From a virus, in the IMG/VR virus record IMGVR_UViG_3300025168_000094, positions 1 to 59,020 of that record: a stretch of 59,020 nt of DNA; one strand, written 5' to 3'. The position numbers were made by a program, and so were the translations under genes. Below the pieces are notes generated by a model. It was given only the letters and a program-made list of their open reading frames with translations. It ran no database searches and was not told where the DNA came from. Each line of letters opens with the position of its first letter. Within the stretch, counting starts at the first letter, position 1. This document shows, piece after piece, positions 1 through 59,020 of this stretch.

Positions 1-255
1 AGAGCGTTTAGCAGCTTGGAGTTCGGACTCCCTTCTTTTCTGGAGTGCTTCAAGCTGTTCTATCTTAATTTTGTTTAATTCTTTGGCTTTCTCGTCACTA
101 TCACTCTTGGCTTCAATGATCTTTTTCTGCCTTTCGAGAACGTCGTTCATTCTTTCTTGCGCGGCAATTTCTTCAGCCAAACCATCAGTCGAAGAGGTAC
201 CACCCCCGGCAACTTGATTGATTGCATCCATTAATTGCTTGATAGTTATAGCCAT
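1..255 (-). CDS. Tail tape measure protein, N-terminal fragment
   Basis: The reading frame begins at an ATG at 255 and runs off the left edge, giving 85 residues. The start MAITIKQLMDAINQ is followed by a Gly-Gly-Gly linker and then a long charged stretch rich in Glu, Lys, Gln and Leu without proline, as expected of a coiled coil. An AAGGAC ribosome-binding site lies upstream. The call rests mainly on position: it follows sheath, tube and the tail-chaperone pair, which is where long-tailed phages carry the tape measure protein that sets tail length. The visible part cannot exclude another coiled-coil tail protein, such as a baseplate hub component. The gene is truncated by the window, so its length is unknown. 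Confidence 0.6.
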   Translation of the reverse strand, partial: MAITIKQLMDAINQVAGGGTSSTDGLAEEIAAQERMNDVLERQKKIIEAKSDSDEKAKELNKIKIEQLEALQKRRESELQAAKRS

Positions 256-305
256 GCGTAAAAGTCCTTACTCTTTAATTAGTTTATATAAAAAAAGACA
301 GGGGT

Positions 306-548
306 TTAACCCTGTCCATATTTTTTAGCGTATGATGGTGGCGGTGTTGGATTGTTTGTAGACGTTAGAGTTTGCGAACTTTTATTGGAATTACTCGCAG
401 TATCCATTGCCTCTTTTTCCGCCTCAAGTTGCCTTATAAGCCTGTCAACAAACCATTTCCTGAGACCGATCGGAAGATTGTAGGCTTCCGAAAAAGACCA
501 ACCTCCTGAGTATTTTAAAAAGAAGAACTGTTCGTAAACGTTCTCCAT
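306..548 (-). CDS. Small tail assembly chaperone-like protein (gp51-like position)
   Basis: An 80-residue protein starting MENVYEQFFFLKYSGGW, with a central AEAYNLPIG-like segment (SEAYNLPIGLRKWFVDRL) and a hydrophilic Ser/Thr/Pro/Asn tail. Short proteins with a LPI-x-x-R-x-W-F motif sit just before tape measure genes in many myophages and act as tail assembly chaperones or hub-assembly factors. The ATG lies 4 bases after the stop of the upstream gp26-like gene and has no strong ribosome-binding site. The same frame is open for 48 more codons upstream, overlapping that gene, and the residues just before the Met (FFGLTPEY) look like a natural continuation of the protein. It may therefore be made partly or wholly by ribosomal frameshifting from the upstream gene. 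Function is inferred from motif and position. Confidence 0.6.
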   Translation of the reverse strand: MENVYEQFFFLKYSGGWSFSEAYNLPIGLRKWFVDRLIRQLEAEKEAMDTASNSNKSSQTLTSTNNPTPPPSYAKKYGQG

Positions 549-573
549 GTACTCAGGCGTCAGGCCAAAAAAA
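546..573 (-). promoter_or_regulatory. Candidate programmed frameshift site
   Basis: On the coding strand a run of seven T residues (567-573) reads GAC TTT TTT TGG, six codons before the stop of the gp26-like gene (553-555). A +1 or -2 slip here would enter the frame of the small protein at 306-548 and give ...DFFGLTPEYMENVYEQ. Tail chaperone pairs between tube and tape measure genes are a classic place for such slips. No obvious downstream pseudoknot was identified. Confidence 0.4.
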
Positions 574-1413
574 GTCCGCAGATAACGGAACCTCCATATC
601 TGACTCGTAGTCGCATTCTTTACAATCAAAGTGCTGGGACATATCAAGGTTGGGGTTCGTAAGTCTGTACGCTTCTCTAAGATGCCTTGCATCGATAGAA
701 GGAATGTTGTTTACAGTATAATCAATGGCCTCTGCAGTAGAGTTGCCGTTGACTGAAACTAGCATGTTTGTCAACTGTCTGGTAACAGTTCTTTCATACC
801 GATTCTTTGTCTTTCTATCGCTCTCAATACCATCCATAAGGTATTTTTCATCACTTCCGGTTAATAGCCTGAATGTGACTTCAAGTTGTGTTCTCGGCAG
901 TGTTGTGCTGAAGGTGCCGTCCTCGTTCAGAGTGACTTCTAAAGAATTCAGAGAGGTTTCGGTATGACCTATCTCGTTTAAGTCGAAGGTGTGCTCTTGA
1001 ACCGTAGTACAACTGGGACAAGTAACCTTGGTGTTATAGTCGCTTCCATATGCAGCAATTCGAGTAGCTACAATGATAGCGTTTCTATCACCAACTAAGA
1101 TAGACGATGGATTAACGCGCTTATCAACGATTAAGCTGTCAATCACTCTTTCTAAGGCAACACCTTTCTTAAGCAAACTGCGTGAGGTAAGCATATCTTC
1201 CTCTTTGGCAGTCATCTGTTTAATCTCTATGGTATCACAACCGTAGAGGGGGTGGTTCTGGGGGTAATATTTACCACCAGAAGGCAATGCAACAAATTCT
1301 GTAGGGATTACAAAGGAGAAATCCCCTGTTCCCACTTGTTGTGAAGTTAAATTTGGAGACCCGTTATCTTGTTGCATGGGCGGGCCCCCAATACGATCAC
1401 TGTTTCTAGACAA
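553..1413 (-). CDS. T4 gp26-like baseplate hub / tail chaperone protein
   Basis: A 286-residue protein. It has a LPSGGKYY motif (residues 43-50), typical of the T4 baseplate protein family containing gp26. It also has four cysteines in two pairs, CPSC at 132-135 and CKEC at 264-267, which probably bind zinc. It lies directly between the tail tube gene and the tape measure, the slot of the long form of tail assembly chaperones, so it may combine both family assignments. The start chosen is a TTG at 1413, because GAGGTG lies 4 bases upstream; the first ATG (1377) follows a G/C run with no ribosome-binding site. A T7 slippery run near its end may fuse it to the next protein. Exact role is inferred from family and order. 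Confidence 0.7.
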   Translation of the reverse strand: MSRNSDRIGGPPMQQDNGSPNLTSQQVGTGDFSFVIPTEFVALPSGGKYYPQNHPLYGCDTIEIKQMTAKEEDMLTSRSLLKKGVALERVIDSLIVDKRVNPSSILVGDRNAIIVATRIAAYGSDYNTKVTCPSCTTVQEHTFDLNEIGHTETSLNSLEVTLNEDGTFSTTLPRTQLEVTFRLLTGSDEKYLMDGIESDRKTKNRYERTVTRQLTNMLVSVNGNSTAEAIDYTVNNIPSIDARHLREAYRLTNPNLDMSQHFDCKECDYESDMEVPLSADFFWPDA

Positions 1414-1448
1414 TATACACCTCTTTTTTCTAGATATGTCTTATTATA

Positions 1449-2039
1449 TCACGACTGGAAGAAAGTTGTACCCTCGGAACCAGCAGTAGCTCTAGAAACT
1501 CCGTCAAGAGTCTCCACGCGAGCCCAATCATAGCGTAATTCGAGTGTCATTTCTACCAAGTCATCAGTTCCATATGCCAAATCGCCATACTTCACAGATG
1601 TGATGAAACCATTCCAAAGAGTCCACTTTTCAATCTCAGCACCGTCGCCATCAATTTGAGAGATGTAAACAGTACCAAGAGCACCAGCAGCCTTAGACTT
1701 CGACATGGTGCCGAGAGAGTTAGGGTTGGATGGTGGGTTGTAGCCGGATAAGTTAATGATATCAGAAAGAGTTGCAGTCATATCTGGATCGCGGGGATCA
1801 ACCAAAGTTAAGGAAATGGCATCCCAGCTAACGGCTCCTGGGTAGTAGAACTTGTGGTTCAAGTATTGGTGTTCGGCAGTCTCGATAGTGAAGGAAGGCT
1901 TGTTAACAGTCTTTGCGTACCAAAGAAGGGAACCTCCTTGGGGCGCACTGATTCCAGTGAACTCTACCTTAAATCGAAATTGTCTTTTTGGATCTTTGAG
2001 GGCATTTCCCTCACCGAAATTGTCTGACCAGAATGGCAT
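1449..2039 (-). CDS. gp19: Tail tube protein, gp19-like
   Basis: A 196-residue protein that forms the inner tail tube through which DNA passes. The start MPFWSDNFGEG and the block DPKRQFRFKVEF followed by WYAKTVNKPSF are hallmarks of marine T4-like tube proteins, and the C-terminal part (VEMTLELRYDWARVE) is the conserved closing strand of the gp19 fold. Size fits the family (T4 gp19 is about 163 residues). It lies just after the sheath gene and before the tail-chaperone pair, the conserved order. An AAGGAG site precedes the ATG, and an ACTATTTA element lies about 25 bases upstream of it, suggesting its own late transcript in addition to read-through from the sheath gene. Confidence 0.92.
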   Translation of the reverse strand: MPFWSDNFGEGNALKDPKRQFRFKVEFTGISAPQGGSLLWYAKTVNKPSFTIETAEHQYLNHKFYYPGAVSWDAISLTLVDPRDPDMTATLSDIINLSGYNPPSNPNSLGTMSKSKAAGALGTVYISQIDGDGAEIEKWTLWNGFITSVKYGDLAYGTDDLVEMTLELRYDWARVETLDGVSRATAGSEGTTFFQS

Positions 2040-2064
2040 CTTTTAGAACTCCTTGTTATATTTT

Positions 2065-2072
2065 TAAATAGT
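2065..2072 (-). promoter_or_regulatory. ACTATTTA element upstream of tail tube gene
   Basis: The coding-strand octamer ACTATTTA sits in the 46-base gap after the sheath gene, about 25 bases before the tube start codon. It is one of eight copies (one imperfect) found in gaps before structural genes. A late promoter or an mRNA processing site are both possible; no -35-like box is clear. Confidence 0.4.
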
Positions 2073-2085
2073 GTGTTAGTTTGTT

Positions 2086-5079
2086 TTAGTCATCAAATGA
2101 TGCGCCAGTAGATGCGATTACGAAGTCAATTGCAATGAATTCGATTGATCTAGCAGGCTTAACCATAATCTTGGCGTAAAGAATGTTCTGATCGACAAGA
2201 TCTGGCGTTGTTGTACTCTCGTCAAGAATCAATCGGTAATCAGCGATACCGAAGTTGCTCTTAACGTTAGCGAGGAAGGGCTCAACAAGTCCCTTGAAGC
2301 GGTTCCAGGTTGTTTGAACGTTTTGTTCGAACAAGATGCTGGAAGAGATAATCGAGATTTGCTTCTTAAGGTAGATAACCAATCTGCGTACGTTGATTCG
2401 ATCAAGTGCGGAGGTGGATTCCTGAAGAGTCTTCTGACCGAAGACCACGATCCCAGTACTTGGGAAGGAAGCAATTGGGTTAATACCCGCATCGTAAAGT
2501 GTATCTCTTTCCTTAGATGTAAGTTTCTCGGTCACGTTTGTGACTGGGATACCAGCAGCACCGTCAGAGAGACCACCGCGGTTGAAACCAGCAGGTGCGA
2601 ACCAGAGTTGAGACTTACGCTCAGAAGAGGCAAGAACACCCATCATGGCGACTGTAGGTGGAACCCAAACCAACTGGCTTGTGTTATCATCGCGAGTCTG
2701 GACCCATGGGTAGAAGGTGGCGCCGTAAGAGGAGTCAATCTTTCTATCGCTAAGGGCAGTAGCTGCAGCTTGTGGGGTGGTTGCAACACGGCTTGATTTG
2801 TCAGAGTAGTAAATCTCGTGTGAGGGGAGGTACACATCTGGCAGGTCAATAAGGGCCATTGCATCAGCGCGGCTTTCACAAACATCAATCATGTGTTCTG
2901 TGAGAGTGTCTTGAGTCACACCGGGAGCAGCTAAGAGGTTCATGTCGACTTGTTCTGGATCTGCAACCGAATCGATTGCTCTCTTCAGAGAGTAGAAGAT
3001 CGAGTTGTTTTCGTTGTTCGAAGAAGCGGACATACCCTTGTTGTATAACGGATCGGGAAGCTTGATATCGAATCCATCGAATCCACCCCAGAAAGGAGCG
3101 GTGAAACTGTCGTAACCCAAGTCGAGAAGTGTCTTGTATGTTCCGCCTGCAGTCACAGAGGATTCGTCATTTCTTGAACCAGAGCGATAGAACACTACAG
3201 CAGATGTTGTGCTTGGGCGAACAACATCATCAAGAGTCATAACATATCCAAACCCGTCAATACCTGACGAAGCCGAGACAGTTGGATCGTAGTTGTCACC
3301 AACACCATTCTCAAGAAGACGGTTAACCATCTTTGTACTCAGATCGAATCTGTTTGTAGCAGCAGTTCTAGTGGTAGAAATACCGAAGGATGCTTTTGTG
3401 ACATCAGACAGACCACCATCAGAGGAGGACAGTCTCAAACGAATGTCTGGGTATCTTAATGCAATTTGGCGGTTACCACCACCGGTGTCTAAAGTGAAAG
3501 TACTTGCAGAAAGTGCCTGGGAGTATCTTCCGTCCATACCAGCGTTGGTAAGTACAAGATATTTACCAGCCACTGTGCCGTCAGTTGTAGAGGCACCATC
3601 AGCATTAACATTAATCGCTGGAACGTCGCTTAATTTGGGAGGTCCGTAGTAACCGAATGGAAGAAGAAGGGCGTCAGTGGCGCCGGCTTCAACATCGGAG
3701 TTCATTTCAACGTAAACAAACTTAGAGTTGTTGGGGTACTCACCATATTCTTTGATTCTTCTTTCAGTAGCACTGAACTTCTTAAATTTGTCACCAATCT
3801 TGCGAGCAAGGAAGTTGGGCGACGAAGGATCAAGAGTACAGTTGTCAAATCTTTCAATTACTTGAATAGCGTTGTCAGAATCGGACATTGCTCTGATAAC
3901 TACAGAGAACGTACCATAGTCAGTTACACTGTTGTTAGACTGACGGATGGAAGTAATCATAACCTTGGCGTTCTTGTTTAACCACTCGCCATGGCCGCGG
4001 CCGCGGAGACGGAACAGTTTTTGCGCCTTATCTTGAGGATGGAAGTCAGTCGCTTCACCTAAGTCTTGACCGACAAACCAGCCGGCGGTTGCTTCTCGGG
4101 ACGCGGTGCCCTTGAGGTTAGCTAAAGTGCTTGAAGTCGAGCCGCTGTTCGCGATGACGCCAATGAAACCAAGCATTTTTTGACTGAAGTTGTTAGAAAC
4201 TGTGTCGCGGGTTTCTTGGTCGTATGTTTCACCAAGCCAGTAACTGTTAATGGAAGACGATGGGTAAAACTCATTAACACCTGTAGTAAGTTGTGGGTTT
4301 GTACTCAGAACCTTACGGATGTAGTTTTGGGAGTTGTCATTAAGACTAACATTGAAACTACCGGTTGCAGCTTTAGAACCAATGACAAGTTTGAAGTTAC
4401 CGTTGGCATCGGACTCAACCAAAGTACCAGCGGCATGTGTAGCGGTGGTGGGGTTGGTTGGAACTGCAGTCGCACCAACGCTACCGGATGTTGCGTAGGC
4501 GCCTTGCAATTTAACAGAACCGCTGTCGCAGTAAATGATTGCTGCCAACGATGCCGTTGGTGGTGTACGACCATCGCCTGTACCACCTTCATCGACCGGA
4601 CTACCGTCTGTCTTGTAAGTGGCCTCGGTAAGAATGTTTACCATAGAAGACGAGGGGATGATGAAAAGACCGTATGCTCCACCTTCAAGAGTTTGAGACA
4701 AGCTTTGGTCGGTCTTCCAACCTGCTTTGGCAGCATCTGTGCCATTATTGTTTGTATCTTGGTGTCCTAATACTCGGACATAGGTTAATGGGGCAACATT
4801 AGAGCGTAAGAACGCCTTAGCTGCGTAGATACCATACATCGGGGATTGGTAGTTACCATCGCGGTATACATCACCGCTGCCGCCGCCGGCTACTGTGTCA
4901 CCGAAGTTCTGCACGAATTCAGAGTAGGAGCTGACTTTGACTGGCTCCATGGCGATGCCTCGCTGGGCGCGTCCGACCACTACTGGGCCAATAGCATCTG
5001 CTGATTTTGGTACGAAGGAGTTATCAATTTCATTGATGAAGACTCCTGGTGAAACAAATTTAAAATTCTTAACTGACAT
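2086..5079 (-). CDS. gp18: Contractile tail sheath protein, gp18-like
   Basis: A 997-residue sheath protein that polymerises around the tail tube and contracts during infection. The N-terminus (KFVSPGVFINEID, then AIGPVVVGRAQRG) and the C-terminal 150 residues (INVRRLVIYLKKQI, RFKGLVEPFLANVKS, KIMVKPARSIEFIAIDF) are the conserved sheath core. It is about 340 residues longer than T4 gp18 (659). The extra length lies in the N-terminal half and middle as variable, Ser/Thr/Gly-rich sequence, consistent with extra surface domains on the outside of the tail. I saw no intein motifs that would explain the length. Codon use is C-rich at third positions compared with neighbouring small genes, as expected for a highly expressed structural protein. 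Confidence 0.95.
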   Translation of the reverse strand: MSVKNFKFVSPGVFINEIDNSFVPKSADAIGPVVVGRAQRGIAMEPVKVSSYSEFVQNFGDTVAGGGSGDVYRDGNYQSPMYGIYAAKAFLRSNVAPLTYVRVLGHQDTNNNGTDAAKAGWKTDQSLSQTLEGGAYGLFIIPSSSMVNILTEATYKTDGSPVDEGGTGDGRTPPTASLAAIIYCDSGSVKLQGAYATSGSVGATAVPTNPTTATHAAGTLVESDANGNFKLVIGSKAATGSFNVSLNDNSQNYIRKVLSTNPQLTTGVNEFYPSSSINSYWLGETYDQETRDTVSNNFSQKMLGFIGVIANSGSTSSTLANLKGTASREATAGWFVGQDLGEATDFHPQDKAQKLFRLRGRGHGEWLNKNAKVMITSIRQSNNSVTDYGTFSVVIRAMSDSDNAIQVIERFDNCTLDPSSPNFLARKIGDKFKKFSATERRIKEYGEYPNNSKFVYVEMNSDVEAGATDALLLPFGYYGPPKLSDVPAINVNADGASTTDGTVAGKYLVLTNAGMDGRYSQALSASTFTLDTGGGNRQIALRYPDIRLRLSSSDGGLSDVTKASFGISTTRTAATNRFDLSTKMVNRLLENGVGDNYDPTVSASSGIDGFGYVMTLDDVVRPSTTSAVVFYRSGSRNDESSVTAGGTYKTLLDLGYDSFTAPFWGGFDGFDIKLPDPLYNKGMSASSNNENNSIFYSLKRAIDSVADPEQVDMNLLAAPGVTQDTLTEHMIDVCESRADAMALIDLPDVYLPSHEIYYSDKSSRVATTPQAAATALSDRKIDSSYGATFYPWVQTRDDNTSQLVWVPPTVAMMGVLASSERKSQLWFAPAGFNRGGLSDGAAGIPVTNVTEKLTSKERDTLYDAGINPIASFPSTGIVVFGQKTLQESTSALDRINVRRLVIYLKKQISIISSSILFEQNVQTTWNRFKGLVEPFLANVKSNFGIADYRLILDESTTTPDLVDQNILYAKIMVKPARSIEFIAIDFVIASTGASFDD

Positions 5080-5133
5080 TGTTGTACTTCCTTTTAGGTA
5101 TAAATTTGTCTTAAAGACTTGTTTATCATTATT

Positions 5134-5141
5134 TAAATAGT
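5134..5141 (-). promoter_or_regulatory. ACTATTTA element upstream of sheath gene
   Basis: The coding-strand octamer ACTATTTA lies in the 117-base gap before the sheath gene, 54 bases from the start codon. Just upstream on the coding strand is a small hairpin (ATCCT-TTTG-AGGAT), and downstream is the palindrome GTCTTTAAGAC, so the leader may be structured. The rest of the gap shows no gene. Confidence 0.4.
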
Positions 5142-5196
5142 ATTTCTATCCTCAAAAGGATGAAGAGAAATGATAAAATGCGGTTGAGTTCCTGAT

Positions 5197-6072
5197 TTAA
5201 TCGTCAAAAAAGGAAGGGTTACCAGGAACTGCGGCTTGTTCCCTAGGATAAGTCACAACTACAAAGTTTTCATCCATCCTCACAAGTTGACGATCGTCAT
5301 TTTCGCCTTCGCCGATTAAGTAGCCTAAAACACGTATTGTGATGTCGGTAGAATACATTCTGTTGTCTTCATTCAACTCAGCGGCATTGTTGTTGTGTGT
5401 GAAGTCCTGTTCTATAAAGGCTTCGTATATATGGCCGTTTCGTCTCATCAGGAAGGAGTTGATTTGGCCCGTTCTAGTCATAAACGGTTGCATCAGGGAG
5501 TTCATTTGCTGTTGGTACTCGGTTTTGATTGAGATCTTGTAATCCAAGTTTACATATACGGGTATTGGTATGGATAAAGTCTGAATAACAACCTGATGAT
5601 TTATCCTTGGATAGTGTTTTTGAAGTACTTCCGTAGTGAAGGAACGTGTGCCGGTGGCAACAGCAAAATTTCTTGTCTTATCTTGCTTGACTCTCTTCGC
5701 TATAACAAGGCGACCGGTACGGCCGTCTTTCTTATCTGAGAATACTTGTGCTTGAAAGCCACCCTTTCGTGAGGGGTCTTTCACAATCCCAGTCCTTTCA
5801 ACGCTGATAGTAGGTAAGATTATGGCGCCATCAGCGTCTCTTAACGACTGATCTTCTTTAACTTGGAATGATCTTTCTGGTGTTTGCCAGAATATAGGCA
5901 CCCGAGTAAAGCCTGCATTTGTTTTGGCACTAAGATTCAAATCTTCTTTTAGCCAAGACATGATAGAGTAGTCAATTGACTCAATAGTAGAAGATAGCAT
6001 ACCCACTTCCTGAAGTGAAAAGTTATTCTGAGTGGGTGGTAACTGTGCGAAGTCAAAATCATCAGGTAGCAT
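5197..6072 (-). CDS. gp15: Tail sheath stabiliser / completion protein, gp15-like
   Basis: A protein of about 291 residues that caps the head-proximal end of tail and sheath and joins it to the neck. The T4 gp15 family pattern is visible: RVPIFWQTPERSF near the start, ILPTISVERTGI, then IPIPVYVNLDYKISIKTEYQ and the C-terminal DITIRVLGYLIGEGE segment. It sits between sheath and gp14-like genes as in T4. I chose the ATG at 6072 because GAGG lies 8 bases upstream; a longer frame begins with TTG at 6117 but has no ribosome-binding site. The chosen start overlaps the end of the gp14-like gene by 11 bases, indicating translational coupling. Confidence 0.85.
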   Translation of the reverse strand: MLPDDFDFAQLPPTQNNFSLQEVGMLSSTIESIDYSIMSWLKEDLNLSAKTNAGFTRVPIFWQTPERSFQVKEDQSLRDADGAIILPTISVERTGIVKDPSRKGGFQAQVFSDKKDGRTGRLVIAKRVKQDKTRNFAVATGTRSFTTEVLQKHYPRINHQVVIQTLSIPIPVYVNLDYKISIKTEYQQQMNSLMQPFMTRTGQINSFLMRRNGHIYEAFIEQDFTHNNNAAELNEDNRMYSTDITIRVLGYLIGEGENDDRQLVRMDENFVVVTYPREQAAVPGNPSFFDD

Positions 6073-6550
6073 CGAATTGTCCTCTTCTTGCGCGCTTACA
6101 TGTCGCATTAATCTCAAAAGTTTCGTCGACTTGGCCGAAAAGTTTGCGTGGCTTAGATAATTTAACTATCTCGTAATAAACTTTACCATACAAAATAAAA
6201 TCACCTTGCCTTACAAACACATCTTGATCTTCTGTTAGCCTTCTCTTATGAAAATAGACGTTGATAATGGAGTCCGAGTCAGTTCCAACACCTGAAAGGT
6301 ATGAAGTAGTCTCTTCCTCAACGTTAACAAGCGCATAAACACGGATGGGGGGTAAATAAGTCTTCTCTACGGCCTCTCCATACATGTCATGGAAGTCAGT
6401 TCTCTCCATATCAATAGGATAGTAAAGGATTTGTTGGCCTATTACCTTCTCAATAAGCTCATCATTGATTTGCTTAACTAAGTCTCTTTCTTTTTTACCT
6501 AAAAACAGCGGTGGTGGTGGTGTTTCCGGTCTTTCCCATTCGTCTGACAT
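6062..6550 (-). CDS. gp14: Neck protein, gp14-like
   Basis: A 162-residue head-tail connector protein. After a proline-rich start (RPETPPPPLFLGKKE) come LVKQINDELIEKVIGQQILYYP-type helical and strand segments, typical of the N-terminus of gp14 in marine T4-like phages. A C-terminal part (VFVRQGDFILYGKVYYEIV) looks like a small beta-barrel connector fold. It lies between the gp13-like and gp15-like genes with a 5-base gap upstream and a short overlap downstream, the conserved neck operon. T4 gp14 is longer (256 residues), so this is a short version. Order and motif agree, and the assignment is fairly secure. Confidence 0.78.
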   Translation of the reverse strand: MSDEWERPETPPPPLFLGKKERDLVKQINDELIEKVIGQQILYYPIDMERTDFHDMYGEAVEKTYLPPIRVYALVNVEEETTSYLSGVGTDSDSIINVYFHKRRLTEDQDVFVRQGDFILYGKVYYEIVKLSKPRKLFGQVDETFEINATCKRARRGQFDAT

Positions 6551-6555
6551 TTAAA

Positions 6556-7830
6556 TCACCCCACAAAAATTGGTAACGGAGAGTTCTTGAATATATTCTG
6601 AGTAGCATCGGCTGTTTCCGAATCGTACTTGACAAGCTCTTTGTATTCGACTTCCTTCAACATCTCCATTAACTTATCTTTTAATTGTTGTTGTTCGTCT
6701 TTAGCTTGTGATAACAGTTCACTATGATTAAGTGTAACACTCTCGCCAGGAATCGGCAATGTTGTGAACTTACCGCGGATTTGACCCAACATCTCCTTGC
6801 AGAGTGCCAAGCCATACTTGCGGATCCACTGTTTGCCAATTGCGTTGATGTTTTCGTAGGGTATGTTATCGAATGGTAGAGTATTGATGTTGTTTACACC
6901 GTCTACACCGTCATCATATCCCTCATTAGAGGTGAAAACGTCCTGATCGTCAACATAAAACCTAAACCACATTCTGTCGATGGTATTGAATCCATATTCA
7001 CCGGGATAAGGGTAAAGTCTCAACTTATTATCGATAATCTCATATGAATAATGTGAAGATCTGGTATACAGCGAATCTTCGTACATTATAGCTTGTAATT
7101 TGTTTTGCCATGTTGGAATAATCTCAAATGTAGAGTCATCGGCAAACTGTCCGTATGTCGAAGAGTTGCCAACCACATTAATGCCACCATAATATCCAAA
7201 GAATCTCCACATTGCGCGCGGAGTCTTGTAAAAAACCTTATTTACTATGATTCTCTTGTTACCAACCTTGCCGCTAAACGGTACTGCATTTCCAAATTCA
7301 TCTTCGCCTGAAGCGCTGGCGGCTTCAATGATACTTTGAAGATCGTAATCTTGTTTTCCGTCAATAGCTTTAAACGACGCAGAGTATTGTGGTTGTGTAC
7401 CCCCATAACCGCCCATAGAAGCCATTGTGTCGCCGATTCGCTTGGCTTGCTGGACCTGGACTCTAGGAAACTTAAGATTGGCGTTAGCGGTGCCTCCAGT
7501 CATGTCTCCATGATGGTCGAATGTACCTGTAACGTTACCAAGTGCGTTGGAAAGAACGTTTTTACCCTGATGTAGATTAACAATGTAAGAATATTCTAAT
7601 ACTGCTTCTTCATAGGCTGCATAAACGTTTGATGGAGTAAGTTCGATGTCTACAACATCGCCACCCAGTTTCTTATATGTATATGCTACTTGTTCCGAGG
7701 CACCACTGAGGAAGGCCGCGGATGCGGTATACATCCCAAAAGGCACTGCTGAAGCGACTTCTGTTGTTGAGCCGGTAGATGTCAGAATGATTGCGCTTGT
7801 TTGAGATTGTGGGGATAAATTTGTTGGCAT
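6556..7830 (-). CDS. gp13: Neck protein, gp13-like
   Basis: A 424-residue neck protein that, with gp14, forms the platform under the portal to which the finished tail attaches. The family features visible are the aromatic MYEDSLYTRSSHYSYEI region and the DNKLRLYPYP motif. There is also a C-terminal helical segment (GKQWIRKYGLALCKEMLGQIRGKF) followed by a charged coiled coil. It is longer than T4 gp13 (309), with extra Ala/Ser/Gly-rich sequence near the N-terminus. AAGGAA lies 8 bases before the ATG, and an ACTATTTA element is 18 bases upstream. A strong terminator follows the preceding gene, so this gene probably heads a transcript of neck and tail genes. Confidence 0.85.
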   Translation of the reverse strand: MPTNLSPQSQTSAIILTSTGSTTEVASAVPFGMYTASAAFLSGASEQVAYTYKKLGGDVVDIELTPSNVYAAYEEAVLEYSYIVNLHQGKNVLSNALGNVTGTFDHHGDMTGGTANANLKFPRVQVQQAKRIGDTMASMGGYGGTQPQYSASFKAIDGKQDYDLQSIIEAASASGEDEFGNAVPFSGKVGNKRIIVNKVFYKTPRAMWRFFGYYGGINVVGNSSTYGQFADDSTFEIIPTWQNKLQAIMYEDSLYTRSSHYSYEIIDNKLRLYPYPGEYGFNTIDRMWFRFYVDDQDVFTSNEGYDDGVDGVNNINTLPFDNIPYENINAIGKQWIRKYGLALCKEMLGQIRGKFTTLPIPGESVTLNHSELLSQAKDEQQQLKDKLMEMLKEVEYKELVKYDSETADATQNIFKNSPLPIFVG

Positions 7831-7848
7831 TTGTAAAGTTCCTTAAAT

Positions 7849-7856
7849 TAAATAGT
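7849..7856 (-). promoter_or_regulatory. ACTATTTA element upstream of gp13-like gene
   Basis: The coding-strand octamer ACTATTTA lies 18 bases before the gp13-like start codon and about 50 bases after a strong terminator. This is the expected place for a promoter restarting transcription of the neck-tail operon. It is close to the ribosome-binding site, so the transcript would have a very short leader if this is a promoter. Confidence 0.45.
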
Positions 7857-7906
7857 AAACAGGCGATCAATGACCTCTTTAAAAATTCGGTATGACTAAA
7901 CTAAAT

Positions 7907-7941
7907 GAAAAAAACCCCCGATCCTTGAAGGAAAGGGGGTA
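7907..7941 (-). terminator. Rho-independent terminator after the 7968-8537 gene
   Basis: On the coding strand a CCCCC arm, an inner TCCTT/AGGA pairing and a GGGGG arm are followed directly by seven T residues. It lies between the small virion protein gene and the gp13-like gene, so it ends the short transcript that begins near 8670. Confidence 0.88.
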
Positions 7942-7967
7942 ATTTTATTACTATGTTAGGTTGTCAA

Positions 7968-8537
7968 TCAAGTCAAGCGGTAGATAGTAACGGCTGCAGC
8001 GCCAGTTCTACGAAGTCTCAGCATCGAGGAACCAGAGGTATCTTCACCAGCAACATGGGGGTCGAAAGTCATGGCGCCAACAAGTGTGACACCAGTACCA
8101 CCGGTAACCGTGAGGATGTGGTCTGTAGTGGTCGACAAGTTGATGATGCTGAAATCAACCGAATCACCGTTCGAGGTCAAGCTCAAAGCAGAAACCAAGT
8201 TTGCGGCTGTATCGGTCGCCTTCGAGCGGGCATCGCCGGGAGTCATCTTCAAGATTTGTGTCTTGATGAATGCACCAGTGATGATAGCAGTGCTGTCGGC
8301 AAGCGTTGTTTCGGTTGCTTGGTGACGAATGACAGGGTGAGCTTCTCTAAAAGCTACCACTCCTGCAGTCACAGTGAGGCCGCCGGCGGTAATCGTGTGA
8401 CCGCCAGAAGTTACTGTAACCCCTTCGTCGGCGATCAAAGAGTTAACTGTGACATCCGAACCTTCCAAATCGATTGAACGATCCATCTCTTCCATTAATT
8501 TTTCGAGTCTTCCAAGACCCATTCTTCTATTACCCAT
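7968..8537 (-). CDS. Small virion protein, unknown, downstream of major capsid gene
   Basis: A 189-residue protein I cannot assign to a named family. The N-terminus (MGNRRMGLGRLEKLMEEMD) is a short amphipathic helix. It is followed by repeated short beta-strand patterns (DVTVNSLIADEGVTVTSGG, HTITAGGLTVTAG) and a Thr/Ser/Gly-rich C-terminal domain, a composition typical of exposed capsid decoration or fibre proteins. It has its own sigma70-like promoter, a 130-base structured leader, a good AAGGAGA site and a terminator, so it is a one-gene unit between the major capsid and neck genes. This position and the dedicated control suggest an abundant head-associated protein, but that is inference. 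Confidence 0.75.
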   Translation of the reverse strand: MGNRRMGLGRLEKLMEEMDRSIDLEGSDVTVNSLIADEGVTVTSGGHTITAGGLTVTAGVVAFREAHPVIRHQATETTLADSTAIITGAFIKTQILKMTPGDARSKATDTAANLVSALSLTSNGDSVDFSIINLSTTTDHILTVTGGTGVTLVGAMTFDPHVAGEDTSGSSMLRLRRTGAAAVTIYRLT

Positions 8538-8545
8538 AATATATT

Positions 8546-8653
8546 TCTCCTTTTATAAATTATGTTATTGCAATAACCCGTCTCATTCAATGATTGTACT
8601 CCAGCCACTTCGGAGTACTATCTTTCTAGGGCAGTGGCCTCGCCCAAGGAGAA
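8546..8653 (-). promoter_or_regulatory. Structured mRNA leader with anti-Shine-Dalgarno and kissing-loop hairpins
   Basis: The leader of the 7968-8537 gene contains, in transcript order, four elements. TTCTCCTT (8646-8653) is a perfect complement of the AAGGAGAA ribosome-binding site (8546-8553). A hairpin GGGC/GCCC (8629-8645) has a 9-base loop. A hairpin GTACTCC/GGAGTAC (8596-8618) has a 9-base loop. The palindrome GTTATTGCAATAAC covers 8565-8578. The two 9-base loops contain GCCACT and AGTGGC, exact complements. All of this is seen directly; regulation of translation is inferred. Confidence 0.6.
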
Positions 8654-8669
8654 TAAAGTCAAGTTATAA

Positions 8670-8706
8670 TAAATAGTATAATAACATGCAAAGACGAAAA
8701 TGTCAA
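8670..8706 (-). promoter_or_regulatory. Sigma70-like promoter with extended -10, overlapping an ACTATTTA element
   Basis: On the coding strand TTGACA (8701-8706), exactly 17 bases, then TATTAT (8678-8683), preceded by TGT as in an extended -10 box. ACTATTTA (8670-8677) follows immediately, so the start of transcription would fall near its end. It drives the 7968-8537 gene. It may combine a host-type promoter with the late element. Confidence 0.7.
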
Positions 8707-8763
8707 AATTTTAGGGGCAAAAAAATTTGAGAAATTGACATTTTTACATTTCACTCTCAAAAA

Positions 8764-8795
8764 CAAAAACCCCCGCCAAATGACGGGGGTTTTGT
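8764..8795. terminator. Bidirectional Rho-independent terminator after major capsid gene
   Basis: A perfect 10-bp stem AAAACCCCCG/CGGGGGTTTT with an 8-base loop, flanked by A and T runs. It lies 28 bases after the major capsid stop codon and ends the scaffold-capsid transcript on the minus strand. The symmetry would also stop plus-strand transcripts. Confidence 0.9.
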
Positions 8796-8822
8796 ATTTA
8801 GTCAGCTTGACTGATTTTTAAA

Positions 8823-10583
8823 TCAACCGCCGCTCTCGCCGATAAGGCCACGAACAATAACAAGACCGTACATATCTGGACGGACCATTTTCTTGGCGTA
8901 ACGAGTCATCACGCCCTTACGAGGTACGAAGTCCTCTGGTCCAAAGATAGTTGGAGTTGTTTGCAGTGGCACGTATGGTGCGTACACGTATCCGCTTTCA
9001 AGGAAAGAGGAGCCGCGACGGCCAACGAGAATCACGTTACGCAAGAAGTATGGGTCAACGTAAACGTCGAACTTCTTAGTAAGCGCGCCGACCTTCTGAG
9101 CGCCGATGGAACCACGCTCATCGTCAGCAGTGACGGAAGCACGGAAACCAGCAGTGAACTCAAGGACGTTAGCAACTTCAGGTCCACAGACGATGAAGTT
9201 AGCGCCGCCACGAAGGGTCTTGCGGTGAATGTTAGCAGACACATCATTGATGGTCTCAACAAGAGTCTCATACCACTCGGAAACGGTACCGGTGAAGTCA
9301 GGGGCAGCCGAAGTTGCACCAATTTCAGCACCAGTGTTGCGGTTCACGAAGAGACCTGGGGAGCGAGACCAGTACTTAGTACCAGCGGTAGCGCCCTTAA
9401 CGAGATCTTCAAGGATCTCACGGTCGATCTCAAGAGCGATTTGCTCGGAGAGGATAGAAGTCAATTCGACTTCAGCATCCAAGTTGTGGTATGCGTTAAG
9501 GTCTTGACCTAACTCAGGAGTCCACTTAGCCTTAAGCTTCTTGGAAACAGCGGTAACAGCAATCGAGTCAACTTTAATGTCGATCTCGGGGATGTTGATG
9601 TTGTTTTCCAAGCCCCAGGGATCATCACCAATAACAGAACCAAGGGCTCCACCATTAATGAAGTCATCTTCTTGGGCGAAGGTAACTTTGTGACCTGCGG
9701 AAGCAGTAAGGATACCATGAAGTTGTGCTGCAGTAGCAGAACCATCATAAGAAGCAAGAACAAGCAAGCCTGTAGTCGTGCTAGAGCCACTGAAGCGGGT
9801 GAGACGACGAAGTTGGACACCGCGTTGACCTCCACCAGCGGAACTAGTAGTGTTAAGACCGGCGTTCGAGCCAGATGCATCTTGAAGAGTAACAGTGACG
9901 AAATCATCTTCGTTGAAGTTTGTCAAGCCAGACACTGTGAAAGAAGCGACGGCAACAGTTGCGCCGGCAGCACCTTCAAGTTCAGGGTCATGTTGACAAA
10001 GGTCAGGAAGAGCACCAGCAGAAGCACTGTATGTACTTGCTGTGATGAACGTCATAGCCAAAGCAGCGACGGATCCTGTTGGGGAAGCGTAACCGTTATT
10101 CAAGTTGCGAGGACCACGCTCAGCGTTGGCCTCAGAGATCAAGATACCACCAGTGATTTCGGACGCAACGCGACCACCACCGTAAACGGACTCTTCAGAG
10201 CCATCGGTACCGTAACCCAAGCGAGGGAGACCTGCACCGTTTGTAGAAACAGTGAAATCCATGAAGAAAATGAGGCCCGAGGGCAAACTCATAGGTTGCA
10301 CGGCGACGAGATCGTTGGCAATGAGGCCAGCGAAGACGCGACGTACAATGGGGAAAGCTACAGCAGCGAAGCCTTCAACATCGCCGCCAGCCATCGTGGA
10401 ACTTTCACGAAGAAGTTCCTTTGCTTGATTTTCAAGCAAGCGTGCCATGGTCTTGCGGCTGTTTTCGCCGGTAAGACCTTCAAGAAGACCGGTTTTCTCC
10501 CACTTAGAGAGAAGAGCACCACCTTCTGCACGCATATCTCTGTTGACCACACCTTCGGTCAATCTTTCGATAATACTAGACAT
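8823..10583 (-). CDS. gp23: Major capsid protein, gp23-like
   Basis: A 586-residue precursor of the shell protein. The N-terminal delta region (to about residue 60) ends in KELLRE, a site of the (I/L)xE type cut by gp21-family proteases. It is followed by the conserved AFPIVRRVFAGLIANDLVAVQPM block, diagnostic of gp23. Further family blocks include QIALEIDREILEDL, GGANFIVCGPEVANVLE and the C-terminal PYVPLQTTPTIFGPEDFVPRKG region. A Thr/Ser/Gly-rich insert in the middle makes it longer than T4 gp23 (521). A near-ideal AAAGGAGGTG site lies 8-10 bases before the ATG. It follows the scaffold gene by 38 bases and ends at a strong terminator. Codon use is strongly biased, as expected for the most abundant virion protein. 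Confidence 0.97.
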   Translation of the reverse strand: MSSIIERLTEGVVNRDMRAEGGALLSKWEKTGLLEGLTGENSRKTMARLLENQAKELLRESSTMAGGDVEGFAAVAFPIVRRVFAGLIANDLVAVQPMSLPSGLIFFMDFTVSTNGAGLPRLGYGTDGSEESVYGGGRVASEITGGILISEANAERGPRNLNNGYASPTGSVAALAMTFITASTYSASAGALPDLCQHDPELEGAAGATVAVASFTVSGLTNFNEDDFVTVTLQDASGSNAGLNTTSSAGGGQRGVQLRRLTRFSGSSTTTGLLVLASYDGSATAAQLHGILTASAGHKVTFAQEDDFINGGALGSVIGDDPWGLENNINIPEIDIKVDSIAVTAVSKKLKAKWTPELGQDLNAYHNLDAEVELTSILSEQIALEIDREILEDLVKGATAGTKYWSRSPGLFVNRNTGAEIGATSAAPDFTGTVSEWYETLVETINDVSANIHRKTLRGGANFIVCGPEVANVLEFTAGFRASVTADDERGSIGAQKVGALTKKFDVYVDPYFLRNVILVGRRGSSFLESGYVYAPYVPLQTTPTIFGPEDFVPRKGVMTRYAKKMVRPDMYGLVIVRGLIGESGG

Positions 10584-10621
10584 AATAAAATCACCTCCTT
10601 TTTTTTATAATTTATTTGTGT

Positions 10622-11842
10622 TTATTTTATTCCAGCAAGCCTTCTCATACGATCCGAGAATGGATCTTGAGAGGCCACTTTGGTCTCTTTACGAGACGCG
10701 GTTAATACAGAATTACGACCACTGAGTGCTTCGCTCAATGACTTAGGGCTTCGCGTAGGCTTAGCTTCCATTGTGCTTTGAAGCGTTTCAAATATAGTCT
10801 TTGCTTCTGTGACTGAACCCGCGCCGGAAATAGCTTCGACAATTTTATCTTTCTGTCGCTCATTAAGGGAGGTATTTCTCAATACACGGTTCGTATATAA
10901 CAGTCTTGCATTAGAAAGATTAACTTCATAGAGATTCTCTTTGAGTTCTTCCATAGCGGACTGATAATTCACCAATTCTTCTTTAAGGCTCTCATTGTTT
11001 GCGAGGGTCTTTTCAAGTGTTTCCTTGGACTCATTAACTTTTTCTTGCTCTTCTTCGACTGATTCTTCTTCAGTCTCGGTAGAGGCTTCATTTGCAAGCT
11101 CTCTTTCTTGCTCGTCTTTCAATTGTGACGTAGGGCGTCCGGCCCAGCCGGAGATCTCTGCTTTCATATCAGCAGTGAGTTTTTCCATTACCGAATCAAA
11201 AAGACCATCCATGTCGATTTCTTCATCAACAATTTCAGCGTCTTCTTCATAGAGTTCTTCTTCAGACTCTTCCATATTGTAACGGGGGCTATTTGCATCA
11301 CACTTCTTGTGTGCTTCATCTTTAGACATGCCATCTTTCATGTGTGCTTTTTTGCAAGCATAGTAAGCGTCATCGTCATCTTGGAAGCGATCTTTATATT
11401 CATTAACTTCTTCTTCGTTAACGGAATCATCTTCGATCTCTAAATTAATGTCTTCATCGATATCACTGGAAAGTGCTTCGATTGCTTCTTGAAGTGCGCC
11501 CAAGTCAATGGTAACTTCAACATTTTCGCCTTCAGGAGAAAGAGAGTTTAAGTTATCTCCTTCATTGTTGGCTAAATCATCTGTAGAAGCAAGTGGAACC
11601 GTATCGGCTTCGTTTTCGACAATGTCTTCGCTCTCAGTTTCTGGATCGGCGTCGATACCCAATTCTGGCCCTGCTTCAAGAGGATCGGATTCTAGTCCGG
11701 GCTCATCTTGTTCCAGTAAACTTTCTAAAGTTCTCTTCACCTCTTCGGCGTATTTCTCGATAACAACAGATTCGGCGTTTTTGAGCGCAGAATCGCGAAG
11801 GGCTTTGGCATCTACAATAGACTCGTTAAGCAAGTTGGACAT
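10622..11842 (-). CDS. gp22: Prohead scaffold (core) protein, gp22-like
   Basis: A 406-residue, very acidic protein (long runs of Glu and Asp) with extended coiled-coil character in the second half (EEQEKVNESKETLEKTLAN). This is the profile of the internal scaffold around which gp23 assembles and which is later degraded by the prohead protease. The C-terminal DPFSDRMRRLAGIK tail is typical of gp22 relatives in marine T4-like phages. It lies directly before the major capsid gene. The start is the ATG at 11842 behind AGGAGAGAATTC; a longer frame beginning at 11872 lacks a ribosome-binding site. An ACTATTTA element lies 32 bases upstream. In T4 the protease gene 21 is adjacent; here about 8 kb of fibre-like genes separates them. 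Confidence 0.85.
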   Translation of the reverse strand: MSNLLNESIVDAKALRDSALKNAESVVIEKYAEEVKRTLESLLEQDEPGLESDPLEAGPELGIDADPETESEDIVENEADTVPLASTDDLANNEGDNLNSLSPEGENVEVTIDLGALQEAIEALSSDIDEDINLEIEDDSVNEEEVNEYKDRFQDDDDAYYACKKAHMKDGMSKDEAHKKCDANSPRYNMEESEEELYEEDAEIVDEEIDMDGLFDSVMEKLTADMKAEISGWAGRPTSQLKDEQERELANEASTETEEESVEEEQEKVNESKETLEKTLANNESLKEELVNYQSAMEELKENLYEVNLSNARLLYTNRVLRNTSLNERQKDKIVEAISGAGSVTEAKTIFETLQSTMEAKPTRSPKSLSEALSGRNSVLTASRKETKVASQDPFSDRMRRLAGIK

Positions 11843-11874
11843 GAATTCTCTCCTAAATTGACAATAATTCAAAA

Positions 11875-11882
11875 TAAATAGT
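11875..11882 (-). promoter_or_regulatory. ACTATTTA element upstream of scaffold gene
   Basis: The coding-strand octamer ACTATTTA, within AATACTATTTATT, lies 32 bases before the scaffold start codon in the 74-base gap after the giant fibre-like gene. It would serve the scaffold-capsid unit, which ends at the terminator at 8764-8795. No other feature is visible in the gap. Confidence 0.45.
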
Positions 11883-11916
11883 ATTATTTAAGCAGGAAAG
11901 CAATTTTTTATGAGAC

Positions 11917-14898
11917 TTATACGGACCTATCGTCATATTCCCAAACACAAGTGATATTAACATCGGCTGGGTTTTGGTTAAATTTCATCTGCACTCCAAC
12001 GATTTGGCCGGCGGTGAAGTGTTGAGAGCCTGAGAAATTAAACGTGCCAGTTGTGTTTGCCGCGGTAATTGAAATTGTTTGAGCTTCGACTTCGGCGCTG
12101 GCGCCGGCTGCATTGAAGTCTTCGGTTCCATCAGATGCAACTGCTACCTTTGCAGTGCAGTTTCCGTTCGGGTTGTTTTTAGAGCGGGCATAAACTCTTC
12201 TAAGATTTCCGTTGAACGGAGCAATGAACTGATGGCGGTAATCGCCCGTGGTAGATTCAGTGGTACTACCAAATTGTGGAATGAAGTGCGCGGTATTAGC
12301 GCCAAAGATATAGGCATGAACTGTTTTTTCTGTTCTGCCCTCAGATCTAAAGGGTCCAGTGACAGCCGAACCCGACACTTTAAGAAAGCCAGATGTTTCA
12401 ACACCGGTTGTTAATTGTGCTGTAGTACCTGAGATGCTCGTCGGAGATGGGAGACTAGTAAGACCTGCGGCGCTGCCATGGAAGACCGCTGCATGGACGT
12501 TACCGCTAACCGCTAAGTTAGCAGACGATGAGATAGAACCAACAGAATTTATAGTGCTAGAACCCGAATACAGACCCACATTGGCAATCACATTGGCGCT
12601 AAGGCCTTCCATAACCGTACTGCCAGAGACATTCAAATTGTTGCCTAAGACAGTTGTACCTACAATCTGCAAGGTAGAGGAACTGGAAAGAGCACTCTTA
12701 AGTGTTGTTGAACCAGATACGGCTAACGTTCCTCCAATCATTGTGTTTCCAACTATTTCTAAGTCGCTGGAACCAGAAATCTTTCCATTTGAGTCCACCG
12801 TAGCGACGTTAGCATCAGCATTGGTTCTGAATTCAACTTGTGAGGATCCGGCGGCGTCACCCATTCTGAGACGGATGTCTTTGGCAGCTTGGTTGACACG
12901 TATGTTTAAGTGTCCTACTTCACTCTCCAACACACCGTTAGTTCCATTCCAATATATCTCCAAGGCCTTTGGGCCAAAGGAGGCAGATGCATTGTTGTTC
13001 GAGATATTTATTCCGCTGGAAGCTGTGATAGGTGCGACAAATTTGCTTGAACCAGATACTTTAAGGAATCCAGAAGTTTCAACACCAGTTGTTAATTGTG
13101 CCGTTGTGCCAGACAAAGATGTTGGGGCGCCAGCACTCACATTCGTGAGACCTGAGCCATCTCCGTAAAAATTAGCAGCATGTACCGCACCAGTTACTGC
13201 GACATCAACAGAGGCAGATAAAGAAATAGATGTTCTGATTATGTTAGAAGATGATACGATTCCAAGCATGTTGATGCCACCATCACCAATAAGTGTTACC
13301 GTGTCTCCAATAATCTCGATTGGAGAGCCACCGGATATGGCACTTGCTGTTAGAGAAGTTAGTGTAGCACTAGACGCAGAGATGACTGAGGAACCGCTGA
13401 ATTCAACGCTTCCGCTAAATGATATAGATGAAGCCGAAATACTCAATGGAGAACCGCCAATGATTTGACTGGCGGTTAAAGTAGTAAATTGTGCTGTGGT
13501 ACCGGACACAGCGTTAAGAGTGCTTGAACCAGACACTTTTAAGTATCCAGATGTCTCTAATCCTGTGGTACTGTAGACTCTGGCGGAACCAGATGTAGCA
13601 CCCGCGGATATACCAGTTAAGTTTGAACCATCTCCCCAATACTCAGTGGCATGAACGTTACCTGAAACTGCCAAGTTGGCCGATGAAGAGATGGATCCTA
13701 CGTTTGCAAGGACGCCCGAACCGGAATATGCTCCGACGTTTGTTATACCATTTGCCGTAATGTCTTCCATTACCGAGGAACCTGATACCTTTAAGAATCC
13801 GGAAGTCTCTAAACCAGTCACACTGTAAACTCTCGCGGCGCCAGATACGGCTCCTGCTGAAATACCAGTCAAATACGAACCGTCTCCATAGAACTCAGTA
13901 GCATGTATGTTTCCGGAAACTGCAACGTCACCGGAACTGGATATTGACCCAACCAATTGTGAAATACTGGATGCAGACAACGAAGTTGTAAACATACCAG
14001 CGGCTGTCATAGAACCAGTGCTTGTTACTGTTCCGCCAAATGTGGCGTTACCAACGTTATGCATAATATTAGAACCAGAAAGTCCATCAGTGACAAGTAT
14101 CAAGCCATTAACTTTGATGTTTCCATCATTCATTTGTATTAAATTGGCGCGCTCAGGAGTTCCTAAGAACTGACCTTGTGCCACAAATACAGAACCTGTC
14201 GCTACAATATCGGCCGACGAAGTGATTGAACCAACCGCTATGATACCGCCAGAACTGGATACTGGGCCTCGGAGAGCAATACCTCCATCTCCAACAATTG
14301 TTACTGTGTCTCCAAAAATTTCAATTGGAGAGCCTCCAGATATTGCACTGGCTGTAAGTGATGTAAGTGTGGCGCTCGATGCTGAAAGCACGGAGGAACC
14401 ACTAAATTCGACACTACCACTAAAGGTTATAGAGGATGCCGAAATACTTAATGGAGAGCCACCAACAATTTGACTAGCGGTGAGCGTGGTGAATTGGGCT
14501 GTAGTTCCTGATACAGCGTTTAAAGTGCTGGAGCCTGAAACTTTGAGGTAACCAGAGGTTTCAACACCGGTTGTTAATTGTGCGGTGGTGCCTGAGAGAT
14601 TTGACGGAGATGGAAGGCTAGTTAAGCCGGCTGCACTACCGTGAAAAGTTGTAGCGTGGATGGCGCCAGAGACTGCTATATCAGCAGATGACGAGATAGA
14701 ACCCACCATCGATATGACACCTGAGCCTGACAGGCTACCGGAAATTAGAACACTACCGCTGGTGGCGGTCAATCTATTTATACCACCTGCTTTTAGTGAT
14801 ACTTGATCGTTTTCGAAATCAATCTGAACGTCATTGGGATCTCCTTCAAATTGAATATCGCCGCTATGTTGGGGGCCTTTGTTAGAATTATAAGCCAT
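11917..14898 (-). CDS. Giant repetitive fibre- or adhesin-like virion protein
   Basis: A 993-residue protein beginning MAYNSNKG and made almost entirely of Ser/Gly/Thr/Ala-rich beta repeats. Recurrent units include SGxLKVSGSS, SISSSADIAVSG, a HATxFxGDGSxLTGIS-type motif and LTASxIxGGSP. A segment of about 95 residues is repeated at a spacing of 335 residues with almost the same amino acids. Such architecture is typical of phage fibres and long decoration proteins that bind host surfaces. The C-terminal 100 residues (from AYIFGANTAHFIPQ) are non-repetitive and may be the tip or a jelly-roll domain. It shares the MAY[KN] start with the next three genes, suggesting a common attachment module. 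Location, head or tail, is unknown. Confidence 0.8.
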   Translation of the reverse strand: MAYNSNKGPQHSGDIQFEGDPNDVQIDFENDQVSLKAGGINRLTATSGSVLISGSLSGSGVISMVGSISSSADIAVSGAIHATTFHGSAAGLTSLPSPSNLSGTTAQLTTGVETSGYLKVSGSSTLNAVSGTTAQFTTLTASQIVGGSPLSISASSITFSGSVEFSGSSVLSASSATLTSLTASAISGGSPIEIFGDTVTIVGDGGIALRGPVSSSGGIIAVGSITSSADIVATGSVFVAQGQFLGTPERANLIQMNDGNIKVNGLILVTDGLSGSNIMHNVGNATFGGTVTSTGSMTAAGMFTTSLSASSISQLVGSISSSGDVAVSGNIHATEFYGDGSYLTGISAGAVSGAARVYSVTGLETSGFLKVSGSSVMEDITANGITNVGAYSGSGVLANVGSISSSANLAVSGNVHATEYWGDGSNLTGISAGATSGSARVYSTTGLETSGYLKVSGSSTLNAVSGTTAQFTTLTASQIIGGSPLSISASSISFSGSVEFSGSSVISASSATLTSLTASAISGGSPIEIIGDTVTLIGDGGINMLGIVSSSNIIRTSISLSASVDVAVTGAVHAANFYGDGSGLTNVSAGAPTSLSGTTAQLTTGVETSGFLKVSGSSKFVAPITASSGINISNNNASASFGPKALEIYWNGTNGVLESEVGHLNIRVNQAAKDIRLRMGDAAGSSQVEFRTNADANVATVDSNGKISGSSDLEIVGNTMIGGTLAVSGSTTLKSALSSSSTLQIVGTTVLGNNLNVSGSTVMEGLSANVIANVGLYSGSSTINSVGSISSSANLAVSGNVHAAVFHGSAAGLTSLPSPTSISGTTAQLTTGVETSGFLKVSGSAVTGPFRSEGRTEKTVHAYIFGANTAHFIPQFGSTTESTTGDYRHQFIAPFNGNLRRVYARSKNNPNGNCTAKVAVASDGTEDFNAAGASAEVEAQTISITAANTTGTFNFSGSQHFTAGQIVGVQMKFNQNPADVNITCVWEYDDRSV
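13277..13560 (-). repeat. Long internal repeat, second copy (in fibre-like gene)
   Basis: Encodes the ASQI-to-GDTV module almost identically to 14282-14565, offset by 1005 bases (335 codons). The protein is nearly unchanged while many third codon positions differ. Confidence 0.75.
14282..14565 (-). repeat. Long internal repeat, first copy (in fibre-like gene)
   Basis: Partner of the repeat at 13277-13560. Both encode GSPLSISASSI[TS]FSGSVE and the following ASSATLTSLTASAISGGSP block. Synonymous differences dominate between the copies. Confidence 0.75.
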
Positions 14899-14931
14899 TT
14901 AGTGTTAGTCTCCGTTTGTATTAAATATTCT

Positions 14932-16065
14932 TTAGGAACCTTTAGTTCCAATAATCCACCAATTTTCTCCATCGCACTGTAAAGTTCGCGATGAGTAATT
15001 CATTTTTATTAACTCATTGTTGCCAATGTCAATCTTACCTTCTTTACAGCTTAATGTAATTTCATTATCATTTAGCTTGTATTGGTTAGAGTTAGCTTTT
15101 TTGAAAATCAATACCCTGCCTTGGTTGTTGACAGGTGGTGGGAGATTGACATTCATTTTATTGTTTGACGCATCACAAATAATTGTGTAATCATCATTTT
15201 GTACTTCGTAGTTTTCTTCTTTAACGGTTTTGATTTTTTTATAAACAGAGCCTTCACAGACTAATTTATTTTTAATCTGGGTGCTGGCGGCTGATATTCT
15301 ACCTTCAACGTTTAAAGAATTATTACTTGGATCGAAGCTAAGGGCAGCAGTTGATTCAAAACCACTTCTACCTTTTAATTGGATTTCGTTCTTATTACCA
15401 GATGCATGTGGTATCTTCATATTGATATAGCTATCAAATAAATTTCTGATTGTTGTGCTTCTGGTCTTGCCTAAAGAAGCATCACTAACAAGCAACAAAT
15501 CATCGTCGCTAAGGTTTTGGCCTGCAAGATTGATTTTTTCAACCTTAGCAATGTCAGTAGTCAGTTTGTTATCTTCAAAGTACAATCCAGAATTATTGGC
15601 TACTGTTACGCTCAAAGAATCTTCTTCCATGGATAGACCTTGGGATAATTTAACCTGCAGCTTTCCTCTTACGTTTTGCAATCCGGCGCCGTAATCAACA
15701 AAATTAGCATTGATTTTGCTTACAAATTTATCTGTAGGGAGGGTATGCAAATAAATTCCTGAACCTGCAATTGTACTGGCATTGATGTTTTTTACATCTA
15801 ACGTCTGAGAATCACTGTTATACGTTAAGTTGTGATGTGTGCGAGCACCGTGTTGTTTATCAGCAATAATAATACCATCATTGATGTTGCCTTTAATTTT
15901 CTTAATTGCTACATCTTTCATGGTAGCACATGGAGATTCTGCGTCTGTATCATAAAAGACACTGGCACTAATAGTATTTTTAAAAACTTTGATGCCGCCG
16001 ATCTCTTGATCTCCGTGTTGGTCCACGGAACCTTCTACTACACCCTTAAGTACATTATATGCCAT
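14932..16065 (-). CDS. Fibre-like virion protein with MAYN start
   Basis: A 377-residue protein starting MAYNVLKGVVEGS, related at its N-terminus to the neighbouring fibre-like proteins. The middle carries short beta-repeat motifs (LTYNSDSQTLDVKNINAS, LSFDPSNNSLNVEGRIS) found in phage fibres. The end (from about residue 280) is a small beta domain, with TIICDASNNKMNVNLPPP and a final ENWWIIGTKG. It is comparable with the C-terminal domains of the 16180, 17828 and 18826 genes. It is more Lys/Asn-rich than its neighbours. The start is the ATG at 16065, with GAGAGG 7 bases upstream; the longer frame from 16083 is not supported. An imperfect copy of the ACTATTTA element lies just upstream, after a terminator. 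Confidence 0.75.
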   Translation of the reverse strand: MAYNVLKGVVEGSVDQHGDQEIGGIKVFKNTISASVFYDTDAESPCATMKDVAIKKIKGNINDGIIIADKQHGARTHHNLTYNSDSQTLDVKNINASTIAGSGIYLHTLPTDKFVSKINANFVDYGAGLQNVRGKLQVKLSQGLSMEEDSLSVTVANNSGLYFEDNKLTTDIAKVEKINLAGQNLSDDDLLLVSDASLGKTRSTTIRNLFDSYINMKIPHASGNKNEIQLKGRSGFESTAALSFDPSNNSLNVEGRISAASTQIKNKLVCEGSVYKKIKTVKEENYEVQNDDYTIICDASNNKMNVNLPPPVNNQGRVLIFKKANSNQYKLNDNEITLSCKEGKIDIGNNELIKMNYSSRTLQCDGENWWIIGTKGS

Positions 16066-16083
16066 ATTATATCCTCTCAACAA

Positions 16084-16091
16084 TAAATAGA
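16084..16091 (-). promoter_or_regulatory. Imperfect ACTATTTA element (TCTATTTA)
   Basis: Coding strand TCTATTTA, 18 bases before the 14932-16065 start codon and just after a terminator. It differs from the other copies only in the first base. A second partial copy (GCTATTTA) lies about 18 bases further upstream at 16102-16109. Confidence 0.35.
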
Positions 16092-16114
16092 ATTATATTA
16101 CTAAATAGCCTCAT

Positions 16115-16146
16115 AAAAAAGGATGCCCCCACAAGGAGGGCACCCA
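16115..16146 (-). terminator. Rho-independent terminator after the 16180-17712 gene
   Basis: On the coding strand a GGGTGCCCTCC arm pairs with GGGGGCATCC, with G-T pairs and a short TTGT loop, followed directly by six T residues. It ends the transcript of the highly biased fibre-like gene. Confidence 0.88.
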
Positions 16147-16179
16147 AGACAATAGCCTAAGTCTAAAACTATGTTTAGA

Positions 16180-17712
16180 TTAGAAGATTCTCCATGCAGC
16201 ATCCGAGATAGCCATCAAGGAGACAGCACCGGAATCGGATTCGATTTCGATAGAAGCCACACCGTCAATGCTATCACCAGAGCCAGCAGCGATGATGAGC
16301 TTGTTGGAACCAACAAGCGGAGCTTTAACGTGTACGACATCGCCAGCAGCAGGAGCGGCTGGAAGAGTCCAGGTACGGTTAGCTGTGAGGTCTGCGGAGC
16401 CGTAGTTGAAGCCTTCGGCAAGAGTAGCGTCTGCATCACCGACTGCGGTGACGACAGCGCCGTCGAGCGAAAGAACACCACTAGCAAGTGTGAGACCAGC
16501 GCCTGCAACTGTAGACTTAAGACGAAGACCACCAGCAACAACTTCCATGGAAGCATCACCGTCGCCAGAGTTGAGTCTAAGGTCTGCAGAGAAAGCACCA
16601 CCTGCGAAGGACATATCCATCGAGTTAGTGTCAGATACGGACAATTGACCGCGAACACCAGCAGCAGCATCACCGTGAGCGATGGTGTCGAGTACAGAAC
16701 CCGAGAATTCGCTTTCGTCGATGCTAAACACACCAGAAGAGTAATCGATCATTGCTTCAGGGGCAACACTCAAGTGAGCGCGAACTTCAGCGGCCGAAGG
16801 ACCGGTGTAAGTAATAACACCCGAAGAGGCGTTGTAGGCCAAGGAGCCGTCACCACCAGCATCAGTCACAGAAATGTGGCTGCGAATACCGGCAGCAGCA
16901 TCAGCGTGAGCGATAACATCAAGTGCGGAACCAGAGAATTCAGTGTGCTTGATCTTGTAAACACCAGCAGAAACTTCAAGCATTTCGCCAGCGGTCATGT
17001 GAGCGCGGACTTCAGATGCCGAAGGACCGGTGTAGGTGAAAACACCTGTCGAAGAGTTGTAAGCAAAAGAGCCGTCACCACCAGCGTCTACAGCAGATAC
17101 TGCAGCACGAGCACGAGCGTCGGTGAAGTAAAGGTTTGTACCTTCAGCCAAGTCAGCAGTGTTTTTGGTTGCAAGAGCGTCAGCCCAAGAAGCAGAGTAC
17201 TCGGAAGCCTTGATCTTGTAGACACCAGCAGAAACTTCGAGCATTTCGCCAGCGGTCATGTGAGCGCGGACTTCAGAAGCAGAAGGGCCTGTGTAAGTAA
17301 GGACACCAGTTGAAGCGTTGTAAGCCATGGAGCCGTCACCGCCAGCATCAGTTACAGAAACCATGCCGCGAACGGAACTTGTCAAAAGATTCTCGTTCAT
17401 AGTCCAAGCACCAGTGCTAGAGTTGTAGTGCATGAAGCGATCTGCTTCCATAGAGATAGCAGCGCGAGCGCGAGTGTTGGTGAAGTAAAGGTTCGCAGAA
17501 CCTTCGCTAACATCATCAGTGTCAGCGAGTTCGAGAGATGTTGCAGGGTTTTGCAACTGGCCGTCGAGAGTCGAGGCCGAGAGGTTACGAGCAGCGTCGA
17601 TTACGACGGTGCTGCCGACTTTAAGTTTGCCGGCGGAAATGATGTCAATATCACCTTCTTGCTTGAGAGCACCAGAAAGGATAGCATCACCTAATTGAAA
17701 TTTGTAAGCCAT
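16180..17712 (-). CDS. Repetitive fibre-like virion protein, probably highly expressed
   Basis: A 510-residue protein starting MAYKFQLGDAILSG. It contains three or four copies of a module with DAGGDGSxAYNxSTGV, TYTGPSASEVRAHMT and EVSAGVYKI. It also has the NLYFT[ND][TA]RARAA motif common in phage tail fibres and appendages. The C-terminal domain (from about residue 440; TWTLPAAPAAGDVVHVKAP and SIDGVASIEIESDSGAVSLM, ending WRIF) matches the end of the 17828 and 18826 proteins. Third positions are strongly C/G-biased, like the capsid gene, suggesting abundant expression. It is flanked by a structured region upstream and a terminator downstream, so it may be a one-gene unit. TTTAGGAGA lies 8 bases before the ATG. 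Confidence 0.82.
   Translation of the reverse strand: MAYKFQLGDAILSGALKQEGDIDIISAGKLKVGSTVVIDAARNLSASTLDGQLQNPATSLELADTDDVSEGSANLYFTNTRARAAISMEADRFMHYNSSTGAWTMNENLLTSSVRGMVSVTDAGGDGSMAYNASTGVLTYTGPSASEVRAHMTAGEMLEVSAGVYKIKASEYSASWADALATKNTADLAEGTNLYFTDARARAAVSAVDAGGDGSFAYNSSTGVFTYTGPSASEVRAHMTAGEMLEVSAGVYKIKHTEFSGSALDVIAHADAAAGIRSHISVTDAGGDGSLAYNASSGVITYTGPSAAEVRAHLSVAPEAMIDYSSGVFSIDESEFSGSVLDTIAHGDAAAGVRGQLSVSDTNSMDMSFAGGAFSADLRLNSGDGDASMEVVAGGLRLKSTVAGAGLTLASGVLSLDGAVVTAVGDADATLAEGFNYGSADLTANRTWTLPAAPAAGDVVHVKAPLVGSNKLIIAAGSGDSIDGVASIEIESDSGAVSLMAISDAAWRIF
16948..17091 (-). repeat. Internal repeat, second copy (in 16180-17712 gene)
   Basis: About 144 bases closely matching 17209-17352, offset by 261 bases (87 codons), and encoding the VYKI-to-DAGGDGS module. 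A third, more diverged partial copy lies around 16770-16870. Confidence 0.8.
17209..17352 (-). repeat. Internal repeat, first copy (in 16180-17712 gene)
   Basis: Partner of 16948-17091. The central part is nearly identical at the base level, unlike the synonymously diverged repeats of the 11917-14898 gene. Confidence 0.8.
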
Positions 17713-17742
17713 TATATATTTCTCCTAAATTATGAATTATAT

Positions 17743-17809
17743 AAAAAATGCTAGACCAGTATGGACCCGAAGGCACAGACAAGCCCAGCATTCAAGTTTA
17801 ACTAGTCTA
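17743..17809 (-). other. Structured intergenic RNA with interleaved stems, possible terminator
   Basis: In transcript order: TAGACTAG (17802-17809), AATGCT (17787-17792), CTGGTCTA (17752-17759) and AGCATT (17747-17752), followed by T residues. The first pairs with the third (8 bp, one G-T) and the second with the fourth (6 bp), an a-b-a'-b' order that allows a pseudoknot. The final stem with its T run could act as a weak terminator. It fills the gap between two fibre-like genes. Confidence 0.5.
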
Positions 17810-17827
17810 TACTTGGGGTAAACAAAA

Positions 17828-18805
17828 CTAGCTAATAAAATATTTATTGGAGCCGTTGCAATAAATCGATATTGCTGCGTATGGGGACTCTAAAACTATT
17901 GAATTTTTACCATCGATAGTTTCTGATCCAGAGGCAAAAATAATCACGCTATTGTTGTTTGCGTTGCCGCCTTCATCTTTTACTACGATCGTTTGACCGG
18001 TCATTAACTGGGACGCACCAAGTAATCTGATATCTATTTGTGACTCAGTTGAGTCAACACCAATGTAGTAGTCGTCTAATGAGGCAGTAATAGTAGAAGT
18101 AGTTGTCCTGTGGTTTAAGGACAGACCACCATTGATGGAAAGGGTATTGTTTTGAAAAAGTAAATTACCGGATCCGGTAAGATCATTATCAGCAGAATCA
18201 TGAAATTGAACTGAATATACAGGTCCTTCCGCAACAACATTATCTGCTTTCACATTAATGAGATTGCTGCCATCACCATAGAAAGCAGAAGCAGAGATAT
18301 TCAAACTTGCCGATAAGGCGCCTGTAACAAACGTAGACTTGTTTAGTACGATTCCACCCGGTATAGAGCCGATACTGCAATCAGGACCAAGGTGTACTGA
18401 GCCAGTACCAACGAACAATGAACCCCATCTTTGTGTTGCAGAGCCTAAATTGAATACAGCACTGCCAGATGGAAATATCGAACCTGTAATTGTTAAGCCA
18501 GCGCTGCTAGAGATGTTTACTGGTCCAAGGAACGAGGCTCCGGCAGATGCTGTTATGTCTCCTGTTACATTTAAGGTATTACCATCAAACGTCAAGTTGC
18601 TTTCACAAACTAAGTTATTAGCATCTCCATTGACATTTGTAAGGATTGCATTGTTAGTAGCATTAGACACACGAGGTATATTAATCACATCGCCAGCATC
18701 AGACGTGCTTAAGTTGCCTGATAGAATATTGGCATACGCTATATCTATCCGAGGTCTAAGTTCTGCGGGCAAGAACACAGTGCCCGACATGTTGTTATAA
18801 GCCAT
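17828..18805 (-). CDS. Fibre-like virion protein with MAYN start
   Basis: A 325-residue protein starting MAYNNMSGTVFLPAEL. Its middle has NLTFDGNTLNVTGDITASAG and SASAFYGDGSNLINV, the same fibre-type repeats seen in the giant 11917-14898 protein. The C-terminal 80 residues (DDYYIGVDSTESQIDIRLL, then SETIDGKNSIVLESPYAAIS) form a compact beta domain. That domain is shared with the 16180 and 18826 proteins and ends in a NGSNKYF-type strand. It is therefore built as common N-terminal anchor, variable beta shaft and common C-terminal domain. GGAGG lies 7 bases before the ATG. Most likely a fibre, spike or head decoration component; the exact location cannot be told. Confidence 0.78.
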   Translation of the reverse strand: MAYNNMSGTVFLPAELRPRIDIAYANILSGNLSTSDAGDVINIPRVSNATNNAILTNVNGDANNLVCESNLTFDGNTLNVTGDITASAGASFLGPVNISSSAGLTITGSIFPSGSAVFNLGSATQRWGSLFVGTGSVHLGPDCSIGSIPGGIVLNKSTFVTGALSASLNISASAFYGDGSNLINVKADNVVAEGPVYSVQFHDSADNDLTGSGNLLFQNNTLSINGGLSLNHRTTTSTITASLDDYYIGVDSTESQIDIRLLGASQLMTGQTIVVKDEGGNANNNSVIIFASGSETIDGKNSIVLESPYAAISIYCNGSNKYFIS

Positions 18806-18825
18806 CTACATGCCTCCTCTATTAA

Positions 18826-19527
18826 CTAGAAGACAAACCAGTTGCTTCCATTCGAATATAAACTAATTGCTGGCATTGTACCAGTCAAGGTATAAAACGC
18901 ATCGCCATCGAATGTATATGTATCGGTAACTGATCTAGTAAGAACGATACTTGAACCTCCTCTAAGAGAGGCTTCATCTTTAACCACCAGCACGGCGCCG
19001 GCACTATATGTGCTAGGATTCGGTATAGTTATTCTAACAGGCGCTGTACCGCCCGTAAAGGGGGTTGCAACGCCGAGAAGGTAGTCAGAGGTTGACGCGG
19101 TATAGTGACTGCTCGTAACGTTGGTGTAGCCCCCTCCAAAGCCCTTAACGAAGGTTTGCTTTGAATAGGAGCTAGCGCTCAATATTGCGGTTGTTCCCGA
19201 CCAAATTGCCAAACTACCTGTTCTGAAATGCCTGTCGTCAATGGTGTTACCAAAGAATGTCGAACCGGTTGCATCAATAATAGAGATGTTCTCGTAATTG
19301 AAAACACTGGCACTCAGAGTACCAGTGACAATCATATTACCAGATAACACCAATGTGGAGGGCTCAGTGTGCTCTCCATAAGAGGCTGTGTAATATACTA
19401 ATTTAGATGACCCTGTGGTATGACCCCCCGATCCAGTCATAAACTGGAGGGAGCCAGTTGGTCCTGAAGCAGCACCATCACCGACAGTATCAGTGCAATC
19501 AACATAAGCCCAGCCAAAACTCGACAT
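18826..19527 (-). CDS. Fibre-like virion protein with shared C-terminal beta domain
   Basis: A 233-residue Ser/Thr/Gly-rich protein without the MAY start of its neighbours; it begins MSSFGWAYVDCTDT. It contains VLSGNMIVTGTLSASVFNYE, the fibre-type strand pattern. Its last 80 residues (DYLLGVATPFTGGTAPVRI, then TDTYTFDGDAFYTL, ending AISLYSNGSNWFVF) match the C-terminal domain of the 17828 protein. It follows the 19532 gene by 4 bases and probably belongs to the same transcript, which starts near the ACTATTTA element at 20005. Likely a structural partner of the other fibre-like proteins; no specific receptor-binding motif can be recognised. Confidence 0.75.
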   Translation of the reverse strand: MSSFGWAYVDCTDTVGDGAASGPTGSLQFMTGSGGHTTGSSKLVYYTASYGEHTEPSTLVLSGNMIVTGTLSASVFNYENISIIDATGSTFFGNTIDDRHFRTGSLAIWSGTTAILSASSYSKQTFVKGFGGGYTNVTSSHYTASTSDYLLGVATPFTGGTAPVRITIPNPSTYSAGAVLVVKDEASLRGGSSIVLTRSVTDTYTFDGDAFYTLTGTMPAISLYSNGSNWFVF

Positions 19528-19531
19528 TAGT

Positions 19532-19972
19532 TTAGCCTACCCCTGCAGAACCCGACCAGTTTGTGCCTTGAGCCGTAGCTGTGAGACCAGTTCGGATGTT
19601 AGTGAGGCCAGCAACAATGTCTACGTTTGACGAGCCTGATACCCAGATAGATGATACTTTTAATTGTAAAACTCCACTGTTTGCAACGTTGGATGTATCA
19701 CCGTGTGCGGTAGTAACCGATCCACTTAAAGATGGAATGGTAAAATAGTTACTAGAACCAGTCATCCCACTAAGCGAAAACGCTACTTTGCAATCACGTC
19801 CAATATCATTGTTAATAATTTTAACCCAACTCGTAACATGTGGAAACACAACTTCATAACCGCCGGGGCGGCTGCCAACGAATCCATCGATATTACCACT
19901 GGCAAATGGTTTCCCACTTACTTGGTAGGCGCCTACATGATTTAGGCCGGGTTCGGTATTCCAACTTCCCAT
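19532..19972 (-). CDS. Small virion protein, unknown
   Basis: A 146-residue protein I cannot assign. It starts MGSWNTEPGLNHVGAYQVSG and has a beta-rich, Ser/Thr/Gly-heavy composition (VVFPHVTSWVKIINND, AFSLSGMTGSSNYFTIP, VLQLKVSSIWVSGSSNVDIV). The arrangement of strands resembles small head-decoration or fibre-base proteins that often precede fibre genes in marine T4-like phages. AAGGAG lies 7 bases before the ATG, and the ACTATTTA element lies 32 bases upstream. It is thus the first gene of the fibre block transcribed toward 17828. Confidence 0.68.
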   Translation of the reverse strand: MGSWNTEPGLNHVGAYQVSGKPFASGNIDGFVGSRPGGYEVVFPHVTSWVKIINNDIGRDCKVAFSLSGMTGSSNYFTIPSLSGSVTTAHGDTSNVANSGVLQLKVSSIWVSGSSNVDIVAGLTNIRTGLTATAQGTNWSGSAGVG

Positions 19973-20004
19973 TATAAAACTCCTTAAATATTTAAATCAC
20001 ACTA

Positions 20005-20012
20005 TAAATAGT
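20005..20012 (-). promoter_or_regulatory. ACTATTTA element upstream of fibre block
   Basis: Coding strand ACTATTTA, 32 bases before the 19972 start codon, in the 42-base gap between the bS21 gene and the first fibre-block gene. It separates the protease-bS21 group from the fibre group. Confidence 0.45.
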
Positions 20013-20014
20013 CA

Positions 20015-20257
20015 TTAATTTTTTCTAGCGCGTCTTTGTTGTGCTTTAAGTTTTTTAGCTTGTTCGCGAAGGCGAGTGCGCTCGGCTCTTTCCTTTTTTA
20101 TACGTTTCTTGACTGAGGGCTTATTATAGTGTTTTCTGTCCCTGCATTCTTCTACGATTCTTTCTTTCTTGACTTTTTTAAGAAACTTTCTTATTAGTCT
20201 CTCATTACTCTCTTTAGGGTGGTTACGCTTAGTAATCACTTGTGCTTGTTTTTTCAT
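20015..20257 (-). CDS. rpsU: Ribosomal protein bS21 homologue
   Basis: An 80-residue, strongly basic protein. The core RLIRKFLKKVKKERIVEECR, then HYNKPSVKKRIKKE, follows the bacterial bS21 pattern: an R-x-F-K-K helix, an acidic-basic helix, a Y-x-K-P-S turn and a basic C-terminal helix. It is slightly longer than host bS21 (about 70 residues), with an extended basic tail. bS21 sits at the anti-Shine-Dalgarno end of the 30S subunit and exchanges readily, and viral copies are known from marine and huge phages. They are thought to bias host ribosomes toward phage mRNAs. It lies 3 bases after the 20261 gene, sharing its AGGA as a ribosome-binding site, within the capsid-protease group, which suggests late expression. 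Function in this phage is inferred. Confidence 0.88.
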   Translation of the reverse strand: MKKQAQVITKRNHPKESNERLIRKFLKKVKKERIVEECRDRKHYNKPSVKKRIKKERAERTRLREQAKKLKAQQRRARKN

Positions 20258-20260
20258 TAT

Positions 20261-20659
20261 CTATTTAATCCTGTTCCAAATTTGAGTTGATGGGCCCATG
20301 AGTGAGCTGATGTCGACACCAGGGTCACTTGGACTACCCAGGTCTATAGCTCCCGCAGGTTGCGTAGTAGCTTCATAGGATGACATGGCGTCGGTGCCTT
20401 CGAAAAGATCAACTCCATTATATGCATCCTTATTTATTGCACTCATCAATGCGGCGCGCTGCTCCTTTAGAGCATTGTTGTTTGTTTTTGGCTGAGGTGT
20501 TGGGCGCGTTACTGGGGCTTGCTCCACAATACTTTGGGTACCAAGACCTTTCACAACCTCTGACACAACATTAGATAACAACCCTTCCTCTATAAGAACT
20601 TCTTGTATACATTCTTTTACGAGAGGTTTGATTATTTCTTTTAATTCTGTTTTTTTCAT
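20261..20659 (-). CDS. Small protein with MKI-tag-like N-terminus, unknown
   Basis: A 132-residue protein without a recognised domain. The first 26 residues (MKKTELKEIIKPLVKECIQE and on) form a predicted amphipathic helix. It resembles the L-x-x-I-I-x-E-E start shared by several other proteins here (27151, 27636, 31219, 33639, 37427). The rest is low-complexity and probably disordered, with Pro/Gln/Thr-rich sequence in the middle and a C-terminal DISSLMGPSTQIWNRIK. It lies between the prohead protease and bS21 genes with gaps of 3 bases on either side. A role as an internal head or core protein is plausible from location and the tag, but not shown. The ribosome-binding site is weak. Confidence 0.7.
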   Translation of the reverse strand: MKKTELKEIIKPLVKECIQEVLIEEGLLSNVVSEVVKGLGTQSIVEQAPVTRPTPQPKTNNNALKEQRAALMSAINKDAYNGVDLFEGTDAMSSYEATTQPAGAIDLGSPSDPGVDISSLMGPSTQIWNRIK

Positions 20660-20662
20660 TTT

Positions 20663-21286
20663 CTATCCGTTTAAAATGTCGTTGATTAAATCATCGACGT
20701 TACTTTCTTTTAATTCTTTTGTTTCTCTCATCGACATACTCATCGACTGATTGCCTGTTTCAGGTCGCATGTAAGCACCGGGTGTCGAGGGCGTCGAAAC
20801 CATATCGAAACACACAAGTTCAAAATCTTCGGCAACAACCTGTTCTCCGTTTTTTTCAATCAGTGAGCCAGTACCTCTCGAAGAGATTCCAACACAACAT
20901 TCACCATCGACCAATGCGCGCAGTGTTTTGCCGGCCGGGGTGTTTAATACTTGAATTTTACCCATGACTTTGTTGCCATCCATCCAGATCGATGTAACCT
21001 TGTGGGAAACGTTTACAAGAGATATCTCAATTTCTTGAGGGTGGTCTAACTCACCAAGAGCCTGTTGGGCTTCAACCAACTGTTGATATTTTTTAACCTC
21101 TCTCTTCATTACGGATTCGGTATACATACGGCCGTTACCATTCTTAACACCACACATCTGCATGACGCCTGTGAGGATCATAACGTTATCTTCCCGAATC
21201 ATGCGCTTTTCTTCTTCGGTTAATAAATCTTGGCAAACTCCGCCTTCGCAAAGCTGATAATATTCTCTAAGTAATTGTTTACCCAT
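20663..21286 (-). CDS. gp21: Prohead core protease, gp21-like
   Basis: A 207-residue serine protease of the T4 gp21 family that cleaves scaffold, capsid and tagged core proteins during head maturation. Visible family features are NGNGRMYTESVM (residues 50-60), GELDHP with the catalytic His at 82, and GISSRG with the catalytic Ser at 135 or 136. The DFELVCFDMVSTPSTPGA block follows. The C-terminal Glu/Ser/Asn-rich tail is probably removed by self-processing. Length matches T4 gp21 (212). AAAGGAAG lies 8 bases upstream. Its substrates probably include the major capsid precursor (LLRE at residue 60) and perhaps the MKI-tagged proteins. Confidence 0.92.
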   Translation of the reverse strand: MGKQLLREYYQLCEGGVCQDLLTEEEKRMIREDNVMILTGVMQMCGVKNGNGRMYTESVMKREVKKYQQLVEAQQALGELDHPQEIEISLVNVSHKVTSIWMDGNKVMGKIQVLNTPAGKTLRALVDGECCVGISSRGTGSLIEKNGEQVVAEDFELVCFDMVSTPSTPGAYMRPETGNQSMSMSMRETKELKESNVDDLINDILNG

Positions 21287-21310
21287 AGCTAACTTCCTTT
21301 ACAGCAGTGT

Positions 21311-21661
21311 CTAACTGGCTGCAACATCCACTTGCTTGTCCAGGTGGCAGGTATCTGGGTTTGTCTGTTTGTATTCATGTTTAAATCCTTCGTCTCCAAA
21401 AATCATGTTGAGAACATAAGAAGTTCCCGACGATAACCAGCCCATAAGAAAGAAGTTGGTTACCGTTACATCAAAGTTAAATAGTTCTGTGAATGGAGAA
21501 AGTAGCAATAAAAACCAGCCAACATGAAAGCCCATACACATGGGGCAGCGAAATAATTCTCCAGCTCTTCCTTTTGTGGGTCTGATTTTTTTAAAGACTT
21601 TCCCATATACAATTATTTGTGTGAGTCCGTAAGCGCAAAGTATAAATGTTAAAAGTTCCAT
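21311..21661 (-). CDS. DUF1360-like small membrane protein
   Basis: A 116-residue protein with an N-terminal membrane segment (LLTFILCAYGLTQIIVYG) and a conserved RCPMCMGFHVGW motif. A second hydrophobic stretch (WFLLLLSPFTELF) and a third (NFFLMGWLSSGTSYVLNMIFG) follow. The C-P-x-C-x-G-F-x-x-G pattern is the mark of the DUF1360 family, small membrane proteins of phages and bacteria with unknown function. The paired cysteines may bind a metal or be redox-active near the membrane. The ATG overlaps the final base of the preceding gene, so it is translationally coupled. Its place between the protease and portal-side genes is unusual for a membrane protein. Confidence 0.8.
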   Translation of the reverse strand: MELLTFILCAYGLTQIIVYGKVFKKIRPTKGRAGELFRCPMCMGFHVGWFLLLLSPFTELFNFDVTVTNFFLMGWLSSGTSYVLNMIFGDEGFKHEYKQTNPDTCHLDKQVDVAAS

Positions 21662-22254
21662 TATTTCCTCACAACTATGTCTGTGTCTATGCCGGGTGTC
21701 CCTTCTTTTGCGTACGGAGAGTTTGAGTCTGTGTTAAGCCAATCGACCAAGTGTGCCGTAAAATCCGGCATTGGATCTGGGGTAGTGTTCGCTCTGGCTG
21801 TTTTAATGTAGGCTTCAATCTCATCTTGAATGCCACTGTTGGACCAATAACTTTTTTCAATGTCATTGTCAATAGTTGCGAGAAGTGCTGTGTCAATACA
21901 CAGGAGCCGTAAAAGATTTGCTGTTTTGGTAGTCACCTTTTCTTGCTGTACGTCATTGATTAAATTTGCAAAGACGCCAACGACTGTGGCGCCAAGAGTG
22001 GCGCCGCCAGACGCCATTGCGGCCGGTATACCACCAAGTAAACCAGCAACAGACAAAATTTGATTTAACTTTTCAACGTTCTCGCCTTGACTTTTAAGTT
22101 TCTCGATTCTTTGTTTTTGAACGTCTGGATCCAATGAAGCAAGTTCTAAGCCGCTCACAAACGTATCAATATCAACTGGCTGTTCCGGACATGCATCAAA
22201 CTGTTCGTTAACAAACGTGTCCCAGTTTTCAAGTATTAGTTTCATTTCACCCAT
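21661..22254 (-). CDS. Protein with MKLILENW start and glycine-rich hydrophobic segment
   Basis: A 197-residue protein of unknown function. The N-terminus MKLILENWDTFVNEQ (after three residues MGE) is a short amphipathic sequence seen at the start of various marine phage proteins. It recalls the MKTYQEFIAEA signals of T4 internal head proteins. Residues 65-95 (ILSVAGLLGGIPAAMASGGA and on) are hydrophobic and glycine-rich, possibly one or two membrane or fusogenic segments. The remainder is soluble and helical. It sits among portal-protease genes. A head-internal protein that meets the membrane on DNA ejection would fit both features, but that is speculation. Confidence 0.7.
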   Translation of the reverse strand: MGEMKLILENWDTFVNEQFDACPEQPVDIDTFVSGLELASLDPDVQKQRIEKLKSQGENVEKLNQILSVAGLLGGIPAAMASGGATLGATVVGVFANLINDVQQEKVTTKTANLLRLLCIDTALLATIDNDIEKSYWSNSGIQDEIEAYIKTARANTTPDPMPDFTAHLVDWLNTDSNSPYAKEGTPGIDTDIVVRK

Positions 22255-22263
22255 AATATTCTC

Positions 22264-22803
22264 CTAGACCGTGTATAAGTAATTGTACGAGTAAGGATCT
22301 CTAATGTATCCGGGTCGTATGCTGCCCTTCTCAGCGGCCTGTGGCACTTCTCCGAGTTCAGTTGAGTATTCGTTATCAGGCTCTATCAGGTGCTCCTCTT
22401 CGGCAGAAACAATAGCTTCCACTTGTTCGAAGTAAGGTCTCTCCTCATCAATAAAGTTTGAGATATTGATTAAAGCCAACTTAGCAGAGGAACTATCGGG
22501 GTCTGCAGACTCTTCCAGTGTCGCCTCAAAGGAGCCAAAAAATGATCCTGCTTGAATGCTTTCTGGAACAACAAGGCCTTTTCTACGGAGATGGGAGAAC
22601 AGTCGGTTTTGAGCGCCATAAACTAAATCAGTCATCGTTTCTTTTGGGAAAGTGACAACTTTTTTCTTGTCTGGAGACAAGACAATATCGATATCTCCAT
22701 GATCGAAAATCATGAGATCACCGTTCATAGAACGACGCAAATCGAGTTCAAGCTTTACTTTCTTCTTGTTGGCGCCGGCGCCTACTTTAATTATTACTGC
22801 CAT
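22264..22803 (-). CDS. Conserved-looking phage protein, unknown
   Basis: A 179-residue protein I do not recognise. The first 50 residues form a beta-rich domain (VIIKVGAGANKKKVKLELDL, then LMIFDHGDIDIVLSPDKKKV). A helical segment around PKETMTDLVYGAQNRLFSHL and an acidic C-terminal half follow. The end is aromatic (YIRDPYSYNYLYTV). It overlaps the end of the 22787-23587 gene by 17 bases and lies in the portal group, so co-expression with head assembly genes is likely. GGAACTC lies before the ATG. Basic N-terminal domain plus acidic tail is compatible with a scaffold-side or core protein, without firm evidence. Confidence 0.72.
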   Translation of the reverse strand: MAVIIKVGAGANKKKVKLELDLRRSMNGDLMIFDHGDIDIVLSPDKKKVVTFPKETMTDLVYGAQNRLFSHLRRKGLVVPESIQAGSFFGSFEATLEESADPDSSSAKLALINISNFIDEERPYFEQVEAIVSAEEEHLIEPDNEYSTELGEVPQAAEKGSIRPGYIRDPYSYNYLYTV

Positions 22804-23587
22804 TGTTGAGTTCCTTTACAAGCTGTTGGGTCTTCAAGACTGTAAGCAAGATAGTTTCATTAATCTCGGTAGATTTAAAAGTATCAAGTTTTTCTGAAAT
22901 GAGAGTGGTTTTATCTTGCAGATCTTCATCCGAGATAGAACTTACGTGCTCTCTCAATCTAACTATTTCTTCATTTAAAAACATCTTAAGCTCGACTGCG
23001 TTGTCAACAAAAGAAGTAATGTAATAATTTAATAACTCTTTTTGCTCGTCAAGGAGGGTGTCAGAGTATTTTTCATTAAATTTATTGATGAAAGTGGTGA
23101 GAGTAAGTCCGTCAATCTCGCCTATTTCTTGCGCTTCGAGTGACAAAGACATGTTTTCGACAATTTGATTTTCCAACATGACCTTTGTTCTTGGGGTTGT
23201 ACGAGTATTGAAGATTTGGTCTATTGTAGCCAAAGTTTTGTAGTTTGGCACAAAGTTATTAAACACCGTAGGATCTAACTCTTTATTGATATCATTAATA
23301 AGTTCAGTCTGTTGTTTAAATAAACCTTGAGGATCAATCATTCTGCTGGCGATATTCGCTTCTCTCAGGATTTTTTCACAAATTTCTTTTGGCAGTTCTT
23401 GATTTTCGTAAAGAGATTTGTAGCAGTCCAAGTGTTGGCGCAGCGCGCTATCGGGCTTAAAGTGTTTTTTTACAATCTTAACAGCCTTGTTTTTACGTTC
23501 TTCATCGTTTTTAATAATAGCAGCAGTAATTTCTTTTACAAGGGTTTCGAAAACGAACGCTGTATTTCTTTTTTTATTGTGTTTCAT
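22787..23587 (-). CDS. Helical protein next to portal, unknown
   Basis: A 266-residue, almost wholly alpha-helical, charged protein starting MKHNKKRNTAFVFETLVKE. No cysteine-rich site, membrane segment or enzyme motif is visible. It overlaps the portal gene's end by 14 bases and the next gene by 17 bases, so the three are tightly coupled in translation. That coupling to the portal suggests a partner in portal or prohead core assembly, comparable in position to the small core genes (67, 68) that follow gene 20 in T4. However, I see no sequence similarity to those proteins. Confidence 0.75.
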   Translation of the reverse strand: MKHNKKRNTAFVFETLVKEITAAIIKNDEERKNKAVKIVKKHFKPDSALRQHLDCYKSLYENQELPKEICEKILREANIASRMIDPQGLFKQQTELINDINKELDPTVFNNFVPNYKTLATIDQIFNTRTTPRTKVMLENQIVENMSLSLEAQEIGEIDGLTLTTFINKFNEKYSDTLLDEQKELLNYYITSFVDNAVELKMFLNEEIVRLREHVSSISDEDLQDKTTLISEKLDTFKSTEINETILLTVLKTQQLVKELNNGSNN

Positions 23588-25562
23588 CTTTTTGCTCCGT
23601 CAATAGTTTTTCTTTTTTGTCTAAAACATCAATTAATGATTTAATTGAGTTATTCATCTCAAGTATTTTTTGCTCTTCGTTGAGTTCCCTATCAGAATAT
23701 ATAGATGTTTGTTCCTGATAAGTACCTCTACCGAGTGCTGATAGTTGTGAACCACCTAAATTATTAGTTCTTGGTGTGTTGGTTTCTGGCATACCCGTCA
23801 TCTTCATCGACTGGGTGCGTTTACCTCGGCCGCGCATATCATTAATACCATCCTTTCTTAAGTAATCACCTTTTTCGTACTTACTCAATCTTTTAGAAGG
23901 TCTAGATCCGGGGGGCACTGCTAAGAGTGACGACTCATCTCCGCCGGTGGTATCTGCTGGTGGGGTCTCTGGGCCGCCTCCAGCAGCATCTGCCGGCATT
24001 TCTGTTGGGCCTGCATCAAGACCCAAGTCGTCTCCGCCTAGGTCTCCACCGAGGCCACCGCCAAGATTATCTCCACCAAGTCCGCCGCCAAGTCCGCCGG
24101 CACCAGCCGCCGATTCGGCAACTTGTTGTAATGCTGCATCATGTTTGCGATCGTAATACATCTCTCGTTGGTTTCTAATGAACTCCTCGTGAGACATACC
24201 AAAAATATTGTCGGCAACCCAGCGACGAGAAAAGAACCCCTCGGTGGCACCTGCAGCAATATCAAATTTAGATTTCCAATGTTCCAACTCTTGAAGTTCA
24301 GCGATTTTGGATGGGTTGTTGAGAGACAATTTAAATCCTAACAAGTCATCGCCGCGGAATCCCAATGTGTAGAGATGAATAATTCCAATTTTTTCCAACT
24401 CAGAGATGACAACGCGTTGGAGTCTTTGGATAGTTCTAGCAAAGCGAATGTCTTTTTGAGCGAGAGTGGTCTTATCCTCGGTAGCACCTTCTCCCATAGT
24501 AAGATAAGATTGTGGGATCTTGAGAGCGGAAAACAATTTATCTCTTAGATATTTAACATCGTCAATTGCTGTTGTGTTCTGTCCGCCGGCAAGATTTTGG
24601 ATATCTGTAACGGAACCTGCACGTACGGGAATGAAGTAATCTTCCTCAATACTCATTGGGTTATATCTTAAATCAACACGGCCTGTGTCAGGGTCAACAA
24701 CTGAGTTTCTTTTAAGTTGTGTTACGGTCTTCTCCATGAACTGCTCCACTTCTTGTGGGGGAATTGCACCAACGTCAATCTTAAAGACACGACGTTCAGA
24801 AGAGCGGATAACTCGGTAAGCCATCATAGCATCTTCCATTAGTGTAAGCTGGCGCCAAATACGACGTGCGGGTTCTAAGATAGAAGTACCGTAAGGAGCG
24901 TATTTATCGTTTCCGAGAACACGAAAGTGAGCTACCTGCCAATTTTCAAAAGTCATTCCACCAGAATTCCACTGGTATTGGACGTAATTTGGATTGGTTG
25001 AGTCTAATCCTTCCAGCCTTTCAACCTCTTGAGGAGGCAAAGAGATAGCAGATTGAACCCCATACTTGTCATCAATGTCAAGATAGAGAACAAAGTCTCC
25101 GTACTTACACATAGTACGAGACCAGCCAAACAAGTTGTACTCAACATTAAGAATGTTTTCGTACAAGATTGCCAACACTGCTCTGATTTCCTCATTCGGA
25201 CATTTGATATTCAACATCGGTCGGAGATCTGAATAAGTTGTCATCTCATCTGCATAGATGTCAAGTGTTGATGCAATCTCTGGAGTGTACTCCATCTGAT
25301 CGAAGTCAACATATCGCTCCGAACGTCGTTGGTTCGCAATTGCATTAGCGCCGATCTGGTCCAGAGGGCTGTAATGTGCTTTTTTGAACTGCTGTCCTGA
25401 AGCTGTCTTGAATCTAGAAGAGAACTTATCCAGGTGTTGTCGACGGATTCTTCGTCCCGATTGGGAACGGTAATTAATAATTGGACCAGAAAACAATCTT
25501 GTCAAAGATTTGAATAATTGAGAATTATTGTTTTTTGGGTTGCTGCCTTTTTCGTTTGCCAT
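23574..25562 (-). CDS. gp20: Portal protein, gp20-like
   Basis: A 662-residue portal subunit; twelve of these form the vertex ring for DNA entry and exit. Family blocks are clear: YVDFDQMEYTPEIASTLDIY, ADEMTT, FRVLGNDKYAPYGTSILEPAR, and PQSYLTMGEGATEDKTTLAQ with KDIRFARTIQRLQ. It is longer than T4 gp20 (524). Much of the extra length is a C-terminal extension beginning near residue 490. It contains a glycine-aspartate-leucine-rich stretch of short GGLGG/GGDLGG repeats and a Pro/Ala/Asp-rich linker, followed by a polar, helical tail. It is followed by the 22787 gene with overlap and preceded by the large terminase with an 8-base gap. Confidence 0.96.
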   Translation of the reverse strand: MANEKGSNPKNNNSQLFKSLTRLFSGPIINYRSQSGRRIRRQHLDKFSSRFKTASGQQFKKAHYSPLDQIGANAIANQRRSERYVDFDQMEYTPEIASTLDIYADEMTTYSDLRPMLNIKCPNEEIRAVLAILYENILNVEYNLFGWSRTMCKYGDFVLYLDIDDKYGVQSAISLPPQEVERLEGLDSTNPNYVQYQWNSGGMTFENWQVAHFRVLGNDKYAPYGTSILEPARRIWRQLTLMEDAMMAYRVIRSSERRVFKIDVGAIPPQEVEQFMEKTVTQLKRNSVVDPDTGRVDLRYNPMSIEEDYFIPVRAGSVTDIQNLAGGQNTTAIDDVKYLRDKLFSALKIPQSYLTMGEGATEDKTTLAQKDIRFARTIQRLQRVVISELEKIGIIHLYTLGFRGDDLLGFKLSLNNPSKIAELQELEHWKSKFDIAAGATEGFFSRRWVADNIFGMSHEEFIRNQREMYYDRKHDAALQQVAESAAGAGGLGGGLGGDNLGGGLGGDLGGDDLGLDAGPTEMPADAAGGGPETPPADTTGGDESSLLAVPPGSRPSKRLSKYEKGDYLRKDGINDMRGRGKRTQSMKMTGMPETNTPRTNNLGGSQLSALGRGTYQEQTSIYSDRELNEEQKILEMNNSIKSLIDVLDKKEKLLTEQKDETQ

Positions 25563-25570
25563 TTAGTTTC

Positions 25571-27154
25571 TCACTTTATAATCCACTTATATTGGTCATA
25601 AGTGTTTTTAGCTTCTTTCATTTTATCAAAAGTATCGCTTTTTTTGTATCCTATTTGACCTTTTATTTGTGTATTCATGGTAGTTTTAGAAGTTATGATG
25701 GCATCTACGAAGGCACGTTGGTAGTTTAGTTCCCTTGCGCTGCTCTGTATAGCCGTGTCTCTAACCCAACAAGCGATTGCAAGAGCCATGATTAAGTCAT
25801 CATGATATCCTTTCATTGCTTGTGGCCTGCCATTCCTCCAAATAAAGGTTTTCATCTCGTTGATTGTGCGAGAAGAATATATCGTAATTAGTTTATTTCT
25901 GATAAACTCTTCTAATTTCGCGACTATAAGAGGTCGCGTCTTTGACGAAGTGGTAAATCCAGGTACGGCAGAGTTTCTAATCTCTGCTTGATATTGTTCT
26001 ATGTATTCGTGCGTTGACTTTATGGAATGATATAGATTAGGATATGCTGCCTCAATTAGTTTGTCTAATACAGAGTACCCAACATTGTTATTTTCCACAA
26101 CAAGCATAGCATTCCCGTATTCTCTGCCGACTTGGTTTAACATATTAGCATACATATCAAGTGTTGGCTTACCCTGATACTCTCCTACAATCTGCAAGGT
26201 TTCTAGCTTAATCATATGAAATGTGGAATAATCAGCACCATCTCCCCTGGCTACATCGGCCACCATGAGATAATTGCACGTAGGATCAAACTCTTCCCAG
26301 ATCCAAAAATTTCTATCAAAACCAGTTCTGTGTTTTGGTTCACATATATTAGACATCAACCACTCCATACACTGTGAATCTATCACAGTCTCTCCGGAAG
26401 TATTGAAATTGCATTCCAGCTCCTGAGCGATTTGTCTCTTTGACATGTTTCTGGTTTCTTTCTTATACCACTCTGAATCACGATCTGGGTGTACGTCCCA
26501 GGGCAGCGTCGTCAGGTGAAAGTTGTTTGCCTCGGCCTCAGCGTCGACGCATGCTTTATGAAACCAGTTACCCACACCGTTTGGGGTGGATAGTGCAATG
26601 CAACGACCACCAGTTGACAGCGTAGGATACAGACCAGTCCACAGTTCCTCTAGACCTTCAATGTGGGCGGCCTCGTCAAGCACAAGCAGCGACAGGGCTT
26701 CTGAACGACCAGCATCACCAGATGTTGAAGTAGCTTTGATAGAGGAGCCGTTTGATAACTCAAAGGACGTGCGGTTATCTACCGAGATAGTCGCTATGCG
26801 GATCCACTCTGGTAAATTCTTCATGATGCTTTTGACTTTTTTGACTAAGTTACCAGCAGTAGCAAACTTGGTTGCCATAACAAGAATTGACTTATCCTTG
26901 TGAAATAACATCAACCAAGAGATATAGCCGGCTGTAATCGTTGAGATTCCCAACTGTCTTGCTTTGAGAATTACATTAAATCGATAATCGTTAAAATCGT
27001 TTAACAAAACATCTTGGAAGTCGTATGTGTCAAAAAGGATTAGCCCGTGCATCGGGTGAGATATACGGGCATAGTTTTTAAGAAAGTAAGTCGGGTCTTT
27101 ACCGCACTTTAATATTTCTTGGAACTTTTGTTTTTTGGTAAGTTCAAAACTCAT
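25571..27154 (-). CDS. gp17: Large terminase subunit (packaging ATPase-nuclease), gp17-like
   Basis: A 527-residue motor protein that pumps and cuts DNA at the portal. The ATPase part shows a Walker A variant ARQLGIST (residues 65-72), Walker B SLLVLDEAAH (156-164) with the catalytic Glu, and the coupling motif ALSTPNG (187-193). The RNase H-like nuclease part shows VADVARGDGADYS with Asp 300, VVENNNVG with Glu 354, and GYHDDLIMALA with Asp 452/453. It is somewhat shorter than T4 gp17 (610). It overlaps the preceding gene by 4 bases and lies directly before the portal gene. No recognisable small terminase gene lies in the window. Confidence 0.97.
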   Translation of the reverse strand: MSFELTKKQKFQEILKCGKDPTYFLKNYARISHPMHGLILFDTYDFQDVLLNDFNDYRFNVILKARQLGISTITAGYISWLMLFHKDKSILVMATKFATAGNLVKKVKSIMKNLPEWIRIATISVDNRTSFELSNGSSIKATSTSGDAGRSEALSLLVLDEAAHIEGLEELWTGLYPTLSTGGRCIALSTPNGVGNWFHKACVDAEAEANNFHLTTLPWDVHPDRDSEWYKKETRNMSKRQIAQELECNFNTSGETVIDSQCMEWLMSNICEPKHRTGFDRNFWIWEEFDPTCNYLMVADVARGDGADYSTFHMIKLETLQIVGEYQGKPTLDMYANMLNQVGREYGNAMLVVENNNVGYSVLDKLIEAAYPNLYHSIKSTHEYIEQYQAEIRNSAVPGFTTSSKTRPLIVAKLEEFIRNKLITIYSSRTINEMKTFIWRNGRPQAMKGYHDDLIMALAIACWVRDTAIQSSARELNYQRAFVDAIITSKTTMNTQIKGQIGYKKSDTFDKMKEAKNTYDQYKWIIK

Positions 27155-27630
27155 ACACTCTCTGATATAGCTTTTCTAATCATTTCTCTAAGCTCTTGCA
27201 ATTTGAATCCCGCAGTGGGTCTTCCTTCAGCGCCAGGAGTATAAAGAGTCTCAGGGGCGGGCTCTTCTTCTTCAGGCTGGATTTCACCGAACACAGCGTT
27301 AAAAATCTCTGCTACTTCGGCAGGAGAAGAGCCTTGTACTATCTTAAGTATTGCGTCTTTTATGTTGTCTGACATGACGACTTCTTCATCAGAGCCAGTA
27401 ACTGGATCAGCCATAGTTTCATCCGGAGCAAAGGGTCGCTCCATTGCCGCGGTGTTTCCATCGTTGGTTTTAAATCTTTTGGGATCTCTCGCTTCTGGAG
27501 AACGGTATTTGTCTCCTTGGATTTGTTGCAAGAGCTTTTCAATTTCTTCTTGATCTGCTTCAAGTAAGTTTTCTTCTTTGATATATTCTTCTACAATAAT
27601 CTTGTGTAATTGTGCTTGAGTGATTTTCAT
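27151..27630 (-). CDS. MKI-tagged small protein, unknown
   Basis: A 159-residue acidic protein starting MKITQAQLHKIIVEEYIKEE, a clear example of the shared N-terminal tag. The rest is hydrophilic, with a Glu/Gln-rich helix, a disordered Asp/Glu/Pro-rich middle, a helix around MSDNIKDAILKIVQGSSPAE, and a C-terminal FKLQELREMIRKAISESV. The last part looks like a second amphipathic helix. It overlaps the terminase start by 4 bases (ATGA), so its translation is coupled to the packaging motor. A small terminase role could be considered from position, but I see no helix-turn-helix and the tag points rather to the head interior. Unassigned. Confidence 0.72.
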   Translation of the reverse strand: MKITQAQLHKIIVEEYIKEENLLEADQEEIEKLLQQIQGDKYRSPEARDPKRFKTNDGNTAAMERPFAPDETMADPVTGSDEEVVMSDNIKDAILKIVQGSSPAEVAEIFNAVFGEIQPEEEEPAPETLYTPGAEGRPTAGFKLQELREMIRKAISESV

Positions 27631-27635
27631 TATTT

Positions 27636-28193
27636 TTAATTCTCCAAATATGTTGCTAAGCGATTTATCTGTTCTATTTTAGAGCGAAGCTCTTCTATGT
27701 TGGTGCCAGCTTGCATGTCGCCAAGGGCGCCAAGACCCTCAGCATCTATTAAATCAGTTAAATTATCAAGGGCGAGAAAAGCCTCATGAAGCTTGTCGTT
27801 GGCTTCTTCTACCATCGGGTGACCTTGACTAATGTCGTAGGCGGAGCGCTCGTCCTCTGTCACCGCAGGAGCTTCAGGTTCTTTTATATCCGGGGCGACT
27901 ATACCTTGTAGTCTTTTAAGTAATACTTGCAACTGAGATTTATACTTTGGTAAGTCAACGCCGGGCTTAGCTGCAATGTCAGATAAAAATTGTTCTATCT
28001 GAGTGACAAAGCCTTTTTCGGTTGCCGTATATTCTTCACCGGCAGTTGCAACTCTACCCAGTGCATCTTTTTTATATGCAGCAGTTGACGTAGCTTTAGT
28101 TTTGAGCCTAGTGGGATCTTGTGGCTGTTCTTCCAAGACTTGTTTTAATTCTTCTTGGATAATCATATCTAATTCAGATACAGAGATTTTCAT
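27636..28193 (-). CDS. MKI-tagged protein, unknown
   Basis: A 185-residue protein starting MKISVSELDMIIQEELKQVL, carrying the shared tag. The rest is mostly helical and charged, with a Lys/Thr/Ala-rich segment after the tag, a central Pro/Glu-rich spacer (DIKEPEAPAVTEDERSAYD) and a C-terminal coiled-coil-like part. I took the ATG at 28193, since the tag then begins the protein. The frame is open further upstream to 28304, but that would overlap the preceding gene by more than 100 bases. The gap to the 27151 gene is 5 bases. No enzymatic motif is visible. Confidence 0.72.
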   Translation of the reverse strand: MKISVSELDMIIQEELKQVLEEQPQDPTRLKTKATSTAAYKKDALGRVATAGEEYTATEKGFVTQIEQFLSDIAAKPGVDLPKYKSQLQVLLKRLQGIVAPDIKEPEAPAVTEDERSAYDISQGHPMVEEANDKLHEAFLALDNLTDLIDAEGLGALGDMQAGTNIEELRSKIEQINRLATYLEN

Positions 28194-28194
28194 C

Positions 28195-28740
28195 TTACGA
28201 TTCCTTTTTTCTCGTGTCGTTGTCAGGGCGCTTGCCGCCGTCACCAGTCCAGCCACCCTGAGACATGAAGTCTTGCCAGTGCTCGTCAGGTGCCTTGCTA
28301 CCATCTTCGTTATTCATTTCTTCTTCGAGTCCACCGACAGTGTAGCTTTGACACGCCACCAACCAAGAACGAACGTTAGAGGAACTTTCTACTCTAATGT
28401 CGCACTCTTCAACTTGAGATAATGAAACAGATTCACCAGTAATCTTGCGGTATTCTTTTTTAAGAAACTTAACAACCTCATTTACTGTTGCAACAACTTC
28501 GTCTTCAAATCCATTTTGGTGAACTTTCTTTAACTGGACTTCTGACATGTAGGTAAGGTGCATGATGTTTCCGGCAAAGCGAACTTTAAATCCGTCCATC
28601 ACTCTCTGGTCGAGAATTGCATCACCGTCCTCGCGGTTAAGCCCAATCTTAAGGGGCTCATTGTTTTCATCGAGCGCGCCATCGTAAGCGTTAGCTGCTG
28701 CTTGGGACAAGCCCTTAACTATATCGTAAACTGTTGCCAT
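28195..28740 (-). CDS. Conserved-looking phage protein, unknown
   Basis: A 181-residue protein starting MATVYDIVKGLSQAAANAYD, with a short alpha-beta domain. Strands FKVRFAGNIMHLTYMSEVQL are followed by a helix (ATVNEVVKFLKKEYRKITG) and another strand block (CDIRVESSSNVRSWLVACQSY). The C-terminus is acidic, Gly/Trp-containing and probably disordered (GSKAPDEHWQDFMSQGGW). No tag or membrane segment. It lies between the zinc-ribbon gene and the tagged 27636 gene with gaps of 1-2 bases. The compact fold suggests a structural or assembly protein rather than an enzyme; I cannot name it. Confidence 0.72.
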   Translation of the reverse strand: MATVYDIVKGLSQAAANAYDGALDENNEPLKIGLNREDGDAILDQRVMDGFKVRFAGNIMHLTYMSEVQLKKVHQNGFEDEVVATVNEVVKFLKKEYRKITGESVSLSQVEECDIRVESSSNVRSWLVACQSYTVGGLEEEMNNEDGSKAPDEHWQDFMSQGGWTGDGGKRPDNDTRKKES

Positions 28741-28742
28741 TT

Positions 28743-29132
28743 TTATTTATCCTTTTTTAAATCTGGTCTCCAACCATTTTCCCATCGTTCTTCTCTGTGT
28801 TCGACATATTTGATGTAACAAGTATTACAACACTCAAATTTGACTAAGCAGACATCATCCATAGATTTCTTTGGAAACATTCCGCAGACAGGACAATTTT
28901 TACGAGGTTCTTTATTAAGTAGTTTTTTCGATACCTTTATACCATTTACGTCAATTTTATCTTCCCATTCTGAATTTTTGGAAGTTTTGGCATAAAACTC
29001 CTTCATTTGTTGGAGATAATCTTTTTCTTTATCTTCATCCCAAAACGCTTTGGGGTTTGCAATTGCCTCATCACCATATTTTTCTTTTATAACTTTTTCA
29101 ATTGCAGCAATCTTATCGGGGTTTTTACTCAT
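28743..29132 (-). CDS. Small zinc-ribbon protein
   Basis: A 129-residue protein. The first 75 residues are helical and charged. The C-terminal third has CPVCG (residues 80-84) and a second knuckle ECCNTCY (100-106), the spacing of a treble-clef or zinc-ribbon site. Basic residues follow in the tail. It overlaps the 29129 gene by 4 bases and precedes the 28195 gene by 2. Similar short zinc proteins in phages bind nucleic acid or act as adaptors, but the partner is not evident here. Confidence 0.72.
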   Translation of the reverse strand: MSKNPDKIAAIEKVIKEKYGDEAIANPKAFWDEDKEKDYLQQMKEFYAKTSKNSEWEDKIDVNGIKVSKKLLNKEPRKNCPVCGMFPKKSMDDVCLVKFECCNTCYIKYVEHREERWENGWRPDLKKDK

Positions 29133-29728
29133 TTTATAACAATAAATCCTTTTCGTTTATATTCTTCATCTTTTATGAAATTCCGATGGGTAGTTCCAGC
29201 GTCTTCCCAAACAGGTATCAGAGCGGTGCAATCTCTATTGTGAAAATCAGGATTGTGACGCATGTGAACTTCTATTGGATTACCATCAATATATTCTATA
29301 TTAATATACTCGTATCTTTTAGACAAAGTTTCAAAAATTTTTGGTAATGGTATTTTATCTTGCACTTTTTTCCAAAGCGAAAACCTGTAGAGTGGGTCAT
29401 CGGGGTTACGGAACCCTTCAACTCCCAGGACTTGTTGTCCCCAACGATAATCTATCGACAAGTGGCGGCCTTTGAATACCTCACACCAAAAATGTCCTAT
29501 GGGTACAACATCGTCTGTCTCTTCTTCAATAAAAACAAATTTAGCTTCGCGGCCCATTCCCATCAGATTGATGCAGGGTCTAGTGATATATACGTCAGGC
29601 TTTGGCACATCTGTTCCAGTGGGTCCACAATAATAGTTGAGTGTTCTGGATACGGTTAACTTGTTGAATACCCAAAGATCTGCAGGGTTGCAGTTCTCCC
29701 AGGCATCGATGTCATCGTTGAATATCAT
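29129..29728 (-). CDS. MIFNDDIDAW protein, conserved in marine T4-like phages, unknown
   Basis: A 199-residue protein beginning MIFNDDIDAWENCNPADLW, followed by a CGPTGTDVP motif and then RPCINLMGMGREAKF and GHFWCEVFKGRHLSIDYRW. From memory this start and the R-P-x-x-N-L-M-G-M-G block are highly conserved in cyanophages and other marine T4-like phages, where the function is unknown. The dense conserved Trp, Cys, Gly and charged residues suggest an enzyme or binding pocket rather than a structural protein. The CGP and N-L-x-G-x-G motifs make an ATP-grasp-type or peptide-ligase relationship conceivable, but not supported. It overlaps neighbours by 1-4 bases on both sides. Confidence 0.75.
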   Translation of the reverse strand: MIFNDDIDAWENCNPADLWVFNKLTVSRTLNYYCGPTGTDVPKPDVYITRPCINLMGMGREAKFVFIEEETDDVVPIGHFWCEVFKGRHLSIDYRWGQQVLGVEGFRNPDDPLYRFSLWKKVQDKIPLPKIFETLSKRYEYINIEYIDGNPIEVHMRHNPDFHNRDCTALIPVWEDAGTTHRNFIKDEEYKRKGFIVIK

Positions 29729-30144
29729 TATTGTGATAGTTGTTTATCGATAGCGTAATAGGTAGTGCCGCCGACAACGACACCGCCCACAAACCATAAC
29801 CACTTATAACGTGGTGAGGTCTTTTCCAAAGAATTTGCTAAGGAACTAATTTCCTTATCCTTCTGTTCTATAAACAGGTCATATTCTTTTGTCAAAGCGT
29901 TGTGTTCGATTTTAAGATTTTCTAATTTGTATTCGTATTCTTCTCGTAAGATCTTTGTTTCGTAATCAGTTTTAATTTCGCAGGAATAGGTTGCTATATC
30001 ATACTCAGTTAATATTTTAGCCAGAGCATTTTCATCGAACAGGACGCCAGCGAAAGGAGCGGGAGCTTTGTATTCAAGTATCGTAAACTTAGGCGTAGTT
30101 GCATTGGCAGACATGGTGAGTAATAGTAAGAGTTTAAGGAGCAT
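29728..30144 (-). CDS. Exported coiled-coil protein with C-terminal membrane anchor, probable lysis-related
   Basis: A 138-residue protein with a signal peptide (MLLKLLLLLTMSANA), then KAPAPFAGVLFDENALAKIL. A long periplasmic coiled coil and a C-terminal membrane segment (WLWFVGGVVVGGTTYYAI) follow. The A-P-F-x-G-V-L start followed by coiled coil and tail anchor is typical of small proteins found next to holins and spanins in Gram-negative phages. No lipobox is present, so it is not a standard outer-membrane spanin lipoprotein. I chose the ATG at 30144, which overlaps the 30134 gene by 11 bases; a TTG at 30156 is possible. Role in lysis is inferred from topology and neighbours. Confidence 0.72.
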   Translation of the reverse strand: MLLKLLLLLTMSANATTPKFTILEYKAPAPFAGVLFDENALAKILTEYDIATYSCEIKTDYETKILREEYEYKLENLKIEHNALTKEYDLFIEQKDKEISSLANSLEKTSPRYKWLWFVGGVVVGGTTYYAIDKQLSQ

Positions 30145-30517
30145 ACTGGATCCCAAATTTAGTTTCTATATCTTTTATAAGTTCTTCCCTGTCTTGGTTG
30201 AACTTATTGGTGTATTTGCCTTTCTTATCTTCTCTTATGTTCTCTATCATCTCAAGAGCTTTTTCATAATCTTCTTCGATGTTTGCCATCGACTCAAGAT
30301 GTTCTTCCATTAGCAACTGCTTTTCTCGAATCTCTTGTTTATGAATTTCTTTGAGCCCTTCGATCTGTGACCGGGCAGATTCTATTTGGGTTTTGTATGT
30401 TTTCTGCATGAGTCTGTAATCGTGTTTCATCTTACCAAACACAATAAGAGCTAATAGTAATATTAATAGCTCTTTCCAATGGTTTACAACAAATGTAATA
30501 ATCTTTGTTTTAACCAT
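30134..30517 (-). CDS. Inner-membrane spanin-like protein (Rz-like)
   Basis: A 127-residue protein with a short cytoplasmic start, one membrane segment (ELLILLLALIVFG, residues 17-29) and a long charged periplasmic coiled coil. That layout is the Rz-type inner-membrane spanin, which links to an outer-membrane partner to disrupt the envelope in the last step of lysis. It lies between the holin-like gene (overlap of 8 bases) and the exported coiled-coil gene (overlap of 11 bases). AGAGG lies 5 bases before the ATG at 30517; a second ATG at 30520 is too close to it. No sequence signature is decisive, so the call is from topology and cluster. Confidence 0.65.
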   Translation of the reverse strand: MVKTKIITFVVNHWKELLILLLALIVFGKMKHDYRLMQKTYKTQIESARSQIEGLKEIHKQEIREKQLLMEEHLESMANIEEDYEKALEMIENIREDKKGKYTNKFNQDREELIKDIETKFGIQYAP

Positions 30518-30707
30518 CATAACCTCTTAATTTGGCAATACCGTCTAATACAGTCTGGCCGCCAATGTAAATTGCCGAAATAATTACCCAGTCTTCACTA
30601 GCTAACTGTCCCGACATTGCGAGGTAGGTGGCTACACCCCATACCATTAATTTTCTAGAGGTTAATTTACTTAACCAAGTATCAACAAATCCTTGTGCTC
30701 TTGCCAT
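30510..30707 (-). CDS. Holin-like small membrane protein
   Basis: A 65-residue protein with a basic, amphipathic N-terminus (RAQGFVDTWLSKLTSRK) and two hydrophobic stretches (LMVWGVATYLAMSG and WVIISAIYIGGQTVLDGI). Small size, two membrane segments and short charged ends are typical of holins that open the inner membrane. I chose the ATG at 30707 because GGAG lies 9 bases before it; the ATG at 30722 is only 2 bases from that site. It overlaps the spanin-like gene. No endolysin is encoded nearby, so the muralytic enzyme must be elsewhere in the genome or be an unrecognised protein. Confidence 0.65.
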   Translation of the reverse strand: MARAQGFVDTWLSKLTSRKLMVWGVATYLAMSGQLASEDWVIISAIYIGGQTVLDGIAKLRGYDG

Positions 30708-30727
30708 CGTGCATTTCTCCAATCAAT

Positions 30728-31216
30728 CTAATTAGTTTCTTGGATTCCATTTTTGGCGTTTTTTATTAGATACCGCACAAATTGCTGTGAATTTTCTGTC
30801 TCTAGGGTATTCTCTTCGGAGTTGACCGATTTGATAAATTTATCTTGACGAGTAATCCAACCCATCGCTGAAGGATTGTAAGCTATGCCTGGTATTCGAA
30901 TAAGTCTTCCCCAACCAAAAAGTCTATGTAAGTCACCTGTCAAGTTTTCGTAATAACCGCCGGCTTCAAATATTTCTGGATAACTTTGATTAATCCATGG
31001 AAGTGCTTCAAGCATCCCAACCACATTGTCATTTGGAGGTAAATCGTTCTTTATGTCATCAAACCCAGCTTCAACAGTGTGTTTGAATATGCTTTGTATA
31101 TTTTCAGAATATTTGGAATTAGCATTTATGAGTTGGTTTAATAACTCTTCTTCTATTTTTTCTAAAGATTTTGGACCGAAGAAAAACGATCTAACGCTTT
31201 CAACCCAGCCGAACAT
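30728..31216 (-). CDS. Hypothetical protein upstream of lysis cluster
   Basis: A 162-residue protein starting MFGWVESVRSFFFGPKSLEK, with a helical N-terminal half and a more compact, aromatic middle (GGYYENLTGDLHRLFGWGRLI). The Asn/Glu-rich C-terminus ends FVRYLIKNAKNGIQETN. No membrane segment, signal peptide or catalytic pattern can be recognised, and it is not a recognisable lysozyme, amidase or peptidase. It sits 2 bases after the tagged 31219 gene and 20 bases before the holin-like gene. It could belong to either group. Confidence 0.68.
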   Translation of the reverse strand: MFGWVESVRSFFFGPKSLEKIEEELLNQLINANSKYSENIQSIFKHTVEAGFDDIKNDLPPNDNVVGMLEALPWINQSYPEIFEAGGYYENLTGDLHRLFGWGRLIRIPGIAYNPSAMGWITRQDKFIKSVNSEENTLETENSQQFVRYLIKNAKNGIQETN

Positions 31217-31218
31217 TG

Positions 31219-32091
31219 CTATGCTTTCTCTTTTGCAATTTTTGTGGCAGTTGCGTACATTACGGATTCAGCGTCATCGCCGTACCTTTTCTTGAAGTCT
31301 TTCTTGTTCGTCTTCATACCTTTGACAACTTTTTCTTTTTCTTTCTTCTCGGGCTTGGTAAGTTCTTTTTCACGAAGTCGACCCTTAGGGCGGCCGCGGC
31401 CTTGGCGGCTATTGTAGCCAGCGTCAAGAGCATCCGAAAGAGAGTAAATTTTAAACTTCTCCTCGCCGTATTCAACAGCGCGTCTGAGATTTGCAGCGAA
31501 CTTCTCTAATGGTATTGAGATTCGCGCCTTTTCATGAAATTGTTTAATTTGTTCGTCGGAACGTGTATTAAGAAAACCGCCAATTGCCTCCCAAGCTTCT
31601 TTTGTCTCGTCGCCGCCGAGAACATTACGAGGACCGGTGACACGGGCAGCCATGTCTTTTACTTTTCCCATTGGGCGATCAAATATACCTTCTTCCATTT
31701 GTTCTTGATCTTCAGGCTCTTTAGGCATAAACTTATCTTTCATCGCCTTGACGGCTCCAAGGAGTCCGCCAGTACCCAAAGTTGATACGATAGCAGGATC
31801 AGTTGCGAAGTGCTCTAATGCCTTAAAGAGAGCCATAAGGTTTTCGGGATTAATGTTTTCGACACCTTCTTTCATCTTGCCCTTAGTGGGCTTGGCAAGA
31901 CGACCCGAAGTTGCTTGTGAGTATCCGATTGAATAAGGATCTTGGTCTGTTACAGCGCCGGCAAGATAGTCAATACTGACATCTAAATCCTCTATCTTAT
32001 CAGAAAGCGCGAAGATTGCGTCAATCAAGGCTTCATTAGAACCTATTTCTTCTTTGATAATTTCTTTAAGTTTAGACTTGCTGATTTTCAT
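31219..32091 (-). CDS. MKI-tagged protein with AT-hook-like motif and YATATK C-terminus
   Basis: A 290-residue protein starting MKISKSKLKEIIKEEIGSNE, a near-consensus tag. A segment around GIFDRPMGKVKDMA and EEKFKIYSLSDALDAGYN is helical. It is followed by RQGRGRPKGRLRE, an AT-hook-like DNA-binding motif. The end is KKDFKKRYGDDAESVMYATA, then TKIAKEKA. I recognise this C-terminal F-K-x-R-Y-G-x-x-x-x-x-V-M-Y-A-T-A motif from several marine phage virion proteins. Tag plus DNA-binding motif would suit a protein packaged with DNA inside the head. The start at 32091 is chosen because the tag begins there; a frame to 32172 is open but overlaps the preceding gene. Confidence 0.75.
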   Translation of the reverse strand: MKISKSKLKEIIKEEIGSNEALIDAIFALSDKIEDLDVSIDYLAGAVTDQDPYSIGYSQATSGRLAKPTKGKMKEGVENINPENLMALFKALEHFATDPAIVSTLGTGGLLGAVKAMKDKFMPKEPEDQEQMEEGIFDRPMGKVKDMAARVTGPRNVLGGDETKEAWEAIGGFLNTRSDEQIKQFHEKARISIPLEKFAANLRRAVEYGEEKFKIYSLSDALDAGYNSRQGRGRPKGRLREKELTKPEKKEKEKVVKGMKTNKKDFKKRYGDDAESVMYATATKIAKEKA

Positions 32092-32093
32092 TT

Positions 32094-32474
32094 TTAGCGG
32101 CCCTTCTGCTGTGGGATCAACCCTGCGTCCTGCATAGCAGCCGCGTTGCCTGTATTTTTGCGATACATACACTTAACAAAATCAGCATTCAAATCTCCAC
32201 GAAGCGCTTCGTCAGAGCAAGCCTTGATCTGTTGTTGGGACTCTTTCGGATCCTTATTGAATGGCGCTGAGGTCATAACGCTGTAAAGTTCTTGATACTT
32301 TTCAGGCACCCCGCCGCTATCCGGAGTCATTCGGCCCATAACATCTGATGTGCTTGGTACATTATCGGGCATATTGGTAGTGAAACTACCTTGCTCTTCA
32401 ATCTCATCTCTATATGTTGTCTCATTCAAAAAGTAACGAGGGTCAATTCTCTTCTTGTTTTTTCTTATAGCCAT
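32094..32474 (-). CDS. Small protein with RKNKKRIDPRYFL start, unknown
   Basis: A 126-residue hydrophilic protein starting MAIRKNKKRIDPRYFLNETT. The K-K-R-I-D-P-R-Y-F-L-x-E-T pattern recurs, from memory, at the start of other marine phage proteins and may be a second N-terminal address or interaction motif. The remainder (SVMTSAPFNKDPKESQQQ, then FVKCMYRKNTGNAAAMQDAG) is helical and polar with two cysteines. TAGGAG lies 7 bases before the ATG. It lies between the FtsZ-like gene and the tagged 31219 gene. Function unknown. Confidence 0.7.
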   Translation of the reverse strand: MAIRKNKKRIDPRYFLNETTYRDEIEEQGSFTTNMPDNVPSTSDVMGRMTPDSGGVPEKYQELYSVMTSAPFNKDPKESQQQIKACSDEALRGDLNADFVKCMYRKNTGNAAAMQDAGLIPQQKGR

Positions 32475-32487
32475 TATAAATCTCCTA

Positions 32488-33627
32488 TTATGTTGCTAAT
32501 CCATTCATGCTTAGTATCGCAATCAATCCGGGCACATTCTTTCTGACATAAACGCCAGAGAAAAGTGTCTCGCATCGGCCGCCGACATAAGCGATTGCCG
32601 ACTCAATATTTTTACTGACTTTGGGGTCAGCCACCATCTCTTCTGACACAACCAGCACTAACGAGCCTGCAGCGGCCTTACCCTTGGGAGGGGGGCACGC
32701 TGAGCGGTTCATACAATTGTGGAGGATCACCGATCCAAGCTTTCCAGTATTTGGGTCTTTAATCATCGTGGAACCCATGAAGGCACGGCCGGTCTTATCT
32801 AGACAGGTTTCGAGGTCTTTTGAATCAAAAGATTGAATTGGTGAATCTTCCGTAGAAAGTTTAAGCACTTGAGCGAAAGATTTTGCAAATTGTGTATTGG
32901 CTACTGGATACATGCCAAGCATACCAATTCTGCCACGCAGTAAGCGTGTAGCTCGTTCATTGTCAAGAATGATATGCGGGTGCTTAGCAACGTCGTTAGC
33001 CAGTGTCAAGGCATTACGAGCGATTGTGGGGTTAAGATTTTCCTGTGCTGTGGGCCAAGATGTTACATAAACAACCTTACCGCTAGCTTGAACTGAGCGA
33101 AGGTAACGTTCAAATACAGGATGAAGAGCAGTGACGCTACTACCGGTGCCACCGCCGCCGCCAGCAAGGACGAATAACCAATCAACTTTACCAAATTTGA
33201 TGCGGAGAGCATCTTCAACAATTGCGCCATTTTGACTTAAAACCTCTTTTCCATATTCTACGTTTTTTCCAATCCCATCTGAATCGGGAATGAGGACAAC
33301 GTGATCCTCGTCTACATTCTTTGGAATGTCTTTACCTGTTGAATTTACGAGTAGCGTCTTATTGAAACCTAATTCAATAAACGCATTCGCCATTTTATTG
33401 CCTCCACCGCCGACACCGACAAAACCAACATTGATAGATGAGGGGGCTGTATTCTCGGGGAGTAAATCTTCATCAGAGTATTCCATCTGTAATCCGAAGT
33501 CCTCAACCATGCCGAAATCTTCTGCATCTACTTCTTCGTGGTAATGATCTTTTTCCTGCGCGAACGCAGGAGGTGGTTCTGCGGGAGGCAGAAAATCAAA
33601 TTCGCTGTTATCGTTTTCGTCTGACAT
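32488..33627 (-). CDS. FtsZ/tubulin-like GTPase
   Basis: A 379-residue member of the tubulin/FtsZ superfamily. A 64-residue acidic, Pro-rich extension comes first. Then follow the T1 glycine loop GVGGGGNKM (71-79), the tubulin signature AGGGGGTGSS (155-164), and the T7 region SFDSKDLETCLDKTGRAFMG (266-285). The last part lines up with FtsZ N-x-D-x-x-D followed by GxAxMGS: both aspartates are kept and the Asn is replaced by Ser. It should bind GTP and form filaments. It looks closer to FtsZ than to the PhuZ tubulins of nucleus-forming phages. No C-terminal FtsA/ZipA-binding peptide is evident. Possible roles are positioning of phage DNA or replication sites, or interference with host division; neither is shown. 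It sits among tagged small genes. Confidence 0.9.
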   Translation of the reverse strand: MSDENDNSEFDFLPPAEPPPAFAQEKDHYHEEVDAEDFGMVEDFGLQMEYSDEDLLPENTAPSSINVGFVGVGGGGNKMANAFIELGFNKTLLVNSTGKDIPKNVDEDHVVLIPDSDGIGKNVEYGKEVLSQNGAIVEDALRIKFGKVDWLFVLAGGGGGTGSSVTALHPVFERYLRSVQASGKVVYVTSWPTAQENLNPTIARNALTLANDVAKHPHIILDNERATRLLRGRIGMLGMYPVANTQFAKSFAQVLKLSTEDSPIQSFDSKDLETCLDKTGRAFMGSTMIKDPNTGKLGSVILHNCMNRSACPPPKGKAAAGSLVLVVSEEMVADPKVSKNIESAIAYVGGRCETLFSGVYVRKNVPGLIAILSMNGLAT

Positions 33628-33638
33628 TGTTTATTCCT

Positions 33639-34055
33639 TTAATTCGGCACCACGGCGATGCCATATTTGTTACCTTGAATTGTCTTAAAATGAACTTCAA
33701 CCATACCTTCGGAATGGGTGAAATAATCCATTATAAAGATCCCGTCCTCTTTCCCTTCTGGTGGTGGCTCATTTTTATATGACATGCGCGCAAACCATTT
33801 ATACTGATTGTCATCTGTGGTGTCGAGAACGATATATTTATCACCCACCAATTGCCTCAGTGCATCATAAGCTTTTTCAGATGGTATTCCCCTCTGTTTA
33901 CGGTTCGCGACGGTCAGTTTGTTACCACGAATTTCGTGGTCGCGAGGAGTCATTGGGAATTGTATATTCTCATTCTCATTCAAGGGAGAAGAATTAAATA
34001 CAGATTCGATCTCTTCTTTGATAATCTGTTTGAGTTGTAATTTTGTAATTTTCAT
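33639..34055 (-). CDS. MKI-tagged small protein, unknown
   Basis: A 138-residue protein starting MKITKLQLKQIIKEEIESVF, essentially the tag consensus. The C-terminal 100 residues form a compact domain with strands KYIVLDTTDDNQYKWFARM, DGIFIMDYFTH and VEVHFKTIQGNKYGIAVV. It is preceded by a positively charged linker (RGNKLTVANRKQRGIPSEKA). Such a small alpha-beta domain attached to a helical tag may be a cargo domain. Its start overlaps the end of the Mre11-Rad50 fusion by 1 base. The FtsZ-like gene follows after 11 bases. No enzyme motif recognised. Confidence 0.74.
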   Translation of the reverse strand: MKITKLQLKQIIKEEIESVFNSSPLNENENIQFPMTPRDHEIRGNKLTVANRKQRGIPSEKAYDALRQLVGDKYIVLDTTDDNQYKWFARMSYKNEPPPEGKEDGIFIMDYFTHSEGMVEVHFKTIQGNKYGIAVVPN

Positions 34056-37000
34056 TATTGGTTTACCTTTGCAAATCCTGCTTTCTTATCAATTACGATT
34101 TGCATGTCAACACAATCTTTGAGCGAATCAAGGTGGGAGATCAACAAAACGTTCTTAAAATACACTTTAATTAGTTCCAAGATCTGAATAAAACCCGACA
34201 TATTGTCTTCGTCCAATGCAGTTCCAGGTTCATCAAGAATGAATAAGTCTGATTTTGGCAATGACGAAACTCCCAACAATGCTAGACGGATAGCCATTGC
34301 AGACAGTGACTTTTCGGCACCAGAAGCCATTTCAATTGGGCGCTCTTCGTACTTTGGATGTTTAATATTAATATCAAATTTATTGCCTGATGCTTCAAAG
34401 AAAACTTCGAAGTCAACAATGTTAGCAAGCACCTTGGCAATCTCTTCATTAATGACTGGAATCTTCTTCTTGATTACGTCATAGGCAATACCATTTGGAT
34501 GCATGCAACGCATAAACAAGTCATATGCAGCAAACTCAGTTTGTAAGTCTCTATACTCTTGCTTTTGTTCTTTGATTGTCTCAATCTTTTGTTCGTATGA
34601 GCCAACAGACTTAACAAGCTCTAGTGTTGCAGTATCACAATTGGTAATCTTACTTTCGGTTTGTTGAATCTTATAATGACACTTATTAAGCTGTGTTACA
34701 AGAAGCTCAAGGTTTTCAATTGCTTCCTTGTTTTCTTCGTATTCGTCGCGCTTAGCACACAAGTCAGACAGTTCTGATTGCACTGAGTGCAGTGTGTTCT
34801 TGTTTCTTTCTATTTCTAGATTGAGGTCAGCGATTTCTGAAGACACAGTGTGTTTATTGGATTCCATCTTTCCGTAGCGTTCAAGTTGAATCTCTACATC
34901 AAGCGGGTTAAGATCATTGATTATCTCAGTAATAATGCTTATGTTCTCTAATACTTCTACCTGTTGAGATTCAATGGCGCTTTTTTGAGACACGGCTGTA
35001 TGTGCTTCTTTGACGAACTCATTTTCACAACAGTATTGGCAATCAGGGTCGTATTGATGACCGTCAAGCAACTTCTCTTTCTTCAGCACTTCATTGTGGT
35101 TTTCGAGAAGTTTGTTAAGTTCTTCTTCTTGTAGTGATAACTTGCTTCTGTTTTGCTGAATCTGGTTCTGCAGACCCTCAAACTTTTGTAAGTCAAACTC
35201 ACCTAAGAAATTAGTAATCTTTTTATACACACCTTGCTTGAGTTTTAAATCATCTTCGTTCCTGCTGTTCTTTAGATTCAAGGCAGTAATTTTATTCTCT
35301 TCTGCTCGAATGCTACTGTTGATTGTGGAGATATCGATTATCTCAGCGGGGATTGAATCAATCTTGCTTTCGATTTCGTCTTTAACTTCCACCAAGCCTG
35401 CGTGTGCTTCTCGTAAAACAGTGCAAGTATTCTTGTGTTCCGCCATTTGTGTCTTTGATTCTTCGAGAGAAGTTGTAGCTTTCTCCAAATCTTCATCGTA
35501 ATTTTTAGAATCAAGCCGCTTTAGAGCACCTTTAAGGTCCACTGAATTCTCTTTAGCTAATTTAAACTTACGATCAAACAACTCAAGGTCTAAGAATTTT
35601 GCAATGATTTCTTTGCGACGTGTTGAACCTTCATCAATGAACGCAAGGGCGCCATGCTGTGATGACAGTGAAGAAACAGCAAAATCATCAAGGGTGCCAA
35701 ACTTCTTTCGAATGTTAGCGTCTGTTAGAGTTCTTGTAAGACCATTCAATGAAGTTGTTTCATCCATAACTGGATCATACACTTCAAAATTAAGTTCTGT
35801 TTTAGCCTCGTTTGTTTCCTCACCTTTTAGTCTTTTGACATACTTCTTTGCTGCTCTCTCGACTGTATACGTCAAGTCATCGATTTGAATTGTTACTTTG
35901 CCGCGGCATTCATTCTTGTTCTGATTGATGACATTAATATTCTTTCTTTCATTTTTAGAAGTTGTGTTAAACAGCGTCCATAGAATGCCATCAACGATAC
36001 TACTTTTACCAGAAAAGTTTTTACCAAAGATACCAATAATACCGCTTAGCTCGTTAAAGTTAACGTCGTTGTCTTCGCCGTAATTAAAGAGATTATCAAA
36101 TTCAAAGTCAATCAGTCTCCAGTTAATGTTTCTAGATACGTCTTCATTATCTTCTACAATCTGGTTATACTTCTTATTTAACTCGTAAACCTTTTCAATT
36201 GTTTCTCGGGAAGCTTCATAATCTACCAAGTATTCATCGATAAGTTCTTCTTGAACTTTGATGTCTCTCAGGTTTTCAGTCTGCAGACCATCGGTAAGAC
36301 CATCAACTGAGCCACGTTCGCCGGAGGCTCTGTTAAGGAACGATATACTCTCGGGCTTGAACCGGTGCTTGGCGATGTCTACCGCCCTCTTCATTGTATC
36401 TAACGGAAGATTATTATTACTAACGAGACGCACACGAGCGCCAGTCGGAATAGAAATATTCTTTGGCATTCGTCCTTTGCGAGTAAGCTCAATAGTAATG
36501 AACGGCTTCGGGTTAACAAGCGATACATGGCGTGTACTCCAGTTATACTTATCTTCAATATCCCAAATAAGATAACCTTTATCGTTCGATTCGCCATGGT
36601 TCTGTTGTACTAGGGAGCCGGGGTATCTCGCTCTACCATCTTTATCTACCTTTTGATCTGTCTTGTGAATGTCACCGAGTAATGCGTAGTCGTACTTCTC
36701 AAGCTCGTCAAGAGAGATATCACCGTGCGTCATCATCCAGCCGCTATCAGTCACCGAACCGACAACTGAGCCATGGTATAGGGCGACGTTAACACGATCT
36801 TCTGGAAGTTCTTTCTTCCAGTTCTCTGGGTCTACAATGGATAAGACATGCAAATCGATGCCATCTGCCACTTCTACTACTGATGCATGTTTATGAAAGT
36901 GAATGTTTGGATGGTTGAGATAATCAACAATGGGCGAAATAGCATCGAGTCTACCACTATTCTTTAAATTCATATCATGATTACCCAGAATCATGTGATA

Positions 37001-37219
37001 TGGTGCGATGTCTGCTAGACCAACAAACAATTCACTCATCATCTTGATTGCCTCGGGGCTTAAATCAAGTTTGGTGTGAAACGTATCACCGGTGTTAACG
37101 ATAATATCGGGCTTCTCTTCTCGAAGCTTCTCGTATAGTTGCTCGAAAACTGCTCGATATTCTTTATGGTACTTCAATTTTCGGACATGGATGTCCGATA
37201 CGTGTGCTATTTTAATCAC
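34055..37219 (-). CDS. Fused Mre11-Rad50 (SbcD-SbcC, gp47-gp46) nuclease-ATPase
   Basis: A 1054-residue single chain combining two proteins that are normally separate. Residues 1-250 are Mre11/gp47: AHVSDIH (Asp 9, His 11), NTGDTF, LGNHD (80-82), ALYHGS and LLGDIHK give the phosphoesterase metal site. From about 370 comes Rad50/gp46: Walker A FGKNFSGKSS (398-407), a long coiled coil with the zinc hook CQYC (727-730), signature MASGAEKSLS (965-974) and Walker B LFILDEPGTALDE (about 992-1004). The complex resects DNA ends for recombination-dependent replication and host DNA breakdown. The start is a GTG at 37219 with AAGGAG 5 bases before it. An ATP/DNA-end-processing fusion is unusual. Confidence 0.95.
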   Translation of the reverse strand: MIKIAHVSDIHVRKLKYHKEYRAVFEQLYEKLREEKPDIIVNTGDTFHTKLDLSPEAIKMMSELFVGLADIAPYHMILGNHDMNLKNSGRLDAISPIVDYLNHPNIHFHKHASVVEVADGIDLHVLSIVDPENWKKELPEDRVNVALYHGSVVGSVTDSGWMMTHGDISLDELEKYDYALLGDIHKTDQKVDKDGRARYPGSLVQQNHGESNDKGYLIWDIEDKYNWSTRHVSLVNPKPFITIELTRKGRMPKNISIPTGARVRLVSNNNLPLDTMKRAVDIAKHRFKPESISFLNRASGERGSVDGLTDGLQTENLRDIKVQEELIDEYLVDYEASRETIEKVYELNKKYNQIVEDNEDVSRNINWRLIDFEFDNLFNYGEDNDVNFNELSGIIGIFGKNFSGKSSIVDGILWTLFNTTSKNERKNINVINQNKNECRGKVTIQIDDLTYTVERAAKKYVKRLKGEETNEAKTELNFEVYDPVMDETTSLNGLTRTLTDANIRKKFGTLDDFAVSSLSSQHGALAFIDEGSTRRKEIIAKFLDLELFDRKFKLAKENSVDLKGALKRLDSKNYDEDLEKATTSLEESKTQMAEHKNTCTVLREAHAGLVEVKDEIESKIDSIPAEIIDISTINSSIRAEENKITALNLKNSRNEDDLKLKQGVYKKITNFLGEFDLQKFEGLQNQIQQNRSKLSLQEEELNKLLENHNEVLKKEKLLDGHQYDPDCQYCCENEFVKEAHTAVSQKSAIESQQVEVLENISIITEIINDLNPLDVEIQLERYGKMESNKHTVSSEIADLNLEIERNKNTLHSVQSELSDLCAKRDEYEENKEAIENLELLVTQLNKCHYKIQQTESKITNCDTATLELVKSVGSYEQKIETIKEQKQEYRDLQTEFAAYDLFMRCMHPNGIAYDVIKKKIPVINEEIAKVLANIVDFEVFFEASGNKFDINIKHPKYEERPIEMASGAEKSLSAMAIRLALLGVSSLPKSDLFILDEPGTALDEDNMSGFIQILELIKVYFKNVLLISHLDSLKDCVDMQIVIDKKAGFAKVNQ

Positions 37220-37230
37220 ACATTCTCCTT

Positions 37231-37359
37231 TTAGTTGATGTAAGGCACACCCAAACAAGCGTGTAACATTATTGGTACAACAAAAAGTCCAAAACAGTAA
37301 CCAACTTCGAAGATAATAACTTTAAGAATAACGTTTAAAGCTATAGCGAATGTCTTCAT
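37231..37359 (-). CDS. 42-residue membrane peptide
   Basis: A short frame between the promoter at 37378-37406 and the nuclease fusion gene. It encodes MKTFAIALNVILKVIIFEVG, then YCFGLFVVPIMLHACLGVPY and two final residues. It is almost wholly hydrophobic, with one long or two short membrane segments and two cysteines. GAGG lies 6 bases before the ATG, and its stop codon immediately precedes the AAGGAG site of the next gene, an arrangement expected of a real coupled gene. It would be the first gene of the transcript. Role unknown; short membrane peptides near early-gene promoters can act on host membrane proteins. It may have been overlooked because of its size. Confidence 0.6.
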   Translation of the reverse strand: MKTFAIALNVILKVIIFEVGYCFGLFVVPIMLHACLGVPYIN

Positions 37360-37377
37360 ATGTGCCCTCATTTAAAT

Positions 37378-37406
37378 ACTATAACATAGAGGAATGGAAC
37401 ACGCAA
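37378..37406 (-). promoter_or_regulatory. Sigma70-like promoter with extended -10
   Basis: Coding strand TTGCGT (37401-37406), 17 bases, then TATAGT (37378-37383) preceded by TGT. Transcription would start about 10 bases before the membrane-peptide start codon and lead into the nuclease fusion gene. The same TGT extended -10 appears in the promoter at 8678. The rest of the gap to 37427 holds a small GCAAG/CTTGC hairpin. Confidence 0.6.
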
Positions 37407-37426
37407 GCACTTTCTTGCAGTTTTTT

Positions 37427-38323
37427 TTATTTGGTTCCCTGACCGGTTACTTTATTCCAAATTTGCATGTAATATTGCGATGGTGACAATTTTGAATTTG
37501 GTAATTCAGGATTAATGGCGTCAAGCAATTCGTAGGTTTCATAACCAAATGACTCACCGCCTTTCTTAAGGAAATCAAATCCCTTGGGGTGAATTTGCTG
37601 GGCGGCCTGCTGCATCTTGTCCTGATTGCCGCTGATGTCTTCCTTGCCTACTTTGGCTGGATTGAAGTCGGGTAAGCTGTACCGGTCTTTGTAGGTCTTC
37701 ACATAATCCTCCGCTGACACATCAGCGCTGCGTACATCAGTAATGCCGGGTTGTAAATCTGACTTGTATATAACACCTTTAACAATTTGGTTATTGATAT
37801 CATTGAATACCTTTTGAACGACGCCTCTTTCACCAGAAAGCATTTGTGTACGTCCCCCCATATAATCTTGGAAGATGGGGAAGTTTTGTTTTTTTGCAAC
37901 AGTATCTTGAAAGTCTTCTCCTTCCTCACCGCCCACAGATTGCTTGTCGGCGGCAGAATCTAGGCTCCACATGTACTGAGCCGTTGATCTTAACAGGCTT
38001 TCCGTATCTTCAAGAGCATATGATGATAGTTCTTTTTGAATCTCAACCCTTTGTTCCGCTGCAGAGCGTTTGGCTGCAGCAACATCAGCTCTGTTAGAAG
38101 CCTTGTTTTGTAAAACACCGAGCAGAGGAGCGGCGATGGCCATTGTTAAGAGCCCCCTCTTAACCATTCTTTTTATGTTATTCGCATCAGCAGCTTTAAT
38201 CGCCTCGTACTCTTTATTTTCCGATAAGAATTTATTTAATTCTTCTTCAATAATTTGGTCTATTATGCGATGAGCGACTTCTTCGTAAATGATTGTTCTT
38301 AATCTTGATTCTATTATTTTCAT
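37427..38323 (-). CDS. MKI-tag-related protein with hydrophobic segment, unknown
   Basis: A 298-residue protein starting MKIIESRLRTIIYEEVAHRI, a variant of the shared tag. It continues as an unusually long amphipathic helix (IIDQIIEEELNKFL). A hydrophobic stretch LLTMAIAAPLLGVLQ (about residues 58-72) follows and may enter a membrane. The rest is helical and Gln/Asp-rich with no recognised domain. It ends 20 bases before the promoter at 37406 and lies after the primase gene. The tag and the hydrophobic patch make a head-internal protein released into the host a reasonable guess, without proof. No ribosome-binding site is strong (GAAG). Confidence 0.68.
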   Translation of the reverse strand: MKIIESRLRTIIYEEVAHRIIDQIIEEELNKFLSENKEYEAIKAADANNIKRMVKRGLLTMAIAAPLLGVLQNKASNRADVAAAKRSAAEQRVEIQKELSSYALEDTESLLRSTAQYMWSLDSAADKQSVGGEEGEDFQDTVAKKQNFPIFQDYMGGRTQMLSGERGVVQKVFNDINNQIVKGVIYKSDLQPGITDVRSADVSAEDYVKTYKDRYSLPDFNPAKVGKEDISGNQDKMQQAAQQIHPKGFDFLKKGGESFGYETYELLDAINPELPNSKLSPSQYYMQIWNKVTGQGTK

Positions 38324-38333
38324 TTTTTAACTT

Positions 38334-39272
38334 CTATATTTCAGATAACAAATCTAGCAATAAATAGTTGTCAGCATCAATAAAGGTAGCATTCTTTTTT
38401 CTGTCCTCAAAGATGCTCTTTGGCATTGAGCCCACATCCTCGTAACCAGACACATCTATTTTATAAAGTTCGATATCATATTGGAGAAGCATTTTAATAA
38501 TCCGCCTCTCTTTGGCTGCGGCGTCAGGGTCGAGGGCGATGTGGATTGCGGCGTCGTTCCGTACAATCTCTCGTAATAAGTCGGACCCGCGCCGTAGGGT
38601 TGAACCCAATATAGGAACAGCATTTCCGGCGACAAGTGCATCAAAGACTCCTTCGACTAATACTAAGTCTTTATTCCAATCAATATATAGTTCGTTGAAG
38701 ACAACATCCTTGGATGCTCTTGGGTTTTTATACTTATAGGAGTCTCCGCTGTAGGATCTCGCTATAAAGTAGCTTACATCTCCGTCTTTATCGAAGGATG
38801 GTATAATAATTCTATTGCGGTATTCACCACTGAAACAATAGCCAATCTTCCACTTGAGTATATCGGCTTTAGTAACGCCCCTTTTACATAAGTAATTATA
38901 AGCATACAATCCAGTAGCTGGAAGATTGTCAGTTGCAAGACTGGTAAATTCTTCTGGGAGGTCTATCTTTTGATAAATCTCGATATGCTCTGGTTCCATA
39001 AAGAGGTCAGCGAATCTTTCCAGATCTTGGCGCCCGAATAGTTGGTCCCACGTAGCAAGTTGGTTGTGGTTGCCAAACCGACGCACAACACGCCTAATAT
39101 TACGACCCCGATAATCACAAATCCAACACTTATAGACATTCTTATCAACATTAACAGAAAACTTACGCTTGTGATGGTTGCATGCCGGGCACGTAAAAAG
39201 AAGCTCATGACCTTTGTCGAAATAGCCACCAAGAACTCCTTGCAATATTTTTTTAACTTCTTCATTTTTCAT
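38334..39272 (-). CDS. DNA primase, DnaG-type
   Basis: A 312-residue primase that makes RNA primers for lagging-strand synthesis. The N-terminal zinc finger has CPAC (28-31) and CWIC (49-52), separated by basic residues that contact DNA. The TOPRIM catalytic core has DLVLVEGVFDAL (Glu 207, Asp 211) and IALDPDAAAKE (Asp 248/250). The arrangement is that of phage gp61-like and short DnaG primases. No helicase domain is attached, so a separate helicase must be encoded elsewhere. Its ATG overlaps the end of the 39269 gene by 4 bases. Confidence 0.93.
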   Translation of the reverse strand: MKNEEVKKILQGVLGGYFDKGHELLFTCPACNHHKRKFSVNVDKNVYKCWICDYRGRNIRRVVRRFGNHNQLATWDQLFGRQDLERFADLFMEPEHIEIYQKIDLPEEFTSLATDNLPATGLYAYNYLCKRGVTKADILKWKIGYCFSGEYRNRIIIPSFDKDGDVSYFIARSYSGDSYKYKNPRASKDVVFNELYIDWNKDLVLVEGVFDALVAGNAVPILGSTLRRGSDLLREIVRNDAAIHIALDPDAAAKERRIIKMLLQYDIELYKIDVSGYEDVGSMPKSIFEDRKKNATFIDADNYLLLDLLSEI

Positions 39273-39496
39273 TCTTCACCAATTATATCAAAAAAGCCTT
39301 CTCTAAGTGGTATCGGACCAGCATGAGCTTGTTGAAAAAAGTATGCTTTAACCATACCGTTTATCGGATCAACCCCTATGACAATACCATAATCTTTCAA
39401 TGGTTTAAAATCAAAGTATATCTGGTGTTCTAAGAGAGAACTATTATACCATTTTCTCTTTATTAAGTCTCCTACCTTTACTTTGCGGCTAGGCAC
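39269..39496 (-). CDS. Small beta-barrel-like protein, unknown
   Basis: A 75-residue protein with a KVKVGDLIKRKWYN start, VIGVDPINGMVKAYFF strands and an acidic end. The pattern of short strands after a V-G-D-x-I turn suggests an SH3-like barrel. The 40455 gene product has the same FKVGDIV opening, so the two may be distant relatives. The probable start is GTG at 39496, overlapping the end of the UV endonuclease gene by 19 bases, and its own end overlaps the primase start by 4. It lies in the replication-repair group. A role as an adaptor or regulator would be a guess. Confidence 0.62.
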   Translation of the reverse strand: MPSRKVKVGDLIKRKWYNSSLLEHQIYFDFKPLKDYGIVIGVDPINGMVKAYFFQQAHAGPIPLREGFFDIIGEE

Positions 39497-40410
39497 TTCA
39501 CATTCTCACGGTACCGGAGCAGTGCCAGTTCTTTGTGCTTAGCCTCAATCATGATGTCGAACTCATTGCCGTAATCATCAAGCGTGCTGTATACAAGATC
39601 GGAGTGTGCTTGTGGCTTAATCTTTGGATTGTTGTGTTCGAGAGAACGAGACTCTGCGTAGTGAACCACTGGCTTGATATCACCCCATGTGGAGAGCGCA
39701 AGCTCAAGGGCTTCCTGCTCTGTCTGACCGCCAGGGTGCAGCATGTGGTGATGGTAGTCAAACACAATTGGAATACCAATGCGCTTGTATACACCCTCAT
39801 ACAACTCCAGTGTAGAATACAGCGACTCTTTGTCATCGTTCTCGACAGTCAAGCGAGAGCGAACATTGTCAGGCAGACGCTCGAAGTTGCGACAGAAGTT
39901 ATCGAGAGCGAATGGCTTGTCACCGTAGGCTGCACCAACATGAATATTAAGTTTGGCATACGGAGTGCGTGGTAAACCAATAAGGTCAAACAAGTCACCG
40001 TGAACCGACAAGTCAGTCTCGGTGAGTTTGTATACACGCTCCTTGGGTGATGCTAGCTTATTAAACGGCCCAGGATGCGATGTGAGCCGCATTCCGTGCT
40101 TACGGGCAAAGTTGCCCGCCTTGAGCGCCGCGGCGTGTATAGCGCCGAAATTAGGCATGTCTACGAGGTCATACTCGGAAGCCCACGGAATAATATTGGA
40201 GGAAAGTCGATAAAAGTAAATATCGTGCTGTAGATTCCATTCTAGAATCGTGTATAAGTCGCGCAGGTTCTGTAAAGCAAGGTCTGCAGCATACTCGATT
40301 CCGCGGTCGTGAAACGTGCGCTTAATCATAGTGCGGTTAGTGGTGATGCGCTGCGACTTTGGCAGCGTAGAAAAGCCTTGATTGATACAGGCGTAGCCCA
40401 AGTAGTTCAT
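39478..40410 (-). CDS. uvsE: UV-damage endonuclease, UVDE family
   Basis: A 310-residue member of the UVDE TIM-barrel family, which nicks DNA next to UV dimers and some other lesions. Family motifs: NYLGYACIN at the start, FYRLSSNIIPWAS, LTSHPGPFNKLASP, LNIHVGAAYGDK, LTVENDD and IPIVFDYHHHML, then VHYAES. These give the His/Glu/Asp residues of the three-metal site. UV repair suits a phage of sunlit surface water. I chose the ATG at 40410 because GGAGG lies 8 bases upstream; the longer frame to 40458 lacks one. A sigma70-like promoter (40430-40458) precedes it, so it probably heads its own transcript. Confidence 0.93.
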   Translation of the reverse strand: MNYLGYACINQGFSTLPKSQRITTNRTMIKRTFHDRGIEYAADLALQNLRDLYTILEWNLQHDIYFYRLSSNIIPWASEYDLVDMPNFGAIHAAALKAGNFARKHGMRLTSHPGPFNKLASPKERVYKLTETDLSVHGDLFDLIGLPRTPYAKLNIHVGAAYGDKPFALDNFCRNFERLPDNVRSRLTVENDDKESLYSTLELYEGVYKRIGIPIVFDYHHHMLHPGGQTEQEALELALSTWGDIKPVVHYAESRSLEHNNPKIKPQAHSDLVYSTLDDYGNEFDIMIEAKHKELALLRYRENVKCLAAK

Positions 40411-40429
40411 ATTATTAACCTCCACATAA

Positions 40430-40458
40430 AGCATAACCCATGCGATCGTGGTTGTCAA
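40430..40458 (-). promoter_or_regulatory. Sigma70-like promoter before UV endonuclease gene
   Basis: Coding strand TTGACA (40453-40458), 17 bases, then TATGCT (40430-40435). The -35 box overlaps the stop codon of the 40455 gene. Transcription would start about 12 bases before the ribosome-binding site and lead to UV endonuclease, the 39269 gene and primase. Confidence 0.55.
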
Positions 40459-40709
40459 TCAGTTTCTTCGTCTTCTGCTCTGTGAACCAGAATCAAAACA
40501 GATGCTGGCAATTCTTCAGTTAGCGCGTTATCTAGCCAGAGCACTATAATTCTGTCTTGCGGTTCTTGGCCGAAATAAGTGCTGAGAACAAAAGCACCTG
40601 GCTCAACATTTAGAACTATCCCATTCCATTGTTCTCGATCATCCGGAACAATCAGATCTATCTCCGTTACAATGTCGCCGACTTTAAATTCTGTTTTTTC
40701 TTGAAGCAC
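40455..40709 (-). CDS. Small beta-barrel-like protein, unknown
   Basis: An 84-residue acidic protein with FKVGDIVTEIDLI, then WNGIVLNVEPGAFVLSTYFG and IIVLWLDNALTEELP. It looks like a compact barrel resembling the 39269 protein in its V-G-D opening and strand pattern. It lies 7 bases after the RuvC-like gene and before the UV endonuclease promoter. No catalytic residues or ligand motif can be recognised. It may be a regulator or accessory subunit of the neighbouring DNA repair proteins; that is only suggested by position. Confidence 0.62.
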   Translation of the reverse strand: MLQEKTEFKVGDIVTEIDLIVPDDREQWNGIVLNVEPGAFVLSTYFGQEPQDRIIVLWLDNALTEELPASVLILVHRAEDEETD

Positions 40710-40716
40710 ATATTAA

Positions 40717-41280
40717 CTAGGCATCAATTTCTGTTTGATAGCCAGCTTTAGCAATGATAATTGCATCAGCACGATCGTAGCTTTCTGGTTTTGGGTTGCC
40801 GTGCTTTGTATATTCTATCTTGAATGCAGGCTCTGTGTCAAGCAAATGTTGTAAAACAACTTGTTTTGCCTTTTGGCCTCTTGGCACCTTAATCCCGGCG
40901 GTCTTGCGCGCTGATGTAGCGCCAATAAATTTAGGTTCTATCTCAAAAATCTCATACAATAGCCACGAAACAACACCATTAAATCGCTGTAGTGTAGCCA
41001 TGGTTTTTGCCGATGAGCCGCCAGAGTTGAAGAACGTAAAAGGCTGTTCTATATATATGTGCTCGATTGGGTAATCGGCTCCGCCTAAACTTGTTGATTC
41101 CTCATCATTGTTTAATTGATATACTTCGTATAGATCAAGAATCTTTTCTTTGATAGCAATCGTTTTATTAAAAAAACCCTTGTGTTTTCTTAAATCAATC
41201 GAGTCATAATATAACAGACTACCATCTGCAATTATAGCAAAACCAGTTATACTGGTTGACACATCTACACCTAAAACCAT
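40717..41280 (-). CDS. RuvC-like Holliday junction resolvase
   Basis: A 187-residue RNase H-fold nuclease. MVLGVDVSTSITGFAI holds the first catalytic Asp (6), IYIEQPFTFF the Glu (79), and SYDRADAIIIAKAG the last acidic pair (Asp 169 and 172), the RuvC pattern. Such enzymes resolve branched recombination intermediates before packaging. T4 uses the unrelated endonuclease VII for this, so this phage may have replaced it. GAGG lies 6 bases before the ATG. It follows the HExxH gene without a gap. A role as another RNase H-like nuclease cannot be ruled out. Confidence 0.82.
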   Translation of the reverse strand: MVLGVDVSTSITGFAIIADGSLLYYDSIDLRKHKGFFNKTIAIKEKILDLYEVYQLNNDEESTSLGGADYPIEHIYIEQPFTFFNSGGSSAKTMATLQRFNGVVSWLLYEIFEIEPKFIGATSARKTAGIKVPRGQKAKQVVLQHLLDTEPAFKIEYTKHGNPKPESYDRADAIIIAKAGYQTEIDA

Positions 41281-41619
41281 TTAAACCTCGTATTCTTTCC
41301 AAGCGTGTTTTTTACGGTCTACCATATATCCCAAATCATTTTGGTGAGTATAAGCCTCTTGTTCGAAGCGTATCATAAAGTATGCCGTTTCTTTACTCTT
41401 ATATTTTATCATTGCTTTTACAAAATCATAAGCATATAAAACATAAAAACCTACTAAAAATAACTCTTTCTGTTGTTCGAAGTGAACCATCTCATGATTC
41501 ATAGTGTATTCGTCCACTTCTTCAGATAAGATAATAAACGGAAACAAAGTAATAGCGTATACACTTATTACAATTGACAATAACTTGGTAATAAATTTAG
41601 ATGTTATTATAATAGGCAT
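41281..41619 (-). CDS. Membrane-anchored HExxH metallopeptidase-like protein
   Basis: A 112-residue protein with an N-terminal membrane segment (LLSIVISVYAITLFPFIIL), followed by NHEMVHFEQQKEL, an HExxH zinc-peptidase motif (His 42, Glu 43, His 46). A second hydrophobic stretch follows (LVGFYVLYAYDFV), and then RFEQEAYTHQ, whose Glu is a plausible third ligand. This arrangement, H-E-x-x-H plus a later F-E-x-E-A-Y, is known to me from small uncharacterised membrane proteins of phages and marine bacteria. It may cleave membrane or envelope proteins. It overlaps the 41619 gene by 1 base, so it is coupled to a virion gene upstream. Confidence 0.72.
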   Translation of the reverse strand: MPIIITSKFITKLLSIVISVYAITLFPFIILSEEVDEYTMNHEMVHFEQQKELFLVGFYVLYAYDFVKAMIKYKSKETAYFMIRFEQEAYTHQNDLGYMVDRKKHAWKEYEV

Positions 41620-42875
41620 TATATATCCAGTTTCAATTTAAACGTTATATCTTTATCTTCCTCTTTCAATACCGGATCTGCCAAGGTAGCAATTCCTATT
41701 AGGTTTTTGTTGTCATCGTAAATAGCGACTCTGGATACATAGACTTGGCGTTTGAAATCTTCATCGAAGGTAGCAAAACTGGAGGAGGTAATATTTTTGA
41801 TTCTCCTGTTGGGGTTTTCTTCAAAGATATTTGAGCCAGATCTTAACAGATAGTCTTGCCCTTTTTCCAAATATGTTGGATTATTGGAGTAGTTTGCTTG
41901 GCCGCGGCGGGCGTTGGCAAACATGGTATATGTTTGAGTTTCAGTGACTCCTTCAAATTCCATATTGAAAGATGCGGACTCAAAAGATGGGGCGGCTGTG
42001 GCATTGTTTACACCATCCAGTGCACCGGCACCAAAGTAAATCCATTTTGGGTGGTCTATTGTACCATTATCCAATAGTCCCATCGCTGTATCGTTGAGTC
42101 TCCACGAGCCAGTCAGCATTATTATGCCTTCGTTGTATAATACGACACCCGCAACTTTATTGTTGTTTGCTGATGAAGTTCCAAAGGTCTGTATCAGCTC
42201 GCCGTTTTCTTTATTATCTTTTAACTCACCGATCAGAGAGCCTGTAAAATACCATTTTAAAGAAACTGAGCCGGGGTTAATTTTAGAACCATAAAAGATA
42301 GATGGTACGTGAACTGTGTTAATCTTTTGTTCGTCTTTGTTCCACCCATCACCTAGAGACGAATTTACAACATAATGCTCGCTCATGTAGCGATAGTTAT
42401 TCAAACGAGTCTTAAGGGCATAGTAGTGAGGGTATACTGGTCCACCGGCATCTGCGGTGACTGTACCATCTACTGTGTTTACCATATCATATCTGGAGCC
42501 GGCTTGTGGGCTCATAAACTCTCGCGTGATTGAAGCAGTTAAGGGATAGCTCTTGCTTACAGTGTCCCCATATACAAACTCATTTTCGTAATCAACATCG
42601 CCTACGGTCTTAAAAGATGCGCGGGCGCTGTCTTTTGTAACAAAGGCAGTTATAAAGTTATTTGTTTCAGCATTGCGGTCAATGTTATATTCAAACAAAC
42701 TGATACCACCACTAGCACTGCTGGTGATATTCAAAATGTTGTTGGAGAATGAACCGGATTGATGAGGCAGATTATTATAATATATCTTTGACTCATTTAT
42801 CGTAATGTTGACATTGGGATATGCCCGCATTGTATTCAGCACAACATCGTTTGGGCTAAACTTGCGGAAAGACAT
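41619..42875 (-). CDS. Virion structural protein, paralogue of the 42878-43945 product
   Basis: A 418-residue protein, beta-rich with many Asn, Ser and Thr residues. The last 100 residues contain YSNNPTYLEKGQDYLL, AIYDDNKNLIGIATLADPVL and a final DITFKLKLDI. These line up with YSSNPTYTSGSKI, GLYNARNELLATAKLSEPL and ELTIRVRLDY of the adjacent upstream protein. The two are therefore tandem paralogues. From memory this C-terminal pattern occurs in large baseplate-associated proteins of marine T4-like phages. They probably form a hetero-oligomeric part of the baseplate or fibre base. No enzyme motif. The gap between the two genes is 2 bases. Confidence 0.75.
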   Translation of the reverse strand: MSFRKFSPNDVVLNTMRAYPNVNITINESKIYYNNLPHQSGSFSNNILNITSSASGGISLFEYNIDRNAETNNFITAFVTKDSARASFKTVGDVDYENEFVYGDTVSKSYPLTASITREFMSPQAGSRYDMVNTVDGTVTADAGGPVYPHYYALKTRLNNYRYMSEHYVVNSSLGDGWNKDEQKINTVHVPSIFYGSKINPGSVSLKWYFTGSLIGELKDNKENGELIQTFGTSSANNNKVAGVVLYNEGIIMLTGSWRLNDTAMGLLDNGTIDHPKWIYFGAGALDGVNNATAAPSFESASFNMEFEGVTETQTYTMFANARRGQANYSNNPTYLEKGQDYLLRSGSNIFEENPNRRIKNITSSSFATFDEDFKRQVYVSRVAIYDDNKNLIGIATLADPVLKEEDKDITFKLKLDI

Positions 42876-42877
42876 TA

Positions 42878-43945
42878 CTAGTAATCCAGTCGAACCCTGA
42901 TAGTCAATTCATTTTGTGGAGTTTTCTTCAGTGGTTCAGACAGTTTAGCAGTGGCTAACAATTCGTTTCTTGCGTTGTAGAGGCCAACCGTGGTTACATA
43001 CGCTACAGGGTTATCGCTAGCGTTGTTCTTAACTCTAATCTTACTACCTGATGTGTATGTAGGGTTAGAGCTGTAGTTGTACTTGTTAACCGGCATTCTG
43101 CAGAAGTAGATTGTGGAGTTAATCTCTGTAGAGTTGTTGAACGTAAGGTTAGTCATTCTGTGCCTAACAGCGTCACATGTTCCTGAAATTGATGCAGAAA
43201 CCAAGGACTGATCGAATGTCAGTGCGTCTGGAGTACTACTACTAGCCGCAGAGCCACTGTTGAAATCTGCAATTCCAGAAAATACCGAGGAAGAAATAAC
43301 TGCAATACCTGATTGGTAGAACACTACGCCGTAACTCGAAGATGGAGTTTCGGTAGCCAAACTTGCGGTTGAGTCGAATAAGACTCCGTAATCACCACCA
43401 ATAGTGTTGGTCGTGCCGTCTCCAGTAGAAGAAGCGGCTGTATCTTGGAGCGATATGGTCGTGAGATGAGGGTTAGCCCATGCGCCGCGGCCGAGTTGTA
43501 AGTTAACTGTACCTTGTTTAATTTGGTCTTTTGTCAATAATCTAGACATAGACACAACAAATACTTCCTTCATGGAGCCTGTTGTATCGAGCCTCAAATC
43601 ACTTTCAAACAATCTTACTGTGTTGGTGCTACCTGTGTAACCCAAAAGAACCTGTGAAAACTGGTTGTAGATGTTAATCTTTTTATTGTTAATTGCTGCA
43701 GTTGAAGCAGACAACGGGGATGATTCATCATAACCACAAGTAAGATCAAAGATGTGGTTAGCAGACGAACTAAGGAATGGATAGTCGTATACTGATTGGA
43801 ACATACCGTGGGTAAAGTTTTTGATGTTCTCATCACTGTAAGTTCCACTAACAATGGAGCCGGTGAGAGGGATTACCTCGTGTAATAAAGTTTTTGTTGT
43901 TGTAACGTCCGTATTAACATTTAACGGCTCATAAGAAAGGGGCAT
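42878..43945 (-). CDS. Virion structural protein, paralogue of the 41619-42875 product
   Basis: A 355-residue beta-rich protein starting MPLSYEPLNVNTDVTTTKTL, ending with the GLYNARNELLATAKL and IRVRLDY block shared with its downstream neighbour. Short motifs such as SRLLTKDQIKQGTVNLQLG and YGVLFDSTAS recur in the pair. GGAG lies 7 bases before the ATG at 43945; a TTG just before gives 43948. It lies 13 bases after the 43959 gene. The tandem duplication probably allowed separate roles in one structure. I infer a tail or baseplate position from the surrounding giant virion genes. Confidence 0.75.
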   Translation of the reverse strand: MPLSYEPLNVNTDVTTTKTLLHEVIPLTGSIVSGTYSDENIKNFTHGMFQSVYDYPFLSSSANHIFDLTCGYDESSPLSASTAAINNKKINIYNQFSQVLLGYTGSTNTVRLFESDLRLDTTGSMKEVFVVSMSRLLTKDQIKQGTVNLQLGRGAWANPHLTTISLQDTAASSTGDGTTNTIGGDYGVLFDSTASLATETPSSSYGVVFYQSGIAVISSSVFSGIADFNSGSAASSSTPDALTFDQSLVSASISGTCDAVRHRMTNLTFNNSTEINSTIYFCRMPVNKYNYSSNPTYTSGSKIRVKNNASDNPVAYVTTVGLYNARNELLATAKLSEPLKKTPQNELTIRVRLDY

Positions 43946-43958
43946 CAATAATCTCCAA

Positions 43959-44975
43959 TTATGTTTGTGCTATTTTGATAATTCTTACTGGTACTTGTAA
44001 GTTTACGTTGGATGCGGCACCTTCGACGTAGACAGTTGTATCAATGTAGTCGTAAAGGGTGCCAGTTCCAAATAAGTCAGAAGAAGTGGTTCCGAACTTG
44101 GTGTAGTCGGATTGTGGGATATTCGGGTTAATCAGGAGGTTGAGAGCTGTGAAACTAGCTCGGGGCCCCTTGATGGCCGAATATTGTGTGCTGGTATCAG
44201 ATGTACCTGCGGTTGCAGTATCGGAGTATACTCTGTTGAGTACTCCGTTGACAACAACCTCACTGTTGTTTTTAATCTTTTGCGAGGGCCTGACAGCAGA
44301 ATTACCTTTCAAGGTAACGTTCAGTGCGGCGCCTTGTGCTGAGTTGTTGGTGAGATTAGAACGCATATCAGCACCCATGACGGCGGAAATAAAGCGATTG
44401 TCGAAGCTTACAACAAAATTGTTGTCGGTAAGTCCTGCAGAAGCTAAAAGTGCGTTTTGGTTGGTAGAGGAGCCCAGCAGATCTGTTGAGTCGATACCTG
44501 TTTCAATAAGCATGAATTTACCAGACGCATCGCCGGATTTAAGAATTGTATTAGCGTTACCACCATCATCGGTGATTTGCTTGGATGTAATCACCCCAGC
44601 GGCCGTCACCTTACTATCGTCAGCCAGTAATACCAAGCCGTCAGCATTCTTTTGAACGATGCGCGGGCTGAAGGTCTTCTGGTTCAGGGCTACTTGGGGC
44701 AAGTAAAGCAGATCTTGTCTAGCTCTGGAAACAAGACCGTAATTAATATTAGCGTTCTTAGAAGTAAACGCTTCCAAGATGGGGGTTTGTAAAATTTCCA
44801 AATCGTAATAAGCAGATCCAGATGCATGGTCCTTGTTGTATAAGGAGTAATCTATCTCGTCATCACCGGGTGAAAACTTAGTAATTCTAAAGTCACCTTG
44901 AGCCATTCTTTTTCGTCCGATATCGGTCAGAACTGCATCAAGTATGATGTCGCCGGTGTTGTCTATAAATGCCAT
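43959..44975 (-). CDS. MAFIDNTGD-type virion protein, tail or baseplate associated
   Basis: A 338-residue protein starting MAFIDNTGDIILDAVLTDIG, then RKRMAQGDFRITKFSPGDDE. This start is typical of a structural protein family that I associate with marine T4-like phages. The product of the 53456 gene has a comparable opening (KERVYDLKLTNYGHYLLSVG), so both belong to one broad family whose N-terminus may dock on the tail or baseplate. The C-terminal part is Ser/Asn/Thr-rich and beta-like. AAAGAGG lies 8 bases before the ATG, and an ACTATTTA element lies 17 bases upstream of the ATG. Confidence 0.78.
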   Translation of the reverse strand: MAFIDNTGDIILDAVLTDIGRKRMAQGDFRITKFSPGDDEIDYSLYNKDHASGSAYYDLEILQTPILEAFTSKNANINYGLVSRARQDLLYLPQVALNQKTFSPRIVQKNADGLVLLADDSKVTAAGVITSKQITDDGGNANTILKSGDASGKFMLIETGIDSTDLLGSSTNQNALLASAGLTDNNFVVSFDNRFISAVMGADMRSNLTNNSAQGAALNVTLKGNSAVRPSQKIKNNSEVVVNGVLNRVYSDTATAGTSDTSTQYSAIKGPRASFTALNLLINPNIPQSDYTKFGTTSSDLFGTGTLYDYIDTTVYVEGAASNVNLQVPVRIIKIAQT

Positions 44976-44992
44976 TTTGTTACCTCTTTATA

Positions 44993-45000
44993 TAAATAGT
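44993..45000 (-). promoter_or_regulatory. ACTATTTA element upstream of the 43959-44975 gene
   Basis: Coding strand ACTATTTA within AATACTATTTATAT, 17 bases before the start codon, in the 37-base gap after the 45013 gene. It would serve the 43959, 42878 and 41619 structural group. Confidence 0.45.
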
Positions 45001-45012
45001 ATTGGTTTTTTG

Positions 45013-47919
45013 TTATTCTTCCAATTTTACGCTGGGGTCATTATAAGTAATGTTTAAATCGATTTTTTTACCAGTTTTCTTGGATGTCAATCTGATTTTG
45101 AACGTTTCACTCCAAATTAACTCTTCATTTGACGAATTTCCAATTACAAGTTTATTATACTGTGATTTTGCAGATTGTGTATAGTCCACTTCTGAGTCAT
45201 CAAAAATAGTCTGTGACAGGTTTGGTACCAATTGGAATATATTTTTAAACTTTTCGTTCTTGTCTTTGTAGATATCGACTGATAAATCTTCCTCAAACAG
45301 TACTTCAAATTGTGCGTATTTGTAACCACCGTCATTTACAAGCTCAGCCTCAATTACCGTGTCAGTATTGCCAGCGATACCCAACTCATTAACAGCCCTG
45401 AAAAGATAGTAATATTTAACATTGGATTTTACTATGTCCGAAAACAGTCCGGTTGTGTACGAGTGTTCTGAGCCATCTATTTCCAACGAAACGTTGGAAA
45501 GCTCATTGCCTTCAAAGTCTTGAAAGCTCGTTGGTTTTTCCATTAATCTAAAAATTTGTATTGTGTTTGCGGGAGATACTGTTGGTTTTTCCACATTAGT
45601 TGAGCTAATATAATCTTTTGCATTCAAGTATTGTGATTTCACAGTTTTGTCAGCTTCCGTAATTGCTCTCGGGAATGGTTGACTTCTGAAGGTCTCATAA
45701 AATATGTCAAACAAAATCCTATTTGAATTGTCAAGTGCATAGTTTGGTACAACGTTCAAATCGTTCGGTGGGTTGTCTAACACTCTAAAGGCTTTTTGTG
45801 TGATTGGCACTTCGATCAGTTTAAGGGAAGGCTGAACGGTTGTGATAAAGTTGGCAAGGTAAGGTGGCAAAACACCCGTGCTTGAAGTGGAGGCTGCGGA
45901 CTGGGCGATTCTTTGCGCTTCCGTTACAAACGAAGACATTACTGCATCTGGCGTATCTCCATAAATTGAACTCTCAAGCATATCAGTGGTGATATCACCG
46001 GTTTCAGGATTGTAGAACTCTACACAATATCCAGTGATTGGGGATTCAGGATCTGTGGCGTCTTCCCTTACTGAACCAATAATCCTTGAAATCTGCAGGT
46101 TTGCAAATTTATATTTGAATCCCTTTACTGCATAGTATGCATATACTTTGTATGTATACGCAGTGTCGTATTTGACTTGGGTATCAAATAAATTTAAGTC
46201 TTCTAAATCTATACTATTGAATACCCAAAAGTTTTGGATTGTGTTTTGTGTGTTGGAGTCTCCAGTGGCTAAACCACCGATTTTCTCTACTCGGTAAGCA
46301 AGCACTTCGTGATCTTTCACATCCGGGGTCAAATTGTTGAACTTATCTACTTCGAATGAATGAACGGTGTCATTTTGAGAGTTAAGGAGTAGATTTATAT
46401 TTTTGACTGAAAATGCATTTTTGTTGGTGGAGAATGTTTTGGATATGTCGTTAATACAACGAAGTGCGTTTCGTGCGTTAAAGGCGCGGTAGACACCCTT
46501 GGTGTCATACGCAGTGTCTGTTTCTAAATTCTTGTAATCAACAACAAAGAAATCTTCGTTTTCTTCTTTAATTTTATTATGAGAATATAACATTAATTCG
46601 ACTAAATCAACAGAGCGCAGGACTGTATTATCCGATGAAGTATACACTTCATCGAAGTTACTTCCGTCTCCAGGTACCGCCAATCTTTGATTTTGTAAAA
46701 ACTCTACTGGTTCTGGTACTAATTCATCAGGGGATTGTCCTAAGAAAACTTCTTTAAGAGATTTTAAAAATCCTGTACTAAATTGATTCTTTGCAATAAC
46801 TGCGGCGTAATAGTCGCTCGGTGCGGTGTCGAAAGTTATTTTGTTGTAGAATGGCATCGTACTAACAAGTTTTTCGCTAGCGGCGGCGCCCAGGGTTCGT
46901 GTTGCAAAATCATTAAACAATACGTTGGAAAATCTTGAATCAATGTAGTTTAAAGATTCTTGTGGGATGTTTGAGGCGGATACAGGCAATGAAAAATCTA
47001 AATATTTTTTCATTGGACTAACACCGACAGATCGAATTACGCCGTCCTCTACATCATCTTCGAATCGGTTGTTATAAATATTGTATAAATCACTAACTGT
47101 TATTGAATTGTTAAGAGAATAAAAATTCGTTATGTTGGCGTCCAATACCTTAGAGTCAGTCTGGTAAGCCGTCAACCCAAAGGCATAAAAGTTTGGAATG
47201 GTTCTTTCGGTTTCTTGCGAATCGGTAAAACTCTGGTATCTTCTTAAGATGTGGTTATACTCGCAACTTAATTGAATGTAACTATTAATTTCGGTCCCAT
47301 TAACTAACAATTGTTCTTGAATTTTAGCGTATGGCATCGTGGTGGTTATATAATGGTCGTCGTAAGTCCCATCAGAATATATAGGAGTGACCGTACTGTT
47401 TCCAAATGAGTTGCCAGTAAACAGACAATTCCAATATTTAGAACCCTTAACCACATCCGAAAGCATTGGATTTAGTGGATCACCTTCAATGTGGGTGATG
47501 AATTTCATATATGGTAAGACTGTTTCTTGTCTCACTCCCAAATTGGATGATACAGCACCTCTTTCCTCTCTCGAACCTATTTCATTTTGCACCTCAACGC
47601 CTGTAAAGGATGTGATCGAGTGAACGAATTCATTTGGATTGTCAACTGGTAAGAATTTGTAAAATGGGGGAGGGACCATGTATTCACCATCATCACTGGT
47701 GGCGTTAAAGAAATACCCTCCGACTGCGTTTCTTAAAAGATCAGAAGAACCTGATAACAAGTTCAAATCTACGAAAGATATTTCTTTTTGTCTTAAGTTA
47801 TATTCTCCACTGGGCTCTGCAATAAGCCGATATCGATTTGTCTCTATTGGTGGTTCTATCGTACCAATGTCAGGAGCGTCGGTGGCGGTCGGTTCATCAG
47901 GCAAAAACGGCGTAATCAT
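45013..47919 (-). CDS. Large virion protein with fibronectin-like segments
   Basis: A 968-residue protein of unknown family. The N-terminus is Pro/Thr-rich. The centre and C-terminus contain segments typical of fibronectin type III folds: VKYDTAYTYKVYAYYAVKG, and SNVKYYYLFRAVNELGIAG with flanking strands. The end (SETFKIRLTSKKTGKKIDLN) is another beta domain. No enzyme motif is evident. The layout suits an elongated baseplate or tail component displayed at the surface. It overlaps the 47919 gene by 1 base and is coupled to it. TGGAGG lies 8-9 bases before the ATG. Confidence 0.75.
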   Translation of the reverse strand: MITPFLPDEPTATDAPDIGTIEPPIETNRYRLIAEPSGEYNLRQKEISFVDLNLLSGSSDLLRNAVGGYFFNATSDDGEYMVPPPFYKFLPVDNPNEFVHSITSFTGVEVQNEIGSREERGAVSSNLGVRQETVLPYMKFITHIEGDPLNPMLSDVVKGSKYWNCLFTGNSFGNSTVTPIYSDGTYDDHYITTTMPYAKIQEQLLVNGTEINSYIQLSCEYNHILRRYQSFTDSQETERTIPNFYAFGLTAYQTDSKVLDANITNFYSLNNSITVSDLYNIYNNRFEDDVEDGVIRSVGVSPMKKYLDFSLPVSASNIPQESLNYIDSRFSNVLFNDFATRTLGAAASEKLVSTMPFYNKITFDTAPSDYYAAVIAKNQFSTGFLKSLKEVFLGQSPDELVPEPVEFLQNQRLAVPGDGSNFDEVYTSSDNTVLRSVDLVELMLYSHNKIKEENEDFFVVDYKNLETDTAYDTKGVYRAFNARNALRCINDISKTFSTNKNAFSVKNINLLLNSQNDTVHSFEVDKFNNLTPDVKDHEVLAYRVEKIGGLATGDSNTQNTIQNFWVFNSIDLEDLNLFDTQVKYDTAYTYKVYAYYAVKGFKYKFANLQISRIIGSVREDATDPESPITGYCVEFYNPETGDITTDMLESSIYGDTPDAVMSSFVTEAQRIAQSAASTSSTGVLPPYLANFITTVQPSLKLIEVPITQKAFRVLDNPPNDLNVVPNYALDNSNRILFDIFYETFRSQPFPRAITEADKTVKSQYLNAKDYISSTNVEKPTVSPANTIQIFRLMEKPTSFQDFEGNELSNVSLEIDGSEHSYTTGLFSDIVKSNVKYYYLFRAVNELGIAGNTDTVIEAELVNDGGYKYAQFEVLFEEDLSVDIYKDKNEKFKNIFQLVPNLSQTIFDDSEVDYTQSAKSQYNKLVIGNSSNEELIWSETFKIRLTSKKTGKKIDLNITYNDPSVKLEE

Positions 47920-49001
47920 TAGTATGTTCCTCCAGGCGATGACGGTGTTGTGGAGACGGTAGATACCACCGTTGTTGTTGTGGGGGAGCTTGTGGTCGGC
48001 GTGAATCCTTCCAGAGCTTCGTCATCTACAATATTTTCAAACAATTCTTTAGTAAAATCTAATTTCTTAGTGGTCTTAGAAAGATCTAATCTCTGCATTA
48101 CTCCGGTCGCTAAATCATCAATAATGTTTGTCATTGCTAACTCAAGTCTTTCCATCGTACCCCCATACGGATGTGCGTCAAAAGTGACCGCATCATATCC
48201 AAATTTGGCTATTATAGCTGTTCTTTCAGGCGAAAACCACATACCGGGTGGATATGGATTGTAGGGCATCGAGTAACGCCAAAATACGGAATCCACTAAC
48301 AAGTAAAGTGGACTTACTGATGGTGTAGGGCCGTTGGCGCCAGCAGTGTAAAAGATGTCAACAAATCTAGTATCCCAAACACCAGTGGACGGGTCATTGT
48401 ATACACTGTATAAAGCTAATGCATTGATGGATACACTTTTTGTCAATGCTGCAGCATCGTCAAGGAGTACTACAAACTCGGCCGGATTGAGTGTTTCTAT
48501 TCTTTCAAAACCATATACGCCTGATGGGCCCAACATAGCCGACTTGGGTATAACGCCGTTGTTTGCCCTCGTATAATCAGATATTTTTCGTCCGGTGAGT
48601 ACGGTTATGGCAGGGTTGCTGGAATCCAAAGAGGGTATCAGAGTAAGTCTTTCGTCTAAAGACACATCTCCAAAAGTTGGGATTGCTGAACCACCTACAG
48701 GTATATCAATACCAGTGCCTGGGCCTGTTCCGGGGGCTACGACTGTAGTTCCTGGGGCTATGCCTGGGACTCCAGTTCCTGGGGATACACCTCCAAAAGA
48801 TACTTCGGGAAGTCCATCTGAAGATGCGGCGTCGGGGAATGAGTATAATGGTGTAGGGTCGCCCTCTCGTGGCGCAGTGTCTGGTACTGCGCCTCCAAAG
48901 GTCGCTTCAGGAAGTGTGGAGCTAGAGTCAGTGGAAGGGGCATACGCAGAATCGCTGTAGATTCCAGAATCCGAATAAAGGCCGGGTAAAACTGATGGCA
49001 T
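47919..49001 (-). CDS. Virion protein with Pro-Gly-Thr-rich linker
   Basis: A 360-residue protein with a flexible N-terminal third: Ser/Tyr/Asp-rich, then repeated PGTG and PGIAPGTT motifs (about residues 70-105). A compact central domain follows (SLDERLTLIPSLDSSNPAIT, FVDIFYTAGANG, YNPYPPGMWFSPERTAIIAK). The C-terminus is Thr-rich (TTSSPTTTTVVSTVSTT). Collagen-like or low-complexity linkers of this kind connect globular domains in phage appendages. It overlaps both neighbours by 1 base, so three genes are translated as a coupled set. AAAGGAAC precedes the ATG. No family recognised. Confidence 0.72.
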   Translation of the reverse strand: MPSVLPGLYSDSGIYSDSAYAPSTDSSSTLPEATFGGAVPDTAPREGDPTPLYSFPDAASSDGLPEVSFGGVSPGTGVPGIAPGTTVVAPGTGPGTGIDIPVGGSAIPTFGDVSLDERLTLIPSLDSSNPAITVLTGRKISDYTRANNGVIPKSAMLGPSGVYGFERIETLNPAEFVVLLDDAAALTKSVSINALALYSVYNDPSTGVWDTRFVDIFYTAGANGPTPSVSPLYLLVDSVFWRYSMPYNPYPPGMWFSPERTAIIAKFGYDAVTFDAHPYGGTMERLELAMTNIIDDLATGVMQRLDLSKTTKKLDFTKELFENIVDDEALEGFTPTTSSPTTTTVVSTVSTTPSSPGGTY

Positions 49002-49552
49002 TACTGAGTTCCTTTAAAGTACTTGTTTTTTCCGTAATAGGCGGGACTTTGATTTAAGACCGTAAAACTGGCTGCAATGAAAGACGGATCGGATTTCTTA
49101 ACTTCTTCTTTTTCTCTTGAGCTATTATCCTCATCAAGTTGGTAGAATGGATCGTTGTCATCTTTGAACTTATCACCTGTTCCAGTTTTTGAATTTACTG
49201 TATTTGAAAATACTTCCGTATCAACGATGTTCGGGTTGTTTTCTTCTTCTTTGTTGGAGTCACTTTCAAGAAGAGAAAAATCTCTTGGTAAGTCATCAAT
49301 CGCAACGTTCATAAGCATAAGCATTTCTTCTGCTAATTGTGGCCTGTCTTTGTTGACAGCAGTTGTTCTTGTCTTTTTGGTCGATAATCCTGTTTTTGAT
49401 TTTAAAGATGTCAGTCCAGATTGTACGTTATACAATGTAGGATCTGTTGATTTGCTAACAATTTTGTCACCCAATATTGTTTTATCGTAATTTGTACGAG
49501 CAGTCTTGGCGGTGCTGACTTTTGTTATAAGTGGTGCGGGTATATTAAACAT
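49001..49552 (-). CDS. Hydrophilic virion-cluster protein, unknown
   Basis: A 183-residue, highly charged and probably mostly disordered protein starting MFNIPAPLITKVSTAKTART. It has an Asn/Asp/Glu-rich middle (SNKEEENNPNIVDTEVFSNT) and a short ordered end, FIAASFTVLNQSPAYYGKNK. It overlaps the following gene by 1 base and follows the 49614 gene after 61 bases. Its place in a set of giant structural genes suggests an adaptor or assembly factor, but nothing in the sequence decides it. Confidence 0.68.
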   Translation of the reverse strand: MFNIPAPLITKVSTAKTARTNYDKTILGDKIVSKSTDPTLYNVQSGLTSLKSKTGLSTKKTRTTAVNKDRPQLAEEMLMLMNVAIDDLPRDFSLLESDSNKEEENNPNIVDTEVFSNTVNSKTGTGDKFKDDNDPFYQLDEDNSSREKEEVKKSDPSFIAASFTVLNQSPAYYGKNKYFKGTQ

Positions 49553-49613
49553 GTTTTATTCTCTTGTAGTAAATATGGTAGCAATAAAAATATTATCTGT
49601 TTGATTTATTTTA

Positions 49614-52600
49614 TCAAGAACCATCTGGTGTGCCTACCGCATCGGTAAAGTCGCCAACAAAATCGACTACTGGTGATTTTACATCAAAAACGCCAGACTG
49701 ATGGGTTTCCACTATGTTTAGACTTGTTGGGTCGCAAATCTCATTTGCTAAGATTCTAGAAGACTCTTCAGTCACTTGTAAAAACTCATAGAATTTTTCT
49801 GCTTGTTCTTTGAAGTTCAGTAGAGCCTCAAGTGTGCCAGTTTCTGGTTTTATTTGATCTAATATAGAATTGGCAGAATCCAACATTACACTATTCGAAC
49901 CATTGTATATGTCTGTAAACATATTTACATATATTACATGCAGGGCTACCATTTTATACCACGGTTGGTTTCTAGCGTCTGGGAATTTATTTAAAATTCC
50001 CTCTACAAAGAAACTGTTGAATTGCGTATTAAATTCATCATAAGCACAGGCTTCCGAGGCGGGCTCAACGTATTCTCTAATGAACTCTTCATATATCATT
50101 GTGTATTTACGGATAATTGCCTTTAAGACGTGAAAAGAAGAATCATGAATCTCGTATTCAAGCATAACCCTGTCATTGGAATATTCTGTGTCTGTCGGAT
50201 CTCCAAGAAAAACCTTGTCATCGTCTAAGAACATCTGATAATAGTACATCAATAACCGATAGTTTTCTCGCCATGTCTGCTCTCCATACAGGGCAGAATC
50301 GGCAAAATCAGTAAAGTTATAATTCCTCATCACCAAATGTGACATTGTTTTTTGAACGCCATATCTCGAAGCGGCCTGTTCGATGTTGTAATCACCAGTC
50401 TCAGCAGTGGAGCTATCTAGAAAATTAGTACTAAAGAAGTCGCTGTATCTAAAGCCTCCCTCGATAGCGCCGACTTGTTTGTAAACCTGGCCGGTTGATC
50501 CTGCCTGACATTCAAAAGACATACCGTCGAAGTCTGTAGGGTCTGACGCTTTTTCATAATTTGCTGAGGCGGGTGAATTTAAAATTATATCGGTCTTATG
50601 TGTGAGGTTGAAGGAGTGTACTTCGGCCACTTGTACCCCATTATTTAACATTTCATGCGCCAAGTCCATCGTCCTAAGCATTCTATCAACGTTTACAAAC
50701 CTTGATATAAACGAGCCGCGGCGCATGTATTTTTCCATATCGTAAAAGAAGAAGCCAGATTTTTTAACCACAATATCTATATTGCTTAAAACAGAAAGGC
50801 CACCAGCATCGTATTCGGTACCAAAGTATTCAAGGGCTTCGTCCATAAATTCTGTCAGTCTCTCTTCAATTGAATCAGCTAATTCAGAAAATGTTGATAA
50901 AATGGCGTCTGATAAGTTTGCTTGGTCTTGCGCCGGCGCGGTTCGGTCAGAAACGCGGCCCTGGAGGTGAGACCAACTGCCACCTATGACCCCCATAGTA
51001 GGACTAGTCATGGGGCCTCTTCTATAATTCATAAACTGGGGCTGGCATAATACTTCGGCGCCGAAGTAAGCTTCTCTGAATGTCTGGGCGAGATAGAACT
51101 GAAGACTGGCCCTTGAACCTATACCAGCAGTGACTGACTCTTCTAATTCAGTACGCATTGTTTTGGCCCATTCATAAGCCCATATTGTTCTTTCTTCTCT
51201 TGTCATGCCAACAAGAGGAGATGTAGATGGGTGATCGAACATATCCATCATAGCAGAACTATGATTTTCAATTAAAGTTTCAACTGAATCAATTACTGTG
51301 TCTTGTATAATGTTATCAATAACAGTAGTACCCAAATCATCATCTATATCTGCTGTAGCTGCTAAAGCTTCTAGCAGCAGCTCTCTGATTATAGTGTAGA
51401 TATCATTGTAGTGTTTTTTTACAAGAAAGACGCCGGATGTTTCCCCAGAGGAAGAAACTGTGCGAGTGTGAAACAAATCAATTGTTGCGATGTTCTCTTG
51501 CATATGATCGATCAGGAAATCGACACCGGTGCCGAAGCCAAGAGTGATATCACTTACTATTAATTCATAGTCATCAACCCCAGCATCGTCTCTGGCGAAT
51601 GTTTCTGATAATCTCGCTGGGTCGGTACTGTCATCACCTCTCTTTGGAACTGATAAAGTGAGGGGGCCGGTAGTTAAATTTTGTACCAAAGATTGAATTT
51701 GGTACCCGCCGCTGCAGTGTCTTAAGCCCTTTCCTTCTGAATAGAAGTCGAAGGTTTTTCCCCCATCGATGTTATTCCCATAAAAAACCGGTCCATCGGG
51801 ATCTATAATGCCGGCGAAGTCTTCAGAACCTGGGCCGGCGCCAAGTTCGTTAGTGAACCTTTGTAAAATGGCTCGATTCGTTTCAGTCACAACTATATCT
51901 ATTGCTTCTTCTTTATCCTCAGCGAGCAGATAAAAACGCCAGCCGTTGTCGTCATCAACAAAATTTAATGCATATGCGTCTGCAAAGTCTGCTAATTTGC
52001 TTACTACCGCTTCCACTGCAGTTGAATCTCTTAATCTCCCGTCTCTGTCGTCTGGGGATGTTTTGGTAAAAAAGTTTGACCCTTCGGTTCTAATTGCTCT
52101 CACCTCCCTGTCTAATAAACTTGTAAACTCGGCGCGGAGTGTATCAAGTTCTCCAGAATCAATTTCGGTAGAACCTGGAAACAGTGCTTTTGAGGACGAC
52201 TCGGGAACATATTTAGCTACGTTTGATTCAATCGCTAACGGATATGCAAAATCAGAATCAGTCAAAGTCTCATCAAACGATACAGAGGAGATATCTTCAA
52301 AGTTTGTTGCTCTAGCGTCAATCAGTTTGAAATTTCTAAGTATTCTCTTAACCACTTCTTCTTGGCCTAGAAGGGTTGTGTTTGAGTTTGTCACTACAAT
52401 ACGAAATCTTTCGTAAAGACGACCTGTTGTCGTTGCGCCGCTCTTGGACGGAAATAATTCTTTGTATCTATTGAGACGAGGTAAGAATTCACTTGTATTG
52501 GAATACATTGCGATTACGTAATCAATTCCGTCAATAGCGTCAGAGAGCATGCTGTCACCTAATGCTCTTTCGCGATACTCAGATGTTAGACTGTTAAGAG

Positions 52601-53468
52601 AATTTATTATCTCGGTTGGCCCAAAATTCTCAACTTTGAAATACTTTGTATTAAGAGCTTGTAAAGGAATATTTGGGTAAAATTGGTTGTTGGCATCAAT
52701 AAAAACCGGGTCACTAAAAATAGCTAAGTTATTGTTATCTATAACGTTTTCGTAAGATACATCACTAAAGTTTAAAGCGTAGGTCGCATCCGAGTATCTC
52801 AATAGATCTGCTATTGACTCTGTGGAGACACAAGCGAAAATAGCCATGTCCTGAATGGATGTGAATGCTTGGGTGTACCCTGTTATTGTGACGTACGAGG
52901 ATTTCATAACAGGGTTGCCGTCTTCATCATAGTCAGTTGAAAAAGTAACTTTATCTTCAAAATCGCTGAATGGTATCGATATAACTTGATTCGAGACTCC
53001 CGATAACGAAGCATAGATATCAAAGTCGGTATTACTCAAGCCCGAATCTTCGGCTGTTTCGTTCTGGTACATGTCAGCATTAACAACTGGCGTTGCTAAC
53101 CTCTTCAAAGCAAATTTATCGCCCTTAAGTTCGTCAATATGAGTTTGATTTTTAATAATATACAGGTTTATGTAGAGGCTTTCGTTATTGCCAGATGAGT
53201 CTGTTGAATAATTAAACAATTCCTCAATAAGTGGATTGATATCAAAGTTGTCATCTGAGTTAAAAAATACAGACATATTGGCGCTGTATTTAGTTAAGTC
53301 TTCAGGCACCACGGGGGGTTGTCCGAATTCAGATGCAATCTCGTTTAACGGATTTACAATCGGATCATCAGGATCTACATTCTCGATTATAATTGAATCA
53401 ATAATAGGGGTGGGGAGAAATTTACCAAACGTTTCGTTTGTATCGCCCTTAAAAATTAGTCTTGGCAT
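49614..53468 (-). CDS. Giant virion protein, unknown
   Basis: A 1284-residue protein starting MPRLIFKGDTNETFGKFLPT. It is Asp/Asn/Ser/Tyr-rich with mixed helix and strand and no recognised domain, membrane segment or enzyme motif. Notable stretches are ERFRIVVTNSNTTLLGQEEV, then RHCSGGYQIQSLVQNL and, in the second half, MRNYNFTDFADSALYGEQTW. Long helices fill the last 150 residues. It overlaps the 53456 gene by 13 bases. In marine T4-like phages, genes of this size near MAFIDNTGD-type genes belong to baseplate or fibre structures. A tape measure is excluded by composition and lack of coiled-coil length. Confidence 0.75.
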   Translation of the reverse strand: MPRLIFKGDTNETFGKFLPTPIIDSIIIENVDPDDPIVNPLNEIASEFGQPPVVPEDLTKYSANMSVFFNSDDNFDINPLIEELFNYSTDSSGNNESLYINLYIIKNQTHIDELKGDKFALKRLATPVVNADMYQNETAEDSGLSNTDFDIYASLSGVSNQVISIPFSDFEDKVTFSTDYDEDGNPVMKSSYVTITGYTQAFTSIQDMAIFACVSTESIADLLRYSDATYALNFSDVSYENVIDNNNLAIFSDPVFIDANNQFYPNIPLQALNTKYFKVENFGPTEIINSLNSLTSEYRERALGDSMLSDAIDGIDYVIAMYSNTSEFLPRLNRYKELFPSKSGATTTGRLYERFRIVVTNSNTTLLGQEEVVKRILRNFKLIDARATNFEDISSVSFDETLTDSDFAYPLAIESNVAKYVPESSSKALFPGSTEIDSGELDTLRAEFTSLLDREVRAIRTEGSNFFTKTSPDDRDGRLRDSTAVEAVVSKLADFADAYALNFVDDDNGWRFYLLAEDKEEAIDIVVTETNRAILQRFTNELGAGPGSEDFAGIIDPDGPVFYGNNIDGGKTFDFYSEGKGLRHCSGGYQIQSLVQNLTTGPLTLSVPKRGDDSTDPARLSETFARDDAGVDDYELIVSDITLGFGTGVDFLIDHMQENIATIDLFHTRTVSSSGETSGVFLVKKHYNDIYTIIRELLLEALAATADIDDDLGTTVIDNIIQDTVIDSVETLIENHSSAMMDMFDHPSTSPLVGMTREERTIWAYEWAKTMRTELEESVTAGIGSRASLQFYLAQTFREAYFGAEVLCQPQFMNYRRGPMTSPTMGVIGGSWSHLQGRVSDRTAPAQDQANLSDAILSTFSELADSIEERLTEFMDEALEYFGTEYDAGGLSVLSNIDIVVKKSGFFFYDMEKYMRRGSFISRFVNVDRMLRTMDLAHEMLNNGVQVAEVHSFNLTHKTDIILNSPASANYEKASDPTDFDGMSFECQAGSTGQVYKQVGAIEGGFRYSDFFSTNFLDSSTAETGDYNIEQAASRYGVQKTMSHLVMRNYNFTDFADSALYGEQTWRENYRLLMYYYQMFLDDDKVFLGDPTDTEYSNDRVMLEYEIHDSSFHVLKAIIRKYTMIYEEFIREYVEPASEACAYDEFNTQFNSFFVEGILNKFPDARNQPWYKMVALHVIYVNMFTDIYNGSNSVMLDSANSILDQIKPETGTLEALLNFKEQAEKFYEFLQVTEESSRILANEICDPTSLNIVETHQSGVFDVKSPVVDFVGDFTDAVGTPDGS

Positions 53469-54643
53469 ATTTCTGGTACAACCTCGCTTCCATAAATATC
53501 ATTGTAAACATTTTCAACACTTACTTCATCACAATCAATATCTAAGTCAATATAATACGACGATTTGTTGAATATTTGTAATTGTTTACAAACAGTATCT
53601 TTATCTACATTTTTGTCTTTGACAAAATCAAAATAATATTCTACAGCTTTTTTAGTTAACTGTGTGTTGTCATTCGACAATTGGTTTGGACTAACCATGA
53701 GTCCGTTGACAACTTGGTCTATTTTAGTTTCAAAAAACTTTCTTTCTAGATCGTTTAGAACCTTGGTGTCTCCAGTATCAGTATTGACCTTAAATACCTC
53801 AACATCGAAATTGTCAGTCAACAACTCCGTGTTAACTTCATCTACATAAATCATTGGAGTGTCTGGTGTAAGTTGGATATATCTATCATCCACGAATACA
53901 TCACTTTGAATAGAAAATTGAGAAGAATCTAAATTAGAATTTATGTTTTTAATCTCTTTTTTGTAGTTTGAACTTATGTTAATTTGGGGAATGTTTAAGG
54001 ACGAAGAGCTATTGGTTTTGTATTTCTGTGTGGAACTGTCTATTTTTCCGTTTAGAACAACTACTTTCCATGCCGGTGCAACGTTTGTGTTCCTGCCATC
54101 CAAAAAAGCATCACCGATAGCTGCATCGAATTTAAATATATCTATTCTTGGCTGCAGCATGGTGGGCGTCTGGTCTACAGCAAAATAAGAGGGTGGTCGA
54201 GGGCTAGTCACGAAAGCGCGGGAAGCTATTTCAGAAGCTAATGCTGTATCTGTTATAGGCGTAGCAGTCAGTGTAGGAGACCCCAGGGCGCCTTCAGGTG
54301 TGCTAGTCGGTACGCCTAGGCCTAAGCCGTCTACAATGACATCACGGGGCGCTACAGCGAGTTCTATATTCAATGCTGGAGGCTCGGTGGGATTAGTTTG
54401 TAATTTTCCGTCCACATTATCAAACAGCACCAAACTTTCGATATAGGGTGTCTCTTCTTTGATTCTTGTGTGGGCTTGGTTTTGAGATTCGCTTATGTTT
54501 ATATAAGCACTATCATAAATAATATTATCGTCATAAAAAGAATAATATGTAGGTTTGAATTTACCGACTGATAATAAGTAATGTCCGTAGTTTGTCAACT
54601 TAAGATCATATACTCTTTCTTTTTTATCTAAAAGCTTAGCCAT
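53456..54643 (-). CDS. KERVYDL-type virion protein, related to the 43959-44975 product
   Basis: A 395-residue protein starting MAKLLDKKERVYDLKLTNYG, then HYLLSVGKFKPTYYSFYDDN, and IIYD. The opening (a helix-strand with x-x-L-T-x-x-G-x-x-x-L and a later F-x-x-x-D-D-x-I) is comparable with the MAFIDNTGD family member at 43959. Both look like members of one structural family. The rest is Asp/Thr/Val-rich beta sequence with a C-terminal helical part (VEYYFDFVKDKNVDKDT). It overlaps the 49614 gene and follows the 54648 gene after 4 bases. A baseplate or tail-fibre connector is a plausible role. Confidence 0.75.
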   Translation of the reverse strand: MAKLLDKKERVYDLKLTNYGHYLLSVGKFKPTYYSFYDDNIIYDSAYINISESQNQAHTRIKEETPYIESLVLFDNVDGKLQTNPTEPPALNIELAVAPRDVIVDGLGLGVPTSTPEGALGSPTLTATPITDTALASEIASRAFVTSPRPPSYFAVDQTPTMLQPRIDIFKFDAAIGDAFLDGRNTNVAPAWKVVVLNGKIDSSTQKYKTNSSSSLNIPQINISSNYKKEIKNINSNLDSSQFSIQSDVFVDDRYIQLTPDTPMIYVDEVNTELLTDNFDVEVFKVNTDTGDTKVLNDLERKFFETKIDQVVNGLMVSPNQLSNDNTQLTKKAVEYYFDFVKDKNVDKDTVCKQLQIFNKSSYYIDLDIDCDEVSVENVYNDIYGSEVVPEICQD

Positions 54644-54647
54644 TTAA

Positions 54648-57600
54648 TTAATTACCCCTTCTATTCTTTTTCTCTTTCAAGGAGACTTTCTTCTTTCTGC
54701 GACTTTTCTTGCTGAGAGTTGTGTTTTGTTTGCCAGTAGTTGGTTTTGGTTCAATAATATTACTTCTTCCAGCTTCTCTCTTATAAACAACATCAACATC
54801 TGTTTTGATTGATTCAACAATTGATACGTAGTCGTAAGGCCAATTGTAACTCAAGTTGTAGCCATCCATTTCAACAGTATCGCCCAGTTTTTGTTTTGTT
54901 GTTTGGCCGACTTGTGCTACTGTCATATCACTATAGGATGCTTGGGAACGCTGTTTCACTTTGAAAATCATCCATCTTAAGTTTGGATTACTTAAGAGGT
55001 TCTTCTCTGTGAGTAATTCGGTGTTTATAAGTTCGTGAGCGACTGAATCTTGTTGGAATTCCATCTTAGTATATTCTCTAGGAGCCAAGTTTTGCCACAC
55101 GTAAGATAAATCATTCTTGTCTAATTCGTATTTGAACTCGAATACATACATAACCATCGGATCAATATCATTGTTTACAAAGTCAAACTGAGGAGGCAAT
55201 ATATAATCATTCATTTTCTGAACTAATTTTCTAATTGAGTTTCCGGCTGCATCCAATGAATCTCCAGATTTTGAGCCAATGCTGGACTTCTTAGCAGCAT
55301 CGAAGCGCTTTCTGGGGATGTTAATGAATTGCTTTCTGGTCTTGGCGTTCGAATTGGAAGGCTGTGTGCCGTTTGCTGGTATACCTTCGACAATGTATGG
55401 AACTGCCACGATTGCTTCTTTGATTGTTTGTTTTTCGGCCAGTTGTCCTAACCGGACCTTCGAGTTGTCATCACTAAAACCCATTAAACTAGAGAATGAT
55501 TTCATTTGTTGGGATACTTTAGGACCATCTGCGGCAGTATAATTGTTGTATACAGACGAACCAGTAACGACTTCGTAGTGGTTTGTGAGCCACTGGGCTG
55601 GGATATCATCGATTTCCAAGAAAATCCCTTCGGAAGTAGTACTAGGTAAGCGTCCAAATTGATGCCACATACCCTTTGGCGTTGCTTCATCGCCGAAGCC
55701 AGCGGTAGCCTTGCTGGAATTATAGAAGTTCATCATTGGGGTCTCAAACTTGGGCTGGATAACCCAGCGTTGTCCGACAATGGAGTTTTCAGATAAAATC
55801 TCATTTCCAAATTTGTCAAGTTGTCTCTTAGTAACATTTTCAACACCAAACAAGTTGACTGCAGAATCAATCTGCATTGCGTTGTGATTGATGTTTTCAC
55901 TGGCATAGGGAGTGAAGTTTTGTGAAGCTATAAGAGCACCAGATACTGATGAGCTGAGATCATTGTCTCTAATTAGGGTTCTCCTATACACTCCTGGCTG
56001 TGCTTTGTGTCCTGGCAAATCTGGTCCTGGGTCAAAACGTCTTTTGACGATTTGTGTTTCTGCCAAGATTCTTTGAAGGTCGTACTCAACAGATGCAGAC
56101 GGTCTGAAAATGAAGTCTACCCATGCCTCACCATCGTAATATGGTGGGGTGAAAGACCAGTTGTGTCCGTTCATGGAATCTTTGACACCATAAGCAGATG
56201 CGGAGAGGGCAAAAAGATCACTAGTACCGTTGTTGTTTGCCTTAGATATACTTCCAAACTCGCGGCCGGCAACAGGAGGTCCGAAGCCACTGGCTCTGTC
56301 ATACATTGTGAAGTTTTTAACAAACTGTGGGTTCATAGCAGGATCCTGTGGGATCTCGAACGTACCAGAACGAATCAAGTCGGCAGAAGATACGGAGGTA
56401 TCAGAATTTTTAAATACTGCACGGGCGCCATCTGGTGCAAAAAAGTTGAAGGCGCCATCGGAACCAGACTCAAAATTGTATGTTCTGGAGCCGCTGAAAG
56501 AGGTTCTCATTTTAAGACGGGCGCCATATACTTCATCTTTACTAAATTTAAATGTTGATAAACTAACACCATTGGATTGCAGTCTTGTGTACCCACCTTT
56601 TTTGAGGAAGAACTTCCCAACTTCTGCAAAATAGTTTGATGCCATCATACTGTAGAGTTTGTCTGCTGGACCAGATGCAATCGAAGAAGATGGTGCCAAT
56701 ATAGCACCAAAGCTTTGTGATGGGTGTGGTTCTTGTTCCGGTATCACTAGTCCACGCATAGTTTTACTAGGATCAATAATGGTTTCGAATGGCAGCCTAA
56801 CATCCCAGAAGGCGCCGGAAACATATTGTTGAGAGCCGGTTGCATCGGATGTTGTAAGCATGTGGTTTTCGGTTGGGTTAAACAACAAGGCACCGGTTAC
56901 ATTTACTGAAATAAATTTATAGCCATTTGTGGATATTGGGTAATCGACAGCCATTCCTGATTTAATAGAATTATAAAGGATTCCTGGTGCAAAGAGAGGT
57001 TTGATTACCGATCTTGCCATGGCATTGTGTAATGGTTGTTTGCTATCTTGGGTACCATCCGCAAATTCCCTAAAAGAGGCAATTGGATTAGTGGCCTTGC
57101 TACTATCAAATATAATCTCAACTGAATCACCATATGATTTACTAAATTGAGACACCAAGTCTAAACTTCTTTGAGCTGGATAGAATCCCTTATAAGGGTT
57201 GAATTTGATTGCAGCATGGCAGGTCAATTTAATTTCTTTTGCGGACAAATCAGACATTTTCTTAATATCTGCGAAGTTTCTTAAGAAGTCAGAGTTGGAG
57301 AAGTCTTTATAGAACGTGTCCTGAGAAGAGCTAAGGTTAGTGCCTGGAATTTCGAAAGTGTCGAAGTTCTCTCCATCTTGAATTCCAAACTTGGTGTAAT
57401 TTTCAATTTGCTCCGACACTCTGAATTCTGGCACTACGGCGTATCCTTTAGCCAACGATTTGATGTCTTGTTTGAAAGAATCATAGTTGTTGTAGAAAGG
57501 CTTTGATTCGGAAGATACAAAGGAAGTTACGCCATTGGAAGTTGTCAGATAGCCGGCTTGAGTGGCAGCTTCCCATTTAGCCTCACCAGAGCCTGTCGGA

Positions 57601-59020
57601 ATTTCATAACTAAGTAAAGTCTCTACATTAATTCCCCTAATATTTCGAATAGAGGCATCGGGCCTAACTGAAAGTGGGGAGTTCATCATGTGCTTTCTTG
57701 CGTATAAAGCGGAGTTCCTGACTGTTCCTGCCAGTGAGTAATTTTGGGCGTGGCTAAAGCTGTGAACGCTGGCAGAATTGGCAAATGTGTATGTGCTGTA
57801 TGTGTTTTGTAATTCGCCGGCAGAATTGGAAACCACCAAACTGGCTAACTCTATATCGTCGGTGGTCGGGAGTCCTGTGTTGCCTCTTTCGATCGTAACA
57901 ACTGGTGGAGCGGTTCTGGTTTCAAAGTCACTTGGTGCATCAAGAGGCCACACACTTTGTGACAGTAGACTTTCTGTGAAGTTACCTGCAATTGTTATTA
58001 CATCTGTAGAACCAGTGATACCAAGAGAGTTGGCGCGGCCAACACCAAGAGCAATTCTATCAGCCTGTGTATCTCTCCAGAAAAGATTGTCGTAATTTGT
58101 TCTTTCAGAAGTTTGCGTTCTAAACTCGTTTCTTGTAGACGGGAATACATTCTCAGAATAAAGAATCCAGTTGAGTTGGATGTTGTTGCGATCTTTCATC
58201 GCCACCAACTGCTCGAAGGCTGTAACTTCTGAATCAAAATTCACTTCAACAAAATCATTTAGTTTTTGTTCTTGGAATAGAACCATCTCATTGTTGTATG
58301 AGGTTTTGAAAGTTATGTTCTCTGCTGTTCTTTGGATTCCGCCTGCAGACGTGGATACCATGTTTATGTAATCGAGGTTGACACGAACAGGTCGACCTTT
58401 CGCAGAAACTGGGAATAAATCAAACTTTTGGAGTTCTCCGTTTCTGTATTCTACTGAGAGTTTATTGTTTCTTTTCTCGTGCATCAGCAGTTGATGATCT
58501 TGTCGGCGCGCTTGTTGCCAACCGGCATTTCCATAGTAACCATTACGCTTAATCATAAGCATATTGAATGCATCAGGGATTGCGGATTCTGCAACTTCCT
58601 TGACTAATTCGGGCGCGTTAATATATTGTGTATCGGTTTCTGTTGTTGAGCCGAGGGGAATAGTTATTGCGTGACCCATGGTATTGATGGAAGAAGAAAG
58701 CGGATCGACAATATTTAAATTAAGTCTTGATACTTGTGGTAAGAACCCCTCATCCCCGATGCCAGGGAATTTTCTTTGTCCATTTTCAATTTTAGTTCCT
58801 GTCTGGCTTGCACTAACAAAATCGTAAGAATCTTCGTAAGTTATACCAGTAGATGAGGATACTCTTCGTGTGAAGTCTGGAGATACAAATCCTGATTCAT
58901 TGTGTGTATTCACAACTGACTTAGTAATCCATGAGTACTGTTTTGTAGATCTTGGAATTTGATGTGAGACAAAGAAGTTGTCAAACGTAGACGCTGTATG
59001 GAATGTTCTAACAGTCTTGT
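54648..59020 (-). CDS. Giant virion protein, 5' end beyond the window
   Basis: At least 1456 residues are visible. The frame is open past a GTG at 58913 (35 further codons, reading TFHTASTFDNFFVSHQIPRS, then KQYSWIT) to the right edge, so the gene starts outside the window. These upstream residues resemble protein rather than chance sequence. The body has no recognised enzyme motif; it is rich in Ser, Asn, Phe and Tyr, with beta character. The last 45 residues are strongly basic (SKKSRRKKKVSLKEKKNRRG). It is the largest gene in the window and lies at the head of the giant structural group, probably a baseplate or fibre component. The truncation makes the total length unknown. Confidence 0.8.
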   Translation of the reverse strand, partial: KTVRTFHTASTFDNFFVSHQIPRSTKQYSWITKSVVNTHNESGFVSPDFTRRVSSSTGITYEDSYDFVSASQTGTKIENGQRKFPGIGDEGFLPQVSRLNLNIVDPLSSSINTMGHAITIPLGSTTETDTQYINAPELVKEVAESAIPDAFNMLMIKRNGYYGNAGWQQARRQDHQLLMHEKRNNKLSVEYRNGELQKFDLFPVSAKGRPVRVNLDYINMVSTSAGGIQRTAENITFKTSYNNEMVLFQEQKLNDFVEVNFDSEVTAFEQLVAMKDRNNIQLNWILYSENVFPSTRNEFRTQTSERTNYDNLFWRDTQADRIALGVGRANSLGITGSTDVITIAGNFTESLLSQSVWPLDAPSDFETRTAPPVVTIERGNTGLPTTDDIELASLVVSNSAGELQNTYSTYTFANSASVHSFSHAQNYSLAGTVRNSALYARKHMMNSPLSVRPDASIRNIRGINVETLLSYEIPTGSGEAKWEAATQAGYLTTSNGVTSFVSSESKPFYNNYDSFKQDIKSLAKGYAVVPEFRVSEQIENYTKFGIQDGENFDTFEIPGTNLSSSQDTFYKDFSNSDFLRNFADIKKMSDLSAKEIKLTCHAAIKFNPYKGFYPAQRSLDLVSQFSKSYGDSVEIIFDSSKATNPIASFREFADGTQDSKQPLHNAMARSVIKPLFAPGILYNSIKSGMAVDYPISTNGYKFISVNVTGALLFNPTENHMLTTSDATGSQQYVSGAFWDVRLPFETIIDPSKTMRGLVIPEQEPHPSQSFGAILAPSSSIASGPADKLYSMMASNYFAEVGKFFLKKGGYTRLQSNGVSLSTFKFSKDEVYGARLKMRTSFSGSRTYNFESGSDGAFNFFAPDGARAVFKNSDTSVSSADLIRSGTFEIPQDPAMNPQFVKNFTMYDRASGFGPPVAGREFGSISKANNNGTSDLFALSASAYGVKDSMNGHNWSFTPPYYDGEAWVDFIFRPSASVEYDLQRILAETQIVKRRFDPGPDLPGHKAQPGVYRRTLIRDNDLSSSVSGALIASQNFTPYASENINHNAMQIDSAVNLFGVENVTKRQLDKFGNEILSENSIVGQRWVIQPKFETPMMNFYNSSKATAGFGDEATPKGMWHQFGRLPSTTSEGIFLEIDDIPAQWLTNHYEVVTGSSVYNNYTAADGPKVSQQMKSFSSLMGFSDDNSKVRLGQLAEKQTIKEAIVAVPYIVEGIPANGTQPSNSNAKTRKQFINIPRKRFDAAKKSSIGSKSGDSLDAAGNSIRKLVQKMNDYILPPQFDFVNNDIDPMVMYVFEFKYELDKNDLSYVWQNLAPREYTKMEFQQDSVAHELINTELLTEKNLLSNPNLRWMIFKVKQRSQASYSDMTVAQVGQTTKQKLGDTVEMDGYNLSYNWPYDYVSIVESIKTDVDVVYKREAGRSNIIEPKPTTGKQNTTLSKKSRRKKKVSLKEKKNRRGN

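Follow-up and report, generated by a model that had tools for sequence, protein, structure and literature searches.

A tubulin/FtsZ-like protein family of T4-like phages, apart from PhuZ and TubZ, with a possible role in organising late infection

To our knowledge, phage tubulins have been studied almost only as PhuZ, from the nucleus-forming jumbo phages, and as TubZ partition systems, such as the one that Clostridium phage c-st employs for genome partition. In tubulin/FtsZ polymers, the T7 loop touches solely the nucleotide of the next subunit and is without function in a single one. In phage tubulins, the T7 aspartate is catalytic and completes the active site of the neighbouring subunit, and the PhuZ filament also makes use of a helix, H11, and an acidic knuckle, both at the C terminus of the protein (PMC3678025). 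PhuZ of nucleus-forming phages places the phage DNA and gathers and moves proheads (PMC4244570, PMC13282480). A review mentions two distinct FtsZ/tubulin representatives among jumbo phages (PMC7824862). An FtsZ-like gene is already annotated in Bacillus phage G, and entries from uncultured phages are named FtsZ in the viral structure library. An earlier sequence-only reading of the locus treated here had called an FtsZ-type protein in a T4-like phage unexpected, naming PhuZ of nucleus-forming jumbo phages and TubZ of plasmid-like phages as the known cases; FtsZ-like proteins other than these two had already been recorded, as the bare annotations just mentioned. In the open full-text literature, to which most subscription papers and preprints do not belong, we found no account of tubulins as a family of T4-like phages. 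What is new here is a further, well-populated phage tubulin family, in a different type of phage and with a different putative docking tail.

The window, i.e., the whole stretch of DNA analysed, is the 59,020-nt IMG/VR virus record IMGVR_UViG_3300025168_000094. The tubulin/FtsZ-like gene (32488..33627, minus strand) lies among consecutive genes of like orientation and is recognised by its intact ORF, its family matches, the AlphaFold2 fold of its product and 145 distinct homologues. The ORF runs from an ATG at 33627 to its own stop at 32488, contains no internal stops and encodes 379 aa. Its product matches the NCBIfam ftsZ model with an E value of 1.2e-11, although the score of 44.6 bits lies below the TIGR00065 equivalog cut-off of 295.2, and matches Pfam Tubulin with an E value of 1.6e-7 (PF00091, 32.2 bits in one test and 33.2 in a second, for a gathering score of 33). 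The best match in the PDB is Staphylococcus aureus FtsZ (E 1e-9), in an alignment that spans T1 through T7. Judged by these profile and sequence searches, the family match far exceeds chance. The motifs quoted in the sequence-only reading were all located, namely GVGGGGNKM at residues 71–79, AGGGGGTGSS at 155–164, SFDSKD at 266–271 and GRAFMGS at 280–286.

An AlphaFold2 monomer model, for which 39 related phage sequences from the window and from fetched loci were aligned as input, has pLDDT values mostly of 90–96 across residues 63–379 and a pTM of 0.81. This model gives a tubulin fold over those residues, the outcome on which the earlier proposal had been staked, and we consider the predicted fold near certain. 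Foldseek places FtsZ first (E 3e-19), followed by CetZ of M. thermophila (E 4e-19), and VIA-align returns Z scores of 31.9 for Bacillus cereus TubZ, 31.7 for Haloferax volcanii CetZ2, 28.6 for FtsZ and 28.5 for c-st TubZ; overall, the comparisons with TubZ, CetZ and FtsZ yield Z scores of 26–32 at 16–23% identity, and the lead of TubZ over CetZ (31.9 vs 31.7) is within noise. On these comparisons of the model, membership of the tubulin/FtsZ superfamily is all but certain; the glycine-rich signature GGGTG(S/T) and the T7 catalytic aspartates are both present in the phage protein. No known sub-family stands out structurally, TubZ, CetZ and FtsZ being about equally close to the predicted structure. 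The claim of an FtsZ-type GTPase thus holds for the wider FtsZ/tubulin type, whereas the protein is not clearly of the FtsZ type itself, because the three groups are equally near and the ftsZ equivalog cut-off is missed widely.

In a phylogenetic tree, the phage family forms a clade of its own (support 90/99), separate from an FtsZ clade that unites E. coli, Bacteroidota and one Peregrinibacterium (99/96), and the FtsZ-like proteins of phage G form another (100/99). Long branches separate these groups, and that of phiKZ PhuZ, which stands by itself, is too long for placement. The phylogeny that had been proposed against FtsZ, CetZ, TubZ and PhuZ is answered in part: its rows, which are without TubZ and CetZ, put the family outside bacterial FtsZ, and the length of the PhuZ branch leaves that comparison without a position.

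Conservation within the family is concentrated in the catalytic loops. In the 39-row alignment, which reaches down to 47% identity, the T1 loop region (codons 69–80; 33388..33423, minus strand), which aligns with T1 of FtsZ, is the lowest-entropy of 305 twelve-residue core windows. The tubulin signature, or T4 (codons 154–165; 33133..33168, minus strand; LAGGGGGTGSSV), aligns with the GGGTG of FtsZ and is among the most conserved windows, and the T7 catalytic loop (codons 262–273; 32809..32844, minus strand; SPIQSFDSKDLE) ranks fourth. The glycines of T1, the stretch GGGTGS and, within T7, Q265, D268, D271 and L272 are invariant in all 39 rows, so that the retention of both T7 aspartates, noticed earlier in the single sequence, extends to the family. 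Moreover, dN/dS is 0.027–0.066 in closer pairs with unsaturated dS and 0.10 in one distant pair, values that are approximate because dS is 1.35–2.9, and these ratios point to strong purifying selection on the gene. As T7 acts on the next subunit, its conservation implies that assembly-coupled GTP hydrolysis was probably selected, and constitutes what we regard as the best sequence evidence of head-to-tail assembly with GTP hydrolysis. The formation of GTP-dependent filaments with T7-driven hydrolysis is accordingly graded as probable. A role without filaments, in which the protein would be a GTPase acting alone or in small oligomers, or would be associated with the virion, is unlikely: one sub-group does encode the gene between the major head protein and the neck proteins, as a virion component might be, but T7 is conserved though it has no known function in a monomer of the tubulin fold, and the window's clade has the gene outside the structural block.

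The phage protein differs from host FtsZ at both ends. The chain ends two residues past the last strand of the modelled fold, and the same or a few extra residues are found across the family, which bears out the earlier remark that a host-like C-terminal peptide is absent. At the other end, the N-terminal extension (codons 1–64; 33436..33627, minus strand) contains 20 acidic residues and one basic residue, and is predicted to be mostly disordered, with pLDDT below 50 for residues 1–7 and 16–49. The acidic 64-residue extension of the sequence-only reading is therefore confirmed; acidity alone does not describe it, since it also carries a conserved short motif, DFGMVEDF (codons 37–44; 33496..33519, minus strand), whose family form is DF(D/G)(F/M)(V/I)xx(Y/F). 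The extension otherwise varies among relatives both in sequence and in length, from 30 to about 148 aa. Most relatives have (D/E)DF(D/G)(F/M)(V/I/A)xx(Y/F) followed by LxxN, at a near-constant distance from the core; D37 and F38 are invariant in 39 of 39 aligned relatives, as are L56 and N59 in the same alignment, and E replaces D in the motif of a more distant homologue at locus L543. Docking peptides usually take this form, a conserved short motif within a disordered tail that otherwise varies; that of FtsZ is C-terminal. The tail motif is thus a putative attachment device, N-terminal rather than C-terminal.

The setting of the gene is T4-like, as had been supposed. Homologues of gp17, gp20, gp21, gp23 and gp18, i.e., the large terminase, portal, prohead protease, major head protein and tail sheath, are found in the window with PHROG matches at E 5e-51 to 4e-70, and the head-tail adaptor also matches a T4-type PHROG, several of the T4-type matches being at E 1e-50 or better. 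These include the gp17-like large terminase (25571..27154, minus strand; PHROG terminase, E 5.5e-51) and the gp23-like major head protein (8823..10583, minus strand; PHROG major head protein, E 7.6e-70). No cultured member of the phage group was found; in head protein and terminase, it comes closest to the isolated phages immuto, Mel-JY01 and RM378, at about 38–48% identity. Among the head genes lies an 80-aa gene resembling ribosomal protein S21 (bS21; 20015–20257, minus strand); within the genome collection, it is matched most closely by a phage contig that had been binned with a Flavobacteriaceae MAG. The bS21-like gene and this MAG point weakly to Flavobacteriia as host, in agreement with the nearest isolate, which infects Flavobacterium. 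The source samples are probably marine. T4 late promoters (TATAAATA) occur four times in the window, compared with 2.8 expected by chance, and none lies near the tubulin/FtsZ-like gene.

The family is well represented in viral metagenomes. Searching IMG/VR with the protein first returned 156 relatives, the best 80 of which are 88–99% identical to the query; a scan with the T1-loop motif added diverged members, and 145 distinct homologues are now recognised, at 47–99% identity if the phage G pair is set aside. A later search of whole records yielded two further homologues, at 51 and 58% identity. Loci fetched through the terminase provide an unbiased test of distribution, because they were obtained independently of the tubulin/FtsZ-like gene: it is present in all 15 such loci of the window's clade for which 6.8 kb or more of upstream sequence was available, so the gene is fixed, or nearly so, in this clade. 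Beyond the clade, in more distant T4-like phages, the gene is patchy and its position varies. Among gp23 loci retrieved with the head proteins from two of the diverged members, and counted if at least 3 kb downstream was available, it occurs in the 6-kb flanks of 9 of 109 (8/49 and 1/60), and it is present elsewhere in the record for 2 of 16 longer contigs from the gp23 searches, which may themselves be incomplete. The gene is therefore inessential to T4-like assembly in general. The same counts (at or near 8/49 and 1/60 related gp23 loci) led to the rejection of a universal adjacency to gp23.

Outside these metagenomic phages, relatives are scarce. Among isolated phages the sole relative is that of phage G (E 6e-4), and the family profile gave no match in Flavobacterium phage immuto, Microcystis phage Mel-JY01 or Rhodothermus phage RM378, although it is insensitive to very distant members, as phage G is also missed by it. 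No family member was found in the plasmids searched or in a DNA-pattern search of cellular genomes. One of 397 Flavobacteriaceae genomes matched, MAG NAT231, through a 1.9-kb contig whose product is 96.5% identical to the window protein, and none of 287 genomes of a second phylum did, so that the 684 bacterial genomes hold no match other than phage contigs in one MAG. Since another NAT231 contig bears head genes of the same kind of phage, phage DNA was evidently binned with the bacterium; at least two contigs of the phage group (L350, L356) are present in this Flavobacteriaceae MAG, whose assembly thus contains viral DNA. The patchiness outside the window's clade is what might be expected if the gene were an unimportant capture from a host, or a copy in decay. 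Against such an origin stand the dN/dS of 0.027–0.066, the spread of 47–99% identity within phages, the separation of the clade from bacterial FtsZ and the lack of matches in the 684 bacterial genomes apart from the MAG phage contigs, and this explanation, which we consider highly improbable, was rejected on the selection and distribution data. These data equally tell against the recently acquired host FtsZ with pseudogene features that the sequence-only reading had named as its refutation: on the sequences at hand, the family is old, abundant and strongly conserved in T4-like phages.

In the window, the tubulin/FtsZ-like gene is followed downstream by genes of 126 aa (32094..32474, minus strand; no Pfam or PHROG match) and 290 aa (31219..32091, minus strand; a weak match to phrog_12788; starting MKISKSKLKEIIKEEI), and preceded by a gene of 138 aa (33639..34055, minus strand; no Pfam or PHROG match; starting MKITKLQLKQIIKEEI), which is not kept beside it in other clades. 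Further upstream lies a Mre11/Rad50-like, i.e., gp47-gp46-like, gene (34055..37258, minus strand; PHROG SbcC E 1.6e-54, SbcD E 1.8e-35), which is found near the tubulin/FtsZ-like gene in the window's clade. This ORF of 1067 aa matches an SbcD-like PHROG over residues 15–389 and an SbcC-like PHROG over residues 349–1066, its relatives open with the Mre11-type motif HVADIHW...GGD, and it has the look of a gp47-gp46 (Mre11-Rad50) fusion. The 138-aa and 290-aa neighbours have near-identical starts (MKITKLQLKQIIKEEI and MKISKSKLKEIIKEEI; 34055–34002 vs 32091–32038, 74% over 58 nt), and similar amphipathic starts (MKLTRKQL, MKIDRKTL, MQITIKRLKEIIKEE) are found on many small genes of related contigs; these may be capsid-targeting leaders.

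In the window's clade, the tubulin/FtsZ-like gene adjoins the gp46/47-like gene, upstream of the terminase and outside the structural block. In another sub-group (L334-L337, L339, L340, L342, L346), it adjoins and follows the gp23 homologue, within a block in which the order is gp23, the tubulin gene and then homologues of gp13 (head-tail adaptor), gp14, gp15 (these two gp14-like and gp15-like) and gp18 (sheath). In one of these loci, L335, two big genes that resemble each other and tail sheath genes (1076 aa and 982 aa or more; 13688–19904) lie adjacent downstream of the neck genes. In a third sub-group (L341, L343), the tubulin gene lies directly 3' of a gene weakly resembling a late sigma factor (in L341, 8653–9339, phrog_234 at a weak E of 1.5e-4), and in L333 it comes after a primase gene and a 685-aa gene. 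No partner or cargo gene conserved beside it in every clade was found. The gene relocates yet stays intact, and is therefore kept for its own sake. Operon position is a weak guide to function in phages; the position in the head-neck-tail block suggests that expression would be late in the gp23-adjacent sub-group.

Two further explanations have to be weighed against this background. Firstly, the protein could mimic FtsZ in a divergent form and co-assemble with the host Z-ring, cap it or poison it, so that septation is blocked and a larger cell is available to the phage. Phages frequently attack FtsZ, examples being Kil of lambda, Gp0.4 of T7 and Icd of P1 (PMC3961180, PMC4944311, PMC11897509). 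Host FtsZ was found in every Bacteroidota genome examined, and the phage protein is without the C-terminal peptide that would recruit division partners. However, its identity to FtsZ is about 16–20%, and none of the bacterial FtsZ proteins tested is more closely related to it; capping or poisoning requires no catalytic T7, yet T7 is among its best conserved parts; and the gene lies in the head-neck-tail block in one sub-group, whereas host take-over genes are usually early. We regard such a mimic as unlikely. Secondly, a TubZ-like partition motor segregating an episomal phage genome would accord with TubZ as the top structural match, by a lead that is within noise. It is considerably less probable still, because no TubR-like HTH protein is recognised by Pfam in the 126-, 138- and 290-aa neighbours, no tubC-type iteron array occurs in the window between 30500 and 34500, the genes scanned included no recognisable integrase or partition gene, and the modelled chain has no C-terminal helix or tail past its last strand.

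With a probability of about 0.5, we read the gene as defining a phage tubulin family, apart from PhuZ and TubZ, whose filaments organise late infection. In this proposal, GTP would be bound between T1 and T6, and the subunits would join head to tail into protofilaments, in which D268/D271 of one subunit would hydrolyse the GTP of the next and thereby drive filament turnover. The filaments would act mid or late in infection by a T4-like phage without a detectable nucleus protein and would organise the production of progeny, either positioning replicating DNA or clustering and moving proheads, while the acidic N-terminal tail with its DFDF-type motif would serve as the cargo tether. This reading is favoured because of the tubulin fold, the conservation of T1, T4 and T7, the dN/dS values, the clade-wide presence, the gene positions and the kept tail motif. 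Its functional part, that filaments place phage DNA or gather and move proheads late in infection with the N-terminal motif as tether, has roughly even odds. The private phage role suggested in the sequence-only reading is supported by these results, and gene position and T7 conservation favour the organisation of phage factories over the disturbance of division, the two roles offered there. That a common T4-like lineage builds a dynamic tubulin cytoskeleton without a nucleus, and attaches proheads or DNA to it through an N-terminal motif, is a more tentative proposition, possible rather than expected.

A widespread T4-like group with its own tubulin/FtsZ relative suggests a private cytoskeleton of the sort shown so far mainly for giant nucleus-forming phages. 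A tubulin family in the best understood type of phage, in members without a detectable shell, makes it testable whether tubulin is tied to the nucleus or is of wider use, and whether a nucleus-free phage needs filaments and what for. If such a nucleus-free cytoskeleton exists, phages in general would use tubulin to organise the cell interior, a strategy whose origin or spread would not have depended on nucleus formation.

Compared with the known systems, the protein resembles PhuZ in being a phage-encoded member of the tubulin superfamily with T1, signature and T7, and in being a likely polymerising GTPase of lytic growth. However, it is very distant from the PhuZ of Chimalliviridae (phiKZ gp39, 201phi2-1 gp59), with a Foldseek E value of 3e-11 to the Noxifer PhuZ model; H11 and the knuckle are absent, the phage family ending at the last strand and having its acidic tail at the N terminus; and PhuZ phages are phiKZ-like, whereas the present family sits with T4-like virion genes. 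A search for the shell protein chimallin with phiKZ gp54 gave no matches at E 0.1 in eight contigs of 131–206 kb, in a comparison in which phiKZ itself was matched and which a very divergent shell would escape, and a nucleus-forming phage was rejected as a reading on this empty search of the eight contigs. TubZ of Bacillus plasmids and of Clostridium phage c-st shares the fold (Z 31.9 for the B. cereus protein, 28.5 for that of c-st), but at 16–19% identity and with a C-terminal helix and tail that are absent here. Bacterial FtsZ provides the best sequence matches, a similar core length and a T7 with both aspartates; it differs in its C-terminal linker and FtsA/ZipA-binding peptide, which the phage protein is without, and in forming a separate clade. 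CetZ of archaea likewise shares the fold (Z 31.7 to H. volcanii CetZ2), at about 20% identity, whereas the present protein is the product of a T4-like phage gene with a motif-bearing N-terminal tail. The remaining phage FtsZ-like proteins, phage G gp138, A0A6J5RW92 and A0A8S5UFG9, are, like the present family, neither PhuZ nor TubZ. Of the viral structures compared, that of A0A6J5RW92 matches best (E 7e-20), with 17% identity across the fold; phage G gp138 is 23% identical, has a T1 of GEGGSN, is without the N-terminal tail and has a long C-terminal tail. With the present family, the history of FtsZ and tubulin gains a branch in which attachment is putatively N-terminal rather than C-terminal.
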